64,000 bases of DNA from contig JAGTXO010000017.1 in NCBI GenBank assembly GCA_019448385.1, forward strand, positions 62,001 through 126,000, given 5' to 3'. Shown in pieces: positions 1 through 64,000 of the stretch (position 1 is its first letter; each line of letters opens with the position of its first letter). This DNA comes from Diacronema lutheri (Eukaryota; Haptophyta; Pavlovophyceae; Pavlovales; Pavlovaceae). The translations under genes and the position numbers were made by a program. The notes below the pieces were generated by a model. That model worked only from the letters and a program-made list of their open reading frames with translations. It was not told the origin of the DNA and did not search any database.

Positions 1-132
1 GGCAGCTCGCGCGTCGGCGCAGCCGCACTCTCCGGCAGCTCGCGCCTCGGCAAAGCCCCGTACCACGGCAGCCCGAGCGTCGGCGCAGCCGCAATCTCCG
101 GCAGCTCGCGCGTCGGCGTAGCTCCGGTGCTC
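1..132 (+). repeat. 33-bp tandem repeat, possibly the tail of an upstream gene
   Basis: Four imperfect 33-bp units run from the window edge. Read in frame 1 they encode an 11-residue repeat of the form GSSRVGAAALS, with variants such as GSSRLGKAPYH. The frame stays open to a stop near 361-363, which overlaps the start of the next gene, so this could be the C-terminal exon of a plus-strand gene entering from the left. It could equally be non-coding repeat. No protein family is recognised. The stretch 133-344 shows nothing else I can support. Confidence 0.45.
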
Positions 133-344
133 AGCGACGGCCTCTCGGAAGCTTCGAAGTCGACGTCCTCGCCACCGCCCGCACGGCCGCGCTCGAGCCG
201 CGGCCTACACCACGCTCGGCGCGCACGCCGCCGCACATGGCTCGCGCTCAGCGTGCACGGCAAATGGCGCGCGCAGGGATGCCGGATGCACCGGACGGGG
301 GGGAGGCGAGTCCGTTTTTGCTGTTACATAAAGGCGTCCGCGCG

Positions 345-3038
345 ATGGCGTCTCACGGCGTGAGGGCGCTCGCCGACCTCCCGTTCGACGTGCTCGCGCT
401 CAAATTGGCCGAGGCCAAAGCGCACAACGCCGCGCTCAGCTCTACGCTGCACGAGCTTCACACCGAGCTGCGCCAGGTGCGGTGCGCCTCAGCTCGTCGC
501 CGCGCGTTAAGCAGTGCGGGACGGGCTGCGGGCGTGCGCACGCGCGTGGCGCCCCGCCACCAAGCCCTCCGCGCGCGTGCACGCCTCGGTGCTGCGCGCC
601 CCGCCGCGCTCGGCCGCGCCGCCCGGCCCGTATGTCCGGCCATGTTGCGCGCCTCCGCCCATCCGCCAACGCTCACCGCGCCTCGCCTCAGCGCATCGCC
701 CGCTCCCGCGCACGCCTCCGCCGCCAGTTTGCGCCACCGCCGCTGACGACGAGCGCGGATCTCCACGAGCTCACGGCCGCGTCGATACGCGCGGCCGTCG
801 CCGTCGCCACCGAGGCCGACGCGCGCGCGCCGCGCCCCGTCTCCTTCGCGGGCGGCAGCCTCGACGGCCACGCGCCACGCGGCTCCGCAGCCGAGGCGGC
901 CAAGCGCGCGCGCGTCGCCGCGGCGCGCGCGGCGCAGCCGCGCACGCCGCTCGGCGCGTTGCGCATGGCCGGCTGCCGGCCGCAGACCGCCGGCGCTCCG
1001 GCGGCGCGCGGCGGCGGCGCCTCACCCGGCGCATCCGCGGCAGGCTCCGATCGAACGGCGCGACTGCTGAGCGCAACGGCTTTCGCGCCGCGCGACGGTG
1101 GCGCGCCCGCGGCGCAGCGCGCGCGCTCGCGCGACGCGCTCGCCAGCGCCGCGCTCGGCGCCGCCTCGCCCGCCCTGCACCCCGCCCTGCACCCCGCCCT
1201 GCACCCCGCCCTGCATCCCGCCCTGCACCCCGACACGTCGCCGCATCGGCTGCCCGCCGGCCTTGCGCACGGCGGCGGCGGCGGTGGTGAGGGCGGCGGC
1301 AGCTCGCTCTCCTCGGCGTGGGCGTCGCCGCAACGCATCGCACCGCTCGCACGCACCGCCGCCGCCTCGGACGGCGACGGCGCGCGCTGGGCCCGCGCCT
1401 CGACGGTGTCGCTGGGCGCGTCGCCCGGGGGGCGGCCGCCGACGGCCGCCGGCCTCGGCGCGCGCCTCGGCTCCACGCGCTCCGCCTCGGCGTCGGCGCT
1501 GACGCTGCCGCCCGCGCACGCGGCGACGATTGCGCGCGCGCACGCCATCGCGCGCGCCAACAACTATTCGTTCGACCGCCGCCTTTTTGAGCTCCGCGGC
1601 CCTCGCCGCGCGCCCGGCCGCGAGGCGACACGGCGCGAAAGCGGCACGGGCGGGCCGGCGACGGCGGGCGGGCGGTGCGATGAGACGCGAGCGCCCGCCT
1701 CCTCCGCTGTGTGGGCCGACGCACCGACGGCGGCCATCGTTGGCGACGCGCGCGGCGCGGCCGCTGCCGCCGAGCCGCGCGCACCGCCGCCGCCGCCGCT
1801 GCGGCCCGACGGCGGCGGCGTTGGCGACGACGGCGCGCTGGCCGATGCGACCGCCGGCGACGATGGCGGCACGGCGGCTCAGCTGCCCGCCACCGGTGCC
1901 GCTCCGCCCGCGCAGCCCGCCAACGCCGACGCCGACGCCGACGCCGACGCCGCCGACACCGCGCGGATTGACGTGGCGGGCGCCGGCGCGGCGGTGGACG
2001 ACGCAGCGGCCGACCCGCCGGGCGCCTCGTCCACCGCCGCCGTCCTCGCCGCGGCGCGCGCCGCCGCGCCGCCCGTGCCCCACCGGCTGCAGCAGCTCAG
2101 CCCCGAGCAGCGGCTGACGCGCGCGCTCAGCCGTGCGGTCACGTCGCTCGCGCTCTCCGCCGACCGCGACGGCACGGTCGAGCGCGACGAGGTGGAGCGC
2201 AGGCTGGCGATGGCCGCGGTCGTCGTGCACGACCCGGTGCTGCGCGCGACGCTCGACGGCTGCGTGCGCGCGGGCAAGGTGCGCGCGTCCAACGTGCTGG
2301 GCGGCGTGAACCCAAAGATGGCCACCGCATCCTACGACCAGTACATCGACCTCGAGCGCTTTGCGCACGCGGCTTCGACGGACCGCTTCCGCGCGGCCGC
2401 GCGCCTCGGGTCCGAGCTGCTCATCCTCGATGACCTGCCGCTCGGCCCGTCCGTGCTACCGACGGTGCGCGCGCCGCGCACGCCGCGCACGCCGCGCACG
2501 CCGCGCACGCCGCGCACGCCGCGCGAGCCGCCGCCGCTCATGCGCGCGGCGCTCGCGCCGTGCCGCTCGCCTCGCGCGCGCGCCGCGCGTCCCGCGCCGC
2601 CAGCCGTGGGCGACGAGCGCGGACGCCGGCATCTCGCACGTTGAGGCGCGGCGAGCGCGAGGCGAGCAGGTGCGCGCGCGCGCGCGCGCGAGCGCGCGAC
2701 GCGGCGCCGCGCCGCGCGCGCGCGCGCGGCGCGCGCGCTGCTGCGCGCTCGACGCGTCGCGTGCGCGCACGGCACGGCCGCTCCTCCGACACAGCGCCAG
2801 TGCCGCCGCTCGCCGCCGCCGCTTCGCCCTCACGCCGAGCACCGCCGATCCGCGCACAGGCCACATCAACTACCACGAGTTTGTCGACCTGATGAGCGGG
2901 TTCAAGGACAACGCCAAACTACCAGCGTTCATGCACTCGCGCGCGTGGCGCACCTCGTCGTGGATGCCAACAAAGGCACCGCCGCGGCGCGCTGCCCCAA
3001 AGCCGCACGCGCCCCCTCGCGCCGCGTCGACGAGCTGA
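345..3038 (+). CDS. EF-hand-like protein with long disordered region (3' exons uncertain)
   Basis: Exon 1 (345-476) starts at an ATG and encodes a short helical segment ending at a GTGCGG donor. Exon 2 resumes at 728 after a CAG acceptor, in phase, and runs about 580 codons of Ala/Pro/Gly-rich, probably disordered sequence. This includes a five-copy HPAL repeat near 1180-1226 (12-bp units). Near 2140-2200 is an EF-hand-like loop, SADRDGTVERDE, with Asp at positions 3 and 5, Gly at 6 and Glu at 12. A second EF-like segment, GHINYHEFVDLM, lies at 2859-2895 in another frame. An intron is therefore needed between about 2464 and 2860. A donor GTGCGC at 2465, a small exon at 2604-2669 and an acceptor before 2860 are the best candidates, but phases do not fully reconcile. 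The stop at 3036-3038 is the first in frame. Function is unknown; calcium binding is inferred only from the loops. It might even join the MORN gene that follows. Confidence 0.55.
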
Positions 3039-3214
3039 GCCGGGCGCGCCGCGCACTGCGTCGTGCGGCGCGACGCTCGTGCGTGGCCGCGGGCTGCAAG
3101 CAGCGGGCGCGCGGCAGCGCCCTGGGCGAGTGCCCAGCAAGAGCCGCGCCCCCGCCCGTGCTGCCGACAGTGCGCGTAGTGGGCCCGGAGGGACGCGGTC
3201 GAGCCGCGTCGGAA

Positions 3215-4774
3215 ATGGCGACCGCCATCGCCCTCGCCACCGGCGGTTTTCGCTGTACAAACTCATCGGGGCTCTCCCCTCACCACCGGCAGCTCGCCTC
3301 GGCGCAGCCGGCCATGATGTACACGGGGCAGATGGAGGGCGGGGCGATGCACGGCAAGGGGAGCCTCACGTACACGAACGGCGAGAAGGTGTGCGCCGCC
3401 GCCGCTCGCTGGTGTGCGCCTCGCGCAGGCTTGGCGCAACCGTGCACGGGTGCGTTTCGGTTTCGTGCGCTCGCCGCGCCGGCGAGGCCGGTGCGCCTGG
3501 GTGCAGCGCGCACCACACGCGCGCGCGCGCGCGCGCGCGCGCAAGGCGTCGTGCGGCCGCGCGCCGCGCGCGAGCCCGTGGCTGAGCGGCGAAGGCCGCC
3601 CCGCGGGCGCGCGCGCCGCCTCCCGCGCCTGCCCTCTCCGCGGTGCCCGCCGCAGTACGAGGGCGACTTTGTCTACGGCAAGCGGCATGGCTACGGCGTG
3701 TACATCTACGCGGACGGCGGACGCTTCGAGGGGGAGTGGGCGGATGACAAGGTGCACGGGCGCGGCGTCTCGTACTACGCGTCGGGCAACCGGTACGAGG
3801 GCGAGTGGACGGACGGGCAGATCAACGGGTACGGCATCCTCGCCTACGCCGACGGCGACCGGTACGAGGGCGACTGGAAGGCGGGCAAGATGCACGGCAA
3901 GGGGACGTACACGTACGCCGATGGCGACCGATACGAGGGCGAGTGGGCGGACGACCGCAGGCACGGCCGCGGCGTCGTCACCTACGCGGCGCCGTCTGGC
4001 GGCTTCGCTGAAAAGTACGATGGCGACTGGAGCGACGGGCGGATGCACGGCCGCGGCCGATACCACTACGCGGACGGCGGCTTTTACGAGGGCGACTGGA
4101 AGGACGGCAAGATGCACGGCCGTGGCGTCTACACCTTCCCCAACGGCAACCGGTACGATGGCGAATGGGCGGACGACCTGAAGGAGGGCTACGGCGTCCT
4201 CACATATGTGGGCACGGGCGAGCGCTTTGAGGGCCACTGGCACGAGGACCGCGCGCACGGCAAGGGCACGCTCACGTACGTGGCGGGCGACCGGTACGTT
4301 GGCGAGTGGGAGGGCGGCAAGAAGCACGGCCAGGGCGAGCTGCACTACGCGTCGGGCGACGTGTTCCGCGGCGAATGGGCGCACGACAAGGCGGCGGGCC
4401 ATGGCGTCCTCCTCTACGCTAACGGCTGCCAGTGCGCCGCGTCCCCTGCACCCGCCCCGCCCCGTCGCCTGCCCCCGCCCCGCCCCGCCCCCGCCGCCAC
4501 CGCCGCGCGCGCCTCACGCGACGGTGCGTGCGTGCGCGTGCCCAGATACGAGGGGCAGTGGCTCGACGACAAGCGACACGGCTACGGCACCTTCACGCAC
4601 ACGGACGGCTCGCGGTATGAGGGCGAGTGGGCGAGCGGGCGCAAGGAGGGGAAGGGCACGCTCTACCTCGCCACCGGCGACACGTTCTCGGGCTACTGGG
4701 CGGACGGGCTCGTGTCGGGGCCGGGCCTCTTCGAGCTCGCGCACGACTCGCCGTGGCGCGCGGCAGAGCTGTGA
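3215..4774 (+). CDS. MORN-repeat protein, 15 repeats
   Basis: Exons 3215-3388, 3656-4431 and 4546-4774 join in phase to about 392 aa. From residue about 36 almost the whole protein is MORN repeats of about 23 residues, typified by YEGEWADDKVHGRGVSYYA. I count 15, with one interrupted by a five-residue insertion (SGGFA). Both introns have lengths divisible by three (267 and 114 bp), so an unspliced frame stays open and splicing is easily missed. Repeat periodicity shows the introns are real: removing them restores the YEG spacing. MORN proteins bind acidic phospholipids or act as scaffolds, and several are axonemal (radial-spoke) or basal-body components, which would suit CFAP57 and centrin in this window. 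No enzymatic domain follows the repeats. The start is uncertain: ATG 3215 is used, but ATG 3314 just before the first repeat is an alternative. Confidence 0.85.
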   Translation: MATAIALATGGFRCTNSSGLSPHHRQLASAQPAMMYTGQMEGGAMHGKGSLTYTNGEKVCAAAARWCAPRAGLAQPCTGAFRFRALAAPARPVRLGAARTTRARARARAQGVVRPRAAREPVAERRRPPRGRARRLPRLPSPRCPPQYEGDFVYGKRHGYGVYIYADGGRFEGEWADDKVHGRGVSYYASGNRYEGEWTDGQINGYGILAYADGDRYEGDWKAGKMHGKGTYTYADGDRYEGEWADDRRHGRGVVTYAAPSGGFAEKYDGDWSDGRMHGRGRYHYADGGFYEGDWKDGKMHGRGVYTFPNGNRYDGEWADDLKEGYGVLTYVGTGERFEGHWHEDRAHGKGTLTYVAGDRYVGEWEGGKKHGQGELHYASGDVFRGEWAHDKAAGHGVLLYANGCQCAASPAPAPPRRLPPPRPAPAATAARASRDGACVRVPRYEGQWLDDKRHGYGTFTHTDGSRYEGEWASGRKEGKGTLYLATGDTFSGYWADGLVSGPGLFELAHDSPWRAAEL

Positions 4775-4935
4775 TGGCGGCCACTGTGAAGCCCCTCTGA
4801 TGATGGCCACTGTGAAGCTTTCGACGCCGCCGTAGATCCCCTCAAGCCCGTCCGAGCCTCGGGCCTCACCCCTTAGAGGGGGGTTGTGCACTACGATGTG
4901 GTGTCACTCGCCGGGGGGCAGTACGGGGTGGTGGG

Positions 4936-6165
4936 TCAGAAGTGCTCGCCAAGCGCGGCGGCCTGCTCAGCCGTGAGCGCGGCGGGGAAGTCGACGATGA
5001 TCGCCGCCTTCAGGTCGCCAAACTCGGACGGGAAGTTGTGCACCGGCATACCCTCGCCGCGCAGCGTGAGCACGTCGCCCGGCCGAGTGACCGCGCCGGG
5101 CGCGGAGCGCACGGTCAACTCGTGCCCGTCGAGGTGGTGCAGCGTGCGCTCAAAGCCGAGGAGGGCCTCCTTGAGCAAGATGCGCAATTCGATGTGCAAG
5201 TGGTTGCCCTCCCTGCGGAAGGTGGCGTGTCTCTTCTGCTTGAGCGTGAGCACCACGTTCCCCGGGATCTGCTTGGGCCGCTGCTCGCTCATCCGCTCGA
5301 AGACGAGCTCCTAGCGTCGCACGGCGCGCGCGCGGGGGCGGGTGGCGCGCACGCGAAAGGCGTGAGCGAGCGGATGGGCTGACGGGTGGGCGGACAGGCG
5401 GACGAGCGTGGGCGCAGCAGCGCGAGAGCGCTTGCGCCCTCGCGGCGCGCACGTGTCCTGCGGCCATGCCCCGCTCGACGACGGCCTGAAGCGTCGTCTC
5501 CTCGTCGGCGCACTTCTCCTTGGAGGGCACCTCCTCCTGCTGCTGCACGATCATACCCGGCCCCATCTGCCGGTGTACGGTACGCACCTCGTTGGGGCAG
5601 CGGCCGCACTTCGCGCAGCGCTCGCGCCGCTCGGCCGTGTCCGCGCGCCTGCAGCCGCGGCAGACGACGCGCCGCTTGATGCGCGCGGACACCGAGCCGC
5701 CGTTGTACATGTCCTCCAAAGTCACGTCGAGCCCCATTTGAAAATCGGGCCCCCGCGTGCTCGACCGCCCGCCCCCTCCGCCGCCTCCTCCGCCGCCGCC
5801 GCCAAAGAACATGGAGAACGGGTCCATTGCCTGCTGCCCGCCGCCCGCCGCCTCCTTGGCCGCCTCCTCCACAGCCTCCATCCCGCCCGTGTCGTACAGG
5901 ATTCGCCGGTCCGGGTCGTTGAGCACCTCGTACGCCGCGGCGACCTGCTGGAACTTCTCCGCGGCCAGCGCGTCGCCCTGCGCGCGCGCACACACGCGCG
6001 AGACAAGGCGAAGGCACGCGCAGGCACGCGCAGGCCGGCAGATTGAGCGGCGCGCGGCGCGCACGGCGGCTTGGCGTGCGCGCCGCCGGGTGCTGCGCGG
6101 GAAGGGGGGGACGCGCACACATGGCGGCGGAAGGGGAGGGAGGAGGGGGGGAGGGGAAGGGGGGG

Positions 6166-6197
<32 letters not shown>

Positions 6198-6612
6198 GCT
6201 GCTGCTGCCACAGGCTGCGCGGGCGCGGCGCGGCAGCGTGGCGTCGCAGGGGCGCGAAAGGCGGGAAAGCGCGGGAGGAGAAAGGCGGGAAAGAAAAAGG
6301 GCGGGAAAGAGCGGGGGCGGGCTCGCCTGGTTCTTATCCGGGTGGTACTTGAGCGAGAGCTTGCGATACGCGGACTTGAGCTCGCGCTCGCTCGCCTCGG
6401 GCTCGATGCCGAGCACCTCGTACAGGTCCGCTTCACGCTCGAGCGCGCCCACCCACTTGCACGCGACAGGGTCGCCATCCTGCCTGAAACCGTCGAGCCG
6501 CTGCCTGTCAGCCGATGGCGTGAGCTCATGCAGCGGCCCAGCCGCGCCAAACTGCACGTAGAGCTTCCCGCCATGCGCCGACCATTTGCACTCCGCGTCA
6601 CGCTCCTGCGCG

Positions 6613-6648
<36 letters not shown>

Positions 6649-7644
6649 GGGCGTGAGCGGGTGGGCGGCGGCGTGTGCGCAGCGGCGCGCGCCGGACGGG
6701 CGGGCGATCGGCACGCGCGCGCAGGGAGCACGGCGCAGGCGCAGGCGCAGGCGCAGGCGCAGGCGCCGGCGCGGTTGGAGTGCGAGCGGTGGCGGCGGAT
6801 ATGAACAAGAACAAAAAGGAAAGTTTGGGAAGAGGGGGGAGGGGAAGGGGGAAGGGGGAACGCACAGGCTCGCAATTGGGTGCCCAGAAGGCGCCATCGT
6901 GCCGCAGTTCCACGTCGCGCCAGTTGTTCCAGTGCCATTTGGAGCCCCTCAGCCAATCAAAGCCCTCGTCGATCACATCGGACCACGCGGGAAACGGCAG
7001 CTTGGCGCACTCCTATGAATAGCCAAGGGAGGGGATAAGGGGCGGGCGGCGGTGAGCGGCCGCCGGACGCGCCGCGCCGCGCCACGTGACGGTGACGGTA
7101 ACGTGCGCGCGCAGACGTGCCGTGCCGCCGGACGCGCGCCGACGGCGGCACGCCAACGAGGGCAGCACGCCAACGATGGCAGAACGCACGCCGCGCACGG
7201 GCAGCGCGAGGCGCGCGCGACGCGGCCGCGGCGGCGGCGGGGGCGCACCTGGTCACAGCGCATGAGCGGGTGCCGGCAATCGACGGGCGCCGCGCGCCTG
7301 CCCCCCTCGCATTCGCAGTAGCCCGACATGCGCTGCGGCACGGTGCTGCCGCATGTCAGGTCGCCCGTCGGCTCGCGCGGACCGTCGGGCGAGCAGGCTG
7401 CGCGGCGCCGGGGGCGGCGTGGCACGCGCGGAGCGCGGGGGCGTCAGTGCGCAGCGCGGAGGCGCACGCGGCGCGCCAGGCGCACATCGTGCGCCGTGCG
7501 CCGCGTGCAGCGTGCGCGCAGCGTGCGCGCGCGCGGCGCACGCGCGCACGGAACGCGGCGCGCACCTCCGGTCCGGCGGAAGGCGACGCACTTGCCGGCT
7601 GGCGGTGCGGCGTGCAAAGCGTAGAGGAGGGTGGCGAACGCCAT
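4936..7644 (-). CDS. ER-lumenal DnaJ (ERdj3/DNAJB11-like) with Cys-rich N-terminal module
   Basis: Six exons join in phase to 517 aa: 7566-7644, 7249-7397, 6866-7012, 6327-6605, 5453-5977, 4936-5310. The protein starts [17 protein letters not shown], a signal-peptide-like sequence. A Cys-rich module follows (residues about 20-125) with [15 protein letters not shown], then SGYCECEGG, and a WHWNNW segment. The J domain is near 183-218 with YEVLGIEP and the catalytic HPD in KYHPDKNQ. Next come a Gly-rich linker, a short Cys cluster (CRGC...CAKCGRC) and a C-terminal domain with [15 protein letters not shown], closest to DNAJB11/ERdj3, which hands clients to the ER Hsp70 BiP. The Cys-rich module is not part of standard DNAJB11. 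The intron after exon 4 uses a GC donor (CAG|GCGAGC). There is no KDEL-type tail. The gene is convergent with the MORN gene (161 bp apart) and divergent from centrin (299 bp). Confidence 0.88.
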
Positions 7645-7943
7645 CGCGCGGTGCCCGAGCTCCGTGCCCGCACGCGCGCGGCCCAGCGCTCGACGTGCAA
7701 GTGGTGTGCGCCCCGATGCGGACCGCACCGGCTCGCTGCCACGTCAGCTCTGGATGCACGAACGGTGGCGGTTGGGCCGTGCCCGTAACGGCAATGGCGG
7801 TGAGCGCTCGGACGCGGCAGAATTGCCGTGACGTGAGCGTGCCCTTGCCGTGCGCGCGCCTCCAGCCGCGGCTCACGACGCGCCGCGGGCGCTCCGACCG
7901 TCGCGCTTGCGCGCAGGCCAAGCCAAAGCTGGGCGGCACGACC
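7645..7943. promoter_or_regulatory. divergent promoter region, DnaJ / centrin
   Basis: This 299-bp spacer separates the ATG of the minus-strand DnaJ gene from the ATG of the plus-strand centrin gene, so it must hold both promoters and 5' UTRs. It has no TATA-like element that I can see and is GC-rich throughout. The promoter role is inferred from position only. Confidence 0.4.
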
Positions 7944-8819
7944 ATGCGCGCGTCCGCTGGCCCGGGCCGCCTCGCGCTGAGCACCGCGCAGCGCGCGGAG
8001 ATCCGGCAGGCGTTCGACCTCTTCGACGCGAACGGCGAGGGCGTGATCGACTCGAATGCGCTCAAGGTGATCCTGCGCGCGCTCGGGTTTGAGCCGCGCA
8101 AGGAGGAGGTGAACGAGATGATCCGCTCCATCGACAAGACCGGGCAAGGCGAGCGCCGCCGCCACTTCCGCCGTCGCCGCCGCGCGCGCGCCGCGCGCGC
8201 GCCGCGCCCGCGCGCGACGCGCGCGAGTGGCGGCGGGCGCGCGCCGCGCGGCGGCGCCGGCCGCGCCCACCCACCTCCGCGTGCTCGCATCACGCACGCG
8301 CTTTTACGCGGCGCGGGCCCACCCGAGGCAGGCACGATCGACTTCAACGAGTTCCTCGAGCTCCTTGTCGTGAAGATGTCCGAGCGCGACTCGCGCGACG
8401 ACGTGCGCAAGGCTTTCCGACAATTCACGGGCGCGGCGAGCGGCGGGCACGATGGCGGTGGGGGCGCGGCGGGCGTCGGGACAGCCCGCGGCATCACATT
8501 TGCCGACCTGAAGCGAGTCGCCACTGAGCTCGGTGCGCGCTCGCGCCCTCGCGGCCGGCGGCGCAGGCCGGGCGCCGCCGCCGAGCCCACGCTCCCGCCG
8601 CTCGCCGCGGCTGCACGCGCCTCCTGAGCGTGCCCTCGGCGCCCGCGCCCAACAGGCGAGAGCATGACGGACGAGGAGCTGCGCGAGATGGTCTCCGCGG
8701 CGGACACGGACCACGACGAGCAGGTGAGTGCCGACGAGTTTTGGCGCGTGATCAAGCGCGGCCTCCCGTCCGATCTGGCGAAGGGCGGCTTCCGGGTGGG
8801 CGGCCGCGGCGCGCCCTGA
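7944..8819 (+). CDS. centrin-like EF-hand protein
   Basis: Exons 7944-8148, 8332-8532 and 8656-8819 join in phase to 189 aa, the size of centrin/caltractin. The order is typical: a basic N-terminus, then [21 protein letters not shown] (EF1), [15 protein letters not shown] (EF2), a third hand, and [19 protein letters not shown] leading into EF4 ([12 protein letters not shown]). EF1 has Ala where the position-12 Glu is expected. EF3 is replaced by a Gly/Ala-rich insertion (about [12 protein letters not shown]) and looks unable to bind calcium. EF4 has Glu in place of Gly6. Centrins act at basal bodies and centrioles. Intron 1 begins with a GC donor (G|GCGAGC), and the split Gly codon it creates matches centrin exactly. 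Intron 1 is 183 bp, divisible by three. Calmodulin-like protein is the alternative, but the TDEELREM linker favours centrin. Confidence 0.85.
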
Positions 8820-8927
8820 ACCCCGACGCCTCGCTCTGTCGTCTGTCGTGCCGTAGCCTGTGGACTGAGAAAGAAACGTCCCACATGATTTTCTCGCTCG
8901 AGCGTGACAGCGAGTCAGTAAGCTCAG

Positions 8928-11900
8928 TCACGCCCACGCCCACGCGTGCCGAGAGGCGAAGAAGGCGGCGACGCTCGCTGATGCGGCGGCAATCGAGGCA
9001 GGCACCGGCGGGTCGAGCCAGCCGAGCACGTCGCCCAGCCACGCGCTCGGCGGCAGCGCGTCGGCCGCGCACATGGCGAACGCGTCCGTCGCGCCATCGC
9101 TGAGCGGTACAGCGATGGCTGCCGGCGCGCGCGCTCTGCGCAGAAGCGCGCTCACCTCGGTCATAGTCGCCGGCGGCTGCACACGCGCTGCCTCCGCCTC
9201 CTCCTCGTCGTGCGCACCGGCGTTGGCGGGAAACGCTCGCCCAGCCACAGGGATGGCGGCGTGCAGCCGCGCGCACCACGCGTCGGCGGCGGCCGCGTCG
9301 CGCGCGCGCAGCGTGAGACGAGGGAGGTGGTGCGCGGGCGCGAGGACGAGCGCGCGGCTGCCGTGTCGCCAGACCGCTGCAGCAGGGAGCAGCTCGACAA
9401 GCTGCGCGCGGGAAGGGGGGGGGGGGAAGATGGGGGAAGGGCATGAGTTTGAAAAAGAGCGGCCAGCGCCGAGAGAAGGATGGCGGGGCCGGGTGAAGGG
9501 GGGGCTCCGCCAAGGGGGGGGAGGGGGGGGGGGGGGGGGGGGCGGGCGGCAGCGCGCAGCAGCGCACAACGCAACGCACCTCGAGCACGCGCCCATAGCA
9601 GTCGACGTTATGCCCGTCGCCCTCGCCGCCATGCTGATCCGCCATCGTGCCCTCTGGCAATGAGACGAGGACGAAACGGCTCTGCCCAAGCAGCGCTCGG
9701 CAGGGCGCCCACTGCCCCCGCCCATCGCCCAGCTCGAGCTGCGCGCCACGTGGCATCGCACGAGGGAGGGGGGGGGGGGGGGGGGGAGGGCAGGGGGGGG
9801 GCGGGGATTACGTGAGCGGAGGGCAGGCGCACGGGGGGCAGGGGGGGGGGGGGGGGCAGGGGGGCAGGGGGGCAGGGGGGGGGGGGGGGGGGGGGGATTA
9901 CGTGAGCGGAGGGCAGGCGCACGGCGCTGCCCGCGCGTCCGAACGCCGCGGGGGGCGCGCGTGGGCGCGTGTGGCCGCACTGCGTGACTGACGGGCTGTC
10001 TGACTGTGGGGCGCACGCACCTGCCCTGACTGGGCGAGAGGAAGCGCGTTGAGCGGCATGCGGTGTGTGGAGGCGACAGGTGGCCGAGAGGAGCGTGACA
10101 TGGCCGCGGCTGACGCGCGGCTCCCGCGCAGCCTGCGCGGCGCGGCGCGGCGCAGCGCGGACAGACGAGCACGGGAAGGGAACCGTGTGTGGTAAGACGC
10201 CCCGCCCTCCGCTGTGGACAGACGAGCACGGGAAGGGAACCGTGTGCGGTGAGACGCCCCGCCCTCCGCTGTGGACAGACGAGCACGGGAAGGGAACCGT
10301 GTGCGGTGAGACGCCCTGCCCTCCGCTGTGGACACAGACGAGCACGGGAAGGGAACCGTGTGCGGTGAGACGCCCCGCCCTCCGCTGTGGTCAGACGAGC
10401 ACGGTAAGGGAACCGTGTGCGGTGAGACGCCCCGCCCTCCGCTGTGGACACAGACGAGCACGGGAAGGGAACCGTGTGCGGTGAGACGCCCCGCCCTCCG
10501 CTGTGGACAGACGAGCACGGGAAGGGAACCGTGTGCGGTGAGACGCCCCGCCCTCCGCTGTGGACAGACGAGCACGGGAAGGGAACCGTGTGCGGTGAGA
10601 CGCCCCGCCCTCCGCTGCGGCCGTCGCGCGCCCAAATTCAACAGCACGCGCCCAATCTCTCTCTCTCTCCCTCTCTCTCTCCCTGCCCCCCCTCTCTCCC
10701 CCTCTCCCCTTCTCAACGGCACGCGCCGTGCGCCGCCGCTCAGCGCCGCACCCGCCCGCTCGCATGACGTGCGCGCACGCACCGGCGCAGCTGCGCGCAG
10801 ATCGCGATCGCCATCTCCGCGCTTGCCGCGGAGAACTCGACGGTCGTGCCGCCGAAAAGCCCCGCCGCCTGGACGCGGCAGCATGGCGGCGGCGGCGGTT
10901 GCGAGTGGACGCGGCAGCATGGCGGCGGTGGCGGTTGCGAGTGGACGCGGCAGCATGGCGGCGGTGGCGGTTGCGAGTGGACGAGGCAGCATGGCGGCGG
11001 TGGCGGTTGCGAGTGGACGAGGCAGCATGGCGGCGGTGGCGGTTGCGAGTGGACGCGGCAGCATGGCGGCGGTGGCGGTTGCGAGTGGACGCGGCAGCAT
11101 GGCGGCGGTGGCGGTTGCGAGTGGACGCGGCAGCATGGCGGCGGCGGTGGGGTGTGGCGCCGCGCGGCGGAGCGTGAGCGGCGGGGCGCGGGCACGCGCG
11201 TCTCGCGCGCTGTGAGCCAATGACATGCGGCGGGGCGCGGGCGCGCGCGCGCGCGCGTGCCCGCATTTCAAACTCGGCGCCCCCTCCGCCTCCGCCGCCT
11301 AACGGCGCGAGCGCGGCCGCCTCGGCGTGGGCGGTGGCGGCGGTGGAGTGCGCGTGCTGCACCGGCACGAGCGGCCGCGCGAACACGATCGCTGCTGTGT
11401 CGAAGCTCATGCGCTCGTCATCGCCGTCGCCGTCGCCGCCGTCGCTGCCGCCGCCGCCGCCGCCGCCGTCGCCGCCGCCGCCGTCGCCGCCGCCGCGCCG
11501 CTCGCCAAGTACCGCCTCGTCGACGGTAGCACAGCCCATGCGCACGAGGGTCACACGGCCCGCCGCGGGGTCGGCACGCATCATCCATGGCTGCCCGTGC
11601 CACAGCCACACGGTCGCGCACCACGCGCGCCGCGCGCCGCGCGCGCCGATCGGCCGGCGCGCGCCACCCGCCGCGCCCGCGAGCGCGCGTGCGCAGAGCG
11701 AGCCCTCGTACCCGCGGCGCGCGGCGGGTGTGGTGAGCACGGCGGCGGCGGCGGCGACGGCGGCGAGCTGTCGCGCAGCGTCGAGCGACGCGCCACCCGC
11801 GTCGACCGCCGCGACCGCTTCCGCCGCCGCGCGCCCGAGCGCGGCGGCGGCCAACCGGCGCTCTGCCAACTCGTCTGCCGCGCAGGCGGGCGGAGTGCCG

Positions 11901-11955
11901 TGCAGCTGCAGCAGGGCGTGGTATCCACCGATTGCGTCGTCCTCGCCCTCGCCGC

Positions 11956-11987
<32 letters not shown>

Positions 11988-14900
11988 CCGCCGTCGCCAC
12001 CCTCGGCAGAGCCGGCAGCGTCGGCGGCGCCACCAACGTCGGCGTCAGCGGTCGGCGCGGCCGCCACCGTCGACGGCGACGCGCTCGTCGCCAGCCGGCG
12101 CAGCAGCGCCTCGCGCGGCGCGCGGCCGCCGTGCACGCCGGTCCCCCCGCGCGCCGCCTGGCGCGCGACGCGCTCGCGGCGCATCTTATCCAACTCGGCG
12201 AGTGCGAGCGCGGCGCGAGGCGCGTCGAGCGGCCCCAGGCCCGAGCGCGCCAGCACGCACCGCCCCAATCCGCGGCACAGCTGCGCGTGCAGCGCGCGCG
12301 CGGCGGCCGCGTCGGCGGGCGGAGCGTGCGCGCCGTCGACGTGCGCGTCGGCGCGCCGCTCAAGATCGTCGAGCGCGGCGAAGGGGAGCAGCGCGAGCAC
12401 GCACCCGGAGAGCGCGCGCACGTCCGCCGCGCGCCTGCCGCCATGGATGAAGGCCATTTCGCCGAGCACGCAGCCGGCACGCAGCGCGCGGCTGCGCTCG
12501 GCAGGCGGCGGCGGCTGCGCGTGTTTGCCGCCATCGCTGCCGCCGCCATCGCCGCCATCGCTGCCGGTGCGGAGCGGTGCGTGCGCTGACGTGTGTGTGG
12601 GGAAGAGCTCCTCCGCCTCGCCACTCAACAGCAACGCCGCGAAGCTCCCCTCCTCGCCGCCGCGCACGATCAGATCGCGCGGCTGCAGCTCGACGAGGGG
12701 CGGGAGGAGGGGGCGTAGCGCCAGCGCCGCATCCTCGTCACCGCCAAGCTCTGCGCAGAGCAGCGCGATGTGGCTGCCCTCCTCCCGCCGGGCGGCGCGC
12801 AGCAGCTCTGCAAGCCGCCCTGCCCCGTCCAACCGCTCCTTCGCCTCCAGCCGCTCCGCCCCGCCTCCACGCACGCCGGCATCGCCGCGGTAGCCAACGT
12901 CGCCACGGCCATTGCCATTGGCGGCAGCGTGGTCGGTGTCGTCGTCGCTGCCCCCGTCGCCGTCACCGTCGGCGTCGCCGTCGGCGTCGCCGTCGGCGTC
13001 GCTGTCGGCGTCGGCGTCGGCGTCATCGGCACTATGGACGTCGGCGTCAGCGTCGCCGCCGCGCCCGCTCGCCCCCGCCGGCGGCGGGTTTGAGCTGTCC
13101 GGCTGCGCAGTCGCTGCCGTCGCAACAGGGACGGGCAGCACTTGACGGGATGGCATGCCAAGTGCAGCCATGAGTGCAGAGACAGAGGAGACGACAAGCG
13201 ATGGCGATGAGGAGGGCAGAGGCACCTGCGCACATGCGCGCGGCGCGTCGCCATCGCACGCGCCAACGGGCAAGCTGCCGAGCACGCCACCGTGGCCGCC
13301 CTCGCGTGTCGTCTCCTCCGCTCCCGCCTCCGCACCCGCCTCCGCCTCGCCGCCATCGCCGTCATGCCCATCGCCGTCGTGCCCATCGCCGTCGCTGTCG
13401 CCGTCGCCGTCTCCGTCGCCGTCCTCTTCCTCCATGTCCGCGCTACCACCGGCCGGCGCGCGCGCGTCGAGCGCGTCGAGCGCCGCGCGCGCGTCCGCGA
13501 GCTTGGCGGCGGCGGTGCGACGCACGACGGCCGGCGCGGCGGCGTCCGCGACGATCGGCTCGAGCTCGCGCTGCGCGAGGAGCAGGTTGGCCCTCCCGCC
13601 CAGCTTGACGAGCATGTAGGCCGCGCAGTAGCCCGCCTCGACCCGCCCACTCAGCTGAGCGCTCTGGCAAAAGGCGGCGCGCGCGCTCGCAAAGTCGCCC
13701 GCGCCCTGCAGCGCGCGGCCCGCCATGAGAAGCTCGCGCGCGCGCACGCCCTGCTCGGGCGACGGCGGCGCGCGTCGACCAGCCGAGCCGCTAGCCGCCC
13801 CGCCACCGTCTGTCTCCTCAGTGTCGCCGCCGCCGCCGCCGCGTCCGCAGCCGCCGCCGCCGCCGCCGCCGCGCGCGTCCGCCGCTCCGCCGCCGCCGGC
13901 GGACGCGGCGGAGGCGCCGGCGAGCGCAGCGGCGATGGGTGGCGGCGGCGGGCGCGCGGGTGAGGCGGAGCCAGCCGCGCGCGGCGGCAGCTCGTCCGTC
14001 GGGCCGAGCAGCGGCTCAACCGCCGAAGCGCCGCACACGCACGCGCCCCGCGCCGGACCCGCCCCGTCTCCATGCGCGCGCGCGCGCGCGCCGGCCGCGA
14101 AGAGCACCGGCGGTGGCGGCGGCGGCGGTGGCGGTGCTGGCGGCGGTAGCGGCGCGTCGACCGCGCCGCCGCCGCCTCCGACGAGCGCGTGCGGCGGCGG
14201 CGGCGGCGGCGGCGGCTGTGGCGCAGACGGCGGCTCCTCGTCCGTCCACTGTGTCGGAGCGCTTGGTGCAACCGGTGTCACGCGGCACGCCGCGGCCGGC
14301 GCGCGCCCGTCCGGCGGCCGCGCGGCGCTGCGCTCGGGCGCGGCGCAGCGCATCGCGCCGCCGCTGCCACCGCCGAGCGCACCACGAACGCCACCACCAC
14401 CACCGCCGCCACCACCGCCGCCGCTGCCGCCGCCGCCACCAAGGCCGCTGCACGCCGCGGCGGCGCGCGGCGGCGGCCACGCCGGCGGCGCGGTCGGCTC
14501 GGACGGCGGCGCGGACAGCTCGTCACGCGCAATCGCCGCCATCGTGTCTGCCGGTCCTGAGGACAGCGGCTGCGGCTGCGCGGCGCCATGCTGATGCACA
14601 TCCGCACCCGCGCGCGCACCGCACGCTCCGCCCGCGCCTGCCGCGCCGAGCGGCGCGACGCCGCGCGCGGGCGCCCCGGCATGCGCGCACACGGCCTCAA
14701 CTTCCTCGACGCGCGAGAGCAGGGCGCCGATGCCAGCGTCGTGGTGGCCGGGCGGCGCGAGCGTGCGGTCGAGCGCATGCCGGGCGGCGGGGTGGTGCTG
14801 CACGCCGATGCCAGCGTCGTGGTGCTGGTGCGGCACGAACGGCGGCGGCGGAGGCGGCGGCGGCGGCGGACCGGGCGAGCGGAGCGGCGGCGGCGGCGGA

Positions 14901-17900
14901 CCGGGCGAGCGGAGCGGCGGCGGCGGCGGCTGCGCGCGCGGCGAGCGCAGCGCGGGCGGCGGGGTCGGTGCGTCCGGCCCCTCAGCCACCGCCGCCTCCT
15001 CCTCCCCGCGCCGCAGCAGCGACAGCAGCCGCTGCCCGCGCAGCTGCGCGAGGCGCTCGGCCGTGAGGCCGCCGCAGTCCGCCACGTCCGCGCCAGCGCG
15101 AGGCTCAAAGCCGCCGCCTGTGCGCGCGCCGCGAGGCGGGATGCCACACGCGCCGCCGGCACGCGCGCCGGCCACACACGCACGCCCGCCGTCGTCGAGC
15201 GGCGCGCGCGGCGGCGGCGGCGGCGGCGGTGGCGGTGGTGGCGGCGGCGGCGAGGCGAAGCCATTCCCGGCGCGCGGCGCGGCGCAAGGGACGATGGCGG
15301 CCGCGGCGTGTGCGAGCGCCGCTCGCTCACTCGCCGCGTTCGCCCACCGTCCGTGCGTCGCGCGGATCAGCTCGGCGGCGACCTCGTGCGCCTCGTCGAA
15401 CGACCCCGCGGCCGCAACGGTGATCGCCGCGGCGTCGAGCGCGGTTGATAAGTGGCCGTTGCCGCCGCCACCTTCGCCGCCCTCCGCACGTCCTCCTTCG
15501 TCACCGTTGCCGGCCGCGCCAAGCGCCGGCCGCAGGGGCGCGGAGCCGCCATGCACGCCATCGGCCGGGCGTGGCGGCGGCGGCGGCGGCAGCGGCGGCG
15601 GCAACGGCGGCGGCAACGGCGGCGGCGCGCCGTCCGCGCCTCTGTCGCTGGGCGCGGTCGCCACGTCGGAGTGGGCGAACAGCAACGCCGCCGCCGCGCG
15701 CGCGCGCTCAAGGATGGGCGCCTCGGCGGCGGCCGCGAGCGCCGGCTCGTCGGCGTCGCCGGCCACGCTCGCCAGCGCGGCGCGCGAGCCGCGCGAGAGA
15801 CGCGAGGCATACGGCGGTGGCGGAGGCGGTGGCGGAGGCGGTTGCGGAGGCGGTGGCGGAGGCGGCTGCAGCGGGCAGGCGCCGAGCTGTGGCGGCGCCG
15901 TCGGGGCCGCTGGCGGCTCGAGCGGCAAGCGCGACGCGGTGTCGGCGGAGGCGGCGGGCGATGTGCCGTCGGCGCCGGCGCGCGCCGGCGGCGGCGTCGC
16001 GCGTGGCGGCGGCGGCTGCGGCCGAGGCGGCGGCGACGGCGCCAGCGGCGGCGGCGGCGGCGGCGGCGGCTGCAGCGGCCTCGGCGCGCCAGCCGTCGCC
16101 GCGGCCGCCGCGCCGGGCGATGTTACGGCGAGGGGCGGAGGGGGCGGCGGCGGTGCGGGCGAGCGCGGCGAGCGTGGCTGCGCTGGCTGCTCCTGCTGGG
16201 CGGGCGAGAGACGCGACGCGAGCGCGCTGACAGCCGCCGCGCCGCCGCGCGCGCGGCCACGCGCCACCGGCGAGCGCGCGCGGCACGGCGGCCACGTGCG
16301 CGTGGCCGCGCCGCAGTGCGCGGCGGCCGCGCTCGCGAGCGGCGGCGCGGCAGACGGCGGCGGTGGCGGCGGGCTGTGCTGTGCGCTCGCCGTAACCGCC
16401 GCGTCGCGCACGCGCGCAAGCAAACGGGTGCGGCGCTCAAACTCATTGCTTGGGCGCACGCCCGCATCGTTCAACGCGACCGCGCCGTTGGCAAGCGCGA
16501 AGCCGGCGGCCGCGCCGTCGCGCGATGGCGGCGGCGGCGGCGGTTGGGCGGCCGCGGCCGCCGCCGCGTCGCGCGCGATGGCGGCGAAGCGCGCATCGAA
16601 CGCGCCACCGCCGCCGCCATCGCTGACGCCGCGATGTGCGCGCCCGTGCCCGCTCCACGCGCCTTGCGTCCGTGCTTGCGCGCCCGCCCCCGCCTCCGCC
16701 TCCGCCCCCGCCCCCGCCTCCGCCTCCGCCTCCGCCCCCGCCTCCGCCTCCGCCTCCACCAAGCCGCGGCCTGCGAGCAGGGCCGCACGCGCGCTGATCA
16801 CTGCCGCCATCGCCTCGCCCCGGCTCAGCGCCAGCCGCCCTCCGCTCGCGCGCGCCTCCGCCGCGCCGTTGCCCGACGCAGCGGCCGCCGCGCGCGCGTC
16901 GCACACGGCGGCGGCGAAACGGCCGCCACCGCCGCCGCTGCCGCCGCCGCAGCCGCCACTTCCGTCGCCGCCGCCACCGCCGCCGGCGCGCGCGGCGGCG
17001 CGCGCGGCGGCGCGCCACGCGGCCGAGCCCGAGACGCGCGGCGGCGGCGCGAGCCCGGCGGCGAGCGCGCTGCCCGCGCCACTGCCCGTCGGCGCCGTGC
17101 CGTTGGCCACCGCCGCCGTTGGCGCGGCCGGGCCGCGGCACGCCGCCGGCTTGGTCGCCGCGCGCGCGCGCGGCGACCGTGGTGCCGGAGATGGCGCGCC
17201 GCGGCCCAGCGCCTCCGCCCACGCGAGCGCAAGTGAGCGCGCCTCGCCGAGCTGCTCGCGCCCGCCCGCGCTCACGGCCGACCGGCACGTGGCGGCAGGG
17301 CCGTCCGCGCTCGCGCCCGCCCAGCCGTCGCTGGCCGCCCTGGCCGCGCCGCCGGCGCGCGTGCGGCCGGCGGACGCGGCGCGGCGCGCCGGCCCGTGCC
17401 GCGCGCGCACGGCCGGCGCGCGCGCGCGCCGCTCGGACATGCCGCCGCCGCCACCACCGCCGCTGCCGCCGCCGCCGCCGCCGCCGTCGTCGACGCCGCC
17501 GTCGAGCAGAATGCGTGCGCTCAGACGCAGCCGGTCAGGCGATGACACGCCCCCGCGCCACGACGTGTCAAACCACGCGCCATCAAAGCCGCCGACGCCA
17601 CGGCCGTCGTCGCCGAGCGTGCCGCGAACGGGCGAGCGCGGCGCGCGCGGCGATGCGCGCGCACCGCCAGCCGCCCACGCCCCGCCCGCGCGCGCGTCCT
17701 CGCGCCGCGCCGGGCTGCGCGGGCTGGGGCTGCGCACGCCGCCACCGCCACCGCCGCCACCGCCGGAGGGGCCGCACGCGTCCTCGTACCAACCCGCGCG
17801 CACGCGCTGCGGCTCGGCGGGCGTTGCGTCCTCCCAGCGCGCGCGCAGCGACACCGCCGCCGCCGCCGCCGCGGTGTGTGCGCGCGCGCGCTCCCGCGCG

Positions 17901-18700
17901 TCGGCGCGCGCTTCAGCCGCCGCGTCGGCCGCCGCGGCGAGCTGTGCGCGCTCCGCGTCGAGCGCGGCGAAGAGCTCCCACGGGCGCGACAACCGAGACA
18001 CGGGCCTCGGCGTCGAGCCTGCGGGCGAGTCGCTCGCGCACCCGTGCGCGCCGTGCGCGCCGTTCGCGACGCGCGGTGGGCTCGCGCCGCTGCGCGAGCC
18101 GCCGCGAGGCGCCGACGACGAGCGCGCGGGTGGCGTCGACTGACGCCGGCCGGCGAAAGCGCCGGCGGCGCCCGTGCGGGCCGACGCGTACGTCGCGCCC
18201 ACCGCGCCGCCGGCGAGCGCCGGCCACGCGCGCGAGCCCACCGCCGCGAGGACGCCGGGCGGCGCCGTGTCCAGTTGGCCAACGGCGCTCGAGCACGCGC
18301 ACCGCGCGCCCGCATGCGCTCCGCTGGCGCCGCGCGTGGCGTACGCGGCGAGCGCGCGCTCACGCGAGGCGCGCGCGGCGGCGAGCTCCTCCGCGCTCGG
18401 CGGCTCGAGCACGCCCTCGTCCGCGCCGCCCGGCGCAGCGCGCGGACGCGACCCCGCGCGCGCGCCGCCGTCGGCCGCCGCGCTGCGCGCGCACGCGCGC
18501 GACGCGTCGGAGCTCGACGTGGCGCGAGCGGTCCACGACACGGCGACGGGCCAGCCCGGCGAATGCGCGGTCGCGCACGCCGAGCCGCGCCCGTCGCTGC
18601 GCGCCGCGGCTCGCATTGGGCCGAGCGGCGCGATCAGGATGGCCGACTTGCCGCCGGACGCCGGAAATGTTTTTGAAAACGGCCAGTGGGTGGGGGCCAC
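8928..18700 (-). CDS. giant multidomain protein: disordered, TPR-like, cNMP-binding-like, J-like, two PH-like
   Basis: Exon 1 (11261-18700) is a single open frame of 2,480 codons. Exons 10783-10868, 10021-10132, 9580-9738 and 8928-9401 then join in phase, giving about 2,756 aa. Residues 1-1640 are low-complexity Ala/Gly/Pro/Ser, probably disordered. Around 1645-1740 a TPR-like pair follows (LLMAGRALQGAGDFASARAA). Around 1955-2130 is a cyclic-nucleotide-binding-like fold (IALLCAELGGDEDAALALR, then RAGCVLGEMAFIHGGRRAADV). Around 2260-2345 a degenerate J-like segment (YHALLQL ... VLTTPAARRGYEGSL) lacks a clear HPD. A PH-like domain runs from WLWHGQPWMMRADP across introns 1 and 2. A second PH-like domain starts LELGDGRGQWAPCRALL and ends DAWCARLHAAI. 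PH domains suggest membrane phosphoinositide binding; nucleotide binding is inferred. Intron 1 needs a GC donor (CGG|GCACGC). The small exon 10021-10132 was placed by phase alone. No family covers the whole protein. Confidence 0.7.
10156..10620 (+). repeat. 57-59 bp minisatellite, 8 copies, intronic
   Basis: Eight near-identical units begin GACAGACGAGCACGGGAAGG and end CCGCCCTCCGCTGTG. A few units carry two extra bases (GTGGACACAGACG instead of GTGGACAGACG). The array sits inside the 650-bp intron 10133-10782 of the giant minus-strand gene. A CT-rich microsatellite follows at about 10650-10705. Confidence 0.92.
10871..11147 (+). repeat. 36-bp minisatellite, about 8 copies, intronic
   Basis: Units of 36 bp containing GCAGCATGGCGGCGGTGGCG repeat through most of the 392-bp intron 10869-11260 of the giant gene. 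The period is a multiple of three, so frames remain open in several directions. The array nevertheless interrupts a PH-like domain and is best read as intron. Confidence 0.9.
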
Positions 18701-19363
18701 TGAGCTCTGCGGTTGCGCGGGAAAAGCTCGTTTGAATTCAAGAGTAAAAGCGAATGACGCCGACCTCGTCGACTCTTGCGCCTGAGGCCGAGCAGCGCAG
18801 CCGCGCAGCGACTAGCAAGTCGCCGGACGGAGCAGACCCTAAGGCCCAGCCGCGCCTACTGCAGCCGCCGCGCGCCGCCGCCCGCCCGCAACCGCCGTCA
18901 AATCAGAATGGCGCTCAGTTGCCACGGCCGACGGCCACATCCGCCCGGCGCCGAGGTGGCGGGCTGACGCGCGCAGCGTCGCGAGGGGCGGGTCGTCCAC
19001 GAGGGCGCGCGTCCACCCCTGCGCCACCGCGCGCGCACGCATCCCGCCCACCGACAGCCTGCCCACTCGGCAGGCAGGCACTACCCACTCGGCAGACACT
19101 GCCCACTCGGCAGGCACGTCGGCGACGGTGGCGGCCGCGCCGCGCGCGGAGTCGTGCGCCGCCCGGCAGGCAGCCGGCGTCCACCGCTCGGCCACCCAGG
19201 CGGGCACGGCAGCCGGCGGCTGCCGCGCGACTCGTCCGCTCGCGCGCGCGCTCCGCCCGGGCGCAGGTGCTGGCCGCTGCTGCGCGCTGAGCTCAAGGGC
19301 GTGGCGCGCAGCCGGCGGCCGCCTTGTCGAGGTGCACGTACAAGGCGCGCAGCTCGGGTCGGC
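18701..19363. other. intergenic spacer with short GC-rich repeats
   Basis: This 663-bp spacer lies between the ATG of the giant minus-strand gene and the stop of the CDK gene, so it holds the giant gene's promoter. Short repeats of the form CCCACTCGGCAGGCA occur three to four times at about 19050-19110. No conserved coding sequence is seen on either strand. Confidence 0.5.
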
Positions 19364-19502
19364 TCACTTCTTGAAGCCGCGCATGCCCATCGCGACGGCC
19401 GCCTTGTCGAGGTCGTCAAAGTAGGGGTGGAGCAGCGCGTCCTTTGCGGTGATGCGCGCGTGCGGCTCGTAGAGCAGCATGCGCTAAGGGAAGAGGGAAG
19501 AG

Positions 19503-19556
<54 letters not shown>

Positions 19557-21561
19557 AGAGGGAGGGGGGAAGAGGGAGGGGGGGGGGGGGGGGCAGCATG
19601 GCGGCGCCGGTGAGAGAGCGCGCGCGCCGCAGCGGTGGGCGGGTGCAACTGCCGCGCTCGCAGGCGGCTGCAACGCCTCGCACGGCGCAGCTGCGGCCGG
19701 GCGGGCCAGCCGCACGCGTGCTGGGCCGGGCGGGAGCGCAGGGCGTGCGGGTGGAAGCGCTCACCGCCATCAGATCGTCGCCATGCTCGTCAAGCGCGGG
19801 CACTGCGCTCCTGAGCGGCTTGGGCTGCCACGACGGGAACTCGGATTTAAAGTCGGGCAGCTTCGAGACACCGTACCACATGTCCTCGCGCGGCGTGCCG
19901 AGCAACCTGAAGATTTTGAACAGCTCGTCAATCTAGCGCCCACGCCGTGCAGGCGCGCAGCGAACGCGGCAGTGGGGCGAAGAGGGCCACGGGGGTGGCG
20001 GAGGGCACAGGGGCAGCGATTGAGCGCGCGCCGGCTCGCGGGACGCAGCAGCGCCATGGGCGGTGTCGCGCATCGTGGCGGGTCGTGGGGCCGCCATGGG
20101 ATCTGCCCGCCATGGGATCTGCCCGCCATGGGATCTGCCCGCCATGGGATCTGCCCGCCATGGGATCTGCCCGCCATGGGATCGGCCCGCCATGGGATCC
20201 GCCCGCCCGGTCAGCAGATCGCATGACGGCTCTGCGCCCCGCGCCCCGCGCTGCCCTGTCCCGCGCTGCGCTGTGCGAGCACACCTCCGAGTCTCCGGGG
20301 AAGAGCGGCTGCCCCGTGATCATCTCCGCCATGATTGTCCCTACCGACCACACGTCCACGGGGCACGCGTAGAGCTTTGAGCCGAGCAGGATCTCAGGCG
20401 CACGGTACCACAGCGTCACGACCTGCGCGGCGCACGGATCGGGCGGCACGAGGACAGGTGGCACGCGCGCGCAGCGCGGAAGGACGGGGCGGCGGGTGGG
20501 CGGGCGGGCGGCTGCGCCGAGGCAGGGCGCGCGCGCGCCGCCGCCCGGCCTGCCACGCGCGCGCAGCGTCAAGCACCTCGTGCGTGTAGGTGCGGAGGGG
20601 GATGGTGAAGGCGCGCGCGAGCCCAAAGTCTGCCAGCTTGAGCGTCCCATGCGTCGGGTCGATCAAAATGTTCTGCGGCTTGAGGTCGCTGCAGCCGGCA
20701 GCCGGGCCGGGCGGGCCCGGGCGGGGCAGGCACACGCGGGTGCAGCGCGGCGCGGCGCATGCCGGCGCGAATGACGAGCGTGAGCGCGACCGCGCGAGAG
20801 CTCGGACAGCGCAACGTGCATGCGGCTCCATGGACGCGCGCCCCAGCCAGCGCACACGGCTCGACCACGCGCAGGCGAGCGCGCGCGAATCCAACGGCCG
20901 CCCGGCGCGCACCGGTGGAAGATGCGATGCGAGTGGCACCACTCGAGCCCGCGCATGATCTGATACATGAAGGACTGCACCACGATCGCCGCGCGCGCCG
21001 CACGACACGATGGCGCGGCTCGGCATCGCGCGCGCACGTACGCGTGCGCGCGCTTGCCCGGCCGCTCGCACGCGCGCGCACCTTGACCTCCATCGTCGGC
21101 AGCTTGTTGCCGTTGGCCTTCATGTACTTCTTGAGGTCGTAGTCGCAGAACTCGAAGCTCAAGTAGAGCTTGTTGTCGCCGTAGAACACGTCCTTCAACC
21201 TGCGCGCGGCACGCGCCGCGCTCCGCGCGCGCGCGCGTGAGCGCGCGCAAGCGCGCCGCGCCGCGCGCGCGCCCGCCAGCGAGGCGGGCGTTCGGAGGCG
21301 CGCGATAGAGGCGTGCGCGAGGGCCACTGGGAGGCTGCTGCGCCGCAGGCCGCCCCACCGGACGATATTGGGGTGCTGGAGCTCCTTGAGGAGCGACACC
21401 TCGCGCAGCGCCGTGCCGGGCACGCCCTCGTCCTCGCCTTCGAGGCGGATCTTCTTGAGCGCGACGATCTCGCCGGTGACGGTGTGCTTCGCCTTGTACA
21501 CCACGCCGTACGTCCCCTCGCCCAGCTTGTCCGTCTTCATGTAGTTGTTCAGGCCCGACAT
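19364..21561 (-). CDS. cyclin-dependent kinase, CDK1/CDKA type
   Basis: Seven exons join in phase to 306 aa, the normal CDK1 length: 21359-21561, 21082-21199, 20913-20974, 20577-20688, 20285-20422, 19765-19932, 19364-19483. The glycine loop GEGTYG carries the inhibitory Thr17/Tyr18 pair. Lys in VALKKIRLE, the catalytic HRDLKPQN (split by an intron), DFG and the activation segment [16 protein letters not shown] with the CAK-target Thr are all present. The cyclin-binding helix reads PGTALRE (residues 48-54) instead of the PSTAIRE of CDK1/CDKA or PPTALRE of plant CDKB, so the subfamily is slightly ambiguous. All catalytic residues are intact, and it should be an active Ser/Thr kinase of the cell cycle acting with a cyclin. 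Intron 6 holds a poly-C tract (sense strand) and intron 5 a 16-bp minisatellite. Confidence 0.95.
20091..20208 (+). repeat. 16-bp minisatellite in CDK intron, about 7 copies
   Basis: The unit ATGGGATCTGCCCGCC repeats about seven times, with the last copies diverging by single bases (ATCGGCC, ATCCGCC). The array lies inside CDK intron 5 (19933-20284). Confidence 0.93.
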
Positions 21562-21779
21562 GGCCGCGGCGTGCGTCGGCCCACACCCTCAGCCCTGTTT
21601 GAGCGCGATCTTGGCGGATTTTTGAAACCAACGGACTGCGAGTCCGGCTTCCCCTCCCCTTCCCGGAATAATGAAGGATATCGTTGTATGGGTCAGAAAC
21701 AGACTTTCCACTTTTGGTACCGGGCGCGAGCTTGGCGGCACAGTGGTTTGGCGCGCGCGCCGGACGGCCGGCGCGCGTA
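21562..21779. promoter_or_regulatory. divergent promoter region, CDK / TCP11
   Basis: A 218-bp spacer separates the two ATGs. It has a less GC-rich stretch at about 21600-21720 (including CCGGAATAATGAAGGATATC) that stands out from the surrounding coding DNA. The bidirectional promoter role is inferred from position. Confidence 0.4.
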
Positions 21780-23192
21780 ATGGAGGTGGAGGATGAGGAG
21801 ACGGTGTTTGCCGACACGCGTGACAAAGCTCATGGCCGCGCCGACTCGCGCGCCGGTGCGCGCGCCTCCGACACGCGCGGCGCCGCCGACGACGACGCGC
21901 GCGAGCCGGCGGATGACGCGGAGGGGCCGGACGAGGGCTTCACGCCCGCGTCGAGCGTGCGCTCGGGCGGCGCGGACGGTGAGGATGGCACAATCTCGAC
22001 CGACGCTGACGACGACATGGATGACGATGACGACGCTTCCGCCGTGTGCGCGCCCAGCGTGCGCCACGGCGCCACGCGCCGCCGCGCGCAGCTTTGCGCG
22101 TGCGCCGAGCAGCTCGAGATTGGCGAGGAGGCGCTGCTGCTGTGCGCGCGCGCGGCGCACGGCGCGCGCGCTCTACCCCTCGCGCGCCGCTTCCGCCGTG
22201 CCCAGCTGCCGCCTGACGCGCCGCGCGTCCACCCCGCCCGCTCCGTCCGTTCCGCTCGCGCAGCGCGCACGCGCGCAGCGCCGCCACCGTCGACGACGGC
22301 TTCGACGCGGGGATCGACGGCGCGAGCTGCTGCTCGAGCGAGGTGGAGATGGACGATGCACGCAGCGACAACCGCGGCGCCGTACGTGCGCTCGCACATT
22401 CTGTTGCCCGTCTGCCCGCGGCGCGCGGCCGAGCGGGCGCGCGGGCGGGCGGCGACGGTGGCGCGCGCGACGGCGCGAGCGACGATGGTAGCGTCGAGCG
22501 CGAGGTGGATGAGGAGGAGGAGGAGAAGGTGGATGACAAGGACGAGGACGATGGCACGTACGGCGACGACGACGACGACGACGCGCGTGCCTCCGATGCG
22601 GCCAGCGCGCAACGAGCGGCCGCGCGCCCGGCCGGCGCTGGCGGCGTGCAGAGCCAACTCGCACCTTCTGCGCTCGGGGCGCAGCGCGGGTGTGAGGCGG
22701 TGGCGGACGGCATGCCACGAGTGACCGCGCCTCTCGATGCGCGCGCGCCCGCCCACACCCACGCCGGCGCGCCGACGCGCGCCGTGGCCACGCGGCCGGC
22801 GGACCCGCCGCCCGCGGCCGCGCGCGCCGCGCGCTCGCCAACCGATGGGGTGGGCGATTGCGTGCCAACCGATGGTGTGGGCAATTCGCCGCGGCGATGG
22901 CCGCAGCCCGACGACGGCCGCGCGGCCTCCAACTCGGCGGAAGGGCCGGTGCTTCGCCGGCCGCGGCCGGGCCTCCTCCCATCCCACGCGCGCGCGCAGC
23001 CGGCGCAGCGCGCGGGCGGCAGCGGCAGCGGCAGCGTCGTCGCCGGCACGGCGCCGCCCGCCTCCGCCGCGGCGGCGGCGCTCGCCGCGCCCGTCGGCGC
23101 GCCGCCCGCGCGTGCGGAGCGTCGGCTGCCAGCGCCGCCCGCGCAGTCGCAGCCGCAGCCGCAGCCGCAGTCGCAGTCGCAGCCGCAGTCGC

Positions 23193-23223
<31 letters not shown>

Positions 23224-23366
23224 GCCGCAGTCGCAGCCGCAGTCGCAGCCGCAGTCGCAGCCGCAGCCGCAGCCGCAGCCGCAGCCGCAGTCGCAGCCGC
23301 AGCCGCAGCCGCAGCCGCAGCCGCAGCCGCAGCCGCAGCCGCAGTCGCAGCCGCAGCCGCAGCCGC

Positions 23367-23397
<31 letters not shown>

Positions 23398-23562
23398 GCC
23401 GCAGCCGCAGCCGCAGCCGCAGTCGCAGCCGCAGCCGCAGCCGCAGCCGCAGCCGCAGTCGCAGCGCGCAGCGGCTGACAGCGCGGGCGCGCGCGCGCGC
23501 TCGGCGCGCGGCCGACTGCGCGCGCCGGCCGCGCGCGGCGACGGCGCGCACGCGCACGCGCG

Positions 23563-23594
<32 letters not shown>

Positions 23595-23650
23595 CCACCG
23601 CCCGCGTCGCCTCCCCCGCCGACGGCGATGCGCTCGGGCTGCAGTCGATG

Positions 23651-23706
<56 letters not shown>

Positions 23707-26471
23707 CTTCTGGGCGCTGCTCTCGGCTGACCTGTTACGCGGCCGTTATCTGCGTGTGCTCGCGCTTACTGCCGAGCTGCGTGATTCGCTCGCCTCCCTC
23801 GCGCCACACCGCCCCGAGCTGCGCGCGGAGCTGCACGAGCGCATCGACCTCGCCCTTCTCGTGCAGGTGTGCGCGCGCTTTGAAAAGTGCCCCCATCAAC
23901 CCCCCCAAGCCCCCCCCCCCCTCCCCTCCCCTTCCCGCGCGGCCGCGCAAACGGCATGCCCCCTCCTTCCCCCTTCCCCCTCCCCCTTCCCCGTCCCCCT
24001 TGCCCCGTCCCCCTTGCCCCGTCCCCCTTGCCCCGTCCCCCTTGCCCCGTCCCCCTTGCCCCGTCCCCCTTGCCCCGTCCCCCTTGCCCCGCCCCCCTTG
24101 CCCCGTCCCCCTTGCCCCGTCCCCCTTGCCCCGTCCCCCTTGCCCCGTCCCCCTTGCCCCGTCCCCCTTGCACCGTCCCCCTTGCCCCGTCCCCCTTGCC
24201 CCGTCCCCCTTGCCCCGTCCCCCTTGCCCCGTCCCCCTTGCCCCCCTCCTCTCCTGCTCGGTGGCCCGGCCCCGCCCAGCCCGGTCCGGCACGATCCGGC
24301 CCAGCCCGATGCGCCACGCCGCACGTCGCGTCCACACGCCGCGCGCGCGACGGCGCGCGGTGCCGTGCCGAGCGCGCCGCCCGCGCGTCGCTCCTACCAC
24401 CTCGCGCGCCTCACGCGCGCGCGCGCGCCAAGCCCCCGCCGCGCGATCGGCGACGGCGCCGCCGCCAGGCGCTCGCGCACGGCGCGCTCGACGCGGCCGC
24501 GCTCGCCGACCTGCTCAGCTACGTGGTCGACACGCTGCGCACGCTGCAGGCGCCGTCGCGCGACGCGGCCGTCGACGCGTGGGCCGCGCACATCCTGCCG
24601 CGCATGCGCGCGTGCGACGCGCCCGCGCCCGCGCCCGCGCTCGTCGGCGCGGCACGCGACGCGTCGCCCGCACCCGCCGCCGCCGCCGCCGACAGCGCAC
24701 CGGCCGGCGAGCGGCTGCACGAGCTGCTGCCCGCCGCTTTTGAATTCGTCTTTGCATGCATTGATGACATCCGGACGGATATTGCCCATTTTCACTTGCA
24801 GGCGGCAAGGGCCGTGCTATCGCTTGACTCGGGTGCGCACGCCGCCGCGCCACGCGCGCGCCGCCGCCGCCGCCGCCGCGCCGCGCGCCCACGCCGCCGG
24901 CGGACCGACCACCCGCCGCGCGCGCGCCTGCTCGCGCCGCGCCGCGCGCCGCGCCGTGCGCTGCCGCGTCCGCGCGCGCAGACCGTCTCGAGCGCGATCG
25001 CTTCGACGAGGCGCTCTCGTCAGGCGAGGTGTCGCTCCGCCGTACGCACGCGTACGCGCGCGAAGCCGTGCTGCGCGAGCTGATGCTCGCCACTTCCGCC
25101 GCCGAGCGCGCCGCGCCGCCGGCCGCGGGCGCGCAGCCGCTCGCCGCCGGCGCGGGCGCGCTCGGCGCAGGCGTGGGCGGCGCGCTTCGCCGGCTCTCGT
25201 CGCCGCGGCTGCGGCTGCCGCACGGCTCGGGCGCGGCGGCGGCGGCCGCGCTCGCCGCCGCGCGCGCGGCGGCTGCCGCCACCAACGCCGCCGCCGCCGC
25301 GCAGCCCACCGCTGCCGCCGCCGCCGCGCCGCGCGCCACCGGGGCGCTGCCCGCCGCCGCGCCCCGCGCCGTCGTGATCGGCGCGCCGGCGCGCGCGCCG
25401 CCGGCCGCGCCGCCGGCGGCCGCGCCGCGCGCGCCTCCACCCACGCAGCTGCTGCAGCACATTGACCTGCGCGCGCTCAGCGCCGGCCGCGCGCCCGCGT
25501 ACGAGGCGTTGTTGCAGTGCGCGCTCGCCCACCTCGTCTTTGTGCCGGTGGGCGCGGCGGACGGCAACGGCGCGCGTGGCCGGGCGGACGGCGGAGGCGG
25601 CGGCGAGCTGCTGCTGCCCGAGACGCTGCGCTTTGAAGCACCCGACGTCGTCGCCCTCCAGCGCGCCGCCGCGCTCGCCGTGCATGTGGCCGTCACCTTG
25701 CTGCGCGCGCGCGCGCTCTGCGCAGCGGCCGGACACGTCGTCCGGTCAGCGCGCGACGTGGCCCGCTTCAAGGCGGAGGTGCTCGCCATCTTCGCGGGCA
25801 CGCCGCCACCGCCACCACCGCCACCACCGCCTCCGCCACCACCGGCGCATGCGCCCAGCGCCCCGACCGCCCAGCCGCACGCGCCGCGCGCCGCCGCCGC
25901 CACGGGCGCGCCGCGCGAGGCGCCGGTGGTGCCGTCGCTGCTCGAGCTGTCCGCGCTGCCGCTGCCGCGGCTCGGCGCGGTGGCGCGGCGCGTAGGTTTC
26001 GCGCTCGGCCGCCTCCTCGAGTCGCAGCCGCACGCGGCGTCGAGCGGGACGCACTCGACGCCGCACGCCACCGTGGCCGCGCTCGAGGCCGCCGTGCGCT
26101 GGCGGTACTCGCTCGATGACCCGCTCTTCGCGTCGGTGGCGCGCAGGCTCGAGGCGGCGGTGCGCGCGCAGGCACTCAAGCCGCGCGGTGCGGGCACCAA
26201 CGCGCGCGCGACACCGCCCGACGGAGGTGGCGCCCACGATGGCGGAGGCGATGGCGGCGGCAAGGAATGCGACGATGAAGTGCCGAGCCGCGCTGGCGGC
26301 GCGCGCGGCGAGGCGAGCACGATGGGCCTCGACGGCGTCGGCTTCATGGCGGCCGAGATCCACGAGCTCTGGGAGGGCGTGCACGCGGTGAGCGGGCGCA
26401 ACGCGCGGCTGTACGCGCCGCACTACAACCGCGTGATCACGCAGGCGGTGCGCGAGATCATCGGACACTGA
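21780..26471 (+). CDS. TCP11-domain protein with acidic and Gln-rich N-terminal half
   Basis: Exons 21780-22141, 22279-23866, 24469-24832 and 24982-26471 join in phase to about 1,267 aa. The first half is compositionally biased. Acidic runs are followed by about 320 bp of alternating Gln-Pro/Gln-Ser (23143-23465), a run of Asp, and about 19 Ser (23648-23705). The conserved half begins near residue 615 with SLAPHRPELRAELHERIDL and LALLVQ. It continues in exon 3 with LLSYVVDTLRTLQAPSRDAA and FVFACIDDIRTDIAHFHLQ. This is the T-complex protein 11 (TCP11) pattern, in which a LCAP-RDE-like motif precedes an LDxxKxDxAN-like helix. The C-terminus ends VITQAVREIIGH. TCP11 proteins are linked to sperm motility and cAMP signalling in animals, and to other roles in plants and fungi. 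No enzymatic activity is known. Exon 2 may hide another intron near 22380-22450. Confidence 0.85.
23143..23465 (+). repeat. coding CAGCCG/CAGTCG microsatellite
   Basis: About 54 hexanucleotide units, CAGCCG with interspersed CAGTCG, encode alternating Gln-Pro and Gln-Ser in the TCP11 gene. Every other frame also stays open (Arg-Ser, Ala/Val, and Arg-Leu or Cys-Gly on the other strand), which explains several long spurious ORFs here. Confidence 0.93.
23990..24245 (+). repeat. 14-bp minisatellite in TCP11 intron
   Basis: The unit CCCCTTGCCCCGTC repeats about 17 times with rare single-base variants (CGCC, CACC). It forms a long pyrimidine-rich array inside intron 2 (23867-24468), with pyrimidines on the sense strand. 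Confidence 0.93.
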
Positions 26472-26541
26472 GCCAGGGCGAGCCACTGAGAGCCGCGGCA
26501 TCGGCACGGCCGCTCTCAGTGGCTCAGTGTCCGATGATCTC
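26454..26541. other. large inverted repeat across TCP11 stop codon
   Basis: The 21-base arm at 26454-26474 (GAGATCATCGGACACTGAGCC) is the exact reverse complement of 26521-26541. An inner 9-base pair, ACTGAGAGC at 26485-26493 and GCTCTCAGT at 26512-26520, extends the stem after a 10-base bulge. Arm 1 encodes the last codons (EIIGH) and the TGA of the TCP11 gene; arm 2 is in its 3' flank. The transcript would fold into a hairpin of about 30 bp with an 18-base loop. Confidence 0.9.
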
Positions 26542-26664
26542 ATTCACCCGCCTGTGACTGTGAAATATAGCTCGTCAAAGATGAGGTTCAGTTGTTCACT
26601 GTTCAGTTTCACGCTTCACTTGTGAACACTACGACCCTACGACCCGGTGAGCGCCAACACGCCG

Positions 26665-28919
26665 ATGCTCCTCCGGCGCCGAGGCGGCCTGCTCTGCGCG
26701 CGAGACGCGGAGCGTGCCTTCGCGCTCCCGCGCGCGCGCGCGCGCGCGCGCGTCGCGCCGCTCGGCGCGTTCGGCCTCGCGGCGGCGCGGCGCGGCGCGC
26801 GGCACGCGAGCACGGATGCGGCCGCGGCGCTCGTGCGCGCGGACGCGGCGGCGAGCGCCGACCCCGCCGGGCCGCGCCGGCGGTGGCGGCACGTGCTCGA
26901 CACGGCGAGCACGGGCGCAGATCACTTCCGCACCGCCGTGCGCGCGGCGTTCCGCCTGATCGATGCGGACCGCGACGGCACCGCCTCGCGCGCGGACGTT
27001 TCGCTCGCGCTCCAAAAGTGCGCCGACCGCCCCTTGCGCGCGCGCGCGCCGCGGGCGCGCGGCCGTGCGCCGTGCGCGCCCTGATGACGCGCGGTCGCGC
27101 GCGCGCGCAGGTACTCGCTCGTGCAGGAGCTCTTGCTGCTGCCGCGTGATGTGTCCGACAGCGAGTTCGAGCAGGTCCGCCCTTCCCCCGCGAGCGCTGT
27201 GCGGCGCACGGCGCGCGCCGCCGGCCGAGCGCGCGGCCACGCTGCGTCGCCGCGCGCGCGCCCCTCGCGCGCACGCAGCTGTTTGAGATCATCGATGGCG
27301 ACGGCGACGGCCGCGTCGACGAGCACGCGTGGCGCACCTTCTTTCTCACCGCCAACACGTCCGCCGGCATCTCGCGCCCGCCGACGCCGCGTTACGACCC
27401 GAAGACGTCGGGCGTCACGGCATTCCTCATCGACCTGGACGGCACGCTGTACACACCCGGTCGGCTGATCCCGGGCGCGCGCAACTTTTACGCATGGCTG
27501 CTCGGCTCGAGGACGCCGCACGTCTTCTTGTCCAACACGGGCTCAAAGGGTCCGGAGGGCACGCAGCGCAAGCTGCACCACGCGCCGTACAAGTTGCACC
27601 ACGCGCCCGTCCCTCTCTCGCACATCATGACGGCCGCGGACGCTCAGGCGGACTACATGACGCGCACGCTGCCCGCCGGCAGGTGCGTCAACCCAAGCAC
27701 CAATACCCACATCACCCATGGCCCAAACCCCGATACCAAACCCACCCACCCCCCCCCTTCCCTTCCCCCGTCGCCACGCCAGTCGTATTCTCGTCGTCTC
27801 GGGCGGCGGCTCGTTTTGGCGCGTGCTGCTCGAGCGGCGGGACCGCGAGCGCGTCGCGTCGTGGGACGTGCGCACGGAGCTCACCGACGAGCACGCGATG
27901 CGCTGGGCGCTCGAGGCACAGGCCACGCGCTGCGCCGGACCGGCCGCCCCGCGCGTCGTCGTTGCCTTCTTCATTGATGGTGCGCGCGCTGCCGCCACGG
28001 CGCACCGCACGGCGGACGGCACGGCGCCACGCGCGCGCAGCGTGACGCGCCGCGTGCCCTTTTCAGCGCGGACGGTTTCAACGCATCCCGACACGTATCC
28101 CGGCACGTGCCTGCGCCGAGATATGCGTTGGCTTCAACCCACCCCCTCCCCTCCCCTCCCCTCCCCTCCCCTCCTCTCCCCTTTTCCCCCTTTCGCCCGC
28201 AGGCAACGTGTGCCAGGCGGACGGCGGCGACGGCGGCGACGGCTTTGGCGGCAGCGAGGGGGGAGCTGGTTGGAACTATTCTCTCATCAAGCACTGCGCC
28301 TTTTTGCTCGGCCACGGCGCCTACCTCGTGTACACCGCAGACGACCCTTTCAACCCGCAGTCGCATAAGAAGCATGCCGGTGCCGTCTTCCCGCTGCCCG
28401 GCCCCGGTGCGCGCCGCCCCGCTCGGCCCACACCGCGCGCACCCACACCGCGCGCACCCACACCGCAGCGCCGCGCCGCGCGCGACTCTGACACGTCACC
28501 CACGCGCGCGCGCGCCGCGCTGCGCTGCGCCGGCGATAGGCATGTTTGCATCCATGCTTCGTCCCGTGGTCCCGCTCGAGTCGCAGGACCGGATCCTCTG
28601 CTGCGGCAAGGGCGGCAACGTGGGGGCGAGCTTCATGATGGAGCAGGCGATCGAGATGCTCAAGCAGCAGGGGCACAGCGGCGAGAGGGACACGATCATG
28701 ACGGTGGGCGATCGCTTCGGCACGGACGTGCGCGGCGCCGCACACGCCGGGCTCAAGTCGTGCCTCGTCGAGTCCGGCTGCGAGCAGATCCGGCAGCAGG
28801 ACTTTTACCCGACCGACCGCGCGACCTACTGGGCGCCCTCCGTTGACTACATCCACCCGCTAGGCCCTGGCCGGTACGAGCCGTCTTTCGACAGCGGCTC
28901 CCAGGGCCACTCGCTCTGA
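26665..28919 (+). CDS. EF-hand/HAD-superfamily (NagD-like) phosphatase fusion, probably mitochondrial
   Basis: Six exons join in phase to 533 aa: 26665-27017, 27111-27174, 27279-27682, 27783-27979, 28203-28406, 28540-28919. The N-terminus is rich in Arg without acids, like a mitochondrial presequence. Two EF-hand-like loops follow (RLIDADRDGTASRAD and IIDGDGDGRVDEHAW). From residue about 185 comes a class-IIA HAD hydrolase. Motif I is FLIDLDGTLY with the two catalytic Asp, motif II is VFLSNTG with Ser/Thr, and the acidic motif IV is VGDRFGTDVRGA. A Lys in ILCCGKGGN is the likely motif III. Class IIA includes phosphoglycolate/p-nitrophenyl phosphatases, NagD and pyridoxal phosphatase, so the substrate cannot be named. 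The EF-hands suggest Ca2+ control (inference). The upstream GTG at 26647 was rejected in favour of the ATG. Confidence 0.87.
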
Positions 28920-29095
28920 CTGTCCACACGCCAGGGGGGCTTGCCACAGTGGCAGTACGTACAGGTAACAGCGAAGAAACTGAGGCCCAACCCCAAATCC
29001 CTGCTTTCTTTATGCCCGCGATTACCTGTAGCCTCTACAGAGTTCATGGGGCCAGGCTGTGGGGTGGGTCTGTCTGTCTGTGGCGAGAAACCCCA

Positions 29096-32000
29096 CTACG
29101 ACCGGCCATCAAGCGCGTCCGCTCGGTTCGCGGCGGCAGCGGCACCCGCGGCGGCGGCGGCCTGCTCAAAGCCCTCCATCGTGGGCAGCTGCTCGCGTGA
29201 GATGGGCCGGTGCAGCGCCGCCGACGAGCTGGGCGCGCGCGCGCCCGCGCCCGCCGCCTCCTGCCGCAGGCGGCGGATCTCAGCGTGCGCGGCGGCAAGC
29301 TGTTCCTGCAGGCTCGCCACCTGCTCACGCAGCGCGCCAAATTCAGCGCCACCGCCCGCGTCGCCACCACCGCCACCGCCGCCGCCACCACCGCCCTTGC
29401 CCTGCCCGCCGTCCCTGCCGCCATGGCGCGGCGGCGCAAGCTGCGAGACGTTGCGCAGCTCGCGTCGCAGCTCGTTCACCTCCTGCGTGCGCCGCGCCGC
29501 GAGCGCGCGCGGCCAAGCGCCGGTGAGCGGACAGCGCGAGCAAAGCTTCCCTCCCTTTCCCTCCCCTTCCTTTGCCTGCCGTTGCCTGCCGTTGCCTGCC
29601 GTTGCCTCCCTCTCCCCTCCCCCGTATGCCTCTCCCCTCCCCCTCTCGCGCTCGCACCTTGATGAGGGTAATATTCTCGTTCATCATGCGCGCGTTGTCG
29701 CCGCGGTGCAGCTCCATGTTCTTGTTCAGCTTGCTGCGCGCCGCCGCCGCGCGGCGCGCTCGCGTAAGGGTGTGAGCCGCGCGTAAGGGTGTGAGCCGCG
29801 CGGCGCACGCTTGAGGCTCTCGACAAAAGCCCCCCCCCCCCCCCCCTCCCCCCTTCCCTGGCCACGCACCGCTTGAGGCTCTCGACGGATCGCTCGAGGT
29901 GGTGGCGCTGGCGCTGGTACTCGGCCTGCAACTCTGCCTCGATGCGCAGCGCGGGCGCCTGGTCGGTGGCGTGGCGCGCGTTGAGCGCCTTCACCGCCTC
30001 CTTGAGCGCCTTCGGGTCCTGCACGTGCTGCATCGCCTCGTGCAGCTCGCTCCTGAAGGCGCGCAGCCGCGCGTCCGCGTCGCTGAGCTTTGTGCGCTGG
30101 CTGATCACCTCGCGCTGCAGGCCGTCGAGCTTGAGCTTGAGGTCGGAGAGGGCGAGCTCGAGCGCCAAGTTTGCACGGTGGTAGTTCTCGAGCTCGGTGT
30201 TGATCTGCTGCCCCTGCTCCTTGAGCTCGACAATCTCGATCTCGCGCGGCTCGATCTGCTTCTTGAGCTCCTTGATCTTGTAGTCGAGCACAAACTTGAA
30301 CTTCTCGAGCTCCTGGTTCTTCTTCTTGAGGTCGTAGATCCGCTTCTCCTTGTCCGAGATGGTCTCGTCACGCTCCTTCACTTCGCGCTTGAGCCCGCCG
30401 ATATCCTTCTCGAGCGAGCCAATCTGCGCGTAGAGCTCCTTCTTGTTGGCGAAGAGCGAGTTGATCTCCTCCTTCTGCTCGTCGATCTCCTTCTGCAGCG
30501 AGACGAACTTCTTGTTCATGATGCCGTTCTCGCCCTTGAGGCGCAAGGTCTCGTTCCGCTCGTGCGCCAGCCGCGCCTCGTACTTTGTGCGCAGCTCGTA
30601 CACCTCGCGGTCGACATCCTCCTCGATCTGGCGACGCGTCTCCTCAAAGGTCGCCTCGTGCTCCGCCTTCTCCTCGCGCACGCGCTCGAGCACGAGCGCG
30701 TCCTCCTGCAGCTTGGCGTCGTACTCGTCCGTCAGCTCCTGCAGCGCGCGTTCGTGCCCCTCCTGCAGCAGCGCCTGGCCCTCTTCGAAGCGCTCGGCCA
30801 TCAACTCCTTCTCAGACTGCAACGCCTGGTACCGCTCGACCTCGCCCATGATCTTGTGCTGGTACGTCGCCTCGGTGCCGTGCAGGCTCGCCTCGTGCCG
30901 CGCCTCGAGCTGGCGCAGTTTGTCCTCATACCTGCCGCGCCGCGCGTAGAGCAAGCGCAAGCGCGCGCGGTGGTGGCGGCGGTGGCGGCGGCGGTGGCGG
31001 CGGCGGTGGCGGTGGCGCTCAGCGCCGGTCGGCGCGGCGGTGGGCGCTGCGGGCGGCGGTGCGCGCGCGCACTCGAGCTCGAGGTCGTTCTTCGCCTGCA
31101 GCAGGATCTCGTAATTGCGCTTGTCCGCCTCGATCTCGCGCGAATACTTGTCGGACACCTCCTTGAGCTTCTCCGCGTGGTTCAGCTCCTTGAGCCTCAA
31201 CTGGTAGTCGTTCTGCGACTGCAGGTCCTCCACCTTTGCGCGCAACTCGACCATCATCGTCGTCTTCTCCTCGAGATCCGACTTGGTGACGAGCACCTCC
31301 TCCGCCCACGCCAGAGCCTCCTTATCGCGCTTCGCACCGCCCAACCGGCCCTCCTTGTCCTTCACCTCGCACACGTACACACAGCCGTCCTCGCCCGCCG
31401 AGAAGAGGAACGCGTCGTCATGCGAGATGCGCAGCCGCGAGACGCCGCCCGCCGTCGAGTGCACCGCAACGTCACTCCACTCGCCCGAGAGCGGGAACTT
31501 GAACGAGCGCACCGACCCGTTCTCGAGGCCCGCGAAGAGCATGCGGCCCGAGTGCGAGAGGACGACCTGCTGCCCGTTCACGCCTCTGCGCGACGCGCGG
31601 ACGCGCGCGACGCGCGCGGCGCGCAGCGGTCGGCGCCGCGGCGGCGCGCGCCGTGGGCTCGGCGCGCGCCTGGCGCGGCGGCGCACAGGTCCCACTCCTT
31701 GGGCGTCTCGCCGACGATCTCGCGCAGCTTGCGGTCCGAGCCGACGGCAAAGACCGCGCGCGCGTCGGCGGTCGTGTCGCAGCACGTGTATGCGCACGAT
31801 TTGAGCACGTTCTCGCCCACGCGCTTAAAGTCGCGCAAGTTCCACTCGTACACGGCGCCGTCCATCCCGCACGAGACGAGCTTGGCGTCGTCGGGCGTCC
31901 ACGCGACCGAGCGCACCTTGTTGTTGTGCCCGCGCAGGTTGCCCACGTTGTCGCACGTGTGCGTCGAGTAGATCTGGATCGTGTTGCCGTTCACCGCCGC

Positions 32001-34255
32001 GAAATAGTGGCCGCCGTGCGAGAAGCGGCACTCGCGGCACGCGCGGATCGCGAGCTCCTTGTACGGGCGGATATCATCAATGAGTAGGTTCATCAGCCGC
32101 AGCTTGTCCGAGAAGCCCACGAGCACGAAGAGGCCCGAGACGTGGAAGGCGATGGAGTGTGCTTCCTCGGCGAAGGTCTTGGACAGCTCGACGGTCCGCT
32201 CGATGTAGTTCCAGATGCGCACAGACCTGTCCTTGCCGCACGTCGCGACCAGCGGCTTGCGCACGCACGTGTCGAGGCCTGCACGCACAAAACGCAGCCG
32301 CGCGTGCGGGTGGGCAGCGGGCACGATGGCACGGCAGTTGGTGCGGGTGGACAGCGGGCACGATGGCACGGCAGTTGGTGCGGGTGGGCAGCGGGCATGA
32401 TGGCACGGCAGTTGGTGCGGGTGGGCAGCGGGCATGATGGCACGGCAGTTGGTGCGGGTGGGCAGCGGGCACGATGGCACGGCAGTTGGTGCGGGTAAGC
32501 AGCGGGCATGATGGCACGGCAGTTGGTGCGGGTGGGCAGCGGGCACGATGGCACGGCAGTTGGTGCGGGTGGGCAGCGGGCACGATGGCACGGCAGTTGG
32601 TGCGGGTGGGCAGCGGGCACGATGGCACGGCAGTTGGTGCGGGTAAGCAGCGGGCATGATGGCACGGCAGTTGGTGCGGGTGGGCAGCGGGCATGATGGC
32701 ACGGCAGTTGGTGCGGGTGGGCAGCGGGCACGATGGCACGGCAGTTGGTGCGGGTGGGCAGCGGGCACGATGGCACGGCAGTTGGTGCGGGTAAGCAGCG
32801 GGCACGATGGCACGGCAGTTGGTGCGGGTGGGCAGCGGGCATGATGGCACGGCAGTTGGTGCGGGTAAGCAGCGGGCATGATGGCACGGCAGTTGGTGCG
32901 GGTGGGCAGCGGGCACGATGGCACGGCAGTTGGTGCGGGTAAGCAGCGGGCACGATGGCACGGCAGTTGGTGCGGGTAAGCAGCGGGCATGATGGCACGG
33001 CAGTTGGTGCGGGTAAGCAGCGGGCACGATGGCACGGCAGTTGGTGCGGGTGGGCAGCGGGCACGATGGCACGGCAGTTGGTGCGGGTAAGCAGCGGGCA
33101 TGAGCAGTTGGTGCGGGTGGGCAGCGGGCATGATGGCACGGCAGTTGGTGCGGGTAAGCAGCGGGCATGATGGCACGGCAGTTGGTGCGGGTGGGCAGCG
33201 GGCACGATGGCACGGCAGTTGGTGCGGGTGGGCAGCGGGCACGATGGCACGGCAGTTGGTGCGGGTAAGCAGCGGGCACGATGGCACGGCAGTTGGTGCG
33301 GGTGGGCAGCGGGCACGATGGCACGGCAGTTGGTGCGGGTAAGCAGCGGGCACGATGGCACGGCAGTTGGTGCGGGTGGGCAGCGGGCACGATGGCACGG
33401 CAGTTGGTGCGGGTAAGCAGCGGGCACGATGGCACGGCAGTTGGTGCGGGTGGGCAGCGGGCACGATGGCACGGCAGTTGGTGCGGGTAAGCAGCGGGCA
33501 TGATGGCACGGCAGTTGGTGCGGGTAAGCAGCGGGCACGATGGCACGGCAGTTGGTGCGGGTAAGCAGCGGGCATGAGCAGTTGGTGCGAGCGGCCCGGG
33601 CACGGCGCGCCGCGCGCGCGCGCCGCCGCTGCCCCTCGCACCGGTGACGTGTCCGGTGTGGAAGTGCTGCGCGATAGGCTCAAAGTTCATCTCGTCCTGC
33701 TTGAGGATGTCGAGGTTCGAGAGCGGCAGCGCATACAGCTGCGCGGAGGCGAGGCTGCACAACAACGCCTCCTCCGACGGCGAGATGGCGAGCGCCACAA
33801 CGCGGCTGTGCAGGCCGTCGAGCCGAAAGCTCTTCGTGCGCTTGAAAAGCTCGCGCTCCTGCCGCACAGCGCCGCCGCGCGGGCGCACCGCGGGCGGGCG
33901 CACCGGGGGCGGGCGCAGCGCGGGCGGCGGCTGAGCACGGCGTGCCCACCCGAGCGCACGGGCACGCGCTCCCCGCGCGCCACCGCCGAGCGGCGCGCAC
34001 GACCACCGCCACGGGGGCGGCGGACGTGATTGCCGCCACGGGGCCGGCGGACGCCGGCCATGCCGGCCCCGCCACGCGCTGCATCGTCGTGGCCTCTGCG
34101 ATCCCCGCCCCGTCCCCGCCCCATTCCTGCCCCCCCCCCCCCCCCCTTCCGCCTCCGGACACCATTTCTGCCCACCCCGCTCCGCCCCCGGACACCCGTC
34201 GACGGGGCTCCGTCCGTGCCCGCCTCCGCCCCCGCCCGTGCCCCGCCCCCCCCGC

Positions 34256-34296
<41 letters not shown>

Positions 34297-35359
34297 CGCC
34301 TCCCCTGCCAGTCGAGCAGCACGCACCTCGGACCGCTCAAAGGCGTGCACGACGCCATGCTCACTTGCGCAGACGAAGCCCTTCGAGTAGGCGGCAATCG
34401 CATCGATCGCGCTGCCATCGGCGGGCGAGTGCGCAAGCTCGAGCTTGAGCTCGCCAGAGTCGACGACAAGCAGGTTGCCGGCGTCAGTGCCTGCGCGACG
34501 CGCGGCGCGGCGCGGCGGGCCGGCGCGGCGCGCGCGGCGCGGGCCGTGAGGCGCGGCGGCGAGGGCGACGCGGCCGCGCGCGGCGCCGCACGCCGTCCAC
34601 CGCGCCACCGCCCGCGCGCCGCGGCGCCCGCATCGCGCGCGCGCTCGGCCGCGGCGCGCCAGGTAGGGCGCGCGTACCGACGAGCACTCGATCGTCGGCG
34701 AGCCACGCGTGGCACGTGTAGAACTGCGGCTCGCGCCGGCCCATGGAGGCAGGTATGAGCTTGAGCGCGTTGTCGTGCACGCGGCAAAACTTGCAGATCC
34801 CGTTGCCCGTCACGCAAATGGCCGTGTTGTCGTGCGGCGAGAAGGAGGCGTGCCTCAGCTCGGCGTGCTGCGGGTTGGACACGCGCAGGTACGCCGTCGG
34901 CGGCTTGGGCTTCTCCCACGCCCAGACGCTGAGGGTCCAGTCGGGCGAGCCGGAGAGCGTGAGCAGCGCCTTCGCGTCGGGCGAGAAGGCGAGGCACACC
35001 AGGTCGCGGCTCTCGACCTCGGGCGGAGGCTGCGGGAGCGTCCGTCGCTTGCGCAGCGTGTGCAGATCGTACACGGAGATGGTCGGCTTGTCGCCGAAGC
35101 GCTCGGAGCGCTCGGCGACCGCGACAAACTTGCGGTTGCTCGACACCGCCATCGCGATGATCCCGAGCGAGCCCTCCGTGCCCGGCACGAACTTTTGCGA
35201 GCGCTGCTCCGTGTTGTGGATCACGAGGTTGTGGCCCGCCGGGAAGATGGCGGTCTGCTCGTCGAGGTAGGCGACGTTGTCGGTCACGTCGGCCTTGACG
35301 CCGAAGACGTGCTTTGGCGTGACCGTCGCCGAGCCCGTCATCGCGGCGGTCGACGCCAT
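29096..35359 (-). CDS. CFAP57: cilia- and flagella-associated protein 57 (WD-repeat plus coiled coil)
   Basis: Eight exons join in phase to 1,230 aa, almost exactly the animal CFAP57 length: 34678-35359, 34327-34490, 33642-33858, 31687-32278, 31073-31585, 29870-30931, 29658-29733, 29096-29482. The N-terminus [20 protein letters not shown] and [17 protein letters not shown] is diagnostic. WD40 blades follow to about residue 640, for example [15 protein letters not shown] and [21 protein letters not shown] long charged coiled coil (about 640-1130) then leads to a Gly/Ala-rich tail. CFAP57 is an axonemal adaptor for inner dynein arms in motile cilia, so this organism builds flagella. ATG 35359 is used; an in-frame ATG 57 bp upstream (35416) precedes an Ala run. 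The 1,363-bp intron 32279-33641 consists almost entirely of a 37-bp minisatellite. Confidence 0.95.
32310..33585 (+). repeat. 37-bp minisatellite, about 34 copies, filling a CFAP57 intron
   Basis: The unit contains GATGGCACGGCAGTTGGTGCG followed by GGTGGGCAGCGGGCAC. Two polymorphic sites mix along the array: GTGGGC or GTAAGC, and GGCACG or GGCATG. Two copies are shortened (near 33100 and 33575, reading GGCATGAGCAG). Because 37 is not a multiple of three, the reading frame rotates each unit. All three sense-strand (minus) frames are nevertheless open for over 1 kb. Confidence 0.96.
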
Positions 35360-35469
35360 CGCCGCGGCAGCAGCGGCAGCAGCGCGCGCGCGACACCAGC
35401 CGCTGCGTGCGCTCAACGATCAACGAACGCCCTGCTGAAACGGACCGGGGGAGTTCCCCCGGTCGAGCG
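35360..35469. promoter_or_regulatory. 110-bp divergent promoter, CFAP57 / TM9SF
   Basis: Only 110 bp separate the chosen ATGs. If CFAP57 begins at the upstream ATG 35416, only 53 bp remain. Both 5' UTRs and promoters must fit here or overlap coding sequence. No TATA-like motif is seen. Confidence 0.45.
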
Positions 35470-37872
35470 ATGGCGGCGCGCGTGGTTTGGCTGCTCGCGT
35501 CGCTCGGCGGCGCGGCGGCCTTCTACCTGCCGGGCGTCGCGCCCAAGGAGTACATGGAGAACGACAAGGTGGAAATCAAGGTGCGCGCCACCCGCGCGGC
35601 GTGCGCCCGCGCGCGCGAGACGGGCACCGCGCGCGCGCTGCGGCGCGTGCCGCGCGGCCCACACATTGCCGCGCCGCGCTGCTGCCGCCCGGCGGCGGCG
35701 CGCGATGGGCGCCGAGTAGCGGGCGAGCCGGCCGCGTCAGCCGCCGTGCTATGTACCGTCCGTGCTTCGCTGCTGGTCGCCCTTCATCGCCCGCCCGCGC
35801 CGCGTGCCGCGCCCCGCGCCGGCGCCAATCGGCATCGGCCGCCCTCAGAGCCCCGGCCGCCGACTGGCCGCGCGCGCGCGCTCATTCGCGCCGCGCCGCG
35901 CTGCGCCGCGCCTCGTCGCGCCACGCCGCGCCACGCCGCGCCACGCGCGCAGGTGAACAAGCTCACGTCCACCATGACGCAGCTGCCCTATGATTACTAC
36001 TCGCTCCCCTTCTGCAAGCCGCCAAAGGTGATGAATGCCGTCGAGAATTTGGGCGAGGTGCTGCACGGCTCGGTCATCCACAACTCGCCGTACGACGTCT
36101 TCTTCGGCACGTCAAACTTTAAGGTGCGCGGCATGGCGGCCCGCAGCCGTCACATTAGCCCCCCAGGGCGCACAGCCACGTCACGACAGCTGCGCGCGGC
36201 GCGCTGGCCAGCCGCGCGCGGAACATGCATGCACAGGCGCTGGCCGCGCCGCGCGCCGCCCGCCCCGCCCCCGGCGGACGAGCGCGGCCGGGAGCGCGCG
36301 CTCGGGTTGGTGGAGGCGCGTCGCGGGGCAGTACGGACCCACATCGGACCCGCATCGGACCCGCGTCGGGCCCGCGTCGGACCCGCATCGCCCGCCCTCC
36401 TGACCCGGTCGCTGCGCGCGGCGCGCGCGTGTGCCGCTGCCGGGCGCGCGTGTGCCCCCCCCCCCCCCCCCCCCTCCCCCCCCCCCCCCCCTCCCCTCCT
36501 CCGCTCCATGGGGCCGTAGGTGCTGTGCAAGGTGGACCTGCTCGAGGGCGGCGCGGGCAAGCAGTTTGCCAAGAAGATTCGAGAGGATTACCGCGTGCAG
36601 CTCATTATGGACAATTTGCCAGCCGGTGCGCAGAAAGGCTGCCAGTAACAGAACACAAGCCCCTCCCCCCTTTTCCTTTCTTGATGGCCCGCGCCTGGGC
36701 GCTCCCGCGCCGCGCCGCGCCGCGCCGCACCCACCCACCCACCAACCCGCCGCCCGCCCGCCCGCCCGCCCGCCCGCCCGCCCGCCCGCCCGCCCGCCCG
36801 CCCGCCCGCCCGCCCGCCCGCCCGCCCGCCCGCCCGCACCGTCCGTCCATCCGCCCGTCCGTCCATTCTTCCGTCCGCAGCGACCAAGATGCTTCAAAAG
36901 CTTTCCGATGGGCAGACGGTGACGCTCTACGACCGCGGCTTCCGGCTCGGTTTCGTCGGTACCGAGCGGCTTGCCGGGACGACCCCGGGCACGCCCTATT
37001 TGAATAACCACCTGCGTTTCGTCATCAAGTTCCACCGCTCGGACGCGTACGAGGGCGCGCGCATCGTCGGCTTTGAGGTCGAGGCGTACTCCGTCGCGCA
37101 CAAGTCCGCGCCGAACCCCCCCCCCCCCCCCCTCCCCGCCCCGCCCCGCCCCCGCCCCGCCCCCGCCCCGCCCCTTCCGCCATCGCGCACGATGGCTTCC
37201 GTCGGCTGCGTGTTCGGCGGTGCCCCCGCCGTGCCGGCCGCGCGCGCTCACCGCGCGCATCTCCGCGCGGGGCTGCGCCGCCATCTTGCAGATACTCCGG
37301 TGAATGGAAGGACGACCCGGACCAGGTCACCTTCCTCACTGTGCCGATCACACCCGATCTGCCACCGCAGCCCATCCTCACCGCGGACACGTCGGCCACC
37401 CCCACGCCCCATGTCATCTTCACGTGCGCTGCACCGCACCAGCCGCGCGATCCCGCGCCGATCGCCAACCGCCGCTCGCCGCGCGCGCGCTCACTCGCCC
37501 CCCCCCCCCCCCCCCCCCCGTCCCCCCCTCCCCCCCCCTGGCCCTATGCGTGTGTGCCCCCCCCCCCCCCTCCCCCCCTCTCCCCCTGCCCTGCTCTGCT
37601 CTGTGTGTGCGTGTGTGCCCCCCCCCCCCCCCCCCCCTCTCCCTGCTCTGCCCTGCCCTGCCCTGCCCTGCTCTGCTCTGTGTGTGCGTGTGCGTGTGTG
37701 CCTTCCCCCCCCCCCCCCCCCTCTCCCCCCCCCCCCCCCCCCCCCCGCCCTGCCCTGCTCTGCTCTGTGTGTGCGTGTGCGTGTGTGCCCCCCCCCCCCC
37801 CCCCCCCTCTCCCCCCCTCTCCCCCTCTCCCCCTGCCCTGCTCTGCTCTGTGTGTGCGTGTGCGTGTGCGTG

Positions 37873-37908
<36 letters not shown>

Positions 37909-40196
37909 TCCCCCCCCTCTCCCCCTGCTCTGCTCTGCCCTGCTCTGTGTGTGCGTGTGCGTGTGTGTGTGGCAGGTACGAGACGACGTGGGAGCCGTCG
38001 GACATCAGGTGGGCGTCGCGCTGGGACCTGTACCTGTACATGGGCGACGACCAGATCCACTGGTTCTCCATCTTGAATTCGCTTGCCATCGTGCTGCTGC
38101 TGACGGGCATTGTGGCCATGATCATGATGCGCACGCTCCGACGAGACTTGAACAGGTACAATGCGGAGGACAAGGAGGAGCTTGCCGAGGAGAGCGGGTG
38201 GAAGCTCGTCCATGCAGACGTGCTCCGCCCGCCCCACCTGCCCACGCTCCTCTGCGCGTCGATTGGCACGGGCGCTCAGCTGCTCGGTATGACCGCCATT
38301 TCTATCCTCTGCGCCATGCTTGGCTTCCTCTCACCGGCCAATCGCGGTGGCCTCCTCACCGCAACGTTGCTGCTCTACGCGCTGATGGGCGTGCCCGCGG
38401 GGTACATCTCGGCGGGTGTGTTCAAGGCACTCTCGGGCGAGAATTGGGCAGCGCTCACGCTGAGTACTGCGCTGCTTTATCCAGGCATTGCCTTCTCCGC
38501 CTTTGTCTCGCTCAACTTTTTCATATGGGCACAGGGGTCCTCCGGCGCCCTCCCGTGCGCGCCGCACCCGCCGCCCCCGCGCGCGGGCCGCGCGCGCGGC
38601 GGCGGCGGCGGCGCCTCAGCCCGCGCCGCGCCGTGCCGCGCGTCACCCGCGCCCCCGCCGGCGGGCAGCTTTGGCACGTTGATGGCGTTGATAGGGATGT
38701 GGTGCTGCATCTCGCTGCCCCTCGTCTTCGTCGGCTCGTTCCTCGGCTACAAGGCGCCCGCTGCGCCCCCGCCCGTCCGGACAAACGATATCCCGCGGCA
38801 GGTGCCCGAGCAGGCATGGTAAGTGCCCGCCCGCCCCAGGCGTGCCGCGCCTGCCCGCCCGCCGTGCCGTCGCCTCGCCTTCTCCCGACATTGACTGCGC
38901 CGCCACATTCCGCCCAGCCGCCCATCCTGTGGCCCTTCCGATCTCTGCCCCATCCCGCTGACCCCCCCCCCCCCCCCCCTTTCCTCAGGTACATGGGGGT
39001 CCCCTTCACGATGCTTGTCGGCGGTATCCTGCCCTTCGGCGCGGTGTTCATCGAGCTCTTCTTCATCATGACGAGCGTATGGCAGCAGCGCTTCTACTAC
39101 GTCTTCGGCTTCCTCACCCTCGTCCTCCTCATCCTCCTCGTCACGTGCGCGCACCCCTGTGTCGTGTGCCCTGTGTCGTGTGCCCTGTGTCGTGTGCGCT
39201 GGGCACACGGCGCAAGGCGGCGCGCATCGCACAGCGCGCAGCAGAGCGGGCGAGACGCGCGACACGTGCTTGCCCGATGAGCTGCCCGCCCTGCTTCGCG
39301 CTGCCGGCCCGCGCGACACGTGCTTGCCCGATGAGCTGCCCGCCCTGCTTCGCGCTGCCGGCCCGCGCGACACGTGCTTGCCCGATGAGCTGCCCGCCCT
39401 GCTTCGCGCTGCCGGCCCGCGCGACTCGTGCTTGCCCGATGAGCTGCCCGCCCTCTGAGCGCGTGGCTGCACCTGCGTGCGGAGACGGGTCGATTCTGCA
39501 AGCGGCCCCGCACCTCCCTCCCCCCCCCCTTCCCCCCTCCTTTACTGCTGTGGGGGATGGCGTGCCTCGCCTTGACCTCCCATCCGGCCGCTCCCGCGCG
39601 CTCCGCTCCCCCGCGGCGCGCGCGACCCCCGCCGCGCGTGCAACCCCCGCGTGACGGCGCATCGCAGTTGCGCGGAGATCTCGATCGTCCTCTGTTACTT
39701 CCAGCTGTGCAACGAGGATTATGGCTGGTGGTGGCGTTCCTTCCTCAACTCAGGCGCAGCTGGTACGCACCTGCACTGCGCCGCGGCTAGCGCGCGCGAC
39801 TCGTGTGAGCGTGGCGTGGCCGTCTCGCCTTTTCAACTGCTCGAGCGGCACGGATGGCGTGGCCGTGAGGTGGGGCGGGCGCGAGCGGCATGCGCGGCGA
39901 GCCGTGCGGCTCTTGGGCCGCGCGCAGCCCGCACGCGCTGCCCAGACGCCGCCCATTCCTGCCCCCTCCCCCCCCCCCCCCCCCCCCCCCCCCCCCGCGC
40001 AGGCCTGTACCTGTTCGCCTACTCGTTCGTCTATTTTGGCACTCAGCTCGATGTGATTGGCGCAGTGCCCACTATGGTCTACTTTGTGTACATGGCGGTC
40101 GCATCCCTCTACTTCTTCCTCGTCACGGGCACAGCCGGCTTCATTGCCGCGTACACCTTCGTCTGGCTCATCTACGGAGCGGTCAAGGTTGACTGA
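35470..40196 (+). CDS. TM9SF nonaspanin (transmembrane 9 superfamily)
   Basis: Ten exons join in phase to 638 aa, the family length: 35470-35580, 35953-36123, 36520-36625, 36881-37103, 37292-37423, 37976-38554, 38669-38818, 38989-39144, 39668-39762, 40003-40196. A signal peptide (MAARVVWLLASLGGAAA) is followed by FYLPGVAPKEY and the lumenal motif TQLPYDYYSLPFCKP. The SDIRWASRWDLYLYM segment leads into nine membrane spans, including SSGALPFGT and AEISIVLCYFQLCNEDYGWW. The protein ends with KVD, matching the KXD/E Golgi-retention signal of this family. TM9SF proteins sort membrane proteins with glycine-rich transmembrane domains through the Golgi and endosomes. Introns carry long poly-C tracts, a CCCG array and a TG-rich repeat, all removed by in-phase splicing. 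Confidence 0.95.
36739..36838 (+). repeat. CCCG tetranucleotide repeat in TM9SF intron 3
   Basis: About 20 copies of CCCG run uninterrupted inside intron 36626-36880. They are followed by CCGT-type units (CCGTCCGTCCATCCG) up to the acceptor at 36880. Confidence 0.93.
37498..37965 (+). repeat. poly-C plus TG-rich compound repeat in TM9SF intron 5
   Basis: Units of CCCTGCTCTGCTCTGTGTG and GTGCGTGTGTG separated by 10-30 C residues repeat about six times across intron 37424-37975. They end directly at the GGCAG acceptor. The array is a very long pyrimidine-rich tract on the sense strand. Confidence 0.92.
39261..39458 (+). repeat. 54-bp minisatellite, about 4 copies, TM9SF intron 8
   Basis: Units beginning GACACGTGCTTGCCCGATGA recur at 39261, 39315, 39369 and 39423 (the last reads GACTCG). 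The period is 54 bp inside intron 39145-39667, and an 18-residue open frame would result if it were retained. Confidence 0.92.
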
Positions 40197-40427
40197 GGTG
40201 CGCCGTGGGCGGCACACGCCACTGGCACGCCGCGCAGCCGACTCAGACTGGGAAGGGCGTGGCGCGTGACGCACGCCTCGACCAGTGGCCGCCTGCCCGG
40301 CTGCGTCACGACCCGGCCATCTCGAAGCTGCTGAGAGTGTGCGTGTGACACGACACGTCGCGTGACACGTCCAGTGACAGCCGTGAAAAAGGCCGCACGC
40401 GCGCACCGCTTTTCCCTTCACCCGCTG

Positions 40428-42865
40428 ATGATGGCGGTATTCCTCCCCACGCTCGCCTTCGCCTCCCGACCGCTTCCGACGCACCCACACCTACACGAAC
40501 CGCTCGGCTCGCCCGCGTTCGTCAGCCTGGACCATCCGCATGTACTCGAGCCGTTGGGATCGCCCGCTCTCGCCGCCCTCGCCGCGCTGACCGACTCGAG
40601 CGGCCTGGCGGAGCTCGCGCTGCCGCGGACGGAGCGGCTCGCGCCGCCCGCGGCCGAGCCGCGCCTCGCGCGAGAGGAGTGGCCGTGGTTCGTGGCGCAA
40701 CCGGATGCCACGGAGCAGGTCGCTGACCCTTTCAGCGCGCGCGTTGCGCGAGAGGAGGCCAAGCGCGCCCGCGTGCCCGCATGGCCGACTGGCGCGACGT
40801 TGCGCTTGTCGCCGCCGCCGCCGCCGCCGCTCGCGCGCCGCTCGCGGCCGCGCGCGCGCGCGCTGCCACCGTGCCCGCCGCCACCACGCCCGCCGGTGTT
40901 GCGCCCGCCACCACCACGCCCGCCACCACCACGCCCGCCGCCACCGCGCCCGCCGCCGCTGCGCCCCGCCTTGCCGCCCTCCGCCACGCAGCCGCCGGGC
41001 ACGCACGCCGAGCCGCGCGCCGAGCAGCTCGCGCTGCGCGCCGCCGCGGGCGCATGCGCCGTCGCCGCGCTCGCGTGCGCGACATGGCGCGCGCCGCAGC
41101 CGACGCTCGCGCTGCTGCTCGGCGCGCTCATCTCTGCCGACGTTGCCACCGACTTGTGCGCGCGCGCGCCGCGCGCGCGCGCACGCGACCGCCGCGGCTG
41201 CGCCGGCGGCGGCACGCGCTCGACCGCGGCGCGCGGCGCGCGCGCCACCGCCCACGCGCGCGTGCGGTATGCGACAGATACGTTGTGCTGCGCTGGGCCG
41301 GGCTGGAGGCGATGTGCGCGGAGGCGGCGGGCATCGAGCCGCCCAGCGTCATGCTCGCCGCCGCGCGCGCCGCCGGCGCGCTCCCGCTGGCCGACGCCGC
41401 GCCCGCCGCGCCGCCGTCGCCGCCGGGCGCCAACACCGCCATCGCCGCAGCGCGCGCGCGCGCGCGCGGCGCGAGCACCACGTACGCGCGGCGCGGCTTT
41501 GCCGCCGTGGGCGCGCTCGCGCTGCTCGCGCCCGCTGCGCTCGGCGCGTGGGACGCGCGCCGCCGGTCGGAGTGGCTCGACGCGCTCGCGGCGCTCTGTC
41601 GCGTCGACGCGCTGCTCTGCGCGCTGCGCGTGCTCGGCGGCGCGATCGTCGCCGGCGCGAGTGGTGGCGCGGCGGCGGCGGGCGCGGCGGGCGTGGCGGC
41701 CGATGCTGCCGCGCGCCGAGCTCGCACGGCGCTCGGCACCACCGCCTTCGTGCACGCCGCGTGCGAGGCGTTGGTCATGTGCTACGCGCAGGCGGCCGCG
41801 CTCGCGGCGTGCACGGCCGCACCCGACGGCGCGCTCGCGGGCGGAGGAGGCGATGGCGATGGCGACGGCGGAGGCGGAGTCAGCGGCGGAAACGCGGACG
41901 CCATGCCTGGCGCGAGCGCGGCGGCGCCGCTCAACGCGCGCGCGGGCAATCGCCCGGCGTTGGACGGGCGCGTCCTCGGCGGCGGCTGTTACGACGAACT
42001 GGACGTGGCGTCACTTCTTCTCTCGCTCGTCTGCGCGGGTGGGGGCGTGTGCGCGTTCGCGCTCGCCGTGCGATTGCGCCCGGACGGCGAACGCCGCGCG
42101 CGCGCCGCCAGCCGCGCCGCGTGCGCGCTGCACATGGGCGCCACGCTCGGCGTGCGCGTGGTCGCGACCGCGCTCGTGCTCGCGCGCGGCGGCGTGCACG
42201 CCGGCCTCACGCTCGGCGCCGCCCTGTGGCTCGGCGCGTGGAGCGTGCACGCGCTCGGCGCGCGCGCCGACTCGCCGTCCGCCGCGCGCCTCGCCCTCGT
42301 CTCCGTCGTTCTGACCCTCGAAGGCGGTGCGCGCTCAGCGTGGTCAGCTACAGCCCTCGCGTTTTCGCGCGCTCTCAGTGTCGCACTGCCGCTCGGCGCG
42401 GCGGCCCTGGCGCTCGACTTGCCGGTGGCGGACGCGAGCGTCGAGAACGGCGCGGCGCTCGGCTCGAACGCCGACGCCGAAGCCGTCGCCGGCGCCCGCA
42501 CCGGCGGCAGCGCGACCGTCGACGGCCTGCGCGCGGGCGCTGCAGGGTCTGCCGCGGGCGCGGGCGCGACCACCGCGAGCCTGGCCGCGACCGACGCGTA
42601 CACCGCGTTCGGCGACGCGCTGGGCGAGGATGCGCCGGTGCGTCGGACACTGTGGCTGGTCTGCCAGTCGCTCGCCCTCCTTGCGCTCCTCACCATCCCC
42701 GCGTACGTGAGCGCGCACACGGCCAGCGAGCGCGCGCCGGGCGCGAGCGCGCGCGACGCGCCGGGCGACGAGGCGTGCGGCGACGCGAGTGAGCGGCAGC
42801 GTGGTGGCGCTGCGCTGTCTGCTGGCACGCCCGGCTCGGCGCCGGGAGGTGTAGGCCTGCTCTAA
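40428..42865 (+). CDS. unknown polytopic membrane protein (9-10 predicted spans)
   Basis: Exons 40428-41155 and 41278-42865 join in phase to about 771 aa. The protein starts MMAVFLPTLAFASRPL, possibly a signal peptide. A duplicated EPLGSPA motif and a Pro/Ala-rich region follow. From about residue 205, nine to ten hydrophobic segments alternate with short loops, for example LALLLGALISADVATDL, GFAAVGALALLAPAALGAW, LDVASLLLSLVCAGGGVC and WLVCQSLALLALLTIPAYV. A Gly/Asp-rich loop (residues about 440-480) and a long Ala-rich loop near 640-680 break the array. The single intron was placed by joining the hydrophobic span ISADVATDL to YVVLRWAGLEAM. I do not recognise the family. Its C-terminus is hydrophilic and Ala/Gly-rich. 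It is convergent with the PDZ-like gene (67 bp between stops). Confidence 0.65.
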
Positions 42866-42932
42866 ACGTCCAGCGCTGTCCGTACGTACCTTCACGCGCG
42901 ACGCTCTACATGCACGTGCCACTCTGCCGCGC

Positions 42933-43541
42933 TCATGCCGTCGCCGTCGCCGCCCGTCGGAATTGCAGAACGACATCCTCGCACCCAAACTTTTCGCTGT
43001 TCGAGCCGATCGCGTCGACGACCGTGTCAAAGTCCCACTTGGCGCACGCGAACATCTGGCGCTCAAACTTGGCGCCAACCATGCGGATCTGCCCGTGCGC
43101 AGCGCCGGCCGCGGGCACGCGCCCCGCGCGTGGCGCGCGCGCGGCGTGGCCGTCAGCCGCGCGCGGCGTGTGCGGGCGCGCGCGCACTCGAGGCGGTGCG
43201 CGCGGTGCGCGCACCGCGGTTACGCCGACGAGCTCGTCGTCGACGCGGATCGTGCCGCTCTTCGCAGCGTTGCCCCCAGCAACCACCCCGATCACCTTGA
43301 GGCCGCGCGCGTCGAGCTCCTCGAACTCAATGCCGAGCGGCTTTGGCAGCGCCACCTCGTACACGCCGTCGGGCAGCGCTTCGGGCCCGTCCGTGGGACC
43401 CCACGGCGACGGCGCATCGTGCGAGACGTAGAAGCGGTCGCCAAAATCCATGCGCACCATGCCCGAGCGCGGCGCGACGACGCGCACACGGAACGACCCG
43501 CCACTGAACGCGAGCGCCGCGACAAGAAGAACCGCCGCCAT
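42933..43541 (-). CDS. PDZ-like domain protein with N-terminal targeting peptide
   Basis: Exons 43215-43541 and 42933-43088 join in phase to 160 aa. The N-terminus MAAVLLVAALAFSGGSF is hydrophobic and signal-like, so the protein is probably secretory or plastid-targeted. A compact PDZ-like fold follows. GVYEVALPKPLGIEFEELD provides the carboxylate-binding loop region, then GLKVIGVVAGGNAAKSGTIR and VDDELVGV. The second exon, ACAKWDFDTVVDAIGSNS, supplies the last helix, and VVLQFRR the final strand. The protein is one domain long, so it may act as an adaptor or regulator; no partner is evident. Its start lies 50 bp from the stop of the GH47 gene on the same strand. Confidence 0.78.
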   Translation of the reverse strand: MAAVLLVAALAFSGGSFRVRVVAPRSGMVRMDFGDRFYVSHDAPSPWGPTDGPEALPDGVYEVALPKPLGIEFEELDARGLKVIGVVAGGNAAKSGTIRVDDELVGVTAVRAPRAPPRVRARPHTPRAADGHAARAPRAGRVPAAGAAHGQIRMVGAKFERQMFACAKWDFDTVVDAIGSNSEKFGCEDVVLQFRRAATATA

Positions 43542-43591
43542 CGCCGCCGTTCACTATCAAATGATCGATCGCAATTGAATTGATGCTAGAA

Positions 43592-45324
43592 CTAGAAGCC
43601 ACCACGCTCGCCCTCGCCCTCGGGGAAGAGCCGCAGCGGGTGCGCCTCCGTGTTGAAGGCAAACTCGTGCAGGGGCAACACGCCATCGTCCGCGAAGAGC
43701 AGGAACAAGTATTTCAGCGTTTCGGCGAGCCAGAAGGAGTCCATGCGCCCGTCGTGCTGCACGCCCGCGGGCGACCCCGCGCCGCCCCTTACGTCCTTGA
43801 CGCCCGAGTACCCGCCCGACGGCAGCTTTGCGTGCGCCTCGAACGCGCTGAAGAGCTCCCAGCCCCACCTGCTCGCAGCCACACGTGGCGTGGCGGGCGT
43901 GCGGGCTCGGGAGTGCGCGCGAGGCGCACGCGGCGCGGCGAGGCTGAGAGTGCGTGCGCCTCTGCGCGCGCGCGCGCGCGGCGAACGCTCGCGGTCGGGC
44001 GCGCGCACGTGCGGTAGCGATTGCGCTTGGTGAGCCTGTGCAGGACAAAGAGGGATTCTGCCACCTCCGGTCTGAGCAGGTTGTGCGCTGCGCCCGCCTT
44101 GGGCCGCACGTCGAGCGGAGGGAGCGCTCGCGCCGCCGACCCAGCCGCGGGGCCGTCGCCGATGCCGCCGTCCGCGCCGCCATCCGCGCCGCGCGGCGCA
44201 GCGACGCGATCGGTAGCGCTCGACGCCGCGGCGGCGGGCTGCGGCGGGCGTGCGCCCACGCCAGACGTTGCATCCGCCGCCACCGCCTCCGCCTCCGCGG
44301 CCTCCGCCTCCGCCTGCGCCGCGGCCGTCGCCGCAGCGGCGGCATGCAGCTCGGCCCACGCGAGCGGCGCGCGGCCCTCCCCCGGCCCCGGACTGAAGTC
44401 GGCGATTTCAGGCGCGAGGCCAGTGGGCGTGAGCGCGCCCATCGCGACGCACGTCTGCGCGAGCTCCTCGCCGAGCTGCAGCTGCGCGCTGTCACCGAGC
44501 GCCACGCCACCGAGCGCGAGCATGGCGGGTGCAAAGCACGCGACCGCATCCTGACGCGGCGGGCGGCGCGCAGGTGGAGGAGGGGGGGGGGGGGGGGGGG
44601 GGGGGTTAAGGGGAAGGGAAAAGATGAAGGGAAAGGGGGAGGGGAAGGGAGAGGGAAAAGGGGAAGAAGAAGGTAAAAGGTCTGCTCGGAGCATCGACGG
44701 CTGCGGGGCGCCGCACGCGCGCGGCGCGAGGCAGAGCGGCGCGGAAAGCGCTGCCATCCCCGCACAAGCCACTCGCCCGCCACCGCCGCCACGGCACACA
44801 CATTGCCCCGCCCAGTCGGCGCCAGGGCACTCCGCCGGGCCGTGCACAGACGGCGGCTCTCACCATCTCGTGCTTGAAAGCTTTGCTCCTAAAGTCGAGC
44901 ACACCCACGTAGCTTCGGCCCGCAAAACTCACGCGCGCAAGGTGCGCGGCGATGCCGTGGAGCGCGCGCAAGAAGAGGCGGAGCGGAGTCGGATCCGACT
45001 GCCGCCCGCGCAGCAGCCAGCCCTTGACGAAATACTCGTACACCGAGTCGGCGCGCGCGCCGAGCGTGAGCGTGCTCGACGTGAACGCGCCAGTGTCCGG
45101 GTGGATGAAGTGCGGGAAGAGTCCGGTGGGCAGGCCGGCGGGCCGCGCCATGCTCGCGAGGTGCGCGGTCACGCGATCGGCAGCTGCCGCGAAACGACCG
45201 TCGCCACTCAGCCGGGAAAGGGCGGCAAATTCAAGCTGCAAGGTGCCCACCTGAGAGCGCGCGCGGTTCGCGCTCGTCGCGGCGTTGGATCCCACGGTGG
45301 CGCCCATGCAGCTAGAGCAGCCAA

Positions 45325-45364
<40 letters not shown>

Positions 45365-47783
45365 GGGCAGGCCCTGCAGCTAGAGCAGCCAAGGAAGGTG
45401 GGTGAGAGGAGGGGAGCCCATGCAGCTAGAGCAGCCAAGGGGGGTCGGGGGGGGGGGGGGGAGGGGCATGACAGGGGAGAAAATGCGAGGGAGCACGCAA
45501 GGGAGGGCACGGTATCCACCGCGCCAAGAGGGAAGAGGGCATGCCAAACCCGCTCTGCACCCCGCGCGCTGCACCCACCTCCGCCGTTGTCGATGCACCC
45601 CCCGCCCAATTCGGGTTGTAACTCCGTCCACTGCCTAGTCCGAGTGTGCCGTACGGCAGGCCAGTCGGGCTCTCGAAAGCACGCAGCAGACGCACGCCGA
45701 GATCGACCGCAAGTCGCAAGAGCAGCGCGTCGCCGCCCGCGTCAACGCTCGCGCCGTCGCCCGCGTCGCCGCCCACGTCGCCGCCGCCCGCGGCCGCCTG
45801 CGCGCGCGTGTGCGCGGCGTCGCGCGCGCCCGGGCTCTCAGCCACCGACGCGCCGCCCGCTGCGCGCGAAGTTGGCAACGAGAGCGTGTACGCGCCAAGC
45901 AGCCCGCCAAGCACTCGAATCGTTGTTTCAAACACGTTCACATCCTCCTACGCAGGTTGGGGTTGGAGGGGTAGATTCGGCGGCGCGGCGCGCGCGCGAG
46001 AGCGCGCGCATTTGTGCGCGCAGCCGCGGGCGCGCAGCCGCAGCCAAAGCGAAACGGATGCGATCGCCCCCTGCCAATGCGCGCCACGCACGCGCGAGCT
46101 TGGGCGCGCAGCGCGCTCGCGCACCTGCGTGGAGAAGGCGAGGTGCCCGCTTAGCCACGCGCGCGCGCGCCGATAGCGCCGGCCGGGCAGCCGCGCGCCC
46201 GCCGCGGCCGCGCGGCTCTCGAGCGCCGCCTCCGCCGCCGCCTCCGCCGCCGCCGCCGCCGCCTCCGCCGCCGCCGCCGCCTCCGCCTCCGCCGCCGCCT
46301 CCGCCGCCGCCTCCGCCTCAGCCGCCGCCTCCGCCTCCGCCTCCGCCGCCCCGGCGTCCGCACCGCCGTCCGCACGTTGCGAGCGCTCGCCATCCGCCCA
46401 GCGCAGCTCGTCGCCGTCGAGCAGCGCGCCGTAGCCGGCACCGCCCTCGATAAGGAGCAGCGTGTCGAGTGCATCGACGAGCGTTACGCCCATTCCAAAA
46501 CCGGCGGCCTTGCACGCCGAGCCGCCGCCGCCATCGCCCTCGTCGGCGCCAACGCCAGCGCCGCGCGCCGCGCCAGCCACGACCGTGCTCGCGCCATCCG
46601 CGAGCGCCACCCGCGCACCCGACGCGCCGGCGCGGGCGGCAGCCGCGGCAGCGGCCACACCGGCCATACCCGCGGCCGGCGCCGCCCATGCCGCGCCGAA
46701 CGGCGCAAGCTCGTCGCAGCCGAACGCGTGCTGCTCGTAAGCGTCGTACGAATGAAAAAAGGCGGCCGCGATCGCGCGCTGCCGGACAAGGTCGGCGCGC
46801 GACGCGGCGACGACGGCCGCGGCGTCGAGCGCGCCCTCGGCCAAGAAAGTGTCCGCGCCGGGCTCGCCGCCGACGCGCGCCGCGGCCGGCGCCGGCCCGC
46901 GCGCGCCACGCCGCGCCGCGCGCGCCAGCCGTGCGCGCGGCGTCCACTCGAGCCCCTCGGCCGTGGGCGTGGCCCACTCGCCCGAGCCCTCCGCCGCCGC
47001 ACCGCTGCCAGCCGGCGCGCTGCGCGCGTCGCCCGGCTCGTCGCGCGCCGAGCCGCGCGCGCAGCCGCGCGCCAAGAAGAGCGGCCAGCGCGGACGCCAG
47101 CCGCGCCACACATCGTGGTGCGCGCGCTCGGACTGGTCGAGGCTGACGCCGCACGCTCGCCCACCCGAGCTCGCCGGGTCATCCTGACCGCCATCGCCGC
47201 GCCCGCGCTCCTCGTCGTCGCACCCGCGCCATGCCACGCACCCACGCGCGGCGCGCGCGCCCCTGTGCTCAGCGCTGCCGTGTCCGGCGCTGGCGCCACG
47301 GCCGGCGGCGCAGCCGAGGTTGGCGTCGCCGTCGGCGTCGTCGTCGACGCGAGTGGGCACGGCGCGTGTGAGCGCCTCGATCCGGCGCTCGTCGTCCTCC
47401 GCCGTCCGCGCGGCGAGGACAGCCGCGGCCGAGACGGCGCTCGCCAGCGCGGCACGGCCGGCGTCGGCGGCCGGCCTCGCTTCGTCAGCACCGCGCAAGC
47501 ACGCACCGGCTAGGCCGCCGTCGGCCGCGGCCGCATCAGAGCACTCGACCGCTCCTCGGCGCGTCTTGAATCCGAGCGTGCACGGGCCCTCGCCGAGCCG
47601 CGAGCCGGTTGCAGGGCCGTCGCCGCCAAGCGGCGGGGCAAGGCGAGGAGCGCGCGGCGGTGCGCGCCACTGGCCGGGCGCGAGGAGCACGGCGAGGAGG
47701 AGGAGCGCACAGACGGTGGTAAAAACGAATCGCCGGGCGAGGGAGGGAGGGCGGTAGGGTTGCCGCCCAGCAATCGCCGCCAT
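43592..47783 (-). CDS. GH47 class I alpha-1,2-mannosidase, type II membrane protein
   Basis: Exons 46125-47783, 45579-45947, 44864-45250, 44009-44550 and 43592-43868 join in phase to 1,077 aa. A short cytosolic tail is followed by one membrane span (residues about 18-37, RFVFTTVCALLLLAVLLAPG), as in ER/Golgi mannosidases. The GH47 domain begins near residue 340 (HSYDAYEQHAFGCDEL). It includes GFGMGVTLVDALDTLLLIEG, VNVFETTIRVLGGLLGAY, TAEVGTLQLEFAALSRL, RADSVYEYFVKGWLL, LLRPEVAESLFVLHRLT and the Ca2+-binding end FNTEAHPL. Catalytic acids in FETTIR, ADSVYEY and RPE are present. It trims mannose from N-glycans in the ER/Golgi; EDEM-type proteins are the alternative. It is far longer than the usual 600-700 aa because of a 300-residue stem and an Ala/Glu repeat near 475-525. 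Confidence 0.92.
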
Positions 47784-47828
47784 CGCATACGATGGTTGCG
47801 TTGAGGCCGGCGACGGGGTGATTACATA

Positions 47829-47966
47829 GTTGATAAATATACTAACGACGCTTCCGAGTTGATAAATATACTAACGACGCTTACAGGCGGGTCAGCAGGA
47901 GGGGCGCGCACGGGGCCGAGGCTGGACAAACGGAGCGAGCGAAAGGGCGCACGCAACATCAGGCCG
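47829..47966 (+). repeat. 29-bp AT-rich unit (two tandem copies) plus shared 65-bp block
   Basis: Two tandem 29-bp units lie at 47829-47857 and 47858-47886. Both start GTTGATAAATATACTAACGA; the second ends CGCTTACAG. A block at 47902-47966 begins GGGCGCGCACGGGGCCGAGG and ends CAACATCAGGCCGA. The same unit and block recur together at 48221-48323. Confidence 0.92.
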
Positions 47967-48220
47967 AAATCAGGGCGTCGACCCTGGCACGCCGGCAGCG
48001 GGAACGGCCGGGACGGCAAGGACGTGGCAGGACGCGTCATGGGCGGACACCCACACACGCCTAGCCACCCCTCGCCGGCCCCCGCCGGCCGCCGCCGCCG
48101 TCGCCGCGCCGGAAGCAGAGGCCGTCCACACCGCCGCAGGCGTCCACATCCGCCTGGACGCCGTGAGCCGCGTGGCGGTGCGGCGGCGCCTGTCCGCGCG
48201 CCATCTGCGTTGCCATCTGA

Positions 48221-48323
48221 GTTGATAAATATACTAACGACGCTTACAGGCGTCTAGGGGCGCGCACGGGGCCGAGGCTGGACAGACGCAGCGAGCGAAA
48301 GGGCGCACGCAACATCAGGCCGA
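48221..48323 (+). repeat. second copy of the 29-bp unit and 65-bp block
   Basis: The unit at 48221-48249 is identical to 47858-47886. The block at 48258-48323 matches 47902-47966 except for a few substitutions (GACAGACGCAG for GACAAACGGAG). The spacer between unit and block is shorter here, so this is a 360-bp-distant direct repeat, not a simple tandem. Confidence 0.92.
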
Positions 48324-48728
48324 TATACTGTGGCATCAATAGCAAAATCATGAGTTTATGACGACGTACAAACTACAGTCAAACGAAGTGCAAACACCTT
48401 CATCCGGTCTGAATGATGACGCGGGTCATGCCGCGCTGCGGCGGTGCGCCGCGCGGCGCGCAGCACGACGCTCGCCGACGGAGCCGCTGACGTTGTGGAT
48501 GCGCGACTAACACCGCGCCCACGTTGTCGAGGAGGCCGAGTCAGAAAGGGCGTGAAGACCGCCGCCGAAGAGCCGCGGCTTGGTCGCGGCTTGGTCGCGG
48601 TCTCGCAGAGCTGAAATGAACGGAAGCGGCGTGCGTCGCACGGAGGGCGACGTTGGGCGCGCGCCCAGCGCGCCTCGTGCAGATGCGCACGCACGGCCTT
48701 GGTCGGCGCACGATTGTCGCGCGGGGCT

Positions 48729-51700
48729 TCAGCGTGCGCGCGCCGCGGCCCCAGCGCGCGCGTTGGCCGCGCGTGTCGCGCGCGGCACCGACTCGCCGAC
48801 GAGGCGCGCGGCGCGCCCGCCGTTGGGCGGCTGCAGCCGCCCGCCGCGCTGCTGCAGCATGCTCTCGGCGATGACGGCAGAGACGCCGCGCGCGAGCGCG
48901 TCAGTCAGGAGCAACGCGAGGCGGTGGTCGAGCTGAAGCACGCGCTCCGCCGACGGCCCGTGCGCGAGCAGCGGCGCGCCGTCGCCGGCCGCAGCGCCGT
49001 CGTCGCGCGCCACGCCCGCGCTGGCGGCGCGCTCCGGCGCGGCGGGCGCGGCGCACGGCGCGATGGACCGGTCGGCGAAGCTGAAGCTTGGCGCATCGAG
49101 GTGCTGCGAGAGCCGGTGCGACGCGCTCGGTCGAGGCGTCGCGGTGCTCGTGCGCGACGCCGCGATGCTGATACGCGGCGCCGCCATGCTCGAGCGCGTC
49201 GCAGCGGTGCTGGTGCGCGACGCCGCCGTGCTGGCGCGCGGCGCCGCGATGCTCGTGCGCGACGCCGCCGTGCTGGCGCGCGGCCCAATGGCCGCGCCGT
49301 CGCCGTCGCCGCCGTCGGCCGCCGCGTGCGCGTGCGCCGACTCGCGCGCCGCCGACCGGCGCACGCGCCGCGCGCGCTCGGCGGCGGCGGCGGCGGCGAT
49401 CGGCGCGGCGCTGTCGAGCTGGCGCACGACGAGCTCGAGCGTCACGCCCACCGCGTCACCGCTCGCGCGCGTGACGCTCGCGCCCGCGAGCGCGCCGAAC
49501 GCGCGCGCGTACGCGTCGGGCGAGAAGGAGACGGCGTGCAGCTCGGGCGCGGTGAGCGCGAGGTCGAGGGGCAGGCCGTGCTGGTCGCAGAGGAGGAGCT
49601 GGTAGAGGCAATCGAGGCGCGCGAGCGGCATCGGCCGGAGCACCGACTCGAGCGCGAGCACGACCGTGCGCGCCGAGCGCGGCACCGCGCGCGGCTGCAC
49701 GCGCCGGCCGGGCGCACGCACGCACGCAAAGTCGATCCAAAAGTAGTGAGGCGGCCGCTCGTGCTCCGTGCCGTCGGCCGCGCTCGGCTTGGGGTTGGCC
49801 GCGCTCCAGCCGGCGAGCAGGCCGAGTAGCGCGTCGAAAGAGCCATCAGACTCGTGCACGACCACCACGCTCGCCGCGCCCACCGCCGCGCGCCCGTCGG
49901 TCGTGCTCGCCTTGCGGTAGACGCGCGCGAGCGAGCCAACGGCCGGATCGCCAAGCGACCCGCACAGCTCCGCGGCCGCGCGACCGACAGTGGCGGACGA
50001 GACGCCTTCGCCCAGATGGCCGACGGAGCGCGCGATCTCACGGAGCAGCGCGAGCGACACGCCCAGGTCCTCCTCCGCCATCTCGCCGCCGCCGCCGCCG
50101 GCGGCGGACGCGCCGTCTGCGCCGTCCGCGTCGGACGCGCGCGGGTGGACGGACATCAAGAGCGGGCTGGTCGCGAGCTTGACGAGCGCGAGCGCGGCGG
50201 CGCCGAGCGCAGCGCACGCGCGCCACAGCGGCCCGCGCCGCGGCCGCGTGCCCACGCTCGGCACAAAGCTGCCGGCGATGGTGAGCGTGATGACGTTGCG
50301 CAGCGCCTGCGTGCTGCCCACGAGGAGCATGAAGCGGTGCGGCTCGACCGCCGCCCATGAGAGGAAGACGCTCAGTGTAACGGCTGCGGCGCCGAAGACG
50401 ATGGCGCGGCGGAGGCGCGTGCACAGCCGCGCGAAGACGCCACCGGGCAGCCAGCTCTCGTGCTGCCGCACCTGGCGCTCGTGGAACGTGCCGAGCGCGA
50501 GCACGGCCGACGGGTATACGACCGGGTAGAGCACCAGCTTGATCGCGATCCACGTGGGCGAGACGGCGACAAAGTCGATCGCGACGAGCGAGCCGATGAG
50601 GATCGCGCTGAACGCGCCGACGCCGAGCGCGTGCGCCCAGCTCGTCGCGCGCGCCGTCGCCATCCCGCGCTGGTGCGCCGCCTGCATGAAGTAGGTGAGG
50701 AAGATCGCCCATGAGACGGGCGCTAGCGCGTCCGGCAGGCAGATCGTGAGCAGGTGGCCCCACGGGAAGGCGAAGAGGCCGCGCGAGGCGGCGGGGTCGA
50801 CGAATGCCGCCGCGCGCATCGTCGTGCTCGCCAGCTCGACGACGAGCACGGCGATCGGCAGGCTGAACGCGCCGAGGCGCGCGCCGCCCGTGAGCACAAA
50901 CGCGAGCAGCTGGCTAAGCACGAATTCGGCCGTCGCGAGCGTGTACGCGCCGAGCAGCAGCTGCCACGCAGCCCAGACGGGCGAGCTCCACACGCGCGCG
51001 AACGCTGACATGTCGGGCCGCGCGCGCGCGCGCATCGGCACGCGCGCGCGCGCGAGGCTCACGAGCGGCGCGGCGGCGAGCGACGTGATGTCGGCGGCCG
51101 GCACGCCGTCGTACACGCGCGGCTCGCCAAGCGTCCAGTAGTTGGCGCGGCGGCCGGGCTCGGGGCGCAGGAAGACCTCGGTCTTGTCCCACACGAGCAG
51201 CGCCGCGCCACCGGCCGCCTCGACCGCGCGCTGCGGCGCCGGGCGGCGCACGCGGCCGATGGCGAGGGACAGCGGCACCCGAGTGAGCATGCGGCGCGCT
51301 CTCGCGCGCGCGCGCGCCGGGGGTGGGGAAGGGGGGAGAGTCGGGGCGCGCGCACCGCGTGCGAGAGGTACGAGCAGGTGCGGTAGCGCGGGCTCTCGAT
51401 GATGACGAGCGCGCCCGTCAGGTTGGCCGCGCCGGCGTACCTTGGCGGGCACGCGCGGTACGTGAACGACTCGTCCGGGTACGACCATTCCTCGTGCGTC
51501 GTGTAGACGAGTGGGCCCTCGACGTCGAAGGCGCGTGTGGTGAAGGCGTAGGGCGCGCACGTCAGCCGTTCGCCGACGCCCGCCACGTCGAACGCTCCCG
51601 CCGTCACAGTCAGCCGGCCGGCAACCGGCTGACGAGCGACGAGCAGGAGCGCGACGACGTTCGCCGCTCGCAGCATTCTGCAGAGAAAGCCGAGGATTGC

Positions 51701-51748
51701 GAGCCGCGTCACTGGCTCACGAGGCTCGAGACCGTTTGACGCGCTCAT
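48729..51748 (-). CDS. PA-domain, seven-TM, TIR-like-tail membrane protein
   Basis: Exons 51356-51748 and 48729-51230 join in phase to 964 aa. A signal peptide (MLRAANVVALLLVARQ, residues 25-40) precedes a protease-associated (PA) domain. GALVIIESPRYRTCSYLSHA is split by the intron from RAVEAAGGAALLVWDKTEV, and only splicing completes the PA pattern. Seven hydrophobic segments follow between residues about 205 and 445, including AILIGSLVAIDFVAV and FMLLVGSTQALRNVITLTI. The cytosolic half contains VVVVHESDGSFDALLGLL, YFWIDFACV and RSARTVVLALESVLRPMPL. This arrangement resembles the YFW-D / R-WCL domain (TIR-like) common in algal and oomycete proteins (recalled, not searched). The tail has a degenerate Ser/Thr/Arg/Ala repeat (SRTSTAA...). 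The layout suggests a receptor or channel; that is inference. Confidence 0.7.
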
Positions 51749-51822
51749 TTTATTGGATCACGCCCGGCGTTAAAAGTTGGATAGCGTTAAGCCGCAGTAT
51801 TGAAACGGGTAAATGTATGATA

Positions 51823-52423
51823 ATGAAGATTGACGAAGTGTCGCCCCCAGCGGTCAACCCCTCGCGCCCTCGCCGCTCAGTGGCTTTTGTCGTCGCGCGG
51901 CTCCTGCCAGCGCTGCCGGCCGGGCGCGTCGGCGGCGAGGCTGCGCGGCCGCTTGCCCGACGCAGCGACGCGCTGCGCAGCCAGCCGCTTCTGCTCCCCT
52001 TCGCGACTGAGCTGGGCCAACGGTCAGTCGAGCGCCACAAGCAATCCTCGGGAGCCGGTGGCCCAACCCAACCCAACGATCTTCGTCGCCACCCTTCGCG
52101 CGTTTTCCGTTCGCGCCCAAGCAGACAATGAGACCACAATCTCGGTGCTGCTCGGCGCGATGATGGGCCTCAGCGGCTCGGTGGCGATCGTGCTCTACGT
52201 GCGCGCGCGACGTCGCGAGGTGCAGCACGGGCGCGTGGCGACGCCGCGCATCATCCAGCGCCAGCTCGAGCTGCAGCTGCCGTGGGGCCGGCCGGACGAG
52301 GCATCCGTCGCCTCGCGTGCCGAAACGCCGGGCGTCGAGGCCGCGTCGCGCTCGGTGCGCGACGCGGCGCCCGAGCCGGACCCGGACGAGGGCTACGTGC
52401 GCGTGGCGAGCGCGGCGTTCTGA
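51823..52423 (+). CDS. small one-TM protein (exon structure uncertain)
   Basis: The confident part is the final exon from about 52129, after a CAAGCAG acceptor, to the stop at 52421-52423. It encodes NETTISVLLGAMMGLSGSV, a membrane span ending in VLYVRARRRE, and a cytosolic tail with DPDEGYVRVASAAF. A YVRV-type tail and a basic stop-transfer signal suggest a type I protein. ATG 51823 (MKIDEVSPP) opens a different frame, so an intron or another start is needed upstream, and its boundary is not resolved. No family is recognised. The gene would be divergent from the PA/7TM gene across a 74-bp AT-rich spacer (51749-51822). Confidence 0.5.
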
Positions 52424-52533
52424 GGCGCGCACGACGTCGCCCAGCCAGAGCAGCCCGGGGCGGGGCGAGTCCGGCTGCGCGGAGGTCCGGCTCGAGCGGG
52501 CGGGCGCCATGCTCTGAGGCGTCGCCGCTTTCT

Positions 52534-52825
52534 AAAAGGGTGTAGGGTGTAGGGTGTAGGATGCAAAACAAGCCCTCCCCACATTTGGGCCCGACGTCAT
52601 TCCTTCTTCGAAGCCGTGACGTTACTCACATACGAGTACTTTTACTTAGTGTAGGATGTATCTATTCTCTAAGTATTTGCATAGTGTAGGGTGTAGGATA
52701 AGTACGGTTACGAAAGTCCTACAGGGAGTGAAGGAATGACGCTGTGACGAAAGAAGGAATGACGTCGGGCCCAGATGTGGGGAGGGCTTGTTTTGCATCC
52801 TACACCCTACACCCTACACCCTTTT
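52534..52825. mobile_element. TIR element copy 1 (MITE-like), 292 bp
   Basis: The element starts AAAAGGGTGTAGGGTGTAGG and ends with the reverse complement. Terminal inverted repeats run about 72 bp to GACGTCATTCCTTCTT and include three GGGTGTA heptamers. The interior is AT-rich, without an ORF. No transposase is encoded, as in a MITE. Flanking bases on both sides (GCCGCTTTCT and its inverse GAAAAGCGGC) extend the inverted symmetry outward to about 52507 and 52852. Confidence 0.88.
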
Positions 52826-53084
52826 GAAAAGCGGCGGCGCCTCAGAGCATGGCGGCTCGACAGCATGGCGCCTATACAGCATGGCGTCGTCCAGCGTCAC
52901 GCCGCGTCGTGGTCCTGCCGCTCCTCCGTGGCGCACGGATGGCGCTCCTCCGTGACGCAGCCGAACGACGTCGCGGCGTCACGGCCCGGGCGCAGTCGCC
53001 ATCCTGGACGCCACGCTGGACGACGCCATGCTGTCGAGGCGCCATGCTGTCGAGCCGCCATGCTCCGAGGCGCCGCCGCTTTCT
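52826..53084. other. palindromic spacer between the two TIR elements
   Basis: The left end, GCGGCGGCGCCTCAGAGCAT then GGCGGCTCGACAGCATGGCG, is nearly the reverse complement of the right end (CGCCATGCTGTCGAGCCGCC then ATGCTCCGAGGCGCCGCCGC). The spacer is therefore itself an inverted repeat of about 50-bp arms with a GC-rich centre. No gene is seen. Confidence 0.85.
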
Positions 53085-53377
53085 AAAAGGGTGTAGGGTG
53101 TAGGGTGTAGGATGCAAAACAAGCCCTCCCCACATTTGGGCCCGACGTCATTCCTTCTTTCGTCACAGCGTCATTCCTTCTCCCTCCTATGGGACTTTCA
53201 TAACCGTACTTATCCTACACCCTACACTATGCAAATACCTAGAGAATAGATACATCCTACACTACGTAAAGGTACTCGTATGTGAGTAACGTCACGGCTT
53301 CGAAGAAGGAATGACGTCGGGCCCAAATGTGGGGAGGGCTTGTTTTGCATCCTACACCCTACACCCTACACCCTTTT
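53085..53377. mobile_element. TIR element copy 2, inverted relative to copy 1
   Basis: The same terminal repeats are present (AAAAGGGTGTAGGGTGTAGG inward), 293 bp long. The asymmetric interior is reversed compared with copy 1: TCATACGAGTAC-type sequence is near the left in copy 1 and near the right here. The copies differ by scattered substitutions and small indels, so neither is a recent perfect duplicate. Confidence 0.88.
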
Positions 53378-53805
53378 AGAAAGCGGCGACGAAGGTGGGA
53401 GGATGCCACCCGTATGCGCGCGTTTGAACGTGCGCGGACGGCCGTTGGCTTCGCGCCCTTTCGTCCACGGTTTGCGCGCCAACGGACCAGTCCTCCGCGG
53501 GCGCCGCGCATCGTCTCAGGGGCGGTCGGTGTGGTACGCCGCGCGCATCGTCAGCGCCGCGGCGTCGAGCTCGGCGAGCGAGGGCGCGTACGTGACGCCG
53601 CTCAGCACCTCGTCCGCGCCCGCCCTCGTCGCGCTCGCCGCCTCCGCAGTGCGCGCAGGCGGCTTCGTGACGGCACGCGAGGCCACGCCGCGCGCCGCAG
53701 GTGCCTTCGCGCGCTGCATCGTCTGTCTGCCGGTCCGACGCGCTCTGCTCTGAACGAACGGACGGCACGCCCGACGAGATCTCGTCGCGTGCACGCTCGC
53801 ACAGC

Positions 53806-54640
53806 ATGTACCCCCAGAACGTCTCCGAGCTGCTGCCCGACGAGATCTTCGGCGACGAGCTGCTCGTCGACCGGCACTACCGCGTGCGCATCCTTCAGCG
53901 CGTCGCCCGCCGCCGCGATGCGGCCGAGGCCAACTTTTGGCTCGACGGCGGGCCCGCCGACTCGGTCGTCGGCGCGTGCATGTGCGGCCGAATCTACGCG
54001 CTCAAGTGCATGGGCCGGCTCGTCCGCGGCGCCCGGATCCTCGCGCTGCTGCTTAAAAATGTGGCGCTCGCCACGTGCCGCGCACACCTCATGGGCCACA
54101 TGCTCCAGCGCATCGTCGGCGACAGCGGCGTCGCGCGGCTGCTGCAGCTGGTTGCAGCTCGTTCGCGAGGATCACGACACGCTCAACGCCGAGCACCAGG
54201 CCTTGGAAGCACAGCATGACACCGGCCAAGTCATGCGACGGCATGTGCGCGCGCGCCGACGCGCTCTCCAAGGACCTCGCACGGGCGCACGAGCACGCTC
54301 ACAAGCTCGATGGCTATCTGGTGTGGTGCAGCGAGCGCCTCGGTGAGAGTGACTCTTTCAACGGAGCGCTCGAGAACCTGAACACGCGGTGCAGCATGAG
54401 ATGTGCTGGCTCCACGCCGAGATGTCGTCGCTCGTTGCGAGTTCGCCCGAGGCTTACGCGAACGACAGCGAGGCCACCGACTTCAAGGACCACGGCGTGT
54501 GCGTCGAGTTCGATGTCTTCAACCGCGACGGGGTCGAGGGCGCGCCCGTGCCCGCGACCGCGCCCACGAAGGCAGAGCCGGGCATCGAGTCCGAGTGCAT
54601 CGCGCCCGCACAGGCAGAGCCGGGCAGCGAGTCCGAAGCG
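53806..54640 (+). pseudogene. frameshifted unknown gene
   Basis: A clean frame opens at ATG 53806 (MYPQNVSELLPDEIFGDELL) and encodes about 115 residues ending GVARLLQLV. At 54144-54163 a 10-bp tandem duplication (GCAGCTGGTT, GCAGCTCGTT) shifts the frame, and plausible sequence continues in the next frame (VREDHDTLNAEHQALEA). A second shift near 54225 leads to DGMCARADALSKDLARAHEH, and a third near 54385 to HEMCWLHAEMSSLVASSPEA. No GT-AG pair explains these jumps. The product would be helical and charged, probably coiled-coil in its second half. The family is unknown. Sequencing error is an alternative for the single-base shifts, but less so for the tandem duplication. It lies next to the TIR elements. 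Confidence 0.6.
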
Positions 54641-55411
54641 TCGCGCCCGCGCCCGCGCCCGCGCCGGCAGAGCCGCGCACCGAGCCCAAGTGAGCCAACG
54701 TGCCGCCGAACTCGCCCAAGCTCTCGTCGGTCGACAGTCAGGCCACCGAGTACAAGACCTCCTACGCGAACTCACGTGCTCGCCACCTGCAACGCCTCGA
54801 GTTTACGCACGCGTTCGAGTCTGTGCAGGCCGAGGTCGCTTAGCCAAAGCGCGCCAAGGTTCCGGCCACCGGCGCATCCAGCCGCTGGCTGCGCAACACG
54901 GCGGTGCGCAACACCCGCAGCTCGGCCAACGGCAAGTAGCGCGCCGGCGCAGCGCACGGTATGCCGCGGCGAGCTCAGTCGCGAAGAGTGTCCGACTGGC
55001 CGCGCCCTCCACGGGGTGCACGCGCACTCGGCGCGGTCCGGTCAGTCAGGGGGCCTCAGCTTGCGCGATGCCAGTTGCGAGCCCCCCCGGAATCCGCCAT
55101 TCTATTCTACTAGGCGTAAATCACCCAAGCCCTTCCGGTCGCCCGCATTCCGGGGTCGGACCCTCCGTCGGCCCGGCTCGGGCCCTCCGTCCGCCGCGCC
55201 CGCTCGACCCCGAATTCTACTCCAAATCGGCCGGTCAGGAGGGTGTCTCGGTCCTAGGCTCGTCATAAGCCTCGCCCCGACCCCTACCCTTGATTGTACG
55301 ACCCGGGTCGTACTCTCAGCCTTACACTGGCCGGACCAGCCCGGACCGCGCCGTATATAGAGCCAGGGTTGCGATCATGTATGGGGCGCACAGGCGCCCT
55401 ACATATGACGT
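54641..55411. other. gene-poor spacer, lower GC, with perfect 18-bp palindrome
   Basis: No supported gene occurs between the gene remnant and the Ca2+ pump stop. Base composition is more mixed than the surroundings at 55080-55430. A perfect 18-bp palindrome, GTACGACCCGGGTCGTAC, lies at 55296-55313, and a TATATA motif at 55354-55359. Neither is next to a recognised start. Confidence 0.55.
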
Positions 55412-61035
<5,624 letters not shown>

Positions 61036-61122
61036 GGCTGGTTGGTCGGGTTGGGCCACGATTTTGGAAAGCGGCGGCGAATCAACTCGGGAGTCGAGGG
61101 GGGACACATCGCGTCCACCGCC
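61036..61122. promoter_or_regulatory. 87-bp divergent promoter, Ca2+ pump / lipoyl synthase
   Basis: Only 87 bp separate the two ATGs. The alternative pump ATG at 61107 would leave just 15 bp, which argues for the start at 61035. A shared core promoter is implied by position; no motif was recognised. Confidence 0.45.
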
Positions 61123-62590
61123 ATGTATTCATCAGCTCCGCGCAGAGCGGCCGCCGCGGCGGGGGCGCGGCACTTCTCGGCGAGTGCGCCGGCACCAACG
61201 GCACGCGCCGCCGCGCTAGCCTCCGCGCTGCGCGACGGCCCGTCGCTCGACGACTTTGCCGCCGGCGCTGCAAGCGGCGGTGGCGCGGCGTGCGCGACGC
61301 CGGCTGCGCCGCGCAAAAAGGCGCCACGCGAGCGCTTGCCCGAGTGGCTGCGCGTCGAGCGGCCGGGCGGCGAGGACTACACGCGCATTCGCAAGCAGAT
61401 GCGCTCGCTGAAGCTTGCGACCGTCTGCGAGGAGGCGCGCTGCCCAAACATTGGCGAGTGCTGGGGCGGCGAGAAGGGCACCGCGACCGCGACGATCATG
61501 GTGCGCGACGCGCGCGGCGCCGCTGCCGAGATTGGGCGCGCGAGCGCGCGCGCCGACGCACGCGTGCCCTCCGTGCACGCGCTGCGCGCCGCGCCCGCCC
61601 CCGCGCCCGCCACCGCGCCCGCCACCGCGCCCGCCAGGTGATGGGCGACACGTGCACGCGCGGGTGCCGCTTCTGCAACGTGAAAACGTCGCGCACGCCG
61701 CCGCCGCTCGACCCGAATGAGCCGCTCGCGACGGCGCAGGCGATCGCGAGCTGGGACATCGATTACGTGGTCATCACCTCCGTCGATCGCGACGACCAGC
61801 CCGACCACGGCGCTGGGCACCTCGCGCAGGCGAGCGCGCGCGCGCGCGCCGTGCGAATGGCGGCGCCGGCCGAGCGATCGCCGCGCCGGGCGGCAGCCGC
61901 GCGACGGCGCGAGCCGCGCGGTTCACCCCGCCGCGCCGATCGTTCCCCCTTTTTCTCCCCTCCCGCGCGCAGGTGATCCGCACGGTGAAGGAGCTCAAGC
62001 CATCGCTCATGCTCGAGTGCCTCTCACCCGACTTTGGCGGCGACCTCTCGCGCGTCGCGCTCGTCGCGACGGCTGGGCTCAACGTCTTTGCGCACAACCT
62101 GGAGACGGTCGAGCGCCTCACGCCCACCGTGCGCGACCGCCGCGCCACCTACCGCCAGTCGCTCGCGGTGCTCACGGGCGCGCGCGCGCTCGCGCCAGAA
62201 GTGGTCACAAAGACTTCCCTCATGCTGGGCTGCGGCGAGACGGCGGCTGAGGTGCGGCAGACGATGCGCGACGCGCTCTCGGCGGGCGTCGAGATCATCA
62301 CGTTTGGCCAATACCTTCAGCCGAGCAAGCGGCACATGGCCGTCTCGCGCATGCTGCCGCCGAGCGAGTATGAGAATTGGCGGGAGGAGGGGATGGCGAT
62401 GGGGTTCAAGTACGTGGCGAGCGGGCCGCTCGTCCGCTCGAGCTACAAGGCGGGCGAGGTCTTCCTCGAGGCCTTCGCCAAGGAGAAGGCGGAGCAGGCC
62501 AAGGCGGCGCGCGCGCTTGGAGAGGGCAAGGCGGCGGCGGCGCGTGGCGGCGCGAGACAGGCGAGCGCGGCCGCGGCGGCGCAATTGTGA
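61123..62590 (+). CDS. LIAS: mitochondrial lipoyl synthase
   Basis: Exons 61123-61500, 61638-61829 and 61973-62590 join in phase to 395 aa. A presequence with ARHFSASA, typical of mitochondrial import, is followed by the auxiliary-cluster motif [12 protein letters not shown] (C-x4-C-x5-C) and the radical-SAM motif CTRGCRFC. Further conserved blocks are [42 protein letters not shown] and [14 protein letters not shown]. The C-terminal VRSSYKAGE contains the Ser ligand of the auxiliary [4Fe-4S] cluster. The enzyme inserts two sulfurs into octanoyl-H-protein/E2 to make lipoate. Intron 2 uses a GC donor (CAG|GCGAGC) and can be placed because the family pattern GHLA-xVI is restored. All cluster ligands are intact. 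A plastid isoform is the alternative location. The tail after [11 protein letters not shown] is Ala-rich. Confidence 0.96.
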
Positions 62591-62746
62591 ACGTTTTAGT
62601 TGTGTGCGAGCACATCTCTCATGCTCCATCACTCCCTGGCTTCGCAGCAATTTGGTCCGAGAAAGTGCCCACCGGACCGCGCCTCACTGTGCCGTGTGTT
62701 CTCCACTCCAAACGCTGGGGGCAGCTCAAAAGTCGGCCCGGCCAAC

Positions 62747-63388
62747 TCACATGTCAGACCTTTTGGCGCGCTTGTCCGCCTCCAGCTCGCGGCACGGGCG
62801 GAAGGACACGCCGAGCAGGCTGAAAGCGCGATGCGGGTACCAGTGCGCCATGAAAGGCGACGCCTTGTACCGCTCGACGTCTGCCTCCGAGTGGTCGACC
62901 TCGGCGGACTCGCGCCGGCTCTTTTTGAAACGGTACTTTGGATTCAGGCTCACCTCCTGCGCTCAGAGCGGGCGGCGGGCGATGTGGGCAGCGTGCAACG
63001 CGCACGGCACGCAGACGTGCGCTCAGAAATTCTGAGTGCCGCACGCTGCTCGCGGTCGGGACAAGCGGCGCGGCGAAGCGCCCGCGCGCGGGCAGTGGGT
63101 CGGGCCGTACGCGCGCGATGGTCCATGTCAAGAAGAGGGCTGCAGCCGCGTTCATGAACATGAGGGGCCACATGTCTGGCCGCCGCAGCTGCGCGCGCAC
63201 GTGGCGCGGAAGGGCACAGGTGCGCGTGCGCGCGTGAGCGCGTGGCGCGCGCCGGCCGCATGCGGCCGCGCGCGCCCGACCCAGTACTGCCGGAAGGACG
63301 CCTTGGTCATGCCCGTAAAGTTGGGCGCCTCGACGGGTGGCTTAGGCTTCAGCTTGTCGCCCGGCGCGTGTGTGAGGTCGCCGCTCAT
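62747..63388 (-). CDS. small one-TM protein, family with a C-terminal SFRP-EL motif
   Basis: Exons 63281-63388, 63111-63188 and 62747-62956 join in phase to 131 aa. A Lys/Pro-rich N-terminus (DKLKPKPPVEAPNFTGMTKA) is followed by one membrane span, MWPLMFMNAAAALFLTWTIA. The tail has NPKYRFKKSRRES, VERYKASPF and SFRPCRELEADKRAK. The single span and basic tail recall small subunits of mitochondrial complexes, but I cannot name a family. The same tail pattern recurs twice just to the right (63513-63707, 63779-63970), so this is one of a local paralogue cluster. Donors here are GTCGGG and GTACGG. Confidence 0.72.
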
Positions 63389-63512
63389 CGCGAATCGGTC
63401 GGTGCGCGTCGAGGTCGGCGCGGACGGACGGACGTGGGTTGTAATTCCGGCGCAGAAAACTTGAGGACTATTTTTGGCACTCCCTTGCAGCCAACTCCCG
63501 GCATGCATGCAG

Positions 63513-63707
63513 TCAGATGCAGTGTGATTTGTCCGAGCGCAGCTCCGACATCGGGCGGAACGACATGTTGAACAGGTTGAACGGGCCGTGCGGGTGCGGC
63601 ACGACCGGCGTCGCCTTGTACCTCTCAATGTCATCGGCGTTGTATTCGGCCTCGTGCGACGCGCGTCGGCTCTTGGCGATGGCGTAGCGCGGGTTGGTCG
63701 CAAACTC
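63513..63707 (-). CDS. duplicated terminal exon of the small one-TM family (copy B)
   Basis: One exon after a CAG acceptor encodes EFATNPRYAIAKSRRASHEA, then DDIERYKATP and SFRPMSELRSDKSHCI, 64 residues to a TGA. Only 71 bp separate its acceptor from the stop of copy C, so no upstream exons of its own can fit. It is either an alternative last exon for the gene entering from the right edge or a non-functional partial duplicate. Confidence 0.6.
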   Translation of the reverse strand, partial: EFATNPRYAIAKSRRASHEAEYNADDIERYKATPVVPHPHGPFNLFNMSFRPMSELRSDKSHCI

Positions 63708-63778
63708 CTGCGCGCGCACATGTCGTTCGACCGTCGTGGCGCGCATGCCCTGCGAAGCGTGCGCAACGAGCGTGCCAC

Positions 63779-63970
63779 CTAGCGAGCGCGGTTGTCCGAG
63801 CGCAGCTCCGAGATCGGGCGGAACGACATGTTGAACAGGTTGAACGGGCCGTGCGGGTGCGGCACGACCGGCGTCGCCTTGTACCGCTCAATGTCATCGG
63901 CGCTGTACGCGGCCTCGTGCGACGCGCGTCGGCTCTTGGCAATGGCGTAGCGCGGGTTGGTCGCAAACTC
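63779..63970 (-). CDS. terminal exon of a small one-TM family gene running off the window (copy C)
   Basis: The exon begins after a CAG acceptor and encodes EFATNPRYAIAKSRRASHEA, DDIERYKATP and SFRPISELRSDNRAR to a TAG. It is about 95 percent identical in protein to copy B over the shared part and differs mainly in the last six to seven residues. Upstream exons, including the expected membrane span, must lie beyond position 64000. Confidence 0.72.
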   Translation of the reverse strand, partial: EFATNPRYAIAKSRRASHEAAYSADDIERYKATPVVPHPHGPFNLFNMSFRPISELRSDNRAR

Positions 63971-64000
63971 CTGTGCGCGCGCGCAAGCCGACGGCCGCCG

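Follow-up and report, generated by a model that had tools for sequence, protein, structure and literature searches.

The composite palindrome in the 64,000-nt stretch of Diacronema lutheri DNA analysed here, hereafter the window, is probably a conserved internal segment of a giant (~31 kb) Fanzor-bearing element that has been copied to ~200 sites in the genome and in which hairpin extrusion, cutting at the base of the loop and end joining rearrange the palindrome. The element has two recognizable ends, and its copies carry the palindrome. One otherwise collinear copy has an inverted centre, three distinct deletions end beside the loop, and one of these deletions is found in a shorter, multicopy class of element. 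A preliminary description of the locus, which depicted two TIR elements around a palindromic spacer, is partly supported. Its view of the structure and of its instability was right, yet the repeating unit is the giant element and not the module.

Structure of the palindrome and of the window copy

The palindrome is ~870 nt long and consists of two ~379-nt arms, 96-97% complementary, that flank a 115-nt loop (Table 1), as the earlier reading of a composite palindrome had implied. The arms pair over 52520-52725 / 53186-53391 (206 nt, 97%) and 52730-52897 / 53013-53180 (168 nt, 96%). The two modules do possess inverted ends, measured at 104 and 89 nt and not the ~72 bp initially given, and their left ends are direct repeats of each other (98%). 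The spacer between the modules is self-inverted for about 58 nt on each side of the loop, and module 1 and its outer flank have the GCGCCATGCTCTGAG motif in common; both symmetries had been noticed before. When the palindrome region was folded as single-stranded DNA its energy was -513.9 kcal/mol, compared with -142.6 +/- 4.4 for 20 dinucleotide shuffles, none of which equalled it (z -84). The arms probably arose from a single module by inverted duplication.

Tandem GGGTGTA heptamers had also been reported at the module ends, with the comment that they are not a known telomere repeat, and they are present. A telomere-like array was observed in the first 138 bp of contig C20 (L036, C20:1-138; contigs and loci are numbered with C and L, respectively). 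It is composed mostly of CCCTTA with some CCCTCA units, CCCTTA accounting for 19 of 23 units counted in the first 600 bases of C20. Since this array, the one such contig end seen, is mostly CCCTTA, the GGGTGTA heptamer is a different repeat.

Table 1. Features of the element fragment and its palindrome in the window.
Feature	Position	Strand	Remarks
Right-end fragment of ~31-kb element, 3.35 kb	52010..55360	- (sense of helicase and Fanzor genes)	Right end intact
Open frame, putative membrane segment VLLGAMMGLSGSVAIVLYV (by eye)	51830..52423	+	No Pfam match
Module 1	52505..52854	+	104-bp inverted ends 52505-52608 / 52751-52854 (96%)
Palindrome left arm	52520..52897	+	Inverted-repeat comparison; 369/392 paired columns identical over 52505-52897
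GGGTGTA/GGATGCA tandem heptamers, module ends	52537..52563	+	More at about 52796-52822, 53088-53114, 53348-53374
Palindrome loop (centre), 115 nt	52898..53012		Inverted in L102 (collinear elsewhere) and in deletion copies
Palindrome right arm	53013..53391	-	Inverted-repeat comparison
Module 2	53056..53391	-	89-bp inverted ends 53071-53159 / 53303-53391 (99%)
18-nt perfect palindrome GTACGACCCGGGTCGTAC	55296..55313		About 47 bp inside right end; read directly
Right terminus TATATAG, then non-element DNA	55354..55360		TATATA in 19/19 readable right ends

The window (C46:62001-126000 of the assembly) holds an end fragment of the element. Homology to other copies stops on the right at about 55360. 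On the left the fragment breaks at 52010, directly after an A8-9 tract that is seen in other copies; 29 of 30 aligned loci, all but the window, extend past this point over the full 1,003 bases with at least 99.7% identity to L002. The break does not lie at the palindrome and may reflect a truncated insertion or a later rearrangement. Because it falls within the open frame at 51830..52423, the 5' part of that frame is flanking DNA. Further pieces of the C26 copy were not found in the window with the low-complexity filter on. A left end at C46:13057 was considered as the missing half of the window copy and rejected, as the expected end at C46:39900-41500 has only low-complexity element matches.

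Elsewhere the window contains tandem arrays at 32149-33700 (37-nt units), 57253-57900 (21), 23912-24317 (14) and 56013-56372 (24), and many long G or C runs, 6088-6257, 19449-19640 and 45290-45410 among them. Host-type frames match a P-type ATPase (56877-60086, -), EMP70 (36889-38076, +) and a HAD-like phosphatase (28107-28919, +). The GC content of the window is 74%, compared with 73.25% for the genome in the published report (PMC8379373).

The ~31-kb element and its genes

The assembly searched comprises 43.49 Mb in 103 contigs. The genome paper for strain NIVA-4/92 gives PacBio reads with an N50 of 23 kb and a longest contig of 3.042 Mb (PMC8379373). A search with the first module returned near-identical sequence across the genome (40 of 341 candidates were scored), and the neighbouring stretches proved to be repeated too. 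One full unit lies on contig C26 (about C26:1-31041), its left end trimmed by the contig start. The element termini were counted with at most three mismatches, giving 203 right and 217 left ends, and reversed-pattern controls gave 0. The palindrome belongs to a ~31-kb element with ~200 copies, and the proposal that it is part of mobile DNA is supported.

Ends listed on C1-C48 (98 right, 95 left) were paired, those on C49-C52 (2 right, 5 left) being left out. The 67 paired units fall into classes of 31-32 kb (34), 29-30 kb (10), 26-27 kb (8), 21-22 kb (14) and 13 kb (1). They total 1.88 Mb; for 31 right ends and 28 left ends no partner was assigned. By extrapolation (a mean of 28 kb multiplied by 139 to 203 copies, 139 being the paired share of the 203 right ends) the element makes up 3.9-5.7 Mb, or 9-13% of the genome. 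No description of the element was found in titles and abstract openings of open-licence papers, nor is it mentioned in the short repeat section of the genome paper (PMC8379373).

Both ends were read in 20 copies, 19 of them readable on the right. In gene sense the 5' end is TATATA in 19/19, preceded by C in 16, T in 2 and G in 1, and the 3' end is GACCATCTATAC in 19/20. The ends are thus CTATATAC/G ... GACCATCTATAC and not the TC...CTRR of Helitron1. Beyond TATATA at the right terminus the sequence differs among the 19 readable copies. Only the copy at C9:2907539-2939129 (L058, L059; C9:2938k) exceeds the controls, its flanks sharing a repeat of 12-13 bp, ATATAGTCCTCGC. In the other 18 the longest flank match is 4-6 nt, not above the values for 342 mismatched flank pairs, among which matches of up to 10 nt occur. 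Most reads are shorter than the element, so the flanks of some copies may be misjoined, which makes the lack of duplications provisional. Helitron2 elements are marked by short asymmetric terminal inverted repeats; here hairpin-like sequence was seen by eye near both ends. Contigs C1, C3, C5, C6, C8, C10, C12, C13 and C33 each have an end that lies only a few bases from the left terminus, probably because the assembly breaks at the repeat.

Gene content was read in the C26 copy, where the genes lie on the strand opposite to the window's +. Pfam matches include a Pif1-like helicase in interrupted frames (E 2.4e-25), a UCH protease (3.6e-8), a chromodomain (4e-12) and a weak YqaJ match that is under the cut-off (0.016). 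The sole PDB match of the Pif1 pieces is the Helitron Helraiser (E 1.4e-7 at cut-off 0.1, 5e-13 at cut-off 0.01). A structure predicted for the helicase frame without related sequences had a mean pLDDT of 35 and was uninformative. A frame of ~4,490 codons at C26:2078-15562 (L033, L041; minus) was read as two pieces, whose coordinates and phase suggest one open frame; it holds the weak YqaJ match and the chromodomain. Several Ulp1-type protease-like stretches were noticed by eye, with no search support, in long frames including this one.

The left-end gene of the C26 copy carries a Cas12f1-like TNB domain (E 2.4e-6, 28.0 bits with a cut-off of 26.3). The Fanzor motif, given in PMC3627910 as D-X(125,275)-[TS][TS]-X-X-[C4 zinc finger]-X(5,50)-RD, is present in this frame: D355, TS at 540 (184 residues between), the cysteines, the first pair of which has unusual spacing, and RD at 596. 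Three of the four copies covering the gene (L031, L033, L034) have all parts of the motif in one frame; L035 starts beyond the region. L032 is a broken copy, with D and TS in different frames and RD not found. By the motif test the gene is predicted to encode a Fanzor-type (TnpB-like) nuclease. Its best match to PDB by phmmer reached only E 0.3. The left-end 300 nt fold slightly better than shuffles (z -1.5, 13/200 as good), so an omegaRNA signal is not clear.

The preliminary description had found no transposase. That is true of the window, but the window holds an end fragment only. In the scanned frames of the element no transposase, reverse transcriptase or Rep was recognized with Pfam, loose thresholds included, or with a motif regex, and the regex found no HUH/Y motif pair in the C26 copy. 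A strongly diverged Rep would escape this search of a single full copy. Helitron_like_N has one match genome-wide, on contig C63, which was not placed in this element. A viral origin was also considered. Two frames of the helicase and that of the Fanzor were used as queries against viral_contigs, in scans able to detect close relatives only, and no relative was returned. Tentatively, with the odds somewhat against it, the element could represent an undescribed superfamily of giant transposons with a CTATA-type target, a Helitron-like helicase, nucleases, a chromodomain, Fanzor and an unrecognized recombinase. Its palindrome would then be an inherent point of breakage that repeatedly gives rise to shorter derivatives with a broken helicase, which are amplified by the full element.

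Rearranged copies of the palindrome

The palindrome sits between open frames about 2.0-2.9 kb from the right end of the element and is present in 30/30 aligned loci, which were chosen by a full-length match to module 1 and not to module 2 or the loop. Its rearrangements across copies (REARRANGEMENTS) comprise inversion, one-arm deletion, re-duplication of the loop and single-module copies, together with counts of forward and inverted centres. On either side of the palindrome, locus L102 (C1:168900-170900) keeps the order of C26. Within the palindrome, 75 of 91 diagnostic columns agree with the inverted form and the remaining 16 with the forward one. On the same 91 columns the window, serving as control, has 0 inverted, 88 forward and 3 neither. 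The left arm contains 13 of the 16 forward-like columns, so the inversion in L102 is not a clean one and conversion was involved; exchange between the arms accompanied by conversion is a more likely origin than a single flip.

Three distinct deletion junctions were found. Junction 1 joins a left partner at C26:27064 to an inverted centre and occurs in L086, L087, L092, L093, L094, L095, L096, L104 and L105. The other two have partner 10472 (L103) and partner 23530 with a forward centre (L089). Beside the loop 3, 6 and 7 nt of arm are retained at C26:27064, 10472 and 23530, respectively (n=3 distinct junctions). All three are asymmetric losses of one arm that end at the centre, as in an unstable palindrome. 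Together with the inverted centre, these one-arm deletions support the instability that was foreseen from the window.

Copies with junction 1 include ~29 kb units (L092, L093) and 21-22 kb units (L086, L087, L094, L095), and they do not have the start of the helicase frame. These four members of the 21-22 kb class are all those in which the palindrome was read, and all are without the left arm. This distribution suggests one founding deletion followed by further loss and amplification. In L090 the loop and the arm tip are present twice, a partial re-duplication. L088 and L091 each retain a single module between the outer flanks. Its orientation in L088 is opposite to that in L091, and such copies are what recombination or deletion between the direct-repeated ends of the modules would leave.

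Exact centre patterns were counted genome-wide. The forward pattern, from loop to right flank, occurs 116 times and the inverted pattern 56 times. Ten of the 56 inverted centres were fetched: eight are junction-1 copies and the others are L103 and L102, of which only L102 is two-armed. L093 has junction 1 and is too short to match the inverted-centre pattern. Since 8/10 fetched centres share one deletion, 56 is not the number of inversion events. Among the 30 aligned copies there are 26 right-arm minor alleles; at non-pairing sites 12/14 restore pairing, and 12 at already paired sites break it. None of 7 left-arm minor alleles matches the partner base, and left-arm variation is hidden because the 30 copies were chosen for module 1 similarity. 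This pattern is compatible with conversion or, equally, with retained ancestral identity of the arms.

These variants can be accommodated in a simple scheme. During replication, or whenever the DNA is single-stranded, the arms would fold onto each other as a hairpin or cruciform, and exchange between them could invert or homogenize the arms. A hairpin nuclease of the Mre11/SbcCD kind might cut at the base of the loop, after which end joining would remove one arm; we infer the enzyme, its timing and extrusion in this alga. The loop-adjacent junctions fit this account of hairpin cleavage, with the reservations that they number three and that the element exceeds in length the reads (N50 23 kb) from which its copies were assembled. 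In E. coli the hairpin formed by an interrupted palindrome is cleaved by SbcCD, the Rad50/Mre11 homologue, and inverted transgene junctions are commonly stabilized via asymmetric deletion (PMC3315005, PMC8701086). For these events the palindrome most likely acts as a passive hotspot. Alternatively, selection may maintain it because it does something for the element, for instance by serving as an origin of replication, by giving a hairpin signal or by regulating nearby genes; we regard this as unlikely though worth keeping in mind. The loop-to-right-flank part stands in one orientation in at least 116 copies, 374/377 positions are paired in the arms of L016, and the palindrome lies between open frames beside the helicase and nuclease genes. 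Against a selected function, one-arm copies are multicopy, the 21-22 kb class contributing 14 of 67 paired copies with 4/4 of those read lacking the left arm, and recent spread alone can explain the near-identity.

The preliminary description had the modules as two separate TIR transposons moved in trans, and a related reading assigns them to a MITE or fold-back family, two members of which would have entered the giant element in opposite orientation. Both modules do have long inverted ends, single-module copies exist (L088, L091), and the terminal motif is frequent, its exact 26-nt core matching at 595 places and not, as a one-off terminus would, at a single one. However, the first 100 of these 595 places form 33 clusters (19 of four matches with fixed spacing, 2 of three, 1 at the list end and 11 of one or two), and 33/33 lie inside the ~31-kb element. 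Coordinates placed 22 of them, 21 with a right terminus 2.0-2.8 kb off and the one at C2:70.6k via an adjoining left segment; the 11 incomplete clusters were all fetched, and each has adjoining element sequence. Independent TIR transposons would occupy many unrelated sites, each with its own target-site duplication. Neither was found among the listed clusters, and by eye no duplication was seen around modules in fetched loci. Two insertions would also not produce symmetry that extends beyond the module ends into about 58 bp of spacer. The reading as two independent TIR transposons is not supported, and we consider a MITE family improbable. Two further readings concern the window copy and the assembly. 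The window copy, a lone end fragment, could be read as a solo repeat from the end of an LTR-like element, and LTR elements head the published summary of repeats, at 32.7% of masked bases (PMC8379373). But self-comparison of C26:1-36000 gave no second copy of the 3.35-kb unit and no long direct repeat at the two ends, the scanned element frames hold no reverse transcriptase, and RVT_1 has only 16 genome matches as against about 200 element copies; the solo-LTR reading is very improbable and was rejected. The reads are PacBio, and missed adapters in such reads are a known source of false inverted repeats. An assembly artefact is nevertheless the least credible reading of all, as 30/30 aligned loci have the same diverged arms, variants on different contigs have exact junctions in common, and the published coverage is about 315x (PMC8379373).

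Comparison with known systems

Starships and Terminons are giant transposons of tens of kb with accessory genes. The present element resembles them in size and accessory genes, and no tyrosine recombinase or reverse transcriptase was recognized in it. With Helitrons, as represented by Helraiser, the shared feature is the helicase. A Helitron combines Rep (HUH) with a Pif1-type helicase, and of this pair the helicase alone was recognized in the one full copy read. LTR retrotransposons differ from the element in their terminal long direct repeats and reverse transcriptase.

The elements CRe-1, CRe-2 and CRe-3 of Chlamydomonas reinhardtii, Fanzor1-bearing and of Helitron2 type, are described in PMC3627910. 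They are likewise high-copy algal elements with a Fanzor gene, and in both systems many copies keep one end and have lost the rest. CRe insertions that end exactly at the consensus end are without target-site duplications, as are 18/19 copies here with the reservation on flanks given above, and truncated CRe copies usually have duplications of 7-19 bp (PMC3627910). In contrast to CRe, the present element is ~31 kb long with many genes, has termini CTATATAC/G ... CTATAC and a long internal palindrome, and contains no recognized Rep domain.

A haptophyte used in aquaculture carries ~200 closely similar copies, up to 31 kb in length, of an element that combines a long palindrome and a Fanzor gene, a multicopy setting in which to ask what Fanzor nucleases do for their hosts. 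The palindrome itself is comparable to those processed by SbcCD/Mre11, which according to PMC3315005 and PMC8701086 are also interrupted and also undergo centre-adjacent arm loss, inversion and fold-back duplication. The variants described here differ in being natural variants of a multicopy element. Because one sequence stands at many sites, the copies form a natural experiment on how a eukaryote processes a long interrupted palindrome, in which inversions, one-arm deletions and exact junctions can be counted.
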